Of a stretch of DNA of 46,022 nucleotides, positions 1 to 46,022 are shown piece after piece. The notes below the pieces were generated by a model that made no database searches, was not told the DNA's origin, and saw nothing but the letters and a program-made list of their open reading frames with translations. The stretch is from contig JAFGVM010000088.1 in assembly GCA_016937995.1 (NCBI GenBank), positions 1-46,022 on the forward strand. The letters run 5' to 3'. Every line of letters starts with the position of its first letter. The first letter of the stretch is position 1. Source of the DNA: Candidatus Delongbacteria bacterium. Lineage in GTDB: Bacteria > UBA4055. Made by a program: the position numbers and the translations under genes.

Positions 1-111
1 AGCCGAAGCATCGGGGGCTGAGCCGTCGTCGTTAATACCCACATTTTGGGCAAGCATAAGAGTTGCAGAGATTAAAATCACTGCTGTTATGATCGCTGTA
101 AACTTTTTCAT
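1..111 (-). CDS. N-terminus of a secreted protein (truncated by window edge)
   Basis: Only the first 37 codons lie in the window. The start ATG at 111 follows a strong GGAGGAATC ribosome site. The peptide begins MKKFTAIITAVILISA and ends in LAQ, a classic Sec signal peptide with cleavage expected after the Ala of MLA. The mature end reads NVGINDDGSAPDASA. This resembles the VGIN-T-G-x-x-P-x-ASA-x-LD motif that I know from many secreted, often repetitive, surface proteins of Bacteroidota and relatives (memory, not checked). The function of the missing body cannot be read. Confidence 0.7.
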   Translation of the reverse strand, partial: MKKFTAIITAVILISATLMLAQNVGINDDGSAPDASA

Positions 112-368
112 GATTCCTCCTACTGTTTTTTTGGTTAAATTTAATCAATGAATATGCAAAAGTTATGCCAATACAATTTTACAAATAAATCAAACATTTA
201 ATTTTCATATAAAATACTATTTTTATTACATTCCAAATATTTTTAGTATTGACTTCAAGTATGTTGGCAAATTATAAACAATATAGAAGCCTTTAAATAA
301 TCTATATGTTTCTTGAATAAAAGATATAAATTGATTAAATTCTTTTTTTGAAATAAAAAAACGAGATT
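112..368. other. Divergent intergenic region
   Basis: This very AT-rich stretch lies between the divergent secreted-protein gene and the radical SAM gene and must hold both promoters. I see no ORF, RNA gene or clear palindrome. The plus-strand gene at 369 has only a weak ribosome site (ACGAGATT). Confidence 0.4.
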
Positions 369-2507
369 ATGAAAACTCTATTAATAATTCCTCCATTTAC
401 ACAGCTGAACTCACCCTATGCATCCCTCCCATTTCTTAAGGGAACTTTAAATAATTTTTATAAAGAATCAGACCTTTTAGATCTCAGCATTGAAACTGCT
501 ACGAAGCTATTTTCTAAGGAAAGTTTATTAAACTTGGCTGTGAAACTCAAGGGCTCTAAGTTTAAAAATAATGAACTTGCTAAATTCTTTTTAAATAATA
601 AAGAGCGATATGTTGGTATCTTTGACGATGTTTTAGACTTTCTCAAAGATAAGAATGAAGCTTTATCAGAGATGATACTTTCTGGTAGCTACTTACCAAT
701 GGGAAAAACGGTTTCTTCTGCTTTAGATATTGATCAATTTGATATTCCTCCTGAGGATCATGCTAAATATTTAGCATCGCTTTTCATAGATGATATATTC
801 CTTTATTATAAGGAACTTTCACCTGGATATGAACTTTCAAAGTATCAGGAGAAGCTTGGAATAAATGCCGGTACTTTTGATAAAATATATGATTTTGTAA
901 AAAATTCTGAAGATATTATTACAGAAACAATGTATTCTATCTTAGATAAAATAACTTTGAACGATTATCAATTGGTTGGAATAAGTATCCCATTTCCTGG
1001 TAATCTTGTAGCAGGCTTAAAAACTGCCAAATATATAAAATCTAAATTTCCGAATATGAAGATAGTTCTTGGTGGTGGATACGTAAATACCGAGCTTAGA
1101 GAGCTTTCTGAACCAAGAATTTTTGAATTTGTTGACTTTATAACACTGGATGACGGTGAAAAACCGCTTTTATCGATCATTGATCTTCTTGAAAAGAATA
1201 TCACTGTAAATGAACTTTGTAGAACCTTCGTTCTTCAAAATGGAAAAGTAACTTTTATTGACAATAATGAAAATTCTGATATATCGTTCTTTGAGCTGGG
1301 TACACCAAGTTACCAAGGTTTAGCATTAGATAAATATTTCTCTTTAACAGAATCCATCAATCCTATGTACAAACTCTGGTCAGTCAGAAATATGAATAAA
1401 CTCCGGCTTGCACAAGGATGTTATTGGCATAAATGTAAATTCTGCGATACTTCTCTTCCCTACATAAAAAAATTTAAGATGGTCCCGGTCGATATACTTG
1501 TAGATCAGATCAGGAAAATGATCGAAGAGACTAAAGTAAATTCATTCCACTTTGTAGACGAAGCAATACCGCCTTCTTTAGCAATTGAACTGGCTATAAG
1601 GTTACTTCAAGAGCAAATAGAAATTGAATGGTGGGGAAATATCCGTCTTGATAAAGAGTTCACAGAGGATGTTTGCAAATTACTTAGACATTCGGGATGC
1701 ATAGCTGTAGTAGCCGGGCTTGAATCAGGCAGTGATCTTACTTTGAAAGCCATGAATAAAGGTATCGATCTTGAACAGGCAGTTAAAGTTTGTTACAACT
1801 TTTCAAGCAATGAAATACTGGTTCATACCTACCTGATCTATGGTTTTCCCGGAGAATCAGAGCAAGAGCTTATTAACTCTGCAGAATCTTTGAGACAAAT
1901 GTTCAAAGCAGGTATTGTGGATTCTGCTTACTGGCACAGGTTCTCTCTCACTTGTCACAGCGATGTATTCAGGCACAAAGATAATTATAACATCAAGGTT
2001 ATAAATAACAAGGTTAACCCGTTCGCAAATAATGAGATCGGTTATATTGATATTGCAAATAACCGCATCGACAATTATTCTTCAGGCTTAAAAAAAGCTA
2101 CATATAATTTCATGCTTTCTTCCTGCTTAGATTACGACATTAGATCATGGTTTGAATTCAAAACTCCGAATCCAACTTTAAAGACAAATACTATTGAAAA
2201 CATATTGAGCAACTATGGTATTGAAGTTTCTATAAAGAAAAGATTATTATGGCTTGGTGGAGAAGTTATCTTCAAAGATAGTATCTTAAGCGTTGAAGGC
2301 TTAAATGAACTTGTTGAATTTGAACTTCCAAATGAACTTGGAATTTGGCTGGAAACAATAATCAATAATTCATCCCTGAATAATAACAAATTCACTCTAT
2401 TAGATGCTGAAAAGAGATTTCCGAAAGATTTGGATATTTCTTTTATTGATATTTTGAATAATGAACTTTGGGAGGATATAAGTAATGCAGGATTGGTTTT
2501 GATATGA
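369..2507 (+). CDS. B12-binding-domain radical SAM protein
   Basis: A 712-aa cytoplasmic radical SAM enzyme. The N-terminus (MKTLLIIPPFTQLNSPYASL) and the stretch around residues 200-290, with the LGGGYVN motif, look like the cobalamin-binding Rossmann domain of B12-dependent radical SAM proteins. The cluster motif is GCYWHKCKFC with cysteines 351, 356 and 359. The spacing is therefore CX4CX2C instead of the usual CX3CX2C. The SAM-binding beta-strand motifs follow (FVDEAIPP, VVAGLESGSD, YLIYGFPGE). About 150 C-terminal residues have no recognised domain. Substrate unknown; such proteins methylate or rearrange unactivated carbons, but nothing here identifies the product. The stop overlaps the start of the next gene (ATGA), so the two are probably translationally coupled. 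Confidence 0.85.
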   Translation: MKTLLIIPPFTQLNSPYASLPFLKGTLNNFYKESDLLDLSIETATKLFSKESLLNLAVKLKGSKFKNNELAKFFLNNKERYVGIFDDVLDFLKDKNEALSEMILSGSYLPMGKTVSSALDIDQFDIPPEDHAKYLASLFIDDIFLYYKELSPGYELSKYQEKLGINAGTFDKIYDFVKNSEDIITETMYSILDKITLNDYQLVGISIPFPGNLVAGLKTAKYIKSKFPNMKIVLGGGYVNTELRELSEPRIFEFVDFITLDDGEKPLLSIIDLLEKNITVNELCRTFVLQNGKVTFIDNNENSDISFFELGTPSYQGLALDKYFSLTESINPMYKLWSVRNMNKLRLAQGCYWHKCKFCDTSLPYIKKFKMVPVDILVDQIRKMIEETKVNSFHFVDEAIPPSLAIELAIRLLQEQIEIEWWGNIRLDKEFTEDVCKLLRHSGCIAVVAGLESGSDLTLKAMNKGIDLEQAVKVCYNFSSNEILVHTYLIYGFPGESEQELINSAESLRQMFKAGIVDSAYWHRFSLTCHSDVFRHKDNYNIKVINNKVNPFANNEIGYIDIANNRIDNYSSGLKKATYNFMLSSCLDYDIRSWFEFKTPNPTLKTNTIENILSNYGIEVSIKKRLLWLGGEVIFKDSILSVEGLNELVEFELPNELGIWLETIINNSSLNNNKFTLLDAEKRFPKDLDISFIDILNNELWEDISNAGLVLI

Positions 2508-2842
2508 TATTAACCTCTGGTATAATATTAGCGTTTTTTGTGATCTTACTTGATCTCAAGTTCATTTCACTCGGAGTAAAGCATATTGATCCTTTAAGAG
2601 ATTCGGAATTTATCCTAAAGTTCGCTTTACCAGCTGTAATATTTGAAATATCTTACATTATATGGGTATCTATCAACTTACCTAATGGTGTATTATTTGC
2701 GATACTGATATTATCAGTTTCAGGAATGATGCTTAAAAGCCTTAAATTTGAAGGTTATAAATTTTATTTGTATGTTCTGATTCCTCTTTCCGAAATTATT
2801 ATCATAGTTTACAGTATGATAATGTTTGTCATAAATGATTAA
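2504..2842 (+). CDS. Small integral membrane protein
   Basis: A 112-aa hydrophobic protein with three to four predicted membrane segments (about residues 2-22, 38-55, 60-78 and 88-110) and very few charged residues. It overlaps the radical SAM gene by four bases (ATGA), which suggests co-translation and a shared pathway, for example modification or export of a lipid or peptide. I do not recognise a family. Confidence 0.6.
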   Translation: MILTSGIILAFFVILLDLKFISLGVKHIDPLRDSEFILKFALPAVIFEISYIIWVSINLPNGVLFAILILSVSGMMLKSLKFEGYKFYLYVLIPLSEIIIIVYSMIMFVIND

Positions 2843-2891
2843 CTTCAACACACATTTTACAAATTAAGCTATTTCACCTTTCAAATATTAG

Positions 2892-2918
2892 TTGACAATT
2901 TGTTTTTTTTATTATACT
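2892..2918 (+). promoter_or_regulatory. Candidate promoter with flanking inverted repeat
   Basis: A perfect TTGACA (2892-2897) is followed by TATACT (2913-2918) at a short 15-base spacing, or by TACTAT at 17. GTTGACA (2891-2897) has an exact inverted partner TGTCAAC ending near 2928, so the -10 region is bracketed by a 7-bp inverted repeat that could be an operator. The leader also carries the GC-rich palindrome CGCGATCGCG near 2968, which stands out in this AT-rich DNA. It probably drives the PAS gene. Confidence 0.4.
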
Positions 2919-3060
2919 ATCATGTCAACGGGAGAACTCCATAGATTAAAATAAGATCAGTTTCGCGATCGCGGAAATGATTTAATGGAAAATTAAAAGC
3001 ATAAAATATTATGAATTCAAAGTGATTCTATTAAAACGTATTACTATGGGGGGTAATTCT

Positions 3061-3657
3061 TTGAAAAAAACGGGTAAGGATAAGTTCAATGATCTTATCG
3101 AATCATTGTCAGAAGGAATAAGTACTGTTGATGAAAATGAAAACATTACATATATAAACAGGTCAGGAAGTCAGTTACTTGGTGGAGAAGTTATTGAAAT
3201 TCTGGGAATGAATTTAGGTGATTTCATAACAAATGATCATTTAGACCTAGTTCAAAAAGGATCTTACTCTAAAAAAATAGCAGGCACTGAATATTATACA
3301 ATTGATATAACCGGTCTTGACAATGTTGACCGTACTTTATTGGTTAAAAGAACACCTGTTCTTGATGAGAATGGAAATTATAAAGGATCGCTGGGATTAT
3401 TTACTGATATCAGTGAAAAGATCAAAATCAAAGATGAACAAGATGATATGATAAAAAAATTAAAGCATAATGATTTATCTCTTAATATATCAAATTCTGA
3501 ATTTTTACCGATCTGTGCCTGCTGCAACAGAATCCGTGACGGTCATGATAAGTGGCACCCGGTTGCCGACTATCTGGCAAAACACACAGATTTACAATTT
3601 ACTCATTCCCTGTGTCCCGCTTGTAAAGAAGATTTTTATGGTATAAATAAAAAATAA
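3061..3657 (+). CDS. PAS-domain protein with C-terminal Cys-rich module
   Basis: The frame is open from a GTG at 3022 (211 aa). The only good ribosome site (GGGGGGT) lies six bases before a TTG at 3061, so I prefer that start (198 aa). A PAS domain covers roughly residues 15-130 (LSEGISTVDENENITYIN, LLVKRTPVLDENGNYKGSLG, TDISE). The tail carries the module LPICACCNRIRD...W...YL...FTHSLCPAC, with CxxC pairs at both ends. I know this module from the C-termini of many PAS and response-regulator proteins; it is probably a metal-binding or redox site. There is no kinase, GGDEF or DNA-binding domain, so it may act as a stand-alone sensor or adaptor. Confidence 0.75.
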   Translation: MKKTGKDKFNDLIESLSEGISTVDENENITYINRSGSQLLGGEVIEILGMNLGDFITNDHLDLVQKGSYSKKIAGTEYYTIDITGLDNVDRTLLVKRTPVLDENGNYKGSLGLFTDISEKIKIKDEQDDMIKKLKHNDLSLNISNSEFLPICACCNRIRDGHDKWHPVADYLAKHTDLQFTHSLCPACKEDFYGINKK

Positions 3658-3658
3658 A

Positions 3659-3686
3659 AAGGCTGAAATATTTCTACTTCAGCCTT
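3659..3686. terminator. Bidirectional rho-independent terminator
   Basis: The stem AAGGCTGAA / TTCAGCCTT (9 bp) encloses a 10-base loop. On the minus strand it is followed by TTTTTATTTTTT, so it is a strong terminator for the BlaR1-like gene. On the plus strand the T-tract is poor but the hairpin also closes the PAS gene. Confidence 0.8.
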
Positions 3687-3708
3687 CTGTGTGTTGAGGA
3701 GTAATTTT

Positions 3709-5592
3709 CTACATACCTTCTAACATTTTTTTATACTTCACTTTATGTTTTTCAGGTATTTCTTTGTCATTGATCTTTATAACATCATCATCAATAAATA
3801 TCTTAAGTTCTTCATTATTTTTACTGATGATGCCATCTTTAACAAGTTCTTCCCTTATGTTATCTGTATCGATCTTTTCGATCAATTTTATTTTGCTAAG
3901 ATCAATATCTTTTTTAGCATGCTTTACAGCAAGTTTTAAAGCTTTTGCCCTTTCTTTTTGCTCAAGTTTTTGAGCTTTAGCCTCTGCTTTAGCAGCTTTT
4001 ACTTCAGCTTTTACCTTATATTCTTCAGACTTTAGTTTCTCAATTGCTTCCTTTACTTTTGCTTTAGTTTCAGCTTTCTGTTCATCAGTCAGATCTTTTT
4101 TATCTATCTCCTTCAAGGCTTCTTCCAGAGATTTAGCGATTTCGTCAAAATCAATATCAATGTCTATGTCTATATCCATGTCTATATCATCTAATTCGGA
4201 TAGCTCATCCAACTCAGATAGATCGGCAAAATCATCACCATTAATAAAGATCATTTTCTTGCCATTATTTTTTACAATATGCTTCTCTCCATCCTTATTT
4301 ATCCACACATTTTCATCTCCATCGGTTGTAACTGATATTGTTTTTGTACTATCTCCATCCTGTGTTACTAAAACCTCTACTCTTTTCTCAATTAAATCAC
4401 CAGTATTTTTTGTTTCAATTATTTTTTTTATGATCTTGCCATCATCAGTGGTTGTAATAAAGATCTGTTTATCCATATCCTCATTACCTGCATCTGTTAC
4501 ATATACATCCATTTTAACATCTTCCCCATCAGAGGATTTCTTTACGATAATTACATTAGCTTCTTCAGTTTTAACCTCATCTTTTGCACCGGCAAACAAC
4601 GAACAACCTGTGATAAATGTTAATGCTAATGTCATTACGATAATTGATGCTATGAAACCTGTATATGAATTCTTCATATCTTTCTCCTTTCCGATAATTC
4701 TTTTGATCCTGCTCAGAAGATCACCTTTGTTTATTGCTGCCATGATAGGTTTAGGTACATTCCCCTGCATTTTTTGCAGATTATAAAGTCCTTTAGCCAG
4801 GTTTGCACAATCTGAACAATGCTTAAGTGCAAGGTCATCACAGCAGTTCTCTCTTTCTGTTCTGATCTGTTTTGATATAAAATATATCGCGGGATTGAAA
4901 AAATAAATGATCTCAATAACTGACTGAATGAGATTGTGTAAAAAGTCATTTCTTATTATGTGAGCAAGTTCATGACTGATGATTGCTTCGATCTGATCAT
5001 TCGGTATCTTAGTTACCAGCCCTAACGGCAGTAAAATGACCGGTTTAAAATGCCCAATGACCACAGGAACTTTGATCAGTGCTGATTCAAAAATATCTAC
5101 TGATCTCTGCACTCCCATTTTTTCAGCTATGGATCTGAATCTATATAAAAGTACTTCGTCTATCTTTGTATATTCTTTTTTCTTGATAGTATTTGCGTAA
5201 TAGAGATCTAATCCGAACTTTATCAGGAATATCATCACACCTGTAAGCCAGAGTATAAATATCAATTCTGCATATTCTTCAATAATATAAAAATAACTAC
5301 CGACCCCGGAAGTACCTATCATATCAACATTAGCATCTGTCATAGATAATGTTGTTGCTTGACCTTTTGAAATACCAGTGATACTTGTATAAGGATTGGA
5401 AAAATAAATAAATGTTGATATTGATACCGTTAAAACAATAAATAATGATAAAAAAGATAATACATACTTTGACCTGCTCGTTAATTTCAATCCCGCAATT
5501 GAAATATATAATAAAATAGCTATAAGTGGTGCCTGCCACAGTGAATGTAAAAGAGTATTCACCATTGAAGTTATAATACTTTCTGTGTTCAT
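3709..5592 (-). CDS. BlaR1/MecR1-like M56 family antirepressor peptidase
   Basis: A 627-aa membrane metalloprotease that, by family, inactivates the BlaI-type repressor encoded just upstream. Membrane segments are visible near residues 15-35, 43-65, 105-128 and 305-330. The zinc motif is HELAH at 207-211 in IISHELAHIIRND, as expected for M56. After the last membrane segment (ITGCSLFAG) there is no penicillin-binding sensor domain. Instead there is a charged region with an acidic DID-repeat stretch and a Lys/Ala/Glu-rich probable coiled coil (about residues 440-570). It is therefore probably not a beta-lactam sensor; the signal is unknown. The start has a GAAGGTATT ribosome site, and the gene lies 53 bp after the repressor gene. 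Confidence 0.85.
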   Translation of the reverse strand: MNTESIITSMVNTLLHSLWQAPLIAILLYISIAGLKLTSRSKYVLSFLSLFIVLTVSISTFIYFSNPYTSITGISKGQATTLSMTDANVDMIGTSGVGSYFYIIEEYAELIFILWLTGVMIFLIKFGLDLYYANTIKKKEYTKIDEVLLYRFRSIAEKMGVQRSVDIFESALIKVPVVIGHFKPVILLPLGLVTKIPNDQIEAIISHELAHIIRNDFLHNLIQSVIEIIYFFNPAIYFISKQIRTERENCCDDLALKHCSDCANLAKGLYNLQKMQGNVPKPIMAAINKGDLLSRIKRIIGKEKDMKNSYTGFIASIIVMTLALTFITGCSLFAGAKDEVKTEEANVIIVKKSSDGEDVKMDVYVTDAGNEDMDKQIFITTTDDGKIIKKIIETKNTGDLIEKRVEVLVTQDGDSTKTISVTTDGDENVWINKDGEKHIVKNNGKKMIFINGDDFADLSELDELSELDDIDMDIDIDIDIDFDEIAKSLEEALKEIDKKDLTDEQKAETKAKVKEAIEKLKSEEYKVKAEVKAAKAEAKAQKLEQKERAKALKLAVKHAKKDIDLSKIKLIEKIDTDNIREELVKDGIISKNNEELKIFIDDDVIKINDKEIPEKHKVKYKKMLEGM

Positions 5593-5645
5593 AATAATAC
5601 CTTCATATATAAATTCTGCCGTTCTTAATTATAAGTTAATAAATA

Positions 5646-6047
5646 TTAATTGCCTTTATCCATCTCATCCAAAAGTTCCCTTATCTGATCAAGCTCCTCC
5701 TTTGAGGCATCATGATTACCCAGTGCCTGCATTACAAGTTTCATTGCTGAACCGTTGTATGTTGATTCAATAAATTTATCCAATAGATCATTTTTCGTTT
5801 CTTCTTCTGTTACATCTGCTTTATAGACATGACTCCTTCCTAATGATTGTCTTGATATGAATTTTTTTTCGAACATTATCTGCATCGTTTTTAAAGTAGT
5901 AGTATATCCTGATTCTTTTACCTTGTTTATTTCTTCATTTACTTCTTTTACTGTCATTTCTCCGTTCTTCCAGAGTATCTGAAGTATTTCAAGTTCACCT
6001 GCTGATGGTTTCATATTACATTCCCTTTTTATATCCCTGATTAACAT
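5646..6047 (-). CDS. BlaI/MecI-family transcriptional repressor
   Basis: A 133-aa winged-helix repressor (AGELEILQILWKNGEMTVKEV, then YTTTLKTMQIMFEKKFISR and GRSHVYKA, the BlaI recognition-helix and wing pattern). The C-terminal half carries the dimerisation helices. Two starts are possible: ATG 6047 after GGGGGTG, or ATG 6014 (MKPSAGELE), which fits the usual family N-terminus better. It forms an operon with the M56 protease gene. Two matching palindromes upstream suggest autoregulation. Confidence 0.88.
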   Translation of the reverse strand: MLIRDIKRECNMKPSAGELEILQILWKNGEMTVKEVNEEINKVKESGYTTTLKTMQIMFEKKFISRQSLGRSHVYKADVTEEETKNDLLDKFIESTYNGSAMKLVMQALGNHDASKEELDQIRELLDEMDKGN

Positions 6048-6062
6048 TTATACACCCCCAAT

Positions 6063-6078
6063 TACGAAATTGTTCGTA
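6063..6078. promoter_or_regulatory. BlaI-type operator, promoter-proximal copy
   Basis: TACGAAATTGTTCGTA is an inverted repeat (TACGAA-4-TTCGTA) 15 bases upstream of the repressor start. It matches the copy at 6121-6136 in both length and arms. The classical BlaI core TACA/TGTA is not present, so the specificity is inferred from position and duplication. Confidence 0.65.
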
Positions 6079-6120
6079 GTTGTAATTTAATACAATATAT
6101 TTTCTAATGCAAGAGTTTTT

Positions 6121-6136
6121 TACGAAATGTTTCGTA
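6121..6136. promoter_or_regulatory. BlaI-type operator, distal copy
   Basis: TACGAAATGTTTCGTA is a perfect 7-2-7 palindrome, 58 bp from the proximal copy. Between the two on the minus strand lie a TTGCAT -35-like and a TAAATT -10-like element about 17 bases apart. The pair would bracket the promoter of the repressor-protease operon. Confidence 0.65.
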
Positions 6137-6202
6137 GATGGTGTAAAATGCATATTTATCGGAGTGAAATGTACTTCTAACTTCTATGCTCTGAACTATC
6201 TT

Positions 6203-6931
6203 TTAAAGTATCTGACTCTTTTGCTCTTCCTGTCTTTTTCTCAACCTTTTTACTATGCTCAAAGACCAGATTATCCCGAAAATAAAAACTATTAAAAAAG
6301 ATAATATAGCATAAACTTCGGACATCATTATCTCATGAATTCCGATGCTATCCTGTGTATTACTTAAGAACATTAGAGCAGTATCATATGATCCATGAAG
6401 GAATACAGCTATTATCAAACCTAAAACTATTGATACTTTATGTTTTTTATCAAATACGGATTGCCCAATGAAAAAGCCCATTATAGCTCCCCATGTAGCA
6501 TGAGCAGGTACAGCTGTCAAAGCTCTCATAATAGCTACACCCCATCCTCCCTGAATTACGTAAAGAATATTTTCAAGAGTGGCAAAACCTAATGATACAA
6601 CAACACCGTAAACTATTCCGTCCATAGGTTCATCAAATGCAGGATTCTTTATGCAGAACCATATTATTACAATAAATTTAAAGAACTCTTCAGGTATAGC
6701 AGCTGTAATGAATGCTGAATAAAGTGCTGAATTAAAAGGATCCTGGGTAAAAGGATTGATCGTCAAAAGTGGTAATGCAACTATAAGAACCGGTATAATT
6801 ATAAATATTCCGAGAAAAAAAGTTTTTGTTATAACTAAGCCGGGTTCAGGATAAAGATCTTTTTTATAAAAATACCATATTATTAAAACGGATGGTATTA
6901 CTGCACTAATCAACGATATTACATGTATCAT
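6203..6931 (-). CDS. PrsW-family intramembrane metalloprotease
   Basis: A membrane protein of about 242 aa with seven to eight hydrophobic segments. The PrsW signature residues are present in order: EEFFKF, DEPMDGIVYG, GFATLENILY, HATWGAIMG and HGSYD. Glu and His residues in these motifs form the probable metal site. Family members cleave membrane proteins within or next to the bilayer, such as anti-sigma factors; the substrate here is unknown. The frame opens at a GTG (6946), but GGAGC sits just before the ATG at 6931, which I take as the start. Confidence 0.8.
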   Translation of the reverse strand: MIHVISLISAVIPSVLIIWYFYKKDLYPEPGLVITKTFFLGIFIIIPVLIVALPLLTINPFTQDPFNSALYSAFITAAIPEEFFKFIVIIWFCIKNPAFDEPMDGIVYGVVVSLGFATLENILYVIQGGWGVAIMRALTAVPAHATWGAIMGFFIGQSVFDKKHKVSIVLGLIIAVFLHGSYDTALMFLSNTQDSIGIHEIMMSEVYAILSFLIVFIFGIIWSLSIVKRLRKRQEEQKSQIL

Positions 6932-7042
6932 AAAAGCTCCTTTCACCTGATTTTATCCACTGATGATAGAATTTAAATAATTTAAACTAAAATTGTAATT
7001 CTTTTATTTTTTGTATAAATTCCAACAACCAATAATTTAAAT

Positions 7043-7690
7043 ATGAAGCAGAGTATGATACAAGACCTTATGCATAGTTACAATGAGATCAAAAATGAAA
7101 TTCAAATCCGGATCAAAGAATTTGAGTCAATATTATCCTCATACACCAATGATCAGATCTTTGCAGAACTTTGCTTCTGCCTATTTACACCTCAGTCAAA
7201 AGCCAAATCCTGCTGGAGATCAATTGAAACACTGGTTGAAAAGAATTTGTTGCTCCACGGAAATGCTTCTGAGATCAAAAAGAATATTACCGGAGTTCGT
7301 TTTCACAATAATAAAAGTAGATATCTAATTGAAGTAAGAGATCGATATTTGAACGGTGATTTGAAAGATCTTAAAAACTTTTTATTATCTATTAAACCAT
7401 TTGAACTGCGTGAATGGTTATTCATTAATGTAAAAGGATATGGAATTAAAGAAGCAAGTCATTTTTTGAGAAATATCGGTCTAGGAAAAGATCTTGCAAT
7501 TCTTGACAGACACATTTTAAAAAACTTGGTACTTTTTGGAGTGATCAAAGAAATACCAAAAACTCTGAACAAAAAAGTTTACTATGAAATTGAACATAAG
7601 ATGAAAGTATTTTCAAAAAAAATACAGATCCCTATGGATCATCTTGATATACTTTTCTGGTATAAAGAGGCCGGTGAAATATTTAAATAA
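7043..7690 (+). CDS. ogg: 8-oxoguanine DNA glycosylase/AP lyase, Ogg2 type
   Basis: A 215-aa base-excision repair enzyme of the HhH-GPD superfamily. The helix-hairpin-helix reads VKGYGIKEASHFLRNIG with the probable Schiff-base lysine at 136. The LAILDRHI motif supplies the catalytic Asp155. The N-terminal FAELCFCLFTPQSKA block is typical of the Ogg2 group known from archaea and Thermotoga, and the length (about 207-215 aa) fits. It would remove 8-oxoguanine, in keeping with the oxidative-stress operon downstream, but it has its own promoter region. Confidence 0.85.
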   Translation: MKQSMIQDLMHSYNEIKNEIQIRIKEFESILSSYTNDQIFAELCFCLFTPQSKAKSCWRSIETLVEKNLLLHGNASEIKKNITGVRFHNNKSRYLIEVRDRYLNGDLKDLKNFLLSIKPFELREWLFINVKGYGIKEASHFLRNIGLGKDLAILDRHILKNLVLFGVIKEIPKTLNKKVYYEIEHKMKVFSKKIQIPMDHLDILFWYKEAGEIFK

Positions 7691-7801
7691 GCAGGAAGTG
7701 CGATCAAACTTACAATCACAACAAATTAACAAACAACTTCATACTTCAAAATCAGCATTTCTGATAAAAATCATATTACATTATTGAAATTATTGTTAGA
7801 T

Positions 7802-7822
7802 TGTAACTATTACATTATAGTT
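7802..7822. promoter_or_regulatory. Candidate Fur/PerR-type operators
   Basis: Two overlapping inverted repeats lie just before the PerR gene: TGTAA-3-TTACA (7802-7814) and AACTAT-6-ATAGTT (7805-7822). Both are AT-rich and near the size of Fur-family boxes. Their position next to the start supports autoregulation of the defence operon. Confidence 0.45.
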
Positions 7823-7833
7823 AGGAGACTGAT

Positions 7834-8256
7834 ATGCAAAAATACGTGAAAGAGCTAAAGTATCATAAGCTCAAAATAACTCCTCAGAGACTTGACATAT
7901 TAAAGTTTCTTGATAATAATAGAGTGCATCCAAGTGCTGATGAAATTTATCAGGCAATTAAAATTGATTCTCCTGCACTGTCAAAAACAACAGTTTATAA
8001 CAATATCGATGTGATGGTCAAGAATAATATCATCAAATCATTCAGATTTATGGATTCAAATGAACTTAGATTCGATTATAAGACAACTGAACACTATCAC
8101 TTTATTTGCAGAGAATGTAAGAGTATTTATGATATTGATATTTCTCTTCCATATTTTGAAAAATTTAAAAATTACAAACATAAGGTTGAAGAATTCTATG
8201 GAGATTATAAGGGTGTTTGTGAAAATTGTTTGAAAAATAACTCTAAAAACAAGTAA
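7834..8256 (+). CDS. perR: Fur-family peroxide regulator (PerR-like)
   Basis: A 140-aa Fur-family regulator. The N-terminal winged helix contains ITPQRLDILKFL and the recognition segment KTTVYNNIDVMV. The metal ligands expected for PerR are visible: H32 (VHPSADEIY), H87 and H89 (EHYHFIC), an Asp near 100-102, and a structural zinc site C92/C95 and C129/C132. Position at the head of an operon of peroxide, superoxide and oxygen scavengers favours PerR over Fur or Zur. AGGAG precedes the start. Candidate operators lie immediately upstream. Confidence 0.88.
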   Translation: MQKYVKELKYHKLKITPQRLDILKFLDNNRVHPSADEIYQAIKIDSPALSKTTVYNNIDVMVKNNIIKSFRFMDSNELRFDYKTTEHYHFICRECKSIYDIDISLPYFEKFKNYKHKVEEFYGDYKGVCENCLKNNSKNK

Positions 8257-8353
8257 TAATTAATTTTGAACTAGTGACTTTTTAAGATATATTTATGATT
8301 AAAGAAACACAAACACTAAATATTAACACTAAATAGAATAATAGGAGAACAAA

Positions 8354-8512
8354 ATGAAAAAGTATGTATGTACAGTTTGTGGTTATGTTTACGACCCTCA
8401 AGCAGGTGATCCTGACAGTGGGATTGCTCCCGGAACAGCTTTTGAAGATATTCCAGCTGACTGGGTATGTCCTATTTGCGGAGTAGGAAAAGATGATTTT
8501 GAGGAGGCATAG
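8354..8512 (+). CDS. Rubredoxin
   Basis: A 52-aa protein, [18 protein letters not shown]... with the second metal motif [17 protein letters not shown]. The CxxCG and CPxCG pairs hold one Fe(Cys)4 centre; length and aromatic core residues are those of classical rubredoxin. AGGAG precedes the ATG. The stop is five bases before the flavodiiron protein gene. The pair is a standard NAD(P)H-to-rubredoxin-to-FprA oxygen reduction chain, and rubredoxin also reduces desulfoferrodoxin and rubrerythrin encoded downstream. Confidence 0.97.
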
Positions 8513-8517
8513 AAATT

Positions 8518-9702
8518 ATGGCTGTTAGGAAAATAAATTCTGACGTGTTCTATGTGGGTGCAATTGACTGGGATAGAAAGATATTTGATGAATTGATCCC
8601 GTTACCTGATGGTACCTCTTACAATTCTTACATACTTAAAGGTAGCGAGAAAACAGCCTTAATTGATTCTGTAGATCCTGAGAAAGAAATGGAATTACTA
8701 GCAAATCTGCATGAACTCGGAATTGAAAAAATAGATTATATAGTTTCAAATCATGCCGAGCAGGATCATTCTGGTGCTATTCCGCTTATCCTGGAGCATT
8801 TTCCTGAAGCTGTTGTAGTGACCAATCAGAAATGTAAGGCTTTTGAAATAGATCATCTTTACATTCCGGATTCTAAATTCCATGTTATTCATGATGGTGA
8901 CACTTTATCTCTGGGTAATAAAACATTGAAGTTCATAATGACCCCATGGGTTCACTGGCCGGAAACAATGGTCACTTACTTGGAAGAGGATAACATATTG
9001 TTCAGCTGTGATTTTTTTGGTTCTCATTTTGCATCTTCCAAGCTGTTCGCGGAAGAAAACCCAAAAGTCATTGAAGGTGCTAAAAGATATTATGCAGAGA
9101 TAATGATGCCGTTTAGATCAACTATCAGAAAAAATATTGATATCCTTTCAAAGTATGATATAAAAATGATCGCACCCAGTCATGGACCGATCTGGAAATC
9201 TCCGAATACTATAATTGATGCCTATAAGGAATGGATCTCAGAGAAAGTGAAAAATGAAGTAGTGATACCATACGTTTCAATGCACGAAAGCACCAAAATC
9301 ATGGTTGAATACATGATAGATGAACTAATCAAAAAAGATATTATAGTTAAACCATACAATTTAACCAGGACCGATACAGGTGAGCTTGCTATGTCTCTAG
9401 TAGATACCGCAACAGTTATTATAGCAACACCTATGGTACTTGCGGGTGCACATCCCGCTGCTGTGTATGCTACATTTTTAATGAATGCACTCAGACCTAA
9501 AACCAAGTTTGTAGGTATCATTGGATCTTATGGATGGGGTGGCAAAATGGTTGACCAGCTTAAAGGTCTCCTTGCTAATTTAAAAGTGGATTATTTCGAT
9601 CCGGTCTTAGTTAAAGGAAGACCTGTGGAAGATGATTTTAAAGAGTTGGACAAGCTGATCGATCTAATTGTTGAAAAACATAAAACTTTGAATGAGGAAT
9701 AA
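8518..9702 (+). CDS. fprA: Flavodiiron protein (rubredoxin:oxygen/NO oxidoreductase)
   Basis: A 394-aa A-type flavodiiron protein. The N-terminal metallo-beta-lactamase-like domain (residues about 1-245) binds the diiron site with H79-x-E81-x-D83-H84 (SNHAEQDHSG), the WVHWPET histidine, the SCDFFGSH aspartate and the APSHGPIW histidine. The C-terminal flavodoxin domain begins near residue 250 with the phosphate-loop variant SMHESTKIM. By family it reduces O2 to water, or NO to N2O, with electrons from rubredoxin in the cytoplasm. A GAGGAGG site inside the rubredoxin tail suggests coupling. Confidence 0.95.
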   Translation: MAVRKINSDVFYVGAIDWDRKIFDELIPLPDGTSYNSYILKGSEKTALIDSVDPEKEMELLANLHELGIEKIDYIVSNHAEQDHSGAIPLILEHFPEAVVVTNQKCKAFEIDHLYIPDSKFHVIHDGDTLSLGNKTLKFIMTPWVHWPETMVTYLEEDNILFSCDFFGSHFASSKLFAEENPKVIEGAKRYYAEIMMPFRSTIRKNIDILSKYDIKMIAPSHGPIWKSPNTIIDAYKEWISEKVKNEVVIPYVSMHESTKIMVEYMIDELIKKDIIVKPYNLTRTDTGELAMSLVDTATVIIATPMVLAGAHPAAVYATFLMNALRPKTKFVGIIGSYGWGGKMVDQLKGLLANLKVDYFDPVLVKGRPVEDDFKELDKLIDLIVEKHKTLNEE

Positions 9703-9706
9703 AATA

Positions 9707-10219
9707 ATGCTTAAGAAAAATATTGAAAAAATGATAGTGGACCAGGTAAATTTTGAGATTTACTCAGCATATATATATCTTGCTATGGCTGCATATTGTG
9801 ATGATAATGACTATCCCGGTTTCGCAAACTGGTTAAAAATACAATGGGAAGAAGAAATATTTCACGCTATGAAGATGTATAGTTATGTTGTTGAACGTGG
9901 TGGAAAAATAGTTCTTAATAAGATAGATGCTCCTCCTAAATCATGGAAATCATTAATAGCTGTTTTTGAACATGCTCTTGAGCACGAACAGTTAGTTACA
10001 GGCAGAATAAATAAGATCATGACCGCAGCGATAAAAGAAGACGATCATGCTACCCGTTCCTTTTTAAACTGGTTCGTTGATGAACAGGTGGAAGAAGAGG
10101 CAAATGTAGATGGTATAATCAAAAGACTTAAAATGCTTAATGGTTCAGGTCATGGATTGTTCATGTTTGATAAAGAACTTTCTACCAGAACATTTGTACC
10201 TCCGGTAAAGGGTGCTTAA
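9707..10219 (+). CDS. Ferritin (non-haem, FtnA-like)
   Basis: A 170-aa four-helix-bundle ferritin. Ferroxidase residues are recognisable: the E of NFEIYSAYIYLAMA, WEEEIFHAMKM (E and H) and the EHEQLV and DEQVEEE stretches. It stores iron and removes Fe(II) that would feed Fenton chemistry. The frame also opens at 9692, but TGAGGAAT lies before ATG 9707, which gives the usual MLKKNIEKM start. Its stop overlaps the start of the peroxiredoxin (TAATG), so the two are translationally coupled. Confidence 0.92.
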   Translation: MLKKNIEKMIVDQVNFEIYSAYIYLAMAAYCDDNDYPGFANWLKIQWEEEIFHAMKMYSYVVERGGKIVLNKIDAPPKSWKSLIAVFEHALEHEQLVTGRINKIMTAAIKEDDHATRSFLNWFVDEQVEEEANVDGIIKRLKMLNGSGHGLFMFDKELSTRTFVPPVKGA

Positions 10220-10689
10220 TGGAACTGGTTTATGGAAATAAGGCACCTGAGTTCTCACTTCCTGATAAAGACGGAAATATAGTAGAACTAAAAGAACTGA
10301 AGGGTAAATGGTTGATATTATATTTTTATCCAAAAGATAATACTTCAGGTTGAACAACAGAGGCAGTTGAGTTTTCAACTATGTTAAATAAATTTCATGA
10401 TGAGAATGCTGAAGTGATAGGAATAAGTAAAGATTCACAAAAAAGCCACATGAGTTTTTATGAAAAGCATAATTTAAAGATAATAATCTTAAGTGATCCT
10501 GAAAAAATCATACATAAGTTATATGGTTCTTGGGGACTAAAAAAATTGTACGGAAAGGAGTCAATGGGAACTATTCGTTCCACATTTATGATCGACCCTG
10601 ATGGCAAATTAGTTCATAGCTGGAAGAATGTCCGAATTAAGGGTCATGTTGAAGAAGTATATAAGAAATTGATAGAATTAAAGAAATAA
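10219..10689 (+). CDS. Selenocysteine-containing peroxiredoxin (PrxQ/BCP type)
   Basis: Reading from the ATG overlapping the ferritin stop gives MELVYGNKAPEFSLPDKDG... up to YPKDNTSG, then in-frame TGA at 10351-10353, then TTEAVEFSTML... to 10689. The family motif is YPKDNTPGCTTEA, so TGA replaces exactly the codon of the peroxidatic cysteine (position 45). The frame continues intact to a full 156-residue protein with the later PrxQ landmarks (GISKDS, LSDPE, RSTFMIDPDGK). A hairpin with loop G starts 17 bases after TGA. I infer selenocysteine insertion. The protein then has no cysteine at all, so it would be a 1-Sec peroxidase needing an external reductant; rubredoxin or a thiol are candidates. 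The alternative is a nonsense mutation, which this placement makes unlikely. Confidence 0.85.
10351..10380 (+). promoter_or_regulatory. In-frame UGA with bacterial SECIS-like hairpin
   Basis: After TGA (10351-10353) come 11 bases, then a perfect 6-bp stem AGTTGA (10365-10370) / TCAACT (10375-10380) with loop GTTT. The loop begins with G and lies 17 bases after TGA. As I recall, bacterial SECIS elements have a G among the first two loop bases and an apical loop 16-37 bases after UGA, so this fits. The stem is short, and its lower part can only be extended through an internal loop (AACA with TGTT at 10382-10385). Confidence 0.7.
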
Positions 10690-10700
10690 AGGAGTGAATC

Positions 10701-11081
10701 ATGGCTGAATTTCAAAAAATTTATAAGTGTGCAATGTGTGGAAATATTGTTGAAGTTGTACACCAGGGAGCTGGAGAGTTAGTGTGCTGCGGTCAACCAA
10801 TGAACAAAATGGAAGCCAATGCAGTTGATGCTGCTAATGAAAAACACGTACCGATAATCGAAAAGACCGAAAACGGGATTCTCGTAAAAGTGGGTGAAGT
10901 TGACCATCCAATGGCAGATGAACATTATATTGAATGGATAGAAGTGATCAATGGTTCGTACTCACAAAAAAAGTTTTTAAAACCAGGAGAAAAACCTCAG
11001 GCTGAATTTTATGTCCCTTTCAATGATAATCTGGTAGCAAGATCGTATTGTAATCTTCATGGATTATGGAAAAGTAAATAG
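10701..11081 (+). CDS. dfx: Desulfoferrodoxin (superoxide reductase, 2Fe-SOR)
   Basis: A 126-aa class I superoxide reductase. The N-terminal desulforedoxin domain has C10, C13, C29 and C30 for Fe(Cys)4. The catalytic centre II has H49 in EKHVP with the conserved Glu-Lys before it, H69 (DHPM), H75 (EHYIEW), C117 and H120 (SYCNLHGLW). It reduces superoxide to peroxide with electrons from rubredoxin, so the peroxide would pass to the Sec-peroxiredoxin and rubrerythrin next to it. AAAGGAG precedes the start. Confidence 0.97.
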   Translation: MAEFQKIYKCAMCGNIVEVVHQGAGELVCCGQPMNKMEANAVDAANEKHVPIIEKTENGILVKVGEVDHPMADEHYIEWIEVINGSYSQKKFLKPGEKPQAEFYVPFNDNLVARSYCNLHGLWKSK

Positions 11082-11092
11082 AGGAGCATAAA

Positions 11093-11266
11093 ATGTCTGC
11101 AAAGAAAGTATTGGAAGCGTTTAAAAATGCAGGAAAACCAATGAAACCCGGCGATATAGCTCAGGTTCTGGGCATGGACAGCAAAGAAGTTTCTAAGTAT
11201 ATAAAAGAGTTAAAAGAAAATGGTGAGTTAATATCTCCTAAGAGATGCTTTTACTCTCCAAAGTAA
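11093..11266 (+). CDS. Small winged-helix protein of the rubrerythrin operon
   Basis: A 57-aa protein: MSAKKVLEAFKNAGKPMKPG, then an HTH-like DIAQVLGMDSKEVSKYIKELKENGELISPKRCFYSPK. The pattern is a minimal winged helix (helix-turn-helix plus beta hairpin). From memory, similar 55-65-aa proteins accompany rubrerythrin and superoxide reductase genes in clostridia and methanogens. A single Cys (PKRCFY) in the wing may be a redox or metal sensor. GAGGAGC precedes the ATG, and the gene sits between dfx and rbr with short spacers. Confidence 0.8.
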   Translation: MSAKKVLEAFKNAGKPMKPGDIAQVLGMDSKEVSKYIKELKENGELISPKRCFYSPK

Positions 11267-11284
11267 AAAAAAGGAGTTTTAATT

Positions 11285-11857
11285 ATGAGTATCAAAGGTA
11301 CTGAGACTGAAAAAAATTTATTGAAGGCATTTGCCGGTGAATCACAAGCCAGAATGAGATATGACTATTTCGCTAAACAGGCAAAGAAAGAAGGTCTTGA
11401 ACAAATTTCAGCTATATTTGCTGAAACATCATTGAATGAAAAAGAACACGCAAAAAGATTTTTTAAATTTCTTGAAGGTGGCGGAGTTGAGATCACTGCA
11501 ATGTATCCTGCAGGAAAGATCGGTACAACTTTGGAAAACCTTAAAGCATCTGCTGATGGTGAGAATGAAGAATGGACTGAGCTATATCCTGAATTTGCAA
11601 AAGTAGCTGAAGCAGAAGGGTTTAAAGATGTTGCTGTATGCTTTAGAAAAATTGCTGAAGTCGAAAAAGCTCACGAGAACAGATACAGAAAACTTTACAA
11701 GAACATAGAAGATGGCAAAGTTTTTGAAAAAGATGGAACTTGTACATGGAAATGTTTAAATTGCGGTTATCTTCATGAAGGTAAAAAAGCTCCTGAATTG
11801 TGTCCGGCATGTTTACATCCTCAAGCTTACTTTGAACTAAAAGACAATAATTACTAA
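11285..11857 (+). CDS. rbr: Rubrerythrin
   Basis: A 190-aa rubrerythrin. The N-terminal diiron four-helix domain has [23 protein letters not shown] and [10 protein letters not shown] glutamates and histidines. The C-terminal rubredoxin-like domain has [10 protein letters not shown] and ELCPACLHP. It acts as an NAD(P)H- and rubredoxin-dependent hydrogen peroxide reductase in anaerobes. AAAAGGAG precedes the start. It is central to the defence operon. Confidence 0.97.
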
Positions 11858-11884
11858 TAAATTTTTAAATGATCAGAGGACAAA

Positions 11885-12337
11885 ATGAAAAAAGAAAAAT
11901 TCAATGAAATTATTGATTTCGCTGTTGATGCAGAAAAAGAAGCTGTAGCTTTTTACAGCGATCTTCAAACCAGAACAAAATTCAGTGCTATCAAAGAAAT
12001 GCTAAAAGAATTCGAGAATTTTGAGAGAGGACATATAGTTCAACTTGAAAATATCAGGAAAGAAGGCTTGGATAATCTTGTTGAAAAAGAAATTCATGAC
12101 CTTAATTTAAGCGATTACCTGGTCGAAGGAGAACCTTCAGATGATATGGACTTTGAAGACATCATTCTAATAGCCATGAAGAGAGAGGAAGCTGCAAAAA
12201 ATCTTTATCAGTCTTTCGCTGCTAAAATGGCAGGAACGGAAATTGAAAAACTTCTTTTGAGGCTTGCTGCAGACGAATCAGAACATAAGCTTAAGTTCGA
12301 AAAAATATACGATGATAAAGTTCTCAGAGATAACTAA
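11885..12337 (+). CDS. Ferritin-like diiron protein (erythrin-type)
   Basis: A 150-aa protein with two helix pairs of the ferritin-like superfamily. Diiron ligands are in DAEKEAVAFY, FENFERGH, MKREEAAKNLY and AADESEHKLKF, giving two ExxH-type sets. Unlike the neighbouring rubrerythrin it has no rubredoxin tail. It may be a peroxidase partner or an iron-handling protein; the exact reaction is not known. It is the third diiron four-helix protein in the operon. Confidence 0.85.
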   Translation: MKKEKFNEIIDFAVDAEKEAVAFYSDLQTRTKFSAIKEMLKEFENFERGHIVQLENIRKEGLDNLVEKEIHDLNLSDYLVEGEPSDDMDFEDIILIAMKREEAAKNLYQSFAAKMAGTEIEKLLLRLAADESEHKLKFEKIYDDKVLRDN

Positions 12338-12360
12338 ATATTTGATTTATGGAGTGATGT

Positions 12361-13335
12361 ATGGCAGATTTATCTTTAGAAGTGATGGGATTAAAACTTA
12401 AAAATCCTATTATAGTTGGATCCAGCAGCTTAACCAGTACTGTTGAGAGTATAAAAAAATTAGAGATGTCCGGTGCAGGCGCGGTAGTATTAAAATCTCT
12501 TTTCGAAGAACAGATCATGAATCAGGTATATGCTGATACTGTAAATTACACACATGCTGAAACTCTTGACTATGTTAAATATTTCGAAGAGAAGCACATT
12601 GTTGAGAAATATTTAAAGTTAATAAAAGACTCTAAAAATGAGATCGGGATACCGATAATAGCTAGTATTAACTGCAACAGTCACGGTAAATGGGTTGAGT
12701 TCGCTGAAGAAATACAGAATTCAGGAGCTGATGCTATAGAACTGAATTTATATAATCTTCCATCGGATCCAAAAATAAATCAACATAATTACATGGAAAC
12801 AGCTTCAAAGATCATCAATGATATCACAAAGCATATAAGTATACCATTTTCAATGAAGTTAAGCCCATATTCTGACAATTTGGCTTATGACCTTTTAAGA
12901 ATTTCACGAACTAAGATCTCAGGACTAGTACTTTTTAACAGATCCTTGAATCCGGATATTGATATTAAATCGGAATCTCTTATAAACGGACATCCATATT
13001 CTTCTCCGGGAGAGATCGTAAATACACTTAGATGGACAGCAATTTGTTCAGATTTTCTTGAAACTGATCTTATCGCAGCAACTGGTATTCATGACGGTGA
13101 AGGTATAATAAAACAAATCCTTGCCGGAGCTAAAGCAGTGCAGATGGTATCTTCATTGTACATTAATTCTCTATCCGCAATAAAAGAATCTTTGACAAAT
13201 CTGGAAAACTGGATGAATGAACACAAATATAATAAATTGTCAGATTTTAGAGGAAAATTAAAGAGATCAAATGTAAAAGATCCAAAATTCTATGATCGTG
13301 TTCAATTTATTCAAAGCATTCAAAATAATAAATAG
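12361..13335 (+). CDS. Dihydroorotate dehydrogenase-like FMN protein
   Basis: A 324-aa TIM-barrel protein of the DHOD family (LEVMGLKLKNPIIVGSSSLT, GAGAVVLKSLFEEQI, ADAIELNLYNLP, MKLSPYSDNL, IAATGIHDGE, AGAKAVQMVSSLY). The phosphate-binding end of the barrel and a lysine (MKLSP) for FMN are visible. In place of the usual active-site loop it has SINCNSHGKW. From memory this matches the DHOD-like paralogues of unknown substrate rather than PyrD; no pyrimidine genes are nearby. Its place in the defence operon hints at a redox role, possibly electron delivery with the flavin reductase downstream. Confidence 0.8.
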   Translation: MADLSLEVMGLKLKNPIIVGSSSLTSTVESIKKLEMSGAGAVVLKSLFEEQIMNQVYADTVNYTHAETLDYVKYFEEKHIVEKYLKLIKDSKNEIGIPIIASINCNSHGKWVEFAEEIQNSGADAIELNLYNLPSDPKINQHNYMETASKIINDITKHISIPFSMKLSPYSDNLAYDLLRISRTKISGLVLFNRSLNPDIDIKSESLINGHPYSSPGEIVNTLRWTAICSDFLETDLIAATGIHDGEGIIKQILAGAKAVQMVSSLYINSLSAIKESLTNLENWMNEHKYNKLSDFRGKLKRSNVKDPKFYDRVQFIQSIQNNK

Positions 13336-13343
13336 AGGATTCT

Positions 13344-13856
13344 ATGGACCTTACAACTTTATTCAAAGTTACATATGGAATGTATATCGTAAGTTCAAAA
13401 AAAGGTGAAAAGATCAATGCTCAACTGTCTAACACGGTTGTACAGATATCACCGGATCCTGCTACAATGCTTATAAGTGTATCCAAAAATAATTTAACAC
13501 ATGAGTTTATAGAGGAAAGCGGTATCTTTACGATTTCTATAGTATCTAACAAATGTGAAATGAAGGATATTGGACACTTTGGATTCAGAACAGGAAGAGA
13601 CTTTGATAAATTCAAAAATAGTGAATATGTTCTTGGTAAGAACGGTGCTCCTTATATTAGAGAGAAGATGATCGGTTATGTTGAATGTGAGGTAATAAGA
13701 ACTATTGACAGTGATTCTCATACTATTTTTATCGGAATTGTTACCGATGCAGCAACACTCAATACTGATCTTGAACCCATGACATACGATTTCTATCGTA
13801 AAGAACTCCATGGCAAGTTATCGAAGAATGCGACGCATTATCAGGAAGAAAAATAA
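13344..13856 (+). CDS. Flavin reductase-like protein (NAD(P)H:rubredoxin reductase candidate)
   Basis: A 170-aa FMN-binding split-barrel protein (TYGMYIVSSKKGEKINAQLS, ISPDPATMLISVSKNN, FTISIVSN, FGFRTGRDFDKF). The ending TYDFYRKELHGKLSKNATHY is typical of the flavin domain of high-molecular-weight rubredoxin (Hrb). In Hrb a rubredoxin domain follows and reduces flavodiiron proteins with NADH. Here the protein stops before such a domain, and a stand-alone rubredoxin is the second gene of the operon. I infer that it is the NAD(P)H-dependent reductase of that rubredoxin. Confidence 0.82.
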   Translation: MDLTTLFKVTYGMYIVSSKKGEKINAQLSNTVVQISPDPATMLISVSKNNLTHEFIEESGIFTISIVSNKCEMKDIGHFGFRTGRDFDKFKNSEYVLGKNGAPYIREKMIGYVECEVIRTIDSDSHTIFIGIVTDAATLNTDLEPMTYDFYRKELHGKLSKNATHYQEEK

Positions 13857-13858
13857 GC

Positions 13859-13886
13859 AAAAAGGCGGTCATTTGACCGCCTTTTT
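13859..13886. terminator. Bidirectional rho-independent terminator
   Basis: A perfect 12-bp stem AAAAAGGCGGTC / GACCGCCTTTTT with loop ATTT ends the defence operon. It also lies downstream of the convergent minus-strand gene at 13906. A-tracts and T-tracts on both sides make it active in both directions. Confidence 0.95.
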
Positions 13887-13905
13887 ACTATAGCTTATAT
13901 TTAAT

Positions 13906-14373
13906 TTATTCATTTGGTTCGATCTCTAATATCTCGATCAGTTCTTTAGGAGAGATCCTGTACGGAGATCCTTTTCCCTGGTAAAAACCGTGTTCTTCGA
14001 TCATATGTATATGAAAATCTGTGAAGTGAATTTCTTGCTTGATCTTTGTATTAATAACTCCAATATTGTTTTTTGAGATCAAACCTGGTTCACCAAAGGG
14101 ACAGGCAAGTTTTCCTCTAACACTCTCAACAATAACCTCAAAGTTATCACCAACACATACAGGTAAGCCCTCACCCTTTATACCTTCTTCTTTAAAGAAT
14201 TTCATTTTCTCTGCAATGATATCATGTGACAGACCTGATCTGCTAACTTCAGCATCATCCTCTATCAAAATGTCTATTAAATGTCTTTTGTCTTTACCTA
14301 GAAATCCCTCACCCGTAATAACTCCGGGCTTCATAGCTTCTTCTGCTTTTTTAAGTTGTGGTGACTGTTTCAT
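13906..14373 (-). CDS. Conserved-looking protein of unknown function, last gene of nqr operon
   Basis: A 155-aa soluble protein that I do not recognise. It has C73 (LPVCVGDN), C91 (LACPFGEPG) and a cluster H116, H121, H123, H128 (IHFTDFHIHMIEEHGFYQG), enough for a metal or cluster site. The Gly-rich ITGEGFLGKDKRHLID at the N-terminus and GKGSPYRISP near the end look conserved. It starts eight bases after the nqrF stop with an AGGAGG site and is surely co-transcribed. A maturation or accessory role for Nqr is possible but is inference from position only. Confidence 0.7.
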   Translation of the reverse strand: MKQSPQLKKAEEAMKPGVITGEGFLGKDKRHLIDILIEDDAEVSRSGLSHDIIAEKMKFFKEEGIKGEGLPVCVGDNFEVIVESVRGKLACPFGEPGLISKNNIGVINTKIKQEIHFTDFHIHMIEEHGFYQGKGSPYRISPKELIEILEIEPNE

Positions 14374-14381
14374 AAAACCTC

Positions 14382-15494
14382 CTATCCAAAGCTATCATAA
14401 AATATTTTATTTTCCGGAATACCTAATTCCATCAATTTTTGCTTATACGAAATTATTACTCGTTCGCCTGCACAAAGATATGCTTCAGTATTCTCAGGTT
14501 TTTTTAAATATTTGGGTAATATTTCTGAAAGTCTACCGGTTTCTCCATTCCAATCTTTACTTTCTTCCGGTCTTGATATAATTGGAACGAACTTAAAGTC
14601 AGGTAATTTCTTCTCAAGTGATTTTAGTTCATCGACCAGGAAAAGATCATCCGTATTTTTAGCCCCAAAAAGGAAGGTTGCCTTCCTGTTTATTCCCCTT
14701 TCAAGCATATCCATCAAAATAGATTTTATAGGAGCCATACCTGATCCTACTGCCATGAATATCAGTTCAGAATCAGTATCAGTCAGATAAAAGTCTCCAT
14801 AAGGGCCATTCATTTTAATTATTTCTCCTTCCTGCATATGCTTGTGTACATAGGTTGTACATATTCCGTTCGAAACATACTTTATCTGGAGCTGGAATCT
14901 TTTATTTTCACTTGGAACAGATGAAATTGAATAGGCACGATAAACTGTTTCCTCACAGAGTTCGTATTCAGGTACTTCAAGCTGAACGAACTGACCTGCT
15001 TTAAATTCCATCTTGTCGTCACCCTGAAAAACAAATGTAATACATTTAATATCATGTGTCAGATCAACTATTTTATCAACTTTTACCTCATATTCTTTTA
15101 TTTCTAAAAGTTCATCCGGGACAGTTACTTTAAGATCATTTTTCATTTTCAACTGACAACATAGACGGATATTATCTTTCTGCTCTTCTTTTGTTATCCA
15201 GGAAAGCTCTGTGGGAAGATAATCTCCACCGCCTTCATCGATTTTCAGCTTACATAAACCGCATGACCCTCTTCCTCCACAGGCTGAAGGTATAAAGATC
15301 CCCTGCTCTTTCAAGGTGGTTAATACTGTATTTCCACCTTCAACTTCAAACTCTTTATCATTATTTACAATCAGTTTTTTTTTACCGTAATTTCCAATTG
15401 TTGCATCGGCGATCACCATCAGAATGGCGAGAACAGTGGAAATTCCGCAAACTACCAGAACACTATAAACAAGCTCTATCCATTGAAGATACAT
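14382..15494 (-). CDS. nqrF: Na+-translocating NADH:quinone reductase subunit F
   Basis: A 370-aa NADH-oxidising subunit. One N-terminal membrane helix (residues 5-28) is followed by a [2Fe-2S] domain with C72, C78, C81 and C113 (ACGGRGSCGLC...LCC). Then come a ferredoxin-reductase-type FAD domain (YRAYSISSV) and an NAD domain (GSGMAPIKSIL; YLCAGERVI). It passes electrons from NADH through FAD and the cluster to the other subunits. It is somewhat shorter than typical NqrF (about 408 aa). GGAGTATTTA precedes the ATG. Confidence 0.93.
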   Translation of the reverse strand: MYLQWIELVYSVLVVCGISTVLAILMVIADATIGNYGKKKLIVNNDKEFEVEGGNTVLTTLKEQGIFIPSACGGRGSCGLCKLKIDEGGGDYLPTELSWITKEEQKDNIRLCCQLKMKNDLKVTVPDELLEIKEYEVKVDKIVDLTHDIKCITFVFQGDDKMEFKAGQFVQLEVPEYELCEETVYRAYSISSVPSENKRFQLQIKYVSNGICTTYVHKHMQEGEIIKMNGPYGDFYLTDTDSELIFMAVGSGMAPIKSILMDMLERGINRKATFLFGAKNTDDLFLVDELKSLEKKLPDFKFVPIISRPEESKDWNGETGRLSEILPKYLKKPENTEAYLCAGERVIISYKQKLMELGIPENKIFYDSFG

Positions 15495-15506
15495 TAAATA
15501 CTCCTA

Positions 15507-15543
15507 CCCACTTACCACTTTAAACTTATCACTTACCACTAAC
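15507..15543. repeat. Degenerate heptamer (CACTTAY) repeat between nqrE and nqrF
   Basis: The spacer reads as imperfect 7-mers of CACTTAC, CACTTAT and CACTAAC type. It is the same family as the long array at 45898-46022 and the four units at 36421-36448. It lies on the nqrE stop codon and before the nqrF ribosome site. Confidence 0.6.
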
Positions 15544-16132
15544 TAAGTCCCATCATCCCAGTGAAACCCATAAATGCCATAGCCATAATACCAGCAATGA
15601 TCAAAGTTATACCCGCCCCTTCTAGACCTTTGGGTATCCTTGCATTCGCAAGTTTTTCTCTTATTCCTGCCATCGCAATAATTGCTATCATCCATCCTAC
15701 ACCGGAACCAAGGCCGAATGAAACTGATTGAGAAAAAGTATAATTTCTGATTATCATAAAAAGACTCACACCAAGTATAGCACAATTCACAGTTATCAGA
15801 GGAAGAAATATTCCTAAAGCTGTATAAAGGGTTTCGCTTACTCTTTCTATAACCATTTCAACAATCTGTACAAAGGCGGCAATTACAATGATAAAAACTA
15901 TGTACTTGAGATAATCCAGATCAAAAGGCTTGAGTAAAAAATTGTAGATCAGCCAGTTTAAAGCACTTGTGGCCGTCATAACAAAGATCACCGCAAAACC
16001 CAGACCGACCGCAGTTTTGACCTGCCTTGAAACCGCAAGAAATGAGCAGGTTCCAAGATACAGTGTGAGAAGTATATTGCTGGTAAAAATAGCGGCAAAA
16101 AATATCCCGAAAACACCTATTCCTTCACTCAT
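15539..16132 (-). CDS. nqrE: Na+-NQR membrane subunit E
   Basis: A 197-aa protein with six membrane helices. The fingerprint is NqrE rather than RnfA: YLGTCSFLAVS, LKPFDLDYLKYIVFIIVIAA, GSGVGWMIAIIAMAGIREK and IPKGLEGAGITLI. The cysteines in LGTCSF and VNCAILG correspond to those holding the intramembrane [2Fe-2S] centre shared with NqrD. It overlaps nqrD by four bases. Confidence 0.95.
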   Translation of the reverse strand: MSEGIGVFGIFFAAIFTSNILLTLYLGTCSFLAVSRQVKTAVGLGFAVIFVMTATSALNWLIYNFLLKPFDLDYLKYIVFIIVIAAFVQIVEMVIERVSETLYTALGIFLPLITVNCAILGVSLFMIIRNYTFSQSVSFGLGSGVGWMIAIIAMAGIREKLANARIPKGLEGAGITLIIAGIMAMAFMGFTGMMGLS

Positions 16133-16740
16133 TTTACCTCCTCAGGATCTTTGATAATCACACCTTTCACTATCCAGATAAAGACAGCAAGCATAAAGAA
16201 AGCACCCGGAGCCATAACCATGATAGACCATTTAACCCACCAGGAACCTAAAACAGTAAATCCCCAAACCGTACCGGAACCCATCAGCTCTCTAAAGAAA
16301 GCTATAATGAGGAGTACATATGTATATCCTATTCCGGAACTCATTCCATCCACAAATGAAATGAACGGTTTGTTGTTTAAAGCAAACGCTTCTGCTCTGC
16401 CCATTATAATACAATTAGTTATGATCAGCCCGACATATGGACCAAGTTGTCTTGATACATCCGGAAGATAGGCTTTTAAAACAATGTCAACAAGAATAAC
16501 ATATGAAGCTATTATCATTGTTGTTACCATCATTCTGATCCTTGTAGGGATCTGTTTTCTTAAAATAGAAACTGTCACATTTGAAAGAGCAGTAACAAAA
16601 ACAAGCCCGATGCTCATCACCACTGTATTTTTTAAAACATTTGTAACAGCAAGTGTAGAACAAATGCCCAGGATCTGAACAAATACAGGATTATCTCTCC
16701 CCAGATTTGCTAATGTGATCTTATTTATTTTATTATTCAT
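16129..16740 (-). CDS. nqrD: Na+-NQR membrane subunit D
   Basis: A 203-aa six-helix subunit, the inverted-topology partner of NqrE. NqrD landmarks: DNPVFVQILGICSTLAVT, IIASYVILVDIVLKAY, GLIITNCIIMGRAEAFAL and FFRELMGSGTVWGFTVL. C27 or so (ILGICS) and the ITNCI cysteine are the cluster ligands. It overlaps nqrC by eight bases and nqrE by four. Confidence 0.95.
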   Translation of the reverse strand: MNNKINKITLANLGRDNPVFVQILGICSTLAVTNVLKNTVVMSIGLVFVTALSNVTVSILRKQIPTRIRMMVTTMIIASYVILVDIVLKAYLPDVSRQLGPYVGLIITNCIIMGRAEAFALNNKPFISFVDGMSSGIGYTYVLLIIAFFRELMGSGTVWGFTVLGSWWVKWSIMVMAPGAFFMLAVFIWIVKGVIIKDPEEVK

Positions 16741-17341
16741 TATTCACTCTCTTCCATTCTGCATTGTTAATTGCTGTAACTTTATTAACTATATCTTTTA
16801 TTGCTTTTGTGGTCACAGTAGCACCGGTAATAGCATCGAACTGACTCTCAGTATCGTTCTCACCTTCAGGTACATATGTAAACGGACCTTTTTTTCCCCT
16901 GAACTGTTCCCTGAACCAGTCTTCAGCAATTCTTGCTCCCAGACCCGGTGTTTCACTCTGTTTTATGAAATCAATGCCTGTCATTTTACCGGTTTTAGAA
17001 TCAAAACCGACATGAGCTCTGATGACTCCCCACAGACCTGCTCCGTCAATCGTGTATATAACAATTGAACTGTTTTTAAATCTGTATTCAGGAATTGAAT
17101 TTATTCCCGCAGTTTCAGTAACATTTTCACTGAAAAATATATCAAGATCTTCATCACTATTTGGAATTTGCATATCAGCAGTGTATAAGACGGATCTTTT
17201 CAGAAACAGTTTCTCATTTCTTGTAACTCTGGATTTTGTATACAAATGAACAAATGAAAGCAAAACTACAAAAACAAAGGTGATCGAGAACATGAAAACA
17301 ACCATTTTGATCCTTGCAGCTGTTTTATTTTTCTTTGCCAT
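16733..17341 (-). CDS. nqrC: Na+-NQR subunit C (FMN-binding)
   Basis: A 202-aa protein with one N-terminal membrane helix (residues 12-32) and a periplasmic FMN-binding domain. TPGLGARI and the flavinylation motif DAITGAT (D169-T175) are present, so FMN should be covalently bound to T175 by ApbE, which is not encoded in this window. It is shorter than typical NqrC (about 260 aa) and closer in size to RnfG. GGAGATTTT precedes the ATG. Confidence 0.92.
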   Translation of the reverse strand: MAKKNKTAARIKMVVFMFSITFVFVVLLSFVHLYTKSRVTRNEKLFLKRSVLYTADMQIPNSDEDLDIFFSENVTETAGINSIPEYRFKNSSIVIYTIDGAGLWGVIRAHVGFDSKTGKMTGIDFIKQSETPGLGARIAEDWFREQFRGKKGPFTYVPEGENDTESQFDAITGATVTTKAIKDIVNKVTAINNAEWKRVNNE

Positions 17342-17349
17342 AAAATCTC

Positions 17350-18309
17350 CTATGTGGCCTTCATTTGTTTAGCTTTCTTTCTTTGTTTCCACTCTTTTAC
17401 CCCCGTATCCATAAGTGGTGCGAACATGTTTGCCAGCAGGATCGCAAACATCATACCTTCCGGCCAGACAGAAAATGTTCTTATAACCGAGGTCATGACG
17501 CCAATAAATATACCGTATATCATTTTTGCAGTTTCTTCTTTTGGTGCTGAAACAGGATCAGTAGCCATAAAAAAGAGTCCTAAAATAAATCCGCCCGAAA
17601 GAATAGAGGTCAAAAGATCAATATTACCAGTTATTCCAAAGCTCCCGAGAATACCCTGAATTACCAGCATTCCGATCAGTGTCCAGATGACTATAGTTTT
17701 ACTCGCGATCTTTTGTTTCAATAGATAAAGTCCGCCGACAGCAAGTAAAATTGCTGAGGTCTCTCCGATGGAACCGGGAATATTTCCCAAAAAAGCGTTT
17801 AAGTAAAAAACCTTGTCAATATTCTCCCCTGTTGAAAGAACAGTAGCAGAAGTAATGGCATCGGGAGTGTATTTTACAAGTCCTCCCAACCAACCTATTG
17901 CAGGTTTTGCCCAGTTACCTGTCATATAAGAAGCAAATGTAACATATATGAAAGCTCTTCCCACCAGTGCGGGATTAAATATATTTTTTCCAAAACCGCC
18001 AAAGACCATTTTTCCGAAAATAACAGAAAAAACGATCCCGACCACAGCCATCCAGTATGGAAGAGTTGGCGGAATTATCATGACAAACAGAAAGTTTGTA
18101 ACAAATACAGAAGAGGATACAGGTTCGCTATAGTGTCTGGCAAAAAAATACTCCGCTAAAAAACCAAAAATGTTAACTACAATAAACATTATAAAAGCTC
18201 TCCAGCCGAAAAAATAAACAGACGCAATTAAAGCCGGAGTTAATGCCCACATTACTTTTTTCATTGGAAGTAGCCATCTTACAACTGGATTTTTCTTTTT
18301 ATCAGTCAT
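17350..18309 (-). CDS. nqrB: Na+-NQR membrane subunit B
   Basis: About 319 aa with roughly ten membrane helices. Landmarks are GGFGKNIFNPALVGRAF, GNIPGSIGETSA, FMATDPVSAPKEE and WPEGMMFAILLANMFAPL. The covalent FMN site is DAITSAT (T159 counted from the upstream GTG), with Ser where most homologues have Gly. The protein lacks the longer N-terminus of canonical NqrB (about 410 aa) and so resembles RnfD in length. The frame opens with GTG at 18318, but ATG 18309 is the better start. It would carry the Na+ path and, in normal Nqr, accept electrons for quinone. Confidence 0.92.
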   Translation of the reverse strand: MTDKKKNPVVRWLLPMKKVMWALTPALIASVYFFGWRAFIMFIVVNIFGFLAEYFFARHYSEPVSSSVFVTNFLFVMIIPPTLPYWMAVVGIVFSVIFGKMVFGGFGKNIFNPALVGRAFIYVTFASYMTGNWAKPAIGWLGGLVKYTPDAITSATVLSTGENIDKVFYLNAFLGNIPGSIGETSAILLAVGGLYLLKQKIASKTIVIWTLIGMLVIQGILGSFGITGNIDLLTSILSGGFILGLFFMATDPVSAPKEETAKMIYGIFIGVMTSVIRTFSVWPEGMMFAILLANMFAPLMDTGVKEWKQRKKAKQMKAT

Positions 18310-18321
18310 TTTTCTCACTCA

Positions 18322-18561
18322 TTAAGTAGTTTCAATAACATTTTGATCTATCAGGCAGGCTTCATGTCCAAGTTTATCAACCATTTTGATTATTTCATTT
18401 AAAATTTTTCCGTCTCCTTCATATTGAACAGTGATCTCTTTTTTTGCAATGTCAACAAAAACATCAGAAACACCGGGCAATTTCCTTCCCGCGTGCTCAA
18501 TTGCATAGGTACAGGCACCGCAATATGAACCTTTAATAGATAGTCTCGCTTTTTTTTTCAT
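18322..18561 (-). CDS. Heavy-metal-associated (HMA) domain protein upstream of nqrB
   Basis: A 79-aa single-domain ferredoxin-like fold with the metal motif GSYCGACTYAIEHAGRKL and VSDVFVDIAKKEITVQYEG, as in copper chaperones and P-type ATPase N-domains. CxxC binds Cu(I) or another soft metal. It stands where nqrA would be expected, four bases before the nqrB frame, so it is co-transcribed. A role in metal supply or redox assembly of Nqr is conjecture. Confidence 0.85.
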   Translation of the reverse strand: MKKKARLSIKGSYCGACTYAIEHAGRKLPGVSDVFVDIAKKEITVQYEGDGKILNEIIKMVDKLGHEACLIDQNVIETT

Positions 18562-18756
18562 ATGCCCAGATGATGTTTGTTAAGATCACCTACAATATTA
18601 CATAAATTGAAGATCAGTTTCAACTTTAATAATTTATATTTTTAGAATCAAACAATTTACATCGACAATTGACAAGTATGAAATATCAAGACCATAGAAT
18701 CGGATATCTTCACAAAAAAGTCTATTAAAGCTGATTATTTTATTTATATTACCTGA

Positions 18757-19365
18757 ATGAGAAACTATAAGAAAGATGAAAATAAATTCTGTCCGTTATG
18801 CAGATTGTATAAAGACATTTGTATCTGCTCAGAAATTAAAAAATTCAACCTTGATACAAGAATTTCCATATTAATGCATAACAAAGAAAAGAGAAAAGTC
18901 TCAAACACTGCAAAAATAGCTTATTTAACACTTAACAACTGCAATTTGGTAACCAAAGGCGAGAAAGATGTCAATACTGATATAAACAGCATTATATCCT
19001 CACAACACATAAATATTGTACTGTATCCCGATGCTTCAAAAGAGTTGAACAGAGAACTTCTGCAGAATTTTGATAAACCTGTTAATCTGATAGTGCTGGA
19101 TGGAAATTATAACCAGGCGGGAAAGATGTTCCGTTCAGATATTGCTTTGCAAAAAGCAATTAAAGTCAGACTTCCATTAGGGCAGATCAGAAAAGATCAA
19201 CTCCGGTCACCCGTTCATCCTGAACAGGTATCAACAATAGAAGCTGTCATTAATGCTTTAGAGATAATTGGAGATACTGAAGCAAATGAACATATGGAAT
19301 ATTTATTCGGTGAACTGACATTACGTCTTAAAAAAAGGGTCAATAGTAATTTAAAATTTACTTAG
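18757..19365 (+). CDS. DTW-domain protein (tRNA acp3U transferase-like)
   Basis: A 202-aa protein of the DTW family, which transfers 3-amino-3-carboxypropyl from SAM to uridine in tRNA or rRNA. The N-terminal cysteines CPLCRLYKDICICSEI match the family. The name-giving motif is changed to LDGNYNQAGKMFRSD (usually DGTWxQA or DTW). LRSPVHPEQVSTIEAVINAL is the SAM-pocket end of the domain. It overlaps the usher gene tail to tail by eight bases, and no terminator is visible between them. Confidence 0.82.
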   Translation: MRNYKKDENKFCPLCRLYKDICICSEIKKFNLDTRISILMHNKEKRKVSNTAKIAYLTLNNCNLVTKGEKDVNTDINSIISSQHINIVLYPDASKELNRELLQNFDKPVNLIVLDGNYNQAGKMFRSDIALQKAIKVRLPLGQIRKDQLRSPVHPEQVSTIEAVINALEIIGDTEANEHMEYLFGELTLRLKKRVNSNLKFT

Positions 19366-21916
19366 CTACTAATGTTCCTAGCTTACAATATCCTTCCTCA
19401 GTGTTTCTTGCGATCCTGATTATTATAGGTTCATATTTTTCAGATTCAAGGAACAGTCTGTAACTACCCGGTTTTAGTCCATATGCATAAAAATATCCTG
19501 CTTTGTTAGTAAAGATAGTTGTATAATCCTCATCATATTTTCCATACGGTACCAATTCAGCCACAGCATTAGCTATTGGTCTATTTTCCTGATCCACTAA
19601 TTGACCTTTGGCAAAAATATATGCCTTACCTTCAATATCTATTAAAAATCCACTTTTGTAAGTAGGTAATAGTATGTGTCCGTCCGAATTAACTTCATAT
19701 CCCATTGGAAGGTCTGGAAGTTCAACATTAAATTCCTGGACCCTGTACGGAAGTAAGTTAGTAAAAATAGCTGGACCAAAACGATCGGATGAGTATTGGT
19801 AATTACCATCACGGGTTCTATTGATCCCTACCTTATAATCTTTGATCACTTTGTTCGGTTTTATTAATGCAAAGCTATTATTAACAAGTTTTCCCCAGCC
19901 GAAATGGCCTCCTACGAAAACTATACCTGTTCCACCTCTCAGATTTACTGTATTATTCCTAATTCCATCATCGGATTCATTGAAATCATAATTGAGAGAT
20001 AAATTTCCACGGTTACCGGAATATGAGGTTGTGTTTGAAACTGATACAGGAGAATACTCAGATCTATTAGTAGAAAGACTGTTCATCAAGCTACCATCAG
20101 GTGCCTGATAATCCCAATTAACTCTTCCAGAATTATATTTACTGTCATATACCGTATTGAATACATGGTTAATAGGTGGATTATAGGTCAGGTTAAGGCT
20201 TGCTCTCCATGGATCAAGTGATGAATTACCGTCTCTGTTTGTTATCGTACAGGATACCCTCATGCTTGATGACATTCTCTTAGCTATTGAAAATGAATAC
20301 GTATAGGTATCCGGCTGGGTCTCTCTTCCAATTCCGTATGAAGCACTTAGAGAAGTATTTATTGTCTCAGTAATATTCTGCGATACCGACCCTGAGATGA
20401 TATATGAGACTAGGTTTCGAGGTGTAAGTTCATTCAGATTTGCATAGTTTTCACCTAAAAACTCTATCGTACCTCTCCATTGTCTGTGAAACGGATTTTG
20501 ATGATAATTGTTATTGAAATAATTATAAGACAGTCTTGTAGCAACACCGGTTGAAATTGAATCAGTACCGCTTAATGCCAGATCAACATCAAAATTCCCG
20601 AACACTGTACCAAAATTACTGCCTAAACCGAACATGTACTGATCCATCTTTGCTTGTGAATATGCTGAAAGTGTAATATTATTTGTTAAACCTCTACGAT
20701 AGAACATAGATACTATCGGTTCGTCACTGTAATTTATCTTACCGTCATATACTTGGCTCGTAACTCCCACATTAAACGAATACTGATCAAGATCTTTCTT
20801 CAATTGAAGATTGTTAAAATATGAATTTAGGTCGATCACTTCTTCATCACCGATATCGTTCCTGATAATAACCTTGATATTGGTCACACCGTGATTAAAT
20901 GCCGCCTGCTTTAAATTAAAAGGACCGGGATTAACGTTCATCTTCTCCATTAACACATCGTTGGCATATATTTCAATTGTAGAAGGTCTTAGGATCACAA
21001 CCCCGTTCATTGTTTCAGGCTGAGTAGTCTTATAGGGTTGTAAATTAAAATCTTTTGTAAAGGCTACTCCAGCCATTGAAGGAGAAGTTTGATACCCAAT
21101 TATCGGAATGTTAAGATCACCTAAATAATATCTGAACATATACTCAGGTTGATCATATACCAATCTTGTCATTCTTCTCTGAATGTCACCGTTATCTGAA
21201 TACTCACCCAAACCTTCCAGAACCACTTTGTAGATATTTATCGCACCATCAAAATTCAATGAGAACGGATTGCTGCTGAAGTCATTTTCCTCATAAGAAG
21301 TGAATTTTAATAACTGTGATGCCCTGAGATTTAAAAATCCGCTATAATTACTCGGTGATAAGGCAAAGTCAATACTGCTTGGTGCATTGTTATAACCTAA
21401 TTCTGAAGTGTTGGGTTTGATATATTCTGGAGGTACACTGATCTCAAATCGCAACATCTGTTCATCATAATCAGTATAGATATTATTCTCCTCTAAAAAA
21501 GCAAGATTTATGGTACTTAAATTCAAAGTAGCACCGACAAGCCATTCCATTAAGGGTTTATTTATAACTTTTGCAAGATGTTTGTACAATGTAGTTTTTC
21601 TTACGTGTATCTGATCAGCACCTTTCTTCAGGAATACTTCTATCTTACCTACTCTTTTACCGTTTATTATGTATGGTACAAGCAACTTGTAAGGTTTAAC
21701 CTGTTTATAACCGAACACCTCGTAAAAAAGATCATCGTAATTAGTATTATTAATATCTGGTTCATCCAGTGCAATCGGTTCCTGTGAAGCTAAAAGCTCA
21801 TAATCTGAATCTATATCAGCCATTGCTAAAAGATCGAACTCCTTCTGAAGATCAGAATATAACATCCCGGTCAATAACAATACAAGTATGATCAATATTT
21901 CACTTTTAAATTTCAA
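19358..21916 (-). CDS. Chaperone-usher outer membrane usher
   Basis: An 852-aa outer membrane beta-barrel pore for fimbrial assembly. It has a signal peptide, an N-terminal periplasmic domain, then a barrel with alternating strands rich in N, S and Y. The usher signature is IEIYANDVLMEKMNVNPGPF followed by TNIKVIIRNDIGDEEVID and YSFNVGVTSQ. The C-terminus (about 765-852) is a carboxypeptidase-regulatory or plug-like beta-sandwich (AVAELVPYGKYDED, YFYAYGLKPGSYRLF). It starts with TTG three bases after the chaperone stop. Size and order suit archaic or alternative chaperone-usher systems. Confidence 0.85.
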   Translation of the reverse strand: MKFKSEILIILVLLLTGMLYSDLQKEFDLLAMADIDSDYELLASQEPIALDEPDINNTNYDDLFYEVFGYKQVKPYKLLVPYIINGKRVGKIEVFLKKGADQIHVRKTTLYKHLAKVINKPLMEWLVGATLNLSTINLAFLEENNIYTDYDEQMLRFEISVPPEYIKPNTSELGYNNAPSSIDFALSPSNYSGFLNLRASQLLKFTSYEENDFSSNPFSLNFDGAINIYKVVLEGLGEYSDNGDIQRRMTRLVYDQPEYMFRYYLGDLNIPIIGYQTSPSMAGVAFTKDFNLQPYKTTQPETMNGVVILRPSTIEIYANDVLMEKMNVNPGPFNLKQAAFNHGVTNIKVIIRNDIGDEEVIDLNSYFNNLQLKKDLDQYSFNVGVTSQVYDGKINYSDEPIVSMFYRRGLTNNITLSAYSQAKMDQYMFGLGSNFGTVFGNFDVDLALSGTDSISTGVATRLSYNYFNNNYHQNPFHRQWRGTIEFLGENYANLNELTPRNLVSYIISGSVSQNITETINTSLSASYGIGRETQPDTYTYSFSIAKRMSSSMRVSCTITNRDGNSSLDPWRASLNLTYNPPINHVFNTVYDSKYNSGRVNWDYQAPDGSLMNSLSTNRSEYSPVSVSNTTSYSGNRGNLSLNYDFNESDDGIRNNTVNLRGGTGIVFVGGHFGWGKLVNNSFALIKPNKVIKDYKVGINRTRDGNYQYSSDRFGPAIFTNLLPYRVQEFNVELPDLPMGYEVNSDGHILLPTYKSGFLIDIEGKAYIFAKGQLVDQENRPIANAVAELVPYGKYDEDYTTIFTNKAGYFYAYGLKPGSYRLFLESEKYEPIIIRIARNTEEGYCKLGTLVAK

Positions 21917-21918
21917 GG

Positions 21919-22671
21919 TTACTCTTTAATTAGTTCAACATTTATCTGACCCAATGGTATCTGTTCAGGCCATAGGATTCTGAATCTTCTTTTACTTTTT
22001 GCTAATATAGATGAAGCCATAGCAGGAACTTCATTCATGGTCAAAATCAACGGCTTAAGATTACCACTATCTTCCTTTCTTGCACCCTGTCTAATCAGGA
22101 ATGAAGCACTTGTCAATTTCCCGTGAAGATTGCCATTGTTTATACAAACTATTTCCAGTTCCTGTTCTCCTTTATCGCTTAAAGGAGCACCTATTGACTC
22201 AATTACAATATCTGGACTGGCATTAATAGGTTTTACATATAATCTTCCTGCATAATTCATAAGAACATTTATGCTTGCAGAAAAACTGACGTCATTATTT
22301 TTCTTCTTTGGAAGTTCGATCTCTTTACAAAAGATTGTGTAACTCAGCTCATTTTCAATATCCTGTTTACCAACATAACGGACCTGTATCGATCTTTCCT
22401 CATTCTTTTTTAATATGAACTGAGCAGGATAGATCACGAAATCGTCATGCACTTCCTCGCCCTGAACAGGATTTCCATCAATATCCTTTGTCAACTTTAA
22501 TATGCTTATATCAATAGGGATCGGTCTGTCCTCCTGATTGGATATAGTATATAAGTAACTCGATGAATTTCCATTTGTAGTTAAAGTAACTACAGAAGGG
22601 CCAAAAGTATATGCGTTCAATATCAAGGTGAGTAGAGTTATATATAAAATCGTAATTTTCTTATTAATCAT
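21919..22671 (-). CDS. Periplasmic fimbrial chaperone (PapD-like)
   Basis: About 250 aa: signal peptide, then two Ig-like domains. FVIYPAQFILKKNEERSIQVRYVG is the G1/F1 region of fimbrial chaperones, which donates a strand to pilin subunits; YTIFCKEIELP and ASINVLMNYAGRLYVKP follow. ATG 22671 has AGGA at good spacing, while a TTG at 22677 is the other option. It lies between the pilin genes and the usher in one operon. Confidence 0.88.
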   Translation of the reverse strand: MINKKITILYITLLTLILNAYTFGPSVVTLTTNGNSSSYLYTISNQEDRPIPIDISILKLTKDIDGNPVQGEEVHDDFVIYPAQFILKKNEERSIQVRYVGKQDIENELSYTIFCKEIELPKKKNNDVSFSASINVLMNYAGRLYVKPINASPDIVIESIGAPLSDKGEQELEIVCINNGNLHGKLTSASFLIRQGARKEDSGNLKPLILTMNEVPAMASSILAKSKRRFRILWPEQIPLGQINVELIKE

Positions 22672-22689
22672 TTTCAAATCCTGAAAGTT

Positions 22690-23220
22690 TTAATCGTTTG
22701 ATGCTAAAACCAGAGTTAATTGATCTGTGTAATTACCAGCTAACTTACCGACTGTTGCAGCATCCGCAATGGTCATTCTGAGATCAAAATTCAATTTATT
22801 AGTTCTTTGAGTGGTTGTACCTGTTGTTGTAATTAAGGCTGTATTTGCATTGAATACCAAAGTTGTATTGTATGGTGGAACCAATGTTAATCCTGCAGCA
22901 AGAGTTCCAGAGTTATAATTCGCTTCAAGATTGTAATCAATTGTTGTATTATTGATCTCATGTTGTAATCTCGGTTGTGTAGATGTCCCGTTTGCAGAAG
23001 TTATAAATAAAGTCCATCCGTTAAGACTTCTGTCCTTGATCTCAATTCCTGAAACTACATTGACAGTTGTGCAACCGACACCACTGCTTATGGAAATTGG
23101 AATACCTGTTGCGAGATTACTCGGATATGAATCGACAGTTACGGCTGTTCCCTGAGAAAATGCATTTAATACAAAGAGAAATATGACGGTTGTTAAAATA
23201 TGTTTTGTTTTATGTAGCAT
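22690..23220 (-). CDS. Minor pilin (chaperone-usher type)
   Basis: A 176-aa secreted beta-rich protein with signal peptide (ending NAFSQG). It resembles the pilin upstream: ITIDD/IEIKD-type segment GIEIKDRSLNGWTLFI and C-terminal VGKLAGNYTDQLTLVLASND, the same ending as the other subunit. One Cys (GVGCTT) is present, so no disulfide. It is likely a minor or tip-proximal subunit because it follows the intergenic hairpin and its repeats are less regular. Confidence 0.75.
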   Translation of the reverse strand: MLHKTKHILTTVIFLFVLNAFSQGTAVTVDSYPSNLATGIPISISSGVGCTTVNVVSGIEIKDRSLNGWTLFITSANGTSTQPRLQHEINNTTIDYNLEANYNSGTLAAGLTLVPPYNTTLVFNANTALITTTGTTTQRTNKLNFDLRMTIADAATVGKLAGNYTDQLTLVLASND

Positions 23221-23254
23221 GTTAATTTACTAGTTTCTCTCTTTTTAAATTTAT

Positions 23255-23282
23255 GGCGGGATCAATTTTATTTGATCCCACC
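23255..23282 (-). promoter_or_regulatory. Hairpin between the two pilin genes
   Basis: On the minus strand an 11-bp stem GGTGGGATCAA / TTGATCCCGCC (one G-T pair) with a 6-base loop follows the major pilin stop. No T-run follows, so it is probably a partial terminator or mRNA-stabilising processing hairpin. Such hairpins let a major pilin be made in excess over downstream genes. Confidence 0.65.
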
Positions 23283-23317
23283 AATTTGCTTAGTAACTTT
23301 TCAACATATGAAAAGTA

Positions 23318-23851
23318 TTAGTCATTTGATGCAAGTGTAAATGCAATTGTATCAACGTAATCACCGGCTAATTTACCTGCAGTTTCAGCTGCGGTAACAT
23401 CCATATTCAAATCGAAGCTGTAAGCAGCTGTACCTGTTGTTGCAGTTCCTGTTGCGGTTATAGCAGCAGCACCTAATGTTAAAGGTGTTGTAGCGTTCAA
23501 TGTAAGACCTGTACCTAAAGTACCACCAACGTTAGCCATTGTAAGAGTGTAGGCCATTGTAGCACCGTTTGTTGCATTTGTAAGAACTCCGGTACCTGCA
23601 ACAATATCCAAAGTCCAACCTGCGATACTGTTGTCATCAATTGTGATTCCTGTTACAACATCAACATCCAAAGCGTTTCCTGCTACTACCGGAGCAGGTG
23701 TTCCTGTTGTTGTGTTAGTCGGGTAAGCACCTACTGTTAAAGCAGTAGTTAAAGCGATATTAGCCGCGATCTCACCGTTGCTGATCAATGCTGCGTTTGA
23801 AACGCTTGCTGCCAGTAAAACACCCAGAAGCACTGTCATCATTTTTTTCAT
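23318..23851 (-). CDS. Major pilin (chaperone-usher type)
   Basis: A 177-aa secreted protein: signal peptide ending VSNA, then an Ala/Thr/Gly-rich, Cys-free beta protein. The C-terminal strand ETAGKLAGDYVDTIAFTLASND has the alternating hydrophobics of a pilin donor-strand acceptor, and GITIDDNSIAGWTLDIV is shared with the second subunit. A GGGGAGAAAAC ribosome site and first place in the operon suit the main subunit. Members of the spore-coat-U-like (archaic) pilin group look most similar, from memory. Confidence 0.78.
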   Translation of the reverse strand: MKKMMTVLLGVLLAASVSNAALISNGEIAANIALTTALTVGAYPTNTTTGTPAPVVAGNALDVDVVTGITIDDNSIAGWTLDIVAGTGVLTNATNGATMAYTLTMANVGGTLGTGLTLNATTPLTLGAAAITATGTATTGTAAYSFDLNMDVTAAETAGKLAGDYVDTIAFTLASND

Positions 23852-23965
23852 GTTTTCTCCCCTTTTGGTTTGATTAGGATTTTTTCATCTTATCTTTTTT
23901 AAACTCATTTGCAATTATTTCGCATTTATATTTAAGTAATCTAGTGTCGCTTTGCTAATAAGTCA

Positions 23966-23979
23966 GTGATATAAATCAC
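23966..23979. promoter_or_regulatory. CRP/FNR-like palindrome upstream of major pilin
   Basis: GTGATATAAATCAC is a perfect GTGAT-4-ATCAC inverted repeat, 115 bp before the pilin start. On the minus strand it reads TGTGATTTATATCACT, close to the CRP-type TGTGA-N6-TCACA pattern. A regulator of the CRP/FNR family is a reasonable guess; none is encoded here. It lies in the otherwise empty gap 23852-24085. Confidence 0.5.
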
Positions 23980-24085
23980 ATTAACATAATAAGTTTCTAC
24001 ATACCATAACATTGTATTATGTATAGCATGACTCAGTAAAATAATACATTTCTCAGAAAAATTCTATAAAAAAATGTTTCCCGTT

Positions 24086-25078
24086 TTATAAAATACCCGA
24101 AATCGATATTTTTCCTATAGCTTTACCGGACTGTAACAATTGGTGTGACCTGTTCAATATTTCTACGGATATGACATCCTGAGTTGATGATAAAGTCGAC
24201 TTGATCCTGCCTTTGTCCAACAATTTGGATATCCTGTTAAGAATAATACCCTGTTCTCCAATATCTTCTGTAGTGAACATTGATCTTGTGAACATGAACT
24301 CCCACACAAATGTGACACTTTTTTTCTTGAGAATATCCAGATCATGGTCTTTTTCTGTTGAAACCAAACTGCATATTTTTCCCTGAGGTTTAATGATTTC
24401 TGACATTGTTTTAAAATAGTGATCAGTGCTGTTCAGACAAAGAATATAATCAAAATTATCGATTTTCAGCTGTTCCATTTCCGCTTTTAGATCTTTTCTG
24501 TGATCTAAAACACCGTCGGCTCCCATAGACTTACACCAGTTTTTCGATTCTTCTCTTGATGCTGTGGTTATTACTTTAAGACCAGCAACTTTTTTTGCCA
24601 GCTGAATTGCTATTGAACCTACTCCTCCCGCTCCACCTATGATCAAAATTCTTTTACCTTTGTCTTTTTCAGGATCAATATTCATTCTGTCAAATAAAGC
24701 TTCCCAGGCAGCTATAGAAGTTAAAGGCATTGCTGCGGATTCTTCATAACTTAGATTTTCAGGTTTAATTCCGGTTATCCTTTCATCAACGATCTGATGA
24801 GACGCATATGAACCGTCTCTGTTTATATCTCCGGCATAAAATACTTTATCACCAACCTTATAATTCTTAACTTCATCTCCAATAGCTTCTACTATTCCTG
24901 CCGCATCCCACCCCAGGATCTTAGATGAATTTGTTCCTTCAAGTATCTTTCTTACTTTAGTGTCAATAGGATTCACTGAAATTGCTTTTATCCTGACCAA
25001 AAGATCTCTTCCTGAAGGTGAAGGTGTTTCTTTTTCAATAACCTGAAATTCATTACCATTATAAATCACTGCTTTCAT
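24086..25078 (-). CDS. MDR-family NADPH:quinone oxidoreductase-like protein
   Basis: A 330-aa medium-chain dehydrogenase/reductase. The N-terminal GroES-like domain (RIKAISVNPIDTKVRK, LGWDAAGIVEAIG, VGDKVFYAGD) lacks the zinc-binding cysteines and histidines of alcohol dehydrogenases. The Rossmann domain has the nucleotide motif IIGGAGGVGSIAIQLAK (AxxGxxG variant). It probably reduces quinones or enones with NADPH. It is monocistronic, with AGGGAT before the ATG. Confidence 0.85.
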   Translation of the reverse strand: MKAVIYNGNEFQVIEKETPSPSGRDLLVRIKAISVNPIDTKVRKILEGTNSSKILGWDAAGIVEAIGDEVKNYKVGDKVFYAGDINRDGSYASHQIVDERITGIKPENLSYEESAAMPLTSIAAWEALFDRMNIDPEKDKGKRILIIGGAGGVGSIAIQLAKKVAGLKVITTASREESKNWCKSMGADGVLDHRKDLKAEMEQLKIDNFDYILCLNSTDHYFKTMSEIIKPQGKICSLVSTEKDHDLDILKKKSVTFVWEFMFTRSMFTTEDIGEQGIILNRISKLLDKGRIKSTLSSTQDVISVEILNRSHQLLQSGKAIGKISISGIL

Positions 25079-25187
25079 ATTTATCCCTGCATATTTTGTT
25101 TTGAATCAGTATAATTTATACTATTTGAACGTCAGTTACAATATCAAAAAAATTGCATTATTTCAATTTGAATGTTAATATTCCTGA

Positions 25188-27026
25188 ATGGATCAAATAT
25201 CACAAATAAAACTTGAGCTTCTCTCACCTGCAAAAAATCTCAGATCAGGTAAACTTGCCATCCTTTCAGGTGCCGATGCAGTTTATATAGGAGGACCTGA
25301 ACTTTCAGCTAGATCAGCAGCAGGTAATTCATGGGAAGACATAGAAGAACTGATCAAATTTGCACATCAGTATTATTCAAAGGTCTACGTAGCTCTCAAC
25401 ACGATCTTTTATAATGAGGAAACAGAGATCATAAAAGGATCTATCGAAAAAGCATATTCTATAGGAGCAGATGCATTGATAATCCAGGATACGGGAATAC
25501 TTGAAATGCACCTACCCCCAATTCCTGTACATGCTTCGACACAGTGTAATAATTCAGATCCTGAACATATCCGATTTCTCAGAGACACTGGTTTTTCAAG
25601 GGTTATACTGGCCAGAGAACTGGAGATTGATCAGATCGAAAAGATCAGTAAAAAGGTTCCTGGAATAGAAATGGAAGCATTTGTTCATGGAGCATTGTGT
25701 GTTTCATTTTCCGGAAGATGCTATTTTTCTCAGTATTTATCAGGCAGAAGTGCCAACAGAGGAAAGTGTATGCAGGTATGCCGTCTTCCATTTGATCTTG
25801 AAGATTCAAGTGGTAAAGTACTGGCAAAAAGCAAATACTTACTATCTTTGAAAGATATGAATTTATCAGGTAATCTGGATCAAATGATCAATGCCGGTGT
25901 TACTTCATTCAAGATAGAAGGGCGATTAAAAGATGAGGCATATGTGGGAAATGTAACTGCTGCATACAGCAATGAGATAGACAGAATAATTGAAAACAGT
26001 AACGGAAAGTATACACGTGCATCATCAGGTAAAGTTCAATTGAAGTATGAACCCGACTTAAATAAAACTTTTAACAGAGGATTTACAAAATATTTTTTCA
26101 ACGGCCGTAAAGAAGAAGTTATCTCTCCGGATTATCAGAAATCGCTGGGAGAATTTATCGGTAAGATCAAAAATATTTCCTATGACTATTTTACACTCGA
26201 TAGAGTTCATGACCTAAAAAACGGAGAAGGGATATGCTGGTTCAACAAAAATAATAAGCTTACCGGAGTTAATATAAATAAAGTTGAAGTTGAACGCATT
26301 TATCCCAATAAGACTATTCCGGATTCTGAAGGTATAGAAATTTATCGTAACGAGAATCCGTCTTTTGAGAAAGCAGTTATCAATGGAACTGAGAGAAGAA
26401 TTGGTCTTTCCTTCAAAGTTCAGGAGAAAAACGGGGTTTTTAAAATAACTGCTACTGATGAGGATAATAATCAAGCAGAAATAGAATTTAACCATGTTAA
26501 GATCATAGCGAATAAACCTGAAGGTTTATTTGAGAATTGGAAAAAACAGTTCTCTAAACTCGGGGACAGCATTTTTTATTTTGATAAAATTGAGCTTGAT
26601 CCCGAAAATAAATACTTTATCCCTTTGTCAGTTCTCAATGAAAAAAGAAGAGAGATAATTTCGGCTGTCTTAAAAGTAAGAATAGGTAGTTTTCCAGTAT
26701 CAATTGCTGGACAGAAGATCTCCGGAATAAAATATCCTGAAAAAATACTCGATAGTTCGTTCAATATATCAAACGAATATGCTGAGAGATTTTATAAAAA
26801 ACATGGTGCGGAAATAAATGAGTTTGCTGCTGAGATTTCTGATAATCATAGTATTAAAAGAGTGATGACCACAAAGCATTGTATGAAGCATTGGTTAGGG
26901 AATTGTCCAGTGGATACTAAGAAAATAAACAGCTTTTCAGAACCTCTATATCTTGTATTAAAAGAGAAAAAATTCAGGCTTGAGTTTAATTGTAAAGACT
27001 GTATTATGGAAATATATTCTGAATAA
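25188..27026 (+). CDS. U32-family protein with DUF3656-like C-terminus (RlhA-like)
   Basis: A 612-aa protein. The U32 core spans residues about 8-310 (LELLSPAKNLRSGKLAILSGADAVYIGG, HASTQCNN, HGALCVSFSGRCYFSQYLSGRSANRG, CMQVCRLPF, FKIEGRLKDEAYV). Conserved cysteines in CVSFSGRC and CMQVC, with further ones in the C-terminal GNCP and CKDC, may hold an iron-sulfur cluster. The longer C-terminal part matches the layout of RlhA, which hydroxylates C2501 of 23S rRNA, rather than the shorter collagenase-type annotations. The AT-rich inverted repeat at the stop codon followed by T6 may be a weak terminator. Confidence 0.85.
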   Translation: MDQISQIKLELLSPAKNLRSGKLAILSGADAVYIGGPELSARSAAGNSWEDIEELIKFAHQYYSKVYVALNTIFYNEETEIIKGSIEKAYSIGADALIIQDTGILEMHLPPIPVHASTQCNNSDPEHIRFLRDTGFSRVILARELEIDQIEKISKKVPGIEMEAFVHGALCVSFSGRCYFSQYLSGRSANRGKCMQVCRLPFDLEDSSGKVLAKSKYLLSLKDMNLSGNLDQMINAGVTSFKIEGRLKDEAYVGNVTAAYSNEIDRIIENSNGKYTRASSGKVQLKYEPDLNKTFNRGFTKYFFNGRKEEVISPDYQKSLGEFIGKIKNISYDYFTLDRVHDLKNGEGICWFNKNNKLTGVNINKVEVERIYPNKTIPDSEGIEIYRNENPSFEKAVINGTERRIGLSFKVQEKNGVFKITATDEDNNQAEIEFNHVKIIANKPEGLFENWKKQFSKLGDSIFYFDKIELDPENKYFIPLSVLNEKRREIISAVLKVRIGSFPVSIAGQKISGIKYPEKILDSSFNISNEYAERFYKKHGAEINEFAAEISDNHSIKRVMTTKHCMKHWLGNCPVDTKKINSFSEPLYLVLKEKKFRLEFNCKDCIMEIYSE

Positions 27027-27039
27027 AGTTTATTCTTTT

Positions 27040-28404
27040 TTATTTCCCAACTACGATAGTCTTCTTATTTACAAATTCTTTAATCCCTAATTCTGAAAGT
27101 TCTCTTCCCGCACCGGATTTTTTCGTTCCACCGAAAGGTAGTCTCGGATCAGATTTAACAAAGTCATTTATAGCTACAGTTCCTGCCTGGATCCGTTTCG
27201 CTAATCTCTCTGCTCTTTCAATATTCTCTGTAAAAATTGCAGCACCAAGTCCGTATTCAGTATTATTAGCTATTCTTACAGCTTCATCTTCTGTTTGAAC
27301 TACAATTATTGGTGCGATCGGTCCGAAAACTTCTTCATTTATAACTTTCATATCTTCAGTTGTATTAGAAACTACACATGGAGAAAAGAAATATCCTTTT
27401 TCAGGTCTTTCCTGCTGCCTAGATATTTTTCCACCTTTTTTCACAGTATCTTCGAGTTGTACCTGAAGCTCTTTAACGAATTCAGGTCTAGCAAGAGGTG
27501 CAATATCAGTACTTTCATCAAGTGGATCACCGATCTTAAGCTTATTCATTCCTGAAATAAATTTTTCACTGAATTCTTTTGCTATAGAATCCATCACGAT
27601 GAATCTTTTAGCAGCAATACAGCTTTGACCACTGTTGAGCGTTCTTGAGAGTACTGCTGCTTTAACAGCTTTATCGATATCAGCATCTTCGAGAACAATG
27701 AACGGATCTGAACCACCAAGTTCTAAGACCATTGGTTTTATCCTCTTACCTGCTATTTCTCCGACCTTTTCTCCGGCATTATTACTACCTGTCAATGAAA
27801 CTGCATCTACAAGATCTTCATCAATTATTCTCATTGCAGTTTTTGAATCTACAAGTAGTGTCGTGAACACTCCGTCAAAATATCCTGCTTCAGAAAATAT
27901 TTCCTCAATTGCTAAAGCACATTGCGGAACATTTGAAGCATGTTTTAAAATACAAACATTTCCGGCTGTAATTGAAGGAACTGCCTGTCTGAACACCTGC
28001 CAGAAAGGAAAATTCCAAGGCATTATTTCAAATACGATTCCTAAAGGTTCGAACGATATATAACTCTTCTGATTCTGAGTTTCAATATGCTCATCTTTTA
28101 GAAATTTCTCAGCATTATCAGCATAATAATCACAAAGCCATGCACATTTTTCAACTGATGCAGTAGATGATCTTATTATCATACCCATTTCTTTTGTAAT
28201 GGTCTCAGCATATTTTTTTTTATTCACTCTGAGAACAGTTGCAAGATTCCTAAGCAATCTCACTCTGACCTTGATATCTGTACCTTTCCATGCATAAAAA
28301 GTGTTTCTTGCTTCATTTATCTTTTCTAATGTTTCATCCCATTTCAGAAGATCATATTCGGCCATTACTTCTTCTGTATACGGATTTATTGACTTGATTT
28401 TCAT
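27040..28404 (-). CDS. NAD(P)-dependent succinate-semialdehyde-type dehydrogenase
   Basis: A 454-aa aldehyde dehydrogenase. Motifs: EIMPWNFPFWQVFRQAVP (cofactor loop), SLTGSNNAGEKVG, the general base in LELGGSDPFIV, the catalytic Cys in NSGQSCIAAKRF, and NEEVFGPIAPI. The ~455-aa length and the MPWNFPFWQ form fit the GabD/Sad-like succinate semialdehyde branch. It would oxidise succinate semialdehyde or a related aldehyde to the acid. No GABA or 4-hydroxybutyrate gene is nearby. Confidence 0.88.
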   Translation of the reverse strand: MKIKSINPYTEEVMAEYDLLKWDETLEKINEARNTFYAWKGTDIKVRVRLLRNLATVLRVNKKKYAETITKEMGMIIRSSTASVEKCAWLCDYYADNAEKFLKDEHIETQNQKSYISFEPLGIVFEIMPWNFPFWQVFRQAVPSITAGNVCILKHASNVPQCALAIEEIFSEAGYFDGVFTTLLVDSKTAMRIIDEDLVDAVSLTGSNNAGEKVGEIAGKRIKPMVLELGGSDPFIVLEDADIDKAVKAAVLSRTLNSGQSCIAAKRFIVMDSIAKEFSEKFISGMNKLKIGDPLDESTDIAPLARPEFVKELQVQLEDTVKKGGKISRQQERPEKGYFFSPCVVSNTTEDMKVINEEVFGPIAPIIVVQTEDEAVRIANNTEYGLGAAIFTENIERAERLAKRIQAGTVAINDFVKSDPRLPFGGTKKSGAGRELSELGIKEFVNKKTIVVGK

Positions 28405-28431
28405 ATTAATACACCTGATTGTCTAACAATT

Positions 28432-29001
28432 TTATTTACTGAAAAAATTTATTGGTGTAGTACTGATCCTTTCATATCTCACTATTTCGTCTTTTAGCTT
28501 TCTGATCTTAAAAATGATAATGTTTATTGCCTCCCAAAGAAAAACCCAACCACCAATGTTAAATCCTTCAATGATGATCTTATAAAAATAATTTGTCTCT
28601 ACTGTTGATGAAAGAAAGAAGGAGGTAAATAAAGAAAAAACTGAGATTAAAATGAATATACCGACTTCTTTACGAAGTTTTTTGATCTGTTTCATTACAA
28701 AAAGCATCATAAAATCATAATAATTTTTTATACCTGTCCTGATCCTTTTTTCCTTCTCAATATCTTCATACTTTTCAGGAATATGAAAATGCAGCTCAAC
28801 TTTACAGTTTAACGGAAGATATTCAAAAGAATCATCCATATAGCTTATAAAATCCTGATCAAGATCTCTTTTTTTTATAGGTGAAGGATCAAGTTCATTA
28901 AATATGTCCGTGTAGGATTTTAGCTTAACTTCAACTATGTACGAATTCGTTTCCTGATTGAATTTATATAAGTCTTTTAATATCTTCTTTTCATTTTTCA
29001 C
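28432..29001 (-). CDS. Two-helix membrane protein of unknown function
   Basis: A 189-aa protein. The N-terminal ~110 residues are soluble and charged, with a beta-like stretch (CKVELHFHIP). Two membrane helices follow (about 113-133 and 145-165) joined by a short loop, and a basic tail ends it. I do not recognise the family. It overlaps the VOC gene upstream by 11 bases, which suggests an operon with the small genes above it. Confidence 0.6.
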   Translation of the reverse strand: MKNEKKILKDLYKFNQETNSYIVEVKLKSYTDIFNELDPSPIKKRDLDQDFISYMDDSFEYLPLNCKVELHFHIPEKYEDIEKEKRIRTGIKNYYDFMMLFVMKQIKKLRKEVGIFILISVFSLFTSFFLSSTVETNYFYKIIIEGFNIGGWVFLWEAINIIIFKIRKLKDEIVRYERISTTPINFFSK

Positions 29002-29410
29002 TTTTCTCTTCCTTTACCATTTTTTCATACTCTGCAGCACATGGTTCCCAAAGTTCTATCTGATTACCTTCAATATCCATTATCTGTGCAAATTTACCGT
29101 AATCATAAACTTTAATATCATGAATGATCTTTACACCTTCTGCTTTCAGTTCTTTCATCAGGGCTGTCAGATCGTTCACCCTGTAATTTATCATAAAATC
29201 TTTCTCACCGGGAGAAAAATAATCAGTTTTATCAGAGAAAGGACTCCACTGAAGAAAGGTCTTTTCATCAGGATTCTCATCGTCTCTTGAAACAAAATTG
29301 GTACCATATTCATCAGTTTGCAAGCCCAAATGTTTATTATACCATTTTTTAACCTTATCAGGATCTTTGCATTTGAAGAATATTCCACCAATACCTTTAA
29401 CTTTTTTCAT
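28991..29410 (-). CDS. VOC-family (glyoxalase-like) protein
   Basis: A 139-aa vicinal-oxygen-chelate protein (GGIFFKCKDPDKVKKWYNKHLGL, DFMINYRVNDL, GVKIIHDIKVYDYGKFAQIMDIEGNQIELWEP). The last Glu lies in the usual metal-ligand position. Substrate is not predictable. It sits in a run with YCII and GNAT genes. Confidence 0.85.
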   Translation of the reverse strand: MKKVKGIGGIFFKCKDPDKVKKWYNKHLGLQTDEYGTNFVSRDDENPDEKTFLQWSPFSDKTDYFSPGEKDFMINYRVNDLTALMKELKAEGVKIIHDIKVYDYGKFAQIMDIEGNQIELWEPCAAEYEKMVKEEKSEK

Positions 29411-29419
29411 AAAATCTCC

Positions 29420-29752
29420 TTAGTGACCAAGTTTTACAACTTCTACACTCTCACCGTGTTTTAATGCCGGACATTCTTTGGCTAAGCTCTGTGCTTCTTC
29501 ATCATTTTCAGCTTCGATCATATAAAAACCTGAAAGTTGCTTATCTGTATAAACGAACGGATCCTGCTTTACTTCATCACCTTTTAAAAGAACTGAATGG
29601 TATGAACAACCATCACCGTAGAGCATTTTGGCTTTTTTATCTAATTCATCAGCATAGTCAATATAATCAGCAATTATAGCTTTCTGCTCTTCTTCACTAC
29701 GACCAACAAATGATGACTGATCTCCACGCATTAACAATAAATATCTGCTCAT
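29420..29752 (-). CDS. YCII-domain protein
   Basis: A 110-aa YCII-related protein (YLLLMRGDQS, YIDYADELDKKAKMLYGDG, GFYMIEAENDEEAQSLAKECPAL, then GESVEVVKL). The family has a ferredoxin-like fold with a His/Asp pair and mostly unknown function. The gene overlaps nothing but is two bases from the GNAT gene stop, so it belongs to the same operon. Confidence 0.85.
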   Translation of the reverse strand: MSRYLLLMRGDQSSFVGRSEEEQKAIIADYIDYADELDKKAKMLYGDGCSYHSVLLKGDEVKQDPFVYTDKQLSGFYMIEAENDEEAQSLAKECPALKHGESVEVVKLGH

Positions 29753-29754
29753 CT

Positions 29755-30261
29755 TTATATCCTCTGTTTCATTTTATATCTCAATTTATTCTTAATTTCT
29801 CCCTGAAATATAAATCCTGCTTTCTCCAGAACTTTTATCGAACCTGAATTCATCTTGTCAACTATACCCCAAATTGAATTTAATTTCAACTCTTTTAATG
29901 ACCATTCTGTCATTGCCTGAACAGCCTCAGTAGCAAATCCTTTTCCCTGATGCTTATCTTCAATAGCATAACCGATCTCAACAATACAATCATAAGGGCT
30001 CAAACCTACATGTCCTATGAGCTCATTATTATCTTTAATCACAATTCCAAGAACAAAAGGGGTTTTATTTGGAGCTGGTATCTCATGATACTGCAGCATA
30101 AGATATTCAACTACCTGCTTCGCTTCTTCCTTGCTTGCATATACCTGATCTGGAATAAATTCCTTCATACCATCTTCCAGACTCATTAGATATACCTTAT
30201 GAACATCTTCGCTGGTAAATTTGCGGAGTATTAGTCTTGGTGTTGTAATTGGGTAGTTCAT
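29755..30261 (-). CDS. GNAT N-acetyltransferase (RimJ/RimL-like)
   Basis: A 168-aa acetyltransferase. The acetyl-CoA loop reads DKHQGKGFATEAVQAMTEW, and the family start TPRLILRKFTSEDVHKVY and end GSIKVLEKAGFIFQG are present. It probably acetylates an N-terminal or small-molecule amine. It overlaps the upstream zincin-flavodoxin gene by four bases (ATGA). Confidence 0.88.
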   Translation of the reverse strand: MNYPITTPRLILRKFTSEDVHKVYLMSLEDGMKEFIPDQVYASKEEAKQVVEYLMLQYHEIPAPNKTPFVLGIVIKDNNELIGHVGLSPYDCIVEIGYAIEDKHQGKGFATEAVQAMTEWSLKELKLNSIWGIVDKMNSGSIKVLEKAGFIFQGEIKNKLRYKMKQRI

Positions 30262-31967
30262 TTCCTTCTACACTCTTCAACAAGTTCTTCAATATTTTCT
30301 TTAGATGTAAAATCGGTAGGATTATCAAAAGAATCAAGCATTCCTTTTTCATCAGAAGTAAGAAATTCCTGCCTGCTAAGTTTCCATTTCATCAATCGCA
30401 TTATGATTGTATAAGGAAATTTCAATTTCTTAAAATCGAAACCTCCTCTAAGGTAAAATATTTTTATCGATTTTAACTGATCGTAAGTAAAATTCTTTCT
30501 TTTGATGTTATCAAGATCCTCCGGTTTACCTGTGGAAGCTCCTGTAGCAAAGACAATTATTTTTTTATCATCAAGTTTATGCATGTTGTTCGTTATAAAC
30601 TTAACACCGTTTATACCTGAAACATATAAACCGCCACCGTAAATTATAGTTCTGTACTTGGATAGATCATTTATTGATACCTGGGAATACTCTTTTAGGT
30701 CAGCTGTCAGCTCTTCGGATATCCATTCGGCATACTTTTTTACAAAACCGGACTTTGATCTGTATATCACTATTGTATTGATTTCCTTATCGAACCTGTT
30801 ACACTCAAATTTATTTTTATTTTTTTGCCTGAATCTATCAATCGTACAATCAAGTTTGTCTGTAAGATCTTTATATTTTTTGCAGTTCAGACAAATATCA
30901 GGAGTTTTAACAGATTCGATCTCTTTTACTAAAGCTTTATTTCGAATAAGACCTTCTTTCCATTCATCCAGCAGATCATCTATTTTTTGACCGAAGTAAT
31001 TCTCCTCATATTCCAGCCATGAACCCTCTTTAACTTCTTCCAAAGGAAAAAATAATCGTTTTAATTTTTCATATTCGAATTTATCCTCAAGAAAAAATGC
31101 GAAAGAAAGAGCTAAAGTATGTATATTAACTTCAGCTTCAGAAAATAACTTATTCCATTTTTCTTTCAAGTCAGAGAAATGAAAAACTCCTTTAACCGCT
31201 ATTTCACGAGCATAAAAATCAGCTGCCTTTCTTTTATCGTCACCCTCTTTATTGAATTTATCCTGAATAAGCTGTGCATATCCTTCAAGTAAAAGTTTAA
31301 AGGAATTCATTGTCAGATCATTCCCGAATTTTGTATTCTTAATGATCTCAGAATTCACCAGATGGAATGTTTCATGTACAATATTAGATACAATCAGCAA
31401 TGTATCATTTTTTTTCATATCTTTCACAGGTAAAAACATTTCAAATAGATCTCTGTTGTAAGAAGTTGGACCTATATGGTCCATTAATACAACTCTGATA
31501 ACAGGCGGTAATAGACCCTTCCATTCTTTAGCTATGAACCTGTCTATTTTATTAGTCTGTTCAAAGATCAAATTAGCTATCTCTTCCAAATTCATATCAT
31601 ATTTGATAGAAATATATTTACTTTGAAGAACTTTTCCCGAATCCTGATATTTATCGAAATCTTTATAAATAAAATAGTTTTTTGTATTTTTTACGAATTT
31701 CAGTTGTTTTATGACATTTGGAATATCGTTCAGGTGCATATAATGGAGTATTAATCCACCTTCATTCTTTCCCAGCTTTTCACATATTTCGCAATATTCT
31801 GATAAGGTTGGCTCGAATCTTCCCAACATTTGATAACAATCATTAAGTATAAAATATTCCTGACCCTGCTTTTCGAGTTGAGCAACGATCTTCTTCTCCA
31901 TTTTCTTGTAATTCTTAAAGAAGTTCCTGTTCCACTCTTCCATTTTTTCTAGATATTTATCTTTCAT
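30258..31967 (-). CDS. Zincin-like HExxH domain fused to a flavodoxin
   Basis: A 569-aa protein with two apparently unrelated halves. Residues about 1-340 have the zinc-peptidase motif IVHETFHLVNSE (H198, E199, H202), with LLEGYAQLI some 40 residues later as a possible third ligand (gluzincin pattern). A Cys-rich linker follows (CLNCKKYKDLTDKLDC, then FEC). Residues about 398-569 are a flavodoxin of the HemG/flavodoxin-5 type (IVIYRSKSGFVKKYAEWI, IIYGGGLYVSGING, IVFATGAST). No signal peptide is visible, so it should be cytoplasmic. Function unknown; a redox-linked protease or metallohydrolase is speculation. Confidence 0.7.
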   Translation of the reverse strand: MKDKYLEKMEEWNRNFFKNYKKMEKKIVAQLEKQGQEYFILNDCYQMLGRFEPTLSEYCEICEKLGKNEGGLILHYMHLNDIPNVIKQLKFVKNTKNYFIYKDFDKYQDSGKVLQSKYISIKYDMNLEEIANLIFEQTNKIDRFIAKEWKGLLPPVIRVVLMDHIGPTSYNRDLFEMFLPVKDMKKNDTLLIVSNIVHETFHLVNSEIIKNTKFGNDLTMNSFKLLLEGYAQLIQDKFNKEGDDKRKAADFYAREIAVKGVFHFSDLKEKWNKLFSEAEVNIHTLALSFAFFLEDKFEYEKLKRLFFPLEEVKEGSWLEYEENYFGQKIDDLLDEWKEGLIRNKALVKEIESVKTPDICLNCKKYKDLTDKLDCTIDRFRQKNKNKFECNRFDKEINTIVIYRSKSGFVKKYAEWISEELTADLKEYSQVSINDLSKYRTIIYGGGLYVSGINGVKFITNNMHKLDDKKIIVFATGASTGKPEDLDNIKRKNFTYDQLKSIKIFYLRGGFDFKKLKFPYTIIMRLMKWKLSRQEFLTSDEKGMLDSFDNPTDFTSKENIEELVEECRRK

Positions 31968-32139
31968 ATATGACCTTCGTTAGATATTCTAACAATAATT
32001 ACTATACTAACAATAATTGCATTTATTTGCAAATTAATAAAATTAAAAAGAGAATGATAAAGATCGACTCATATATATGAAATTTAAACCTGTGTAGTAG
32101 GCTATGAGGCTTTTCCCAACGAAATTCGAAATATTCTTG

Positions 32140-32505
32140 TTACCTAATATTTTCTACGAACTGAACTTTGAACCCATCCGGATCGAGTACATAAAGAAAC
32201 TGAATATGCGGATTCGGTTTGAACGGTCCTTCGTGTACAGGAATATTGTTCTCCTCCAGGTTTTCTTTGATCTTATCCAGACTTCCACAGTCAAAACCAA
32301 GAGAAATATTCTCAACAGAAACAGTATTCCCGGATTTATTATCACTAATAAGTTCAACCTGAGTCTCCCCTTCTCCGAGAAAAACGATCTCCATATCAGG
32401 ATTAGGCTTCATTCTTCTTACGATCGAAAGGCCAACGATCTTCTGATAGAATTTCAACGATTTTTTCATATCTCTAACATGCAATGTTGTCCAACAGAAT
32501 TTCAT
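32140..32505 (-). CDS. VOC-family (glyoxalase/bleomycin-resistance-like) protein
   Basis: A 121-aa VOC protein: FCWTTLHVRDMKKSLKFYQKIVGL, EIVFLGEGETQVELISD, and the end HIQFLYVLDPDGFKVQFVE. H, E and E residues occupy the usual metal positions. The pattern is close to lactoylglutathione lyase, but the substrate is uncertain. GGAGATAC precedes the ATG. The gap 31968-32139 holds no gene. Confidence 0.85.
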   Translation of the reverse strand: MKFCWTTLHVRDMKKSLKFYQKIVGLSIVRRMKPNPDMEIVFLGEGETQVELISDNKSGNTVSVENISLGFDCGSLDKIKENLEENNIPVHEGPFKPNPHIQFLYVLDPDGFKVQFVENIR

Positions 32506-32538
32506 ATGTATCTCCGAAATATTTTAATAATAATTCCT

Positions 32539-32811
32539 TTAATATACTTCCTTGTGCGTTCCAATAGATATTGGTATAATCTTATCATCTTCAATTATAA
32601 AATCTATTGTGATCCTGTATGTTATATTTATGGAAACAGAATAAGTTTCTGGTTGTTTATTTTCCAGTTTATGCAGTCTTAATGAAGGGTGATATGGATT
32701 TATTTCAAGAAGTTTGAAGGTTTTTGTATACTGTCTAACAATTTTCGGATGCTTTTTCAGAAATTTCTCAGATTTTTTCAGATACGGTTTTGTATAAATG
32801 ATTTCAGCCAC
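32539..32811 (-). CDS. RelE/ParE-family toxin
   Basis: A 90-aa toxin-like protein (YTKPYLKKSEKFLKKHPKIV, HPSLRLHKLEN, YSVSINITYRITIDFIIEDD, ISIGTHKEVY), the RelE/YafQ fold with a C-terminal His. By family it is a ribosome-dependent mRNA interferase or gyrase poison. It starts with GTG overlapping the antitoxin stop (GTGGCTGA). Confidence 0.88.
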   Translation of the reverse strand: MAEIIYTKPYLKKSEKFLKKHPKIVRQYTKTFKLLEINPYHPSLRLHKLENKQPETYSVSINITYRITIDFIIEDDKIIPISIGTHKEVY

Positions 32812-33061
32812 GGGTAATTCTCTTTACATGTTCTTCTACTGATTCTTTTATATAATCACCATCCTCAATTGCTTTTCGGGACTCTTTTATGGCTGCATCA
32901 AGTTCGTATTCCCGTAATTCGTTATACCTTTCAACTGAAATAACAATATATTTTGCTTTTCCTCTGACTGTTATGACAGCTTCACCATACTCGGAAGTTT
33001 CTTCTTCTATTAGAGAAACCCCTTTTGTCTTTAAATCATTTGCAGTAATATATTTATGCAT
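32804..33061 (-). CDS. Phd/YefM-family antitoxin
   Basis: An 85-aa antitoxin (MHKYITANDLKTKGVSLIEE, GEAVITVRGKAKYIVISVERYNEL), then an acidic disordered-looking tail that would wrap the toxin. The frame opens with GTG at 33067; GAGG at correct spacing favours ATG 33061. It forms the operon with the RelE-like toxin and probably represses it at the inverted repeat upstream. Confidence 0.88.
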   Translation of the reverse strand: MHKYITANDLKTKGVSLIEEETSEYGEAVITVRGKAKYIVISVERYNELREYELDAAIKESRKAIEDGDYIKESVEEHVKRITRG

Positions 33062-33071
33062 AAACACCTCG

Positions 33072-33114
33072 TAATCGTTTTATTAAAAGTACGATTAATA
33101 GTGCGATTTGTCAA
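33072..33114 (-). promoter_or_regulatory. Toxin-antitoxin promoter and operator
   Basis: On the minus strand TTGACA (33109-33114), 17 bases, then TACTTT (33086-33091). A perfect inverted repeat TAATCGT / ACGATTA (33072-33078, 33091-33097) overlaps the -10, and a third related half-site (AATCGCAC) lies in the spacer. This is the expected layout for antitoxin autorepression. Confidence 0.6.
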
Positions 33115-33166
33115 GTGTTGAAATTTTACATTTTCTGTTTTATTTTAAAATTGACTGTATTCGATC

Positions 33167-33421
33167 TTATTGGGTTATTCCATACATTTCTTTTTTTATG
33201 ATAAGCATATGTATTTGGTCTCTACTGCTTAAAGGAAATCGAATTTGATAATCTAAAAACATTGAATATTTATCATCTTCCAATTTATAAGCCATGTTTT
33301 TCATTATTAGAAAATTCCCTGAAATAATACCTGATAATGTACACTCATTAACAAATGATTTAGTAATTGCATGAGTAGATGTTTTATATATCTCTTTCGG
33401 TTTAAGCTCATAATAATCTTC
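33167..33421 (-). pseudogene. Possible gene remnant behind the ORF6N gene
   Basis: An open frame of 84 codons without a start before residue 38, reading EDYYELKPKEIYKTSTHA..., with NECTLSGIISGNFLIMKNM and ending KKEMYGITQ. Its composition looks coding-like. It overlaps the odd C-terminal tail of the ORF6N protein in another frame. It may be the remnant of a truncated gene or a frameshifted tail. No family recognised. Confidence 0.3.
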
Positions 33422-34302
33422 TTACCAAAAACCAAGGCGAGCATCTTTAATGCATCAATCTCAAACTTAGAAAAACCAAATAATTTCTTCCCAAGATCTT
33501 TCAGCGAAGCCCCAAAATGATATACAATTTCATCATCAATTATAATAAACCTATCATGCGATTTCTTAAATACTTTAATTTCAATTGCAAAAAACTCCTT
33601 TTCAAATTTATCTATATCCAGTTTAAGCTGTTTTGAGATTGATTTCGTTAATATCTTGACTTTCACATTCTTGTTTTTCTTAGTCAAATGTGTTAAAACA
33701 GTATCATCAATATAGTTATCTATTATAACAATGGAACTTTTAGCACTTCTAAAAAGATCTGATACAAATTTATAGGCTTTAAATATTTGCCCTTCAAAGA
33801 ATATACCTTGCTTTGGAATGTTATCGTTACTCTCTAGAGCAGAGAAGACTTTATCGAACTTTTGATCGGTTTCTAATTTATAATGCTCCAAGCGACTGAT
33901 TCTATTGAACACTTCTGAATTAATAATTGAATAGCTCCTCATCTCTATAAAAGTTTTAATGATGATTATACTGATCCTAATTGCAGTTTCACTTCTCAAT
34001 ACAGCAGACAACATAGCTATTCCTTCCTGAGTAAATACATAAGGAAGGTATTTTCGATGTTTACCCCTTGTGTTCTCTAAGGTGACAAATTGGCACCTTA
34101 AAGATTCGTACTCACTTTCAGTTATTTGAAAACCGAATTCTTTAGGGAATCTTTCGATATTTCTTTTAACTACTCGATTAAGATATTTAACTTCAACCCC
34201 ATATAGTTCTGCTAAATCACTATCAGGCATTACCTGCTGACCACGAATTGTAAATATTTTCTCTTTTACTGATATTCCTTCAAATTTCTCTATTTCTTTC
34301 AT
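33307..34302 (-). CDS. ORF6N-domain protein with C-terminal phosphodiesterase-like region
   Basis: A 331-aa protein. The N-terminal ORF6N domain (residues about 8-95: FTIRGQQVMPDSDLAELYGVE, LNRVVKRNIERFPKEFGFQ, YVFTQEGIAMLSAVLRS) is a DNA-binding module common in phages and mobile islands. Residues about 165-290 resemble a phospholipase-D-like fold (IVIIDNYIDDTVL, DRFIIIDDEIVYHFGASLKDLG). The last ~35 residues (after LALVFGKK) look unlike the family and may result from a lost stop or frameshift. AGGAAG precedes the ATG. It is next to a toxin-antitoxin pair, consistent with a small mobile patch. Confidence 0.8.
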   Translation of the reverse strand: MKEIEKFEGISVKEKIFTIRGQQVMPDSDLAELYGVEVKYLNRVVKRNIERFPKEFGFQITESEYESLRCQFVTLENTRGKHRKYLPYVFTQEGIAMLSAVLRSETAIRISIIIIKTFIEMRSYSIINSEVFNRISRLEHYKLETDQKFDKVFSALESNDNIPKQGIFFEGQIFKAYKFVSDLFRSAKSSIVIIDNYIDDTVLTHLTKKNKNVKVKILTKSISKQLKLDIDKFEKEFFAIEIKVFKKSHDRFIIIDDEIVYHFGASLKDLGKKLFGFSKFEIDALKMLALVFGKKIIMSLNRKRYIKHLLMQLLNHLLMSVHYQVLFQGIF

Positions 34303-34326
34303 TTTTGCTTCCTATTATTATATTTT

Positions 34327-34375
34327 AACACCAAGCGGGAAGGCATGGAAGCCTTCCCCTACGGTTCTTGGTGTT
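34327..34375. repeat. Nested palindromic intergenic element
   Basis: Outer arms AACACCAAG / CTTGGTGTT (9 bp, perfect) enclose an inner stem GGGAAGGC / GCCTTCCC with loop ATGGAA. Its higher GC content than the surroundings and its two nested stems suggest a REP-like mobile palindrome. The short ORF through this region is not credible as a gene. Confidence 0.6.
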
Positions 34376-34447
34376 TCTTCTATATTGTTGGAATATAAAC
34401 ATAGCACTAGGTCAAATAGTGACCTTTTGCTATTAATTAATAAAAAA

Positions 34448-34468
34448 GGGACGATAAATAATCGTCCC
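34448..34468 (-). terminator. Terminator of the Mbx-like operon
   Basis: The stem GGGACGAT / ATCGTCCC (8 bp, loop AAATA) is followed on the minus strand by TTTTTTATTAAT. It lies 130 bp after the last operon gene and beyond the structured repeat at 34484-34605. Confidence 0.85.
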
Positions 34469-34483
34469 CAAATAAAATCCTGT

Positions 34484-34605
34484 AAAGGTTTAAATGTAAA
34501 GAAGTTCAAGGAAGAATATCTTTCTTTCAATAAGGAGCTTAGTTTACCTAAGTGACTTTGAAGAAAAATGTATTCTAACGCAGAAATTCAAAGCATTTAA
34601 CCTTT
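34484..34605 (-). repeat. Structured intergenic element, copy B
   Basis: A nested palindrome directly behind, and overlapping, the stop of the last Mbx-like gene. Outer arms AAAGGTTTAAATG / CATTTAACCTTT (one bulge), middle arms AGAATA / TATTCT, inner hairpin CTTAG-5-CTAAG. Core sequence (AAGGAGCTTAG, CTAAGTGACTT, flanking TTCAAG) matches copy A at 38334-38453, while the paired arms differ in sequence but stay complementary. Confidence 0.7.
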
Positions 34606-36363
34606 AAATTGTTTGTCGATGAAATACGCTGCCTTCTTTCCTGCAGCTATAGCTCTTATCGCATCATCTGGTCCAGTCTCACAATCTCCACCAGCATAGA
34701 TAGTATCCTGATTTGACTTAAGCGTATCAGTATTAACTTCAAACGTACCCCATCTTGTGAGCTTAATATCAAGATCTTTCATGATCTCAGGTTCAACCTT
34801 TTGACCAACAGCCATAATACAAGTATCAGCTATGATAGTATACTCAGAACCTTTAACAGGCTCAGGTCTTCTTCTACCACTCTTATCCGGCTCACCAAGT
34901 TCCATCTTAATACATTCAATAGCCAAGCGACCGTCTTTCTTCTCTATCTTAACAGGTGAAGTCAGTATCTGAATATCAACACCTTCTTCTTTAGCTTCAA
35001 TGATCTCGATCTCATCAGCAGGCATTTCTTTCTCAGTTCTTCTATACACAACCTTAACATCACTGCCAAGTCTAACAGATGAACGGCAACAATCCATAGC
35101 AGTATTACCACCACCAACGACAACAACATCTTTACCAAGATCAGGTCTCTCTCCCTTACCTATCTTCTCAAGGAATCCAACACCTGAAAGAACACCTTCA
35201 GTATCCAATCCTTCAATAGGCATTTCTGTACCAAGCTGAGCTCCGATACAAACAAATACAGCATCATTCTCTTTATGAATATCTTCAAGCATGATATCTT
35301 TACCAACTTTGGTGTTGTACTTAACCTCAACATCCTGCCTGATTATATAATCAATTTCTCTCTGAAGAACATCAGCTGGAAGCCTGTAATCAGGGATACC
35401 CCATTTAAGCATTCCACCAAGCTTATCATGCATTTCATAGATAACAGCATCATGACCTAAAGTTCTTAAATAATATGCAGCAGTAAGTCCTGCAGGACCT
35501 CCACCGATTATACCTACCTTCTTACCTGAAGCAGGTTTCGGTTTAAGATCGATTATCTCATCTTTTCTATCGTAAGTCTTGTCTCCGATATATCTCTTCA
35601 GCCATCTGATAGCAATAGGTTTACCTTCATGACCAACTGCACAAACAGTCTCACATTTTGCTGTACAGATCCTGCCACAGGCTTCAACCATTGGATTAGT
35701 CTGGAACATGATCCTGAGACCTTCGTCAAGCTTTCCATCTCTAATAGCTTTAATATATTGTGGTATATCCATATGTGTAGGACATGCTTGAACACAGATA
35801 CCGCAGTCTAAGCAACGGTTGGCTTCAATTATAGCTTGCTCATCTGTATAACCATCTTGAAATTCATCAAAAGTATTTTTTCTTTCATCGGCTTCCTGCT
35901 CCGGCATTTTCTCTCTTTCTCCGTTTACAAGCCAGGATTCATCTCCCCTTTTGTAACCTTTCTCAGATTCATTTGCCCAAGGTAATTCATCAATACCCGG
36001 AACGAATCTATAAACTTCAGGATCCTCGGAAAGCCAAGTGTAATCATTAGACATTCCAAGGGATGTAGTAGGACAGATATCCACACATAGAGCACACCAG
36101 CAGCATCTACCGTAATCGATCAAAGGCTTAAGACCGCTATTTCCCTTTGTAGCAACAAGTTCAGCTACTTCTACCATATCAATAGCTTCATTCTGGCAAA
36201 TTTCCTCGCAGGAACCGCAACCGATACATTTTTCAATATCGTTGGTATGAAAACCTCTGTAAAGATCAGCTGCTTTTCTGTTCACAGGATCCTTAATTGT
36301 ATATGGTTTCTCAAATGCTCTTTTCCAAGCATAGAATGGTGATATAATATCTTTTAAACTCAT
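34597..36363 (-). CDS. MbxN-like ferredoxin domain fused to GltD-like NAD(P)H flavoprotein
   Basis: A 588-aa fusion. The N-terminus is a NuoI/MbxN-type two-cluster ferredoxin (C46, C49, C52, C56 and C87, C90, C93, C97). From about residue 170 follows the glutamate-synthase-small-subunit/NfnB-type flavoprotein: extra cluster motif CLDCGICVQACP (C184-C194) and a second Cys group (CGRICTAKCETVC), FAD site GIIGGGPAG (284-292), and NAD(P)H site VVVVGGGNTAMD (413-424) with YRRTEKEMPA, which favours NADPH. It is the last gene of the 12-gene operon and would link NAD(P)H to the membrane complex. From memory Thermotoga has a similar GltD-like gene in its Mbx cluster, but as I recall not fused. A structured repeat overlaps the stop. 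Confidence 0.88.
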   Translation of the reverse strand: MSLKDIISPFYAWKRAFEKPYTIKDPVNRKAADLYRGFHTNDIEKCIGCGSCEEICQNEAIDMVEVAELVATKGNSGLKPLIDYGRCCWCALCVDICPTTSLGMSNDYTWLSEDPEVYRFVPGIDELPWANESEKGYKRGDESWLVNGEREKMPEQEADERKNTFDEFQDGYTDEQAIIEANRCLDCGICVQACPTHMDIPQYIKAIRDGKLDEGLRIMFQTNPMVEACGRICTAKCETVCAVGHEGKPIAIRWLKRYIGDKTYDRKDEIIDLKPKPASGKKVGIIGGGPAGLTAAYYLRTLGHDAVIYEMHDKLGGMLKWGIPDYRLPADVLQREIDYIIRQDVEVKYNTKVGKDIMLEDIHKENDAVFVCIGAQLGTEMPIEGLDTEGVLSGVGFLEKIGKGERPDLGKDVVVVGGGNTAMDCCRSSVRLGSDVKVVYRRTEKEMPADEIEIIEAKEEGVDIQILTSPVKIEKKDGRLAIECIKMELGEPDKSGRRRPEPVKGSEYTIIADTCIMAVGQKVEPEIMKDLDIKLTRWGTFEVNTDTLKSNQDTIYAGGDCETGPDDAIRAIAAGKKAAYFIDKQFKG

Positions 36364-36383
36364 TTTAATCCTCTTTTATAAAA

Positions 36384-36448
36384 TTAGAAGTAAGAAATTA
36401 GAAGTCAGAGGTTTAGCTGACCACTAACCACTAATCACTGACCACTAT
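36384..36448. repeat. Heptamer repeats between the last two Mbx-like genes
   Basis: Two runs of 7-mers: TTAGAAG TAAGAAA TTAGAAG TCAGAGG (36384-36411) and CCACTAA CCACTAA TCACTGA CCACTAT (36421-36448). The first recurs at 39099-39126; the second belongs with the CACTTAY arrays at 15507-15543 and 45898-46022. It overlaps the stop of the large-subunit gene. Confidence 0.7.
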
Positions 36449-37590
36449 CTCTCTATCTCCGGTGGACATGTCTGTAATGACACCATTAATCCGAATATGT
36501 CGGCATTGGTAACACCTTCTGCCATCTTCTCCAGTAAAGCCATTGCGTGAGTATAACTTGCACCACGCACATGAACTCTTCTAGGATATTCACTACCATC
36601 TGAGACCATGTAATATCCATATTCCCCTCTACCTGACTCAGCTTTAACATAAGTTTCACCTGCTGGAACTTTCCAATGAAGTATATCAGGTATCTTAGTT
36701 CGAACTGAACCTGTTCTTGGCATTTTCGCTAATATCTGTCTAATAAGGTCAACTGAAAGAAGAACTTCCTTCTTTCTTAGAACAGTTCTTTCATAAACAT
36801 CACCTACAGTGCCTGTAGTTGGCTCGAAATCCAACTGATCGTAGATCAGATATGGATGATCCTTTCTTACATCATATTTTACACCTGAAGCTCTTGCAGT
36901 TGTACCTGTAACACCAAAAGGTTTGATCCATTCTTTTGGAAGAACTCCAAGACCAACCGCTCTTGATTTAAATACATAATTGTTAAACATTACTTTATCA
37001 ATATCATACATCAACTTTTCAGTCTTGACCAGCACCTTTTCCAGTCTGTCCTCAAAACCTGCAGGAGGTTCATGCCTTACTCCACCTGGTAACATATACA
37101 TGTGATATATTCTTCCACCTGTTAGTTCTTCGAAAAGATCAAGTATAAGATCTCTGTGTGCAACAGACCATTGCCCTATAGTGCCAAGTCCGAAAGAACC
37201 TGCCTGGCCACCTATACCCATTATTGTAGCACCTAATCTTGCCATTTCAAGGTTCAAAGCTCTTAACCACTTAGCTCTCTCAGGTATCTCTATACCTGCA
37301 AGATCTTCAGCTGCAGTAGCAAAAAGATATTCGTTAGTATCAGGCTCTGGAACACAGATCCTGCATACGATCGGAAAACATTTGATGTACTTTCTTCTTT
37401 CCATCAGTTTCTCAAAACCTCTATGAAGATAACCGACGTGTGTATTAAGTTGCATTATCTCGTCACCTTCAAGCAATATCTCAAGAGCCATATTACCTGT
37501 TACTCCCGGATGCTGAGGTCCCTGCCATATCTTGACGTACTTTCCGGACTTAAGGTCCAGATCTTTAGTATCATTCCAAATTGGTCGCAT
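36445..37590 (-). CDS. NuoD/MbxL-like large subunit with degenerate NiFe site
   Basis: A 381-aa homologue of complex I 49-kDa and group 4 NiFe-hydrogenase large subunits (WQGPQHPGVTGNM, HVGYLHRGFEKLMERR). In group 4 hydrogenases the four nickel-binding cysteines lie in VCGIC and DPCxxC. Here the first motif is intact as VCRIC (C76, C79), but the second is SLQTCPPEIER: C375 is kept and the second cysteine is Glu378. Three of four ligands remain, so a working NiFe centre is unlikely. This places it with Mbx-type or complex-I-type subunits rather than hydrogen-evolving Mbh. No hydrogenase maturation genes are present in the window. Confidence 0.9.
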   Translation of the reverse strand: MRPIWNDTKDLDLKSGKYVKIWQGPQHPGVTGNMALEILLEGDEIMQLNTHVGYLHRGFEKLMERRKYIKCFPIVCRICVPEPDTNEYLFATAAEDLAGIEIPERAKWLRALNLEMARLGATIMGIGGQAGSFGLGTIGQWSVAHRDLILDLFEELTGGRIYHMYMLPGGVRHEPPAGFEDRLEKVLVKTEKLMYDIDKVMFNNYVFKSRAVGLGVLPKEWIKPFGVTGTTARASGVKYDVRKDHPYLIYDQLDFEPTTGTVGDVYERTVLRKKEVLLSVDLIRQILAKMPRTGSVRTKIPDILHWKVPAGETYVKAESGRGEYGYYMVSDGSEYPRRVHVRGASYTHAMALLEKMAEGVTNADIFGLMVSLQTCPPEIER

Positions 37591-37626
37591 AATATCTTCT
37601 TATGTTGATTTATATTATTTTTATTT

Positions 37627-37699
37627 GTCATTGCGAGGATTTTCATAAAATCCGTGGCAATCTTATTTTATGGTTTTACGGGTGAATAATGATTCACCC
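37627..37699. repeat. Palindromic repeat element between mbxL and mbxK
   Basis: GTCATTGCGAGGATTTTCAT starts an imperfect palindrome (ATTGC..GGATTTT-CAT-AAAATCC..GCAAT, 37627-37663). A second hairpin GGGTGAAT-AATG-ATTCACCC lies at 37680-37699. The first looks like the widespread TCATTGCGAG...GCAATCT intergenic repeats known in many genomes. No T-run marks a terminator, and the operon continues through it. Confidence 0.6.
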
Positions 37700-37709
37700 C
37701 TGCAATCCA

Positions 37710-38285
37710 TTATTTTGAATTATCACGAAATACTTTCGTGATGCTCTTCTTTACTTCTTCTTCTACAGGATACATCTTCTCTGCCATTTGTTCCGTTGGA
37801 TCCTTCTTGGTTCTTCCTTCTCTAGGGAAGTAAGTTTCTTCAGAGTATTTCTTAGTATCGAAATCTTTTCTCATCGGAGGAATAGTATCCCAGCCTTCGA
37901 GTACGAATGGATCATCAACTCTTGGACATCCCGGAAAATCTATCCCGAACATTTCTTTCAATTCCCTTTCATAGACCCTTGCAGCAGCCCATAGCTCATT
38001 GATACTGGTCATTGTAGGGTTTTCTCTGTCGATATATACTCTGATACAGGCATCATTATTCAGGTCATAGTTACGGAGCAAATATGTCAATTGGAACTTG
38101 CCGTCTTCTATGTAATCTACACATGATATCATTGTCAGCTGATCATACTTCTCAAATTCCTTCAAATACAAGATTACACCTTCAATATCGATCTTCTCTG
38201 CTGTAAAGAATACCTGATTCGATTTATGCTCGTTGATGTCTTTGATATTGAATTTTGAAGCCAGTCTTTCGATCATATCTTTCAT
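37710..38285 (-). CDS. NuoC/MbxK-like 30-kDa subunit
   Basis: A 191-aa subunit of the complex-I peripheral arm. The signature ERELKEMFGIDFPGCPR is present, as is the N-terminal fold (YLKEFEKYDQLTMISCVDY, FQLTYLLRNYDLN). It has no cofactor and bridges the large subunit to the ferredoxin subunit. A long spacer with the structured repeat separates it from the upstream gene. Confidence 0.93.
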   Translation of the reverse strand: MKDMIERLASKFNIKDINEHKSNQVFFTAEKIDIEGVILYLKEFEKYDQLTMISCVDYIEDGKFQLTYLLRNYDLNNDACIRVYIDRENPTMTSINELWAAARVYERELKEMFGIDFPGCPRVDDPFVLEGWDTIPPMRKDFDTKKYSEETYFPREGRTKKDPTEQMAEKMYPVEEEVKKSITKVFRDNSK

Positions 38286-38333
38286 TTTTTATACCTAATT
38301 TAATTAATTTCTATATTTTAACTGCAACTGTAG

Positions 38334-38453
38334 AAAGTGCATTAAATAAAGGAGTTCAAGAAAGAGTTGTTTATTTCGAAAAGGAGCTTAGATTAACTAA
38401 GTGACTTAAGAAAAAACGACTCTGACGCCGAAATCCGAAATTTAATGTGCTTT
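38334..38453 (-). repeat. Structured intergenic element, copy A
   Basis: Three nested stems: outer AAAGTGCATTAAAT / ATTTAATGTGCTTT (14 pairs, two G-T), middle AGAGTTGTTT / AAACGACTCT (38363-38372, 38414-38423), inner CTTAG-5-CTAAG (38387-38401). It overlaps the stop of the NuoB-like gene. It shares the core with copy B (34484-34605), but the arms have diverged in a compensating way. Confidence 0.75.
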
Positions 38454-39078
38454 ACCAGTTGTAGTCAGGCATATTCCAGTCTTTGATCACCTTCTTCTGA
38501 TTCTCCTTATACCACTGAAAATCCCTTGCATACTTATTCGCACCTTCAGCTCTTCCCTCTTTGATGATCTCCTTCATTTTTTTAAAACCTGCTATGAGAG
38601 ATTCCGGTCTAGGCATACAACCTGCTACATACACATCAACCGGTAAATACTGATCAAGTCTGTTGATAGTGTTATAACTGTCAAAGTACATACCACCGTT
38701 GATAGTACAGCTTCCAAGTCCCATTACGAATTTCGGGTTCTGCATCTGCTCATAAGACCTTACTATTCTCTTCAAAGTCTTGACCGAAGCATATCCGCTT
38801 ATTATAAATAAACTGGATTGTCTCGGGGTCGGTCTCGGAGCCATTCCAAATCTTGAAATATCATATCGTGCAGTGTATAAAGGTCTCATTTCTATAGCTC
38901 CACAACCTGTACCAAAAGCCAGCACCCACATAGAATTAGCCTGAGCCCAGTTATAGAATTTTTGAACTATTTTATTGTTTATAGGCGCAACTTCCTTTGG
39001 TAAAGCTTCACAGAAAAATTCATTCTGTAATTCCTTTGCTTTATCGTCCGGTTTACTGTCCTGACCTATTGTAATCAT
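38452..39078 (-). CDS. NuoB/MbxJ-like small subunit with altered cluster ligands
   Basis: A 208-aa homologue of complex I PSST/NuoB (LAFGTGCGAIEMRPLYTARYD, VMGLGSCTINGGMYFDSY, VDVYVAGCMPRPES). The proximal [4Fe-4S] cluster in NuoB is held by CC...C...C. Here the double Cys is C59-G60, with C124 and C154 retained, so only three of the four expected cysteines are present. Nucleotides GGT TGT GGA confirm the Gly codon. C23 lies too far N-terminal to be an obvious substitute. The subunit sits next to the large subunit and should hold the last cluster of the chain. Confidence 0.9.
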   Translation of the reverse strand: MITIGQDSKPDDKAKELQNEFFCEALPKEVAPINNKIVQKFYNWAQANSMWVLAFGTGCGAIEMRPLYTARYDISRFGMAPRPTPRQSSLFIISGYASVKTLKRIVRSYEQMQNPKFVMGLGSCTINGGMYFDSYNTINRLDQYLPVDVYVAGCMPRPESLIAGFKKMKEIIKEGRAEGANKYARDFQWYKENQKKVIKDWNMPDYNW

Positions 39079-39098
39079 TATATATCTCCAGTTTTAAT

Positions 39099-39126
39099 TT
39101 AGAAATTAGAAGTTAGAAGTCAGAGG
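39099..39126. repeat. TTAGAAG heptamer repeat
   Basis: Four 7-mers TTAGAAA TTAGAAG TTAGAAG TCAGAGG in the spacer between the NuoB-like and NuoH-like genes. The unit and the closing TCAGAGG are identical to those at 36384-36411, in the same orientation. Confidence 0.65.
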
Positions 39127-39151
39127 TTTGTTTTCTAATTCTCCATTGTTC

Positions 39152-40066
39152 TTAGAATGAATACATTAACACTGCTATTATACCGATTATCGTTGGTATC
39201 TTTAAGAAATATCTTACTGAATTTTCCAGAGTGAACCTTGGATTAACAACACCCATCAACACTGTTGTCATATAAAGTAGGAAAGTCTTTATTACCATCT
39301 CAGGTATACTTGTAGCTCCACCGAAGAACAGGTTCATGAATAATACCAGTTTAGCAGATGCGAAAAATGCTCTGTTCGCCTGCATATATCCAAGAAATGT
39401 TGATTGAAATTCGGTCGGAGGACCGATAGGGATCTCCTGTGGTGCAATATGAAGATCGAACGGAGAGTGCATCATCATACCTAAGAATGCTAACATCCCC
39501 GCTATAGTAGCGACCGGATTCGTTATCATTGTCCAGTTCATAAATCCACCTTGCTGGGCAGCAACTATCTCAGTAATTGAAAGTGTCTGATATTGAGCAG
39601 CAAGTGCTATGATAGCCAATGCAAATGGAACTTCAGATACTGTTACCTGTGCCAGTCCTCTCATAATACCCATTGGTGAGTATGGATGTCCACTTTCCGC
39701 AGCTCCGAGAGCCATACCCAGCTGTCCGAAGAATATGAAGTAAACAACTAACAGCAGGTCACCCGAGAAACTGAAATTCTGTAGCCATACAGATCCGAAT
39801 ACTGCAGGAATAAATAAGTATAAGCCAACACCACCTACAAGTCTGAAGACTGGGCCTAAGTAGAACATGATACCATGAGATATTGCCGTTCTCATTGAAA
39901 ATACTTTAACCAGGTTGATATAAGGCTGCCATACAGGTGGTCCGAATCTACCGTGAGCTCTTGCAACTATTTTCATCACTAGACCTCTTAAAACCATCCC
40001 GTAGTTGAAGATGAGTAGTAGTGACAGAATTGCGTAAATTATTCTTTGTATAGTAAAATTTTCCAT
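39152..40066 (-). CDS. NuoH/MbxM-like membrane subunit
   Basis: A 304-aa subunit with about eight membrane helices that couples the peripheral arm to ion translocation. Family blocks: RAHGRFGPPVWQPYINLVKVF, AAESGHPYSPMGIMRGLAQV, and SPFDLHIAPQEIPIGPPTEF with acidic residues of the E-channel. It overlaps the antiporter gene (TAATG). Confidence 0.93.
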   Translation of the reverse strand: MENFTIQRIIYAILSLLLIFNYGMVLRGLVMKIVARAHGRFGPPVWQPYINLVKVFSMRTAISHGIMFYLGPVFRLVGGVGLYLFIPAVFGSVWLQNFSFSGDLLLVVYFIFFGQLGMALGAAESGHPYSPMGIMRGLAQVTVSEVPFALAIIALAAQYQTLSITEIVAAQQGGFMNWTMITNPVATIAGMLAFLGMMMHSPFDLHIAPQEIPIGPPTEFQSTFLGYMQANRAFFASAKLVLFMNLFFGGATSIPEMVIKTFLLYMTTVLMGVVNPRFTLENSVRYFLKIPTIIGIIAVLMYSF

Positions 40067-43000
40067 TATTTAACTCCTACAGTAATAAAGAACAATATCA
40101 GTCCATACATCAATATCCAGAATGCATAAGTTTGACCATTACCGGTATAGATCTTTCTTAAAGAATCTCCAATCGTATGTGCTGAATTTGACACATTCTT
40201 CCAGAAAGTTTTCACTCTCGGGTTCACTAAGAAACCTAAAGCTCTGTAGTATGGTTTATAAAATTGATACGCAAAGTGTGTTAACTCCGGTGTTTCGGGT
40301 CTTTCTCCTGCAAATACTATATTGAATTGTTTTACTTTCTGAACTTTTGGAGCTTTTATCAATAGCAAAACTGTAAGACCAATGAAGAGTACCATTACGA
40401 TATTCATTACTACAAATCCGTTCCAGTATCCAAGAGAACTAAACGCAGTATCACCTACCCATGATAAGCTTTCTCCAAAAATTGGTTTTACCGCAAAAGT
40501 TATCATGTCGAGTAACAATTTCGGTTTCATTGAGAATGCCATTATAATTATTATGAATATATACTGAGGTATTATGAACCATACAGGTGCTTCTTTAACG
40601 TCTTTGAACTCAGTCTTTGCCTGTCCAAGGAAAATGGTGTGTATCAATCTGAAACAGTAAAGGAAAGCAACTGTCGATGCAAAGAAAGCAACACCTGTCT
40701 GAAGATACCAGCCTTTTTCTATCAATGCTTCATAAAGTAACCATTTTGCTCCGAAACCGGTCAATGGTGGGACTCCGGATATTGCTATGATTCCGAACAT
40801 CACTGCTGTGTAAGATAATGGCATTTTTTTGATAAGACCACCCATCTTATACATTTTTGAAGTACCTGTTCTGTAAATAACACCTGCTATTGCTAAGAAA
40901 AGAATTCCTTTTATAAGCATGTGATTTACAACCTGATACATTCCAGCCGTCCATCCAAGTCCTGACATAGTTGCCATTGCAAGAATTATATATCCAACCT
41001 GCCCCATACTGGAATAAGCTAAAAGCTTTTTAGCATCCTCCTGGAATATTGCTATCATTGTACCACTTATTGCAGTAATAGCACCTATCCATCCAAGAAC
41101 ATAAGCAATATCTATCTTACCTATCTTTGGAATTCCCATAATAAGGATCAATATCACAAAACCAAATATTCCTGCTTTTGACAATATTGAGGACAAAAAT
41201 GCAGTTGTATCATCCTCTGCTTTTTTATAAGCACTCCCGATCCATGTATGTAATCCTATACCAGCTATTTTCACTAGAAACCCAATCGATATTAAGATAA
41301 AAACAATACTTTTATTTTCTTCAATTGCTCCGAGCAAAGAAATCGGTAAGACTATTTTATGATGCATTTCAGAAAAAGCATAACCGAATCCTATCAATAT
41401 TAGGAATGCTCCGCCAAGAGAGAAAATTACATATCTTAAAGCTGCTTTCTGAGCTTTTTTTCCTCTCATAATAAGGAAATACGATGATACAGTCATAATT
41501 TCCCATGCAAAGAAGAATTGCAGTGTGTTCTTTGCTTCAACCATTGCAACAAGCGAACCTATCATAAGCATAAGTAACGGAAAGAAACCAACTCTTTTTC
41601 CTTTGCTATGCATTGTTGCTATAATTAAGAAAAATGACCCTCCAAGGAATATAGTATTGAAAAACAAATTAAACCCCGCCTGATCTGGCAAGAAATAATA
41701 AGCATAAACTGCTATACCTGACATACTTATGAATCCTTTGATCTTAGCAGGTAAGAATGGAAGATAAAACAATGCCAGACCAACTGTGAAAGGAAGGTAA
41801 TAAATTGGAGCTATTGCTTCATTTGTCCATGAATAATAAACAGCTATGGTCAATAAAAGTGAAGTAACAAGAAATACTGCCAGATTCTTAGAAACTGTCA
41901 TATCAAATTTAACTTCTTCAGTGTCTTCACCTTTAAGTGCATATCCTAACCATCTGAGCATATATACTGCTTCTATCAGGGAACCGGCAAGTAAGAACCA
42001 TATCCATGTAAAATTCTTGGTAGCACCCCAAAAAAGTACTAAATTCCATTTTCCCCAGAATCCAGGAAAAGGAGGTAGACCAATCAGAGCCAATACAAGA
42101 ATTATAAAAGGTATAAGAATGATCTTATTATTCTTGATCATACCCCAATTTTTATATTTTTCACTCTTTACTATACCTGCGATCCAGAACAATCCGGCTT
42201 TTGCAAAGAAATGATTTATAAATAACGGTATAAGTACGAGCATAAATATCTCATCTGCTGCACCGGTTCGATATCCCCAGGCACCTACTGAAAGAATTAA
42301 TCCCATCTGAGCAACTGAAGAATATCCTAATATCCTTCTTGGATTTTTTTGCTTAAGACCCATCAGATTTGAAACAAAGAATGTTAACATTCCGATCACT
42401 GCTGTCATTGACAACAGATCTTTATTCATCATCGGGAAAGTTTTATATATAGCAAAGAAGACACCTCCGGTACCGATGGCAGCTACAAGACCAGTAAGTC
42501 CTGGAGCAACACCTTCATAAGCATCAATTGCCCATCCGTTTGAAGGAAATTGTTTCATCTCTATTATCAATGAAAATAATACTAAGAAAAGACCGATCGT
42601 TAGTATCTTTATATTTGCAACTGCAGGAATAATTTTGACCATTTCGTCAATATTTAATGTCCCTGTCACTGAATAAAGCATTATAATCCCAAGCAGCAGG
42701 AAAACTGAAGCTATACCACCAGCTATCATATATTTAAAACCTGCGGATAAAGATTTTAATTTCAGATCCATACCTATCAGTGAATAAGTTGCGATTGAAG
42801 TAATTTCAAGGAAAACAAATAAATTAAAAATATCTCTGGTCATTACTAAACCGTTCAGTCCAAGCACCATTAACAAAAACAGTACGAACGAACGGGTTCC
42901 TGTTTCGGCCATTTGCCTGAACATATATATCGCACCGAAAAGTGCCATAAAATTTATACTGCCTGTAAAAATTGCTTCAAACATTCCCATTTGAAGATTA

Positions 43001-43215
43001 ATTGAAATTGGAGGTTTAAAACCTGCAGTAAATATCATTACTGATACTTGATCACCGATCAAAAAACCAGTCAACCATTGATAACTTATTGCACACACCG
43101 AAATCAAAGCTGCAAAGAATATTGCTCCGGTCAGTTTTGTTCCACCTTTGCTGAAAGAAGGCAATAGAAAACCTACTCCGAGTAAAATTGCTACTATATA
43201 TATTGGATTTACCAT
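40066..43215 (-). CDS. Fused double antiporter-like subunit (MbxH-MbxH' / MrpD-MrpD)
   Basis: A 1049-aa membrane protein made of two complete NuoL/M/N-MrpD modules in one chain. The first (about 1-500) has the TM5 glutamate in FNLFVFLEITSIATYSL and the TM7 lysine in IEMKQFPSNGWAIDAYEGVAPG. The second (about 510-950) has LQFFFAWEIMTVSSYFL and IGFLVKIAGIGLHTWIGSAYKKAEDDTT. Both keep the Glu-Lys pair of the ion path, so both may pump Na+ or H+. In the archaeal Mbx (Mbs) complex, as I recall, these are two separate subunits, H and H'. A tandem duplication covers its start codon region (43205-43274). Confidence 0.92.
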   Translation of the reverse strand: MVNPIYIVAILLGVGFLLPSFSKGGTKLTGAIFFAALISVCAISYQWLTGFLIGDQVSVMIFTAGFKPPISINLQMGMFEAIFTGSINFMALFGAIYMFRQMAETGTRSFVLFLLMVLGLNGLVMTRDIFNLFVFLEITSIATYSLIGMDLKLKSLSAGFKYMIAGGIASVFLLLGIIMLYSVTGTLNIDEMVKIIPAVANIKILTIGLFLVLFSLIIEMKQFPSNGWAIDAYEGVAPGLTGLVAAIGTGGVFFAIYKTFPMMNKDLLSMTAVIGMLTFFVSNLMGLKQKNPRRILGYSSVAQMGLILSVGAWGYRTGAADEIFMLVLIPLFINHFFAKAGLFWIAGIVKSEKYKNWGMIKNNKIILIPFIILVLALIGLPPFPGFWGKWNLVLFWGATKNFTWIWFLLAGSLIEAVYMLRWLGYALKGEDTEEVKFDMTVSKNLAVFLVTSLLLTIAVYYSWTNEAIAPIYYLPFTVGLALFYLPFLPAKIKGFISMSGIAVYAYYFLPDQAGFNLFFNTIFLGGSFFLIIATMHSKGKRVGFFPLLMLMIGSLVAMVEAKNTLQFFFAWEIMTVSSYFLIMRGKKAQKAALRYVIFSLGGAFLILIGFGYAFSEMHHKIVLPISLLGAIEENKSIVFILISIGFLVKIAGIGLHTWIGSAYKKAEDDTTAFLSSILSKAGIFGFVILILIMGIPKIGKIDIAYVLGWIGAITAISGTMIAIFQEDAKKLLAYSSMGQVGYIILAMATMSGLGWTAGMYQVVNHMLIKGILFLAIAGVIYRTGTSKMYKMGGLIKKMPLSYTAVMFGIIAISGVPPLTGFGAKWLLYEALIEKGWYLQTGVAFFASTVAFLYCFRLIHTIFLGQAKTEFKDVKEAPVWFIIPQYIFIIIIMAFSMKPKLLLDMITFAVKPIFGESLSWVGDTAFSSLGYWNGFVVMNIVMVLFIGLTVLLLIKAPKVQKVKQFNIVFAGERPETPELTHFAYQFYKPYYRALGFLVNPRVKTFWKNVSNSAHTIGDSLRKIYTGNGQTYAFWILMYGLILFFITVGVK

Positions 43216-43274
43216 TTTAATTCCTTGTAATCGTTAATTGGATTTACCATTTTAGTTCCTTGTAATCATTAATT
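43205..43274 (-). repeat. 35-bp tandem duplication of a stop/start junction
   Basis: Two adjacent 35-bp copies (43205-43239 and 43240-43274, two mismatches) span the MrpC stop and the antiporter start. The inserted copy makes a 13-codon ORF (43209-43250, MVNPINDYKELKW) that joins the first residues of the downstream protein to the last residues of MrpC. Its stop overlaps the true antiporter start as ATGGTAA. Confidence 0.9.
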
Positions 43275-43606
43275 GACAATGATCTCTTCTGTTGATATAA
43301 TCTTATTACAAAGGTCAGCATCAATGCATTCACTGCCACTCCGATAACGATCGCAGTTAATACTAATGCCTGGGGTACCGGATCAACTATTAAAGAAGAT
43401 ACTTTACTAAGCTCTACTGCTGAATCCAGGATCGGAGCTGTTCTGCCTTCAATAAATCCGAAAGATACCATAACAAGCTGAACACCGGTCTCCACTATTG
43501 CTAAACCAAGAATTATTTTGATCATATTCTTCTGTGTCAACATACCCCAGAATCCTATAATTATAAGGGCAAATCCTATTATATGAACTATCGTGGTTAT
43601 ATTCAT
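43244..43606 (-). CDS. mrpC: MrpC/MbxG-like (NuoK homologue) subunit
   Basis: A 120-aa NuoK/MnhC-type subunit with three membrane helices (IIGFALIIIGFWGMLTQKNMIKIILGLAIVETGVQLV, DPVPQALVLTAIVIGVAVNAL). The conserved intramembrane Glu (VETG) and the DPVPQALVLTAIVIG block are typical of Mrp C subunits. It overlaps mrpB by four bases (ATGA). Confidence 0.94.
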   Translation of the reverse strand: MNITTIVHIIGFALIIIGFWGMLTQKNMIKIILGLAIVETGVQLVMVSFGFIEGRTAPILDSAVELSKVSSLIVDPVPQALVLTAIVIGVAVNALMLTFVIRLYQQKRSLSINDYKELKW

Positions 43607-44307
43607 TCTAAGTCTCCCTTCATATTGTCTAATATACTCGCTAATTCAGTGCCTACTTTCAATCCAATCAATGTATAAATAACAGGTATTGCTCCTGCAC
43701 TTAAAATACTGCCAAAAGTACCAAGAGATAATATTCTGTTATCCAGAAAATTATCTGCTCCGATCATAACGAGACCTAATATCCCGATAAGAACATAAGC
43801 AAATCCTGATAATGATTCTAACCAGCCGAATACATTATGATTGATCTTATAAGATGTGTCTGCAAGAAATAGAAGCATTATTGCAGAAGCTATTACTGCA
43901 CCACCCTGAAAACCTCCACCGGGAGTTAAATGTCCATTTAAAAATATATATATTCCAAAAATAATTATCATTGGAGCAAGCAGTGTAGATCCTGTAAGTA
44001 AAATTTCACTGGATTCTCTTTTCTTTTTACCCGGATCAATTTTCTTCTTCTTTCTTCTTAACAGAACGGCAATTCCTGTAGCTGCTATGAATAATACTGC
44101 AACCTCACCAAGTGTATCTAATCCTCTATATGTTACTATTATAGCCGTTACAATATTCTGAGCTCCAAGTTCCTGATTCCCGCTTCTTTCGGCATATTCT
44201 TTTCCTACTCCTTTTAAAGCAGTAGCTTCTTCAATATTGTTCACTATAATAAAAAATACAAAAACAAACCCCAGTAATAATATAGCTGAGAAAATTCTTT
44301 TAATCAT
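43603..44307 (-). CDS. mrpB: MbxE-MbxF fusion (MrpA C-terminal part plus MrpB)
   Basis: About 234 aa from ATG 44307, which overlaps the previous stop as ATGATTAA; the longer frame to 44373 is not needed. The N-terminal ~85 residues match MbhE (VTAIIVTYRGLDTLGEVAVLFIAATG). The rest is MrpB/MbhF (STLLAPMIIIFGIYIFLNGHLTPGGGFQGGAVIA). In archaeal Mbh these are separate genes. It forms part of the Na+/H+ antiporter module. Confidence 0.9.
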   Translation of the reverse strand: MIKRIFSAILLLGFVFVFFIIVNNIEEATALKGVGKEYAERSGNQELGAQNIVTAIIVTYRGLDTLGEVAVLFIAATGIAVLLRRKKKKIDPGKKKRESSEILLTGSTLLAPMIIIFGIYIFLNGHLTPGGGFQGGAVIASAIMLLFLADTSYKINHNVFGWLESLSGFAYVLIGILGLVMIGADNFLDNRILSLGTFGSILSAGAIPVIYTLIGLKVGTELASILDNMKGDLE

Positions 44308-44557
44308 TTTCTTCCTCCACATCTTTTGTTTTGTGAAGTGCATATAAAAATACCAAAGTAGATAATCCTGCACCTATAGCAGCTTCTGTCATTGCAACAT
44401 CAGGTGCCTGCATCAGTAGATACAATATACTTGCGAATAAACTGACTACTCCTACTGCGATGATCGAAGATATCAGATCCTTCACATGCATTGCTAATAC
44501 AGCCGCAATGATCATTGCTAAACCCATCAGTATGAAAATGCCCTGTTGTAATTCCAT
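44300..44557 (-). CDS. MbhD-like subunit (MrpA domain, DUF4040)
   Basis: An 85-aa three-helix protein equal to the MbhD segment of MrpA (IILMGLAM..., YLLMQAPDVAMTEAAIGAGLSTLVFLYALHKT). The DVAMTEAAIGAG block is diagnostic. The start region is duplicated in tandem (44529-44610). Confidence 0.92.
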   Translation of the reverse strand: MELQQGIFILMGLAMIIAAVLAMHVKDLISSIIAVGVVSLFASILYLLMQAPDVAMTEAAIGAGLSTLVFLYALHKTKDVEEEND

Positions 44558-44610
44558 TAGTCTACCTCCAGTATGAAGATACCTTGTGCTAATTCCATTA
44601 GTCTACCTCC
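44529..44610 (-). repeat. 41-bp tandem duplication of a stop/start junction
   Basis: Two adjacent 41-bp copies (44529-44569 and 44570-44610, several mismatches) span the MrpG stop, ribosome site GGAGG and the MbhD start. The extra copy makes a 13-codon ORF (44557-44598, MELAQGIFILEVD) that fuses the start of MbhD to the end of MrpG. It begins in the MrpG stop and ends in the MbhD start (TAATG both times). Confidence 0.9.
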
Positions 44611-44978
44611 ACTTCAGTATTCTCATTTAGCTTGTCAGTCACCACTACGTCGATATTTTCTTTCTCTTTCAGCTTATCAGTTACAGAACCTTTCGTTAGA
44701 GGAATTCCTTTGAAGTGTGCTGCTCTTGCTAAAGCATGACTTGAAATAGGATTTGTTAAAGCTATGAACATTATTATTACCAGTATCTGACCGATCCATT
44801 CATAGTGACAGATGCCTATTCCTAATAATGTTAAAATTGTTCCTAAAGTCGTTGCTTTTGTTCCTGCCTGCATTCTGTTATAAAGATCCGGCATTCTAAA
44901 TACTCCCAAAGCTCCAAGAAATAAGAATATTGAACCGATTAATGTTATTATTGATCCTAAAATTCTGTACCATTCCAT
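44598..44978 (-). CDS. mrpG: MrpG/MbxC-like subunit
   Basis: A 126-aa MnhG-type protein with three membrane helices (LIGSIFLFLGALGVFRMPDLYNRMQAGTKATTLG, ALTNPISSHALARAAHFKG). The FRMPDLYNRMQAGTKATTLG block is diagnostic. An acidic C-terminal tail (KENIDVVVTDKLNENTEVEVD) is longer than usual. Its ribosome site GGAGGG lies in the mrpF end. Confidence 0.95.
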   Translation of the reverse strand: MEWYRILGSIITLIGSIFLFLGALGVFRMPDLYNRMQAGTKATTLGTILTLLGIGICHYEWIGQILVIIMFIALTNPISSHALARAAHFKGIPLTKGSVTDKLKEKENIDVVVTDKLNENTEVEVD

Positions 44979-44979
44979 T

Positions 44980-45249
44980 TTACAGCCCTCCTTCTAAATG
45001 ACGGGCTACTGCAACTACACCAATGAAACTCAAGATCGCATAGACCATTCCTACATCCAAAAATATTATTCTGGATGACATACAGGCAATTAGTACTATA
45101 AGTGATATAGAAATGACAGTAAATGTATCTAACGCAACAACTCTGTCAGCCATACTTGGACCTTTTATAAGTCGTAATGTTGCCAATATTATCCCTGCCG
45201 ATACAAAATAGGTGGATACTTGGAACAATATCTCAGGTAAATTAGTCAA
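44980..45249 (-). CDS. mrpF: MrpF/MbxB-like subunit
   Basis: An 89-aa MnhF-type protein with three helices (RLIKGPSMADRVVALDTFT, FLDVGMVYAILSFIGVVAVARHLEGG). The start is TTG, overlapping the mrpE stop as TTGACTAA and preceded by a strong GGAGGTGATC site, so the unusual start is well supported. Confidence 0.95.
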   Translation of the reverse strand: MTNLPEILFQVSTYFVSAGIILATLRLIKGPSMADRVVALDTFTVISISLIVLIACMSSRIIFLDVGMVYAILSFIGVVAVARHLEGGL

Positions 45250-45730
45250 AGATCACCTCCAAATATTTTTCAAAACTTGCTACGATTTTCTCTGTTGCAG
45301 CCTTTTCATCTTTATTCGTTACATCTATCCAGTGTATATATAATGTATCTCCGTCTATATCCACTGTTAAAGTGCCGGGAGTCAATGTTATTGAATTTGC
45401 CAATACCATTCTACCCATTGCTGTTTTCAATTTTGTTTTCACTGTAACAATTCCGGGATTTATACGGATAACAGGTTTTATTACTCTTAAGGCTACATCC
45501 AAATTGGCTTTAATGATCTCAATGAATAAATAAAATATATACCAGATGGAATAAATTATTTTTTTAGGGTTAAGTATTGGTGATCTGAGATAATTTCTAA
45601 AAACAACACTTACAATTAATGAGAAACCAAACATAATCATAATATTATTCAGATCTTTTGTCCCTGTCCAAATAAAATAAAACAGTGTGAAGGCGATCGT
45701 TGAAAACAGTATTTTTAAAGTTTTATCCAT
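45242..45730 (-). CDS. mrpE: MrpE/MbxA-like subunit
   Basis: A 162-aa MnhE-type protein: two N-terminal membrane helices, then a cytoplasmic domain with NSITLTPGTLTVDIDGDTLYIHWID, the MrpE signature. GAGGATAT precedes the ATG. It is the first gene of the 12-gene operon in order E-F-G-(MbhD)-B-C-D/D-NuoH-NuoB-NuoC-NuoD-NuoI/GltD, the same order as archaeal mbx operons as I recall them. Confidence 0.95.
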   Translation of the reverse strand: MDKTLKILFSTIAFTLFYFIWTGTKDLNNIMIMFGFSLIVSVVFRNYLRSPILNPKKIIYSIWYIFYLFIEIIKANLDVALRVIKPVIRINPGIVTVKTKLKTAMGRMVLANSITLTPGTLTVDIDGDTLYIHWIDVTNKDEKAATEKIVASFEKYLEVIFD

Positions 45731-45897
45731 ATATATCCTCTTATCGTTATTATTTTCATTTTCTATTTGTCATCCTGATCCCGATCAATCGGGACAGGAT
45801 CTATCTTTTAATTCGCTTTTACTCTCTGTCATGCTGAACTTGTTTCAGTATCTATCTTTTAATTCACTTTAGACCCTGAAATAAATTCAGGGTGACG
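45731..45897. repeat. Cluster of three related palindromic repeats upstream of mrpE
   Basis: Two direct copies, 45769-45820 and 45828-45871, share GTCAT.CTGA...CAG.ATCTATCTTTTAATTC with different palindromic centres. A third lies inverted at 45873-45896 (ACCCTGAA-ATAAA-TTCAGGGT). The stems differ in sequence but remain complementary. They resemble the CTGAACTTGTTTCAG-type intergenic repeats seen in Bacteroidota-like genomes. No gene is present, and no clear operon promoter could be recognised. Confidence 0.65.
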
Positions 45898-46022
45898 CAC
45901 TTATCACTTATCACTTACCACTTATCACTTACCACTTATCACTTACCACTTATCACTTACCACTTATCACTTATCACTTATCACTTATCACTTATCACTT
46001 ATCACTTATCACTTATCACTTA
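45898..46022. repeat. Heptanucleotide tandem array (CACTTAY)n
   Basis: Seventeen complete units and one partial unit of CACTTAT or CACTTAC run to the window edge. The variant base alternates T,T,C,T,C,T,C,T,C and then is T only, so the right half looks freshly expanded. The same heptamer occurs degenerately at 15507-15543 and 36421-36448. Confidence 0.95.

What the first reader, a model, noticed from the sequence alone, without database searches (positions are those of the whole stretch)
34597..36363. Ferredoxin subunit of the Mbx-like complex fused to a GltD/NfnB-type NAD(P)H module
The last subunit of the operon contains both the NuoI-type clusters and a full flavoprotein with its own cluster and NADPH-type site. 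This gives the complex a built-in NAD(P)H port that canonical Mbx lacks, implying reversible ferredoxin-NADPH exchange driven by ion gradient.
Basis: partly seen in the sequence, partly recalled or inferred. Interest (0 to 1): 0.55.

Follow-up and report, generated by a model that had tools for sequence, protein, structure and literature searches.

The report
Sulfur-type ion pump with NADPH arm
A membrane ion-pump complex related to respiratory complex I and to a sulfur-reducing archaeal enzyme carries, welded to its ferredoxin-like subunit, an NADPH-oxidising module; the same weld was found on every bacterial relative sampled, so these bacterial pumps may run on NADPH or NADH rather than, or as well as, on ferredoxin.

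Summary
Window 34597-36363 (minus strand, 588 aa) is one protein: an MbsN/NuoI-like ferredoxin domain (two 4-Cys motifs) plus a GltD/NfnB-like flavoprotein (two more 4-Cys motifs, FAD and NADP(H) folds). It ends a complete 12-gene MBX/MBS operon. The fusion is not peculiar to this genome: 38 of 39 distinct fusions lie directly behind the MBX NuoD-like gene (the other is cut by a contig end), and every MBX NuoD-like gene found in samples of two phyla belongs to a genome with the fusion. The inferred function is only partly supported. A YRR motif supports NADP(H). But ferredoxin and NADPH entry points sit on one subunit, upstream of the coupling cluster, so simple ferredoxin-NADPH exchange would bypass the pump. 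The small subunit keeps exactly the three cysteines of P. furiosus MBS's catalytic cluster; nickel and quinone ligands are absent. Most likely it is an ion-pumping NADPH dehydrogenase reducing sulfane sulfur or a similar acceptor. New here: the family splits cleanly into a YRR (NADPH) and an xLE (presumed NADH) clade, and this genome holds one operon of each. Archaeal MBX operons with a separate sudA gene were described in 2010, so this is a variant. Function is untested.

The parts
34597..36363 (-). MbxN-GltD fusion (588 aa): residues 1-~143 MbsN/NuoI-like with Cys46/49/52/56 and 87/90/93/97; ~150-588 GltD/NfnB-like with Cys184/187/190/194 and 229/233/237/241, Lys256, FAD fold, YRR 440-442
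36445..37590 (-). MbxL (NuoD-like): RICVPEPD and CPPEIER, near those of MbsL; no Ni-ligand pairs; T31/V80 where Nqo4 has quinone residues H38/Y87
37710..38285 (-). MbxK (NuoC-like, Complex1_30kDa)
38452..39078 (-). MbxJ (NuoB-like): three cluster cysteines C59, C124, C154 = MbsJ C28, C93, C123; MbsJ C25 is Gly56 here
39152..40066 (-). MbxM (NuoH-like)
40066..43215 (-). MbxH-H' double antiporter-like subunit in one chain (1049 aa); second half matches 6u8y_X
43244..43606 (-). MbxG (MrpC-like)
43603..44373 (-). MbxE/F (MbhE + MnhB domains; the true start may lie further in)
44300..44557 (-). MbxD-like, 85 aa (identified by position and conservation across loci)
44598..44978 (-). MbxC (MrpG-like)
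44980..45249 (-). MbxB (MrpF-like), by position and conservation across loci
45242..45730 (-). MbxA (MrpE-like)
34447..34469 (-). terminator-like hairpin (9 pairs, then a T-rich tail) about 130 bases after the fusion gene
   Evidence: 13 such sites found against 5.5 expected in the region; consensus match only

Best explanation
The operon encodes an ion-translocating NADPH dehydrogenase of the complex I superfamily, built on the MBS/MBX core. NADPH is oxidised at the FAD of the fused GltD arm. Electrons pass one at a time through two [4Fe-4S] clusters of that arm and two [4Fe-4S] clusters of the NuoI-like domain to the single cluster in MbxJ. That cluster has only three cysteine ligands, as in P. 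furiosus MBS, and reduces sulfane sulfur (polysulfide) or a similar small or hydrophobic acceptor in the MbxL/J/M chamber. Its turnover drives the two antiporter-like domains and the Mrp module. Reduced ferredoxin may feed the same wire at the NuoI-like domain. Shown by sequence: the subunits and their order, the one-chain fusion, 16 conserved cluster cysteines, the YRR motif, Lys256, the three-cysteine MbxJ, loss of nickel and quinone residues. Inferred: cofactor content, electron direction, acceptor, ion pumped.
For: Complete cluster in P. furiosus mbx order. Best PDB relatives of L, J and the antiporter chain are MBS chains 6u8y_L, _J and _X, and the best match of the N-terminal part of N is 6u8y_N. 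MbxJ keeps exactly the ligands of the MBS catalytic cluster (C28, C93, C123) and lacks C25; three Cys are invariant in 19 of 19 aligned J proteins. PMC7684303 (passages) reports that this cluster reduces polysulfide and that C25 and the two MbsL Cys are not needed. Nqo4 H38/Y87 equivalents are Thr/Val. YRR 440-442 is a published mark of NADP(H) preference (PMC7596348, passages). Lys256, invariant in 39 of 39, aligns with a Lys of StnC where NfnB has Glu; I take it for StnC Lys170, whose enzyme has a non-bifurcating FAD (PMC10482914 section 9). 38 of 39 fusions adjoin mbxL. T. maritima, the only one of 14 control genomes with the full-length family, raises mbxA transcript 4.36-fold on sulfur (PMC9431562, passages).
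Against: No activity was measured. NADPH to polysulfide offers only a small potential drop (general knowledge), so little ion pumping per electron. The own genome's sulfur chemistry was not surveyed. A UbiA-family gene is present, so quinones are not ruled out. The AlphaFold model is poor over the NuoI-like part (pLDDT under 50 for residues 29-171), so cluster spacing could not be checked. In MBS the donor is ferredoxin, and the N domain may still bind it.
Confidence: 0.55

Rival explanations
1. One reading: a reversible, ion-gradient-driven ferredoxin:NADP+ oxidoreductase (an Rnf-like machine for NADP).
For: Both entry points may exist on subunit N. P. furiosus MBX was formerly thought to be a ferredoxin:NADP+ oxidoreductase (PMC3035292 and PMC6349859, passages).
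Against: Both ports lie on the same subunit upstream of the J/L coupling cluster, so exchange would bypass the pump; P. furiosus MBS is reported to reduce sulfur (PMC7684303); the own genome has an RnfC-type gene and a Stn-like operon.
Confidence: 0.17
2. A dual-donor enzyme: ferredoxin and NADPH both feed the sulfur-reducing cluster, the stronger reductant paying for pumping and NADPH tuning redox balance.
For: N keeps the MbsN-like domain that carries electrons from ferredoxin in MBS, with all eight Cys.
Against: Electrons from ferredoxin would be expected to leak to NADP+ through the same wire; no separate ferredoxin gene is among the 12 genes of the cluster.
Confidence: 0.18
3. A complex I-like NADPH:quinone oxidoreductase.
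For: Complex I-type subunits throughout; one UbiA-family gene in the genome.
Against: Both quinone-headgroup residues are replaced (T31, V80) as in MBS; MbxJ has no tandem Cys (Gly60 invariant in 19 of 19).
Confidence: 0.05
4. A soluble NADPH-dependent enzyme merely encoded beside the mbx genes.
For: GltD-type modules occur in many soluble enzymes.
Against: The ferredoxin half is MbsN-like from residue 6, no separate mbxN gene lies in the 12-gene cluster, and the fusion takes its place in 38 of 39 loci.
Confidence: 0.03

Closest known systems
MBS (formerly MBX), Pyrococcus furiosus, PDB 6u8y
   Same: Subunit set and order, L and J active-site motifs, three-Cys proximal cluster, two antiporter-like pumps, Mrp module
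   Different: MbsN is 208 aa with no flavoprotein; donor is ferredoxin; MbsH and MbsH' are two chains
Dehydrogenase-linked MBX of Desulfurococcaceae (Thermosphaera, Staphylothermus, Desulfurococcus; PMC3035292, PMC2678158)
   Same: An MBX-type operon with a SudA (NfnB/GltD-like) gene in or near it, suggested in 2010 to oxidise NADPH with protons or sulfur as acceptor
   Different: SudA is a separate gene; archaeal; likened by its authors to formate hydrogenlyase-type clusters; not compared here at sequence level
NCBIfam NF010590 / PRK13984 'putative oxidoreductase' (present in Thermotoga maritima)
   Same: Same full-length architecture; the second copy of this genome scores 910 bits, T. maritima is over the 946-bit cut-off
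   Different: The window protein scores 617-619 bits, under the cut-off, and belongs to the other (YRR) clade
StnC of Sporomusa ovata StnABC and NfnABC large subunits (8oh5, 9bov, 9n5u)
   Same: GltD module with NADPH site, Lys at the cluster (StnC: non-bifurcating FAD), fused to an Fe-S wire of complex I origin
   Different: Bifurcating enzymes without a membrane arm; in StnC the wire is NuoG-like, not NuoI-like
NfnB (NfnL) of NfnAB
   Same: GltD fold and YRR motif
   Different: Glu ligand and bifurcating FAD; works with NfnA; soluble

Membership tests
MBS/MBX family | Mrp-type subunits, two antiporter-like domains, NuoH/B/C/D/I-like subunits in the order A-B-C-D-EF-G-H-H'-M-J-K-L-N | tested here: met
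   (P. furiosus order: recall, and PMC2678158 Table 4 passage)
MBS/MBX family | L subunit with one Cys of each former Ni pair (C85/C385) and no second Cys | tested here: met
   C79 in RICVPEPD, C375 in CPPEIER
MBS/MBX family | Proximal cluster in J with three Cys ligands | tested here: met
   (sequence only)
MBS/MBX family | Sulfane-sulfur reductase activity; ferredoxin as donor | not testable with these tools
   needs assay
Respiratory complex I | Quinone residues H38/Y87 and tandem Cys in NuoB | tested here: not met
Respiratory complex I | NuoE/F/G dehydrogenase arm in the operon | tested here: not met
   none among the 12 operon genes; a GltD arm takes its place. NuoE/F-like genes elsewhere in the genome belong to a Stn-like operon
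Group 4 [NiFe] hydrogenase | Two CxxC pairs for Ni | tested here: not met
   CVPE and CPPE
NfnAB electron-bifurcating enzyme | Glu ligand of the FAD-proximal cluster in NfnB; NfnA partner | tested here: not met
   Lys256 in 39 of 39; no NfnA-like gene among the operon proteins scanned
GltD-type NADP(H) flavoprotein | YRR phosphate-binding motif, FAD and NAD(P) folds | tested here: met
   meaning of the motif from PMC7596348
PRK13984 equivalog (NF010590) | Score of at least 946 bits | tested here: not met
   617.4 bits, 618.9, though aligned over almost the full model
Dehydrogenase-linked MBX of Desulfurococcaceae | Separate SudA gene beside an MBX/FHL-type cluster | tested here: not met
   the module is fused into N; archaeal sequences were not compared

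The most novel reading that the evidence does not exclude
Bacterial MBX complexes form a distinct class of complex I relatives: NAD(P)H:sulfane-sulfur (or like) oxidoreductase ion pumps that gained a nicotinamide arm by one gene fusion, independently of the NuoEFG arm of complex I, and then split into an NADPH clade (RR) and an NADH clade (LE). This bacterium carries one of each, and T. maritima MBX, modelled in print as ferredoxin-fed, is in truth NADH-fed.
Probability: 0.35. Interest if true: 0.72.

Novelty: new variant of a known kind. Interest (0 to 1): 0.52.

Why it matters
If true, an old branch of the complex I superfamily acquired its own NAD(P)H arm by a simple fusion, a second solution to the problem that NuoEFG solves in mitochondria and most bacteria. 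It would change the energy budgets of sulfur-dependent anaerobes such as Thermotoga, whose MBX is modelled in print as ferredoxin-fed (PMC9431562), and would give a cultivable test case for how a nicotinamide-linked respiratory pump evolves.

Tried and rejected
Stand-alone enzyme: rejected by gene order. Hydrogenase: rejected by missing Ni ligands. Quinone reductase: disfavoured, but UbiA was found in 13 of 13 genomes of the phylum, so the genomic test of 'no quinones' failed. Nfn-type bifurcation at the fused FAD: disfavoured by Lys256. Structure of the fusion: AlphaFold2 with 10 rows gave mean pLDDT 63, residues 29-171 under 50, so inter-cluster distances could not be judged; Foldseek re-found NfnABC/NfnB/StnC folds. 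The first tree dropped 8 of 39 rows through a narrow pattern and labelled some rows by a failed pattern; it was repeated with all 39 rows, with the same split. A paper search for TM1217/TM1216/TM1205 gave nothing useful.

In-print check: ten full-text searches of the open library; no description of an MbxN-GltD fusion was seen in the listings or in the passages read. Subscription papers are not held, so priority cannot be claimed.

Full report
OBSERVATION. The ORF at 34597-36363 (minus strand) is real and uninterrupted, 588 aa. Its N-terminal ~143 residues match MbsN, the ferredoxin-like subunit of P. furiosus MBS (6u8y_N, E 1.2e-23), and residues ~150-588 match GltD/NfnB/StnC-type flavoproteins. 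Pfam gives Fer4_7, Fer4_20 and Pyr_redox_2 in that order. The closest NCBIfam model is NF010590/PRK13984 ('putative oxidoreductase'), matched almost end to end but under its cut-off (617 against 946 bits).

OPERON. Twelve genes on the same strand, 45730 down to 34597, encode MrpE, F, G, an 85-aa MbxD-like protein, MbhE+MnhB, MrpC, a 1049-aa double antiporter-like subunit, and NuoH-, B-, C-, D-like subunits, then the fusion. Distances between neighbours range from an overlap of 74 to a gap of 166 bases. Pfam was run on 10 of the 12; the 85-aa and 89-aa proteins were named by position and conservation. A terminator-like hairpin follows about 130 bases downstream. The window is one whole contig, so what lies beyond MrpE is unknown. 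Relatives place the genome in Candidatus Delongbacteria (tree labels).

IS IT LINKED TO MBX? The single scan of genome contigs gave 12 loci; 9 are full fusions, and all 9 follow the NuoD-like gene. The other three (L021-L023) match only the GltD part and show no mbx gene in the stretch held. Whole-genome searches with the 588-aa protein at E 1e-115 or better gave 13 of 247 (phylum of L018), 4 of 235 (phylum of L020) and 12 of 40 (phylum of L014) genomes; two of the 13 (G261, G110) match only the GltD part. In the own phylum 6 of 13 genomes hold a full-length fusion. I kept 39 distinct fusions: the window, the second copy, and 37 others (repeat fetches of one place were counted once). 38 adjoin the NuoD-like gene; in the other (L044) the contig begins 286 bases before it, and the NuoD-like gene of that genome lies near the end of another contig. 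Of 28 stretches read (two overlap), 19 show all twelve subunits in the same order; the others are short or begin or end inside the cluster. Searching instead with the NuoD-like alignment at strict E-values found 11 of 247 genomes in the first phylum, the same 11 that hold fusions, and 3 of 348 in the phylum of L022, all three with a fused N next door. So no unfused bacterial MBX was met. More distant MBX forms below these thresholds would have been missed.

THERMOTOGA. At E 1e-140 the only one of 14 named control genomes with NF010590 is T. maritima, over the curated cut-off. Its place in the mbx operon was not seen here. PMC9431562 (passages) models T. maritima MBX as ferredoxin-fed and reports mbxA up 4.36-fold on sulfur; the fusion suggests a nicotinamide donor.

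ACTIVE SITE. MbxJ aligns without gaps to MbsJ: C59, C124, C154 are MbsJ C28, C93, C123, and MbsJ C25 is glycine. Across 19 J proteins exactly these three Cys are invariant; 6 of 19 keep a Cys at the C25 position. In MBS that cluster has three Cys ligands and is held to reduce polysulfide itself, C25 and the two MbsL Cys being dispensable (PMC7684303, passages). MbxL keeps RICVPEPD and CPPEIER; 14 of 16 rows keep the first Cys and 13 of 16 the second, in keeping with dispensability. Complex I quinone residues H38 and Y87 are Thr31 and Val80. The second antiporter half matches 6u8y_X.

THE FUSED ARM. Sixteen cysteines, four 4-Cys groups, are invariant in 39 of 39. Lys256, also 39 of 39, aligns with a Lys of StnC and NfnABC chains, where NfnB chains have Glu (alignments). 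I take it for StnC K170, a ligand of the cluster next to a non-bifurcating FAD (PMC10482914 section 9); the residue numbers were matched by eye. This argues that the arm is a plain NADP(H) dehydrogenase.

TWO CLADES. The NADP motif YRR (residues 440-442; PMC7596348 passages) is present in 24 of 39; the other 15 all read x-Leu-Glu there. On the tree the two states are two sides of one branch (support 100/100; 0 of 500 shuffles as low; the root is only a midpoint). An acidic residue there commonly favours NAD(H) (general knowledge, untested here). The own genome holds one complete operon of each type: the window (YRR) and G000:C66 (LE; L085).

MECHANISM. In MBS the N subunit carries electrons in from ferredoxin, and the coupling element is the J/L/M/H' interface (PMC7684303, passages). 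An NADPH arm fused to N therefore feeds the same wire. An RnfC-type gene and a StnABC-like operon exist for such exchange. A [FeFe] hydrogenase gene is present as well. The likeliest reading is an NADPH dehydrogenase pump ending at a sulfane-type acceptor. The acceptor is the weakest step.

KNOWN OR NEW. Thermosphaera aggregans and relatives have MBX-type operons with a separate sudA gene, suggested in 2010 to oxidise NADPH with protons or sulfur (PMC3035292, passages; see also PMC2678158, passages). The present system differs by the one-chain fusion, the MBS-type active site and the two cofactor clades. No description of the fusion was seen in ten searches of the open library; subscription literature is not covered.

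Noticed in passing
G000:C66 (L085:790-11747): A second complete MBX operon of the same genome with an LE-type fused N (46% identical). Its Mrp half is 76.6% identical in DNA to the window's (window 42637-45794), against 65-67% elsewhere, suggesting cassette exchange or conversion between the copies.
   Followed up: partly
L010:3956-10312: A StnABC-like operon: 1214-aa GltD-NuoG-type protein, NuoF-like and NuoE-like proteins; probably a bifurcating transhydrogenase.
   Followed up: partly
L011:5524-9984: A 1486-aa protein with several flavoprotein and ferredoxin domains, of unclear role.
   Followed up: no
L018, L019, L020 (NuoD-like gene): The remnant Ni-site cysteines of MbxL are replaced here (Ala and/or Tyr), a further step of loss compared with MBS.
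   Followed up: partly
window 30258-31967: 569-aa protein that by eye joins a HExxH protease-like part to a C-terminal flavodoxin-like part; no search was run.
   Followed up: no
window 32539-33067: By eye a RelE/YoeB-like toxin and a prevent-host-death-like antitoxin pair; no search was run.
   Followed up: no
window 22690-23851: Two tandem, similar, apparently secreted small proteins (176 and 177 aa) of unknown role.
   Followed up: no
window 45758-45895 and 37619-37670: Short intergenic repeats that also occur near the second MBX operon (L085:14193-14279, 15894-15941).
   Followed up: no
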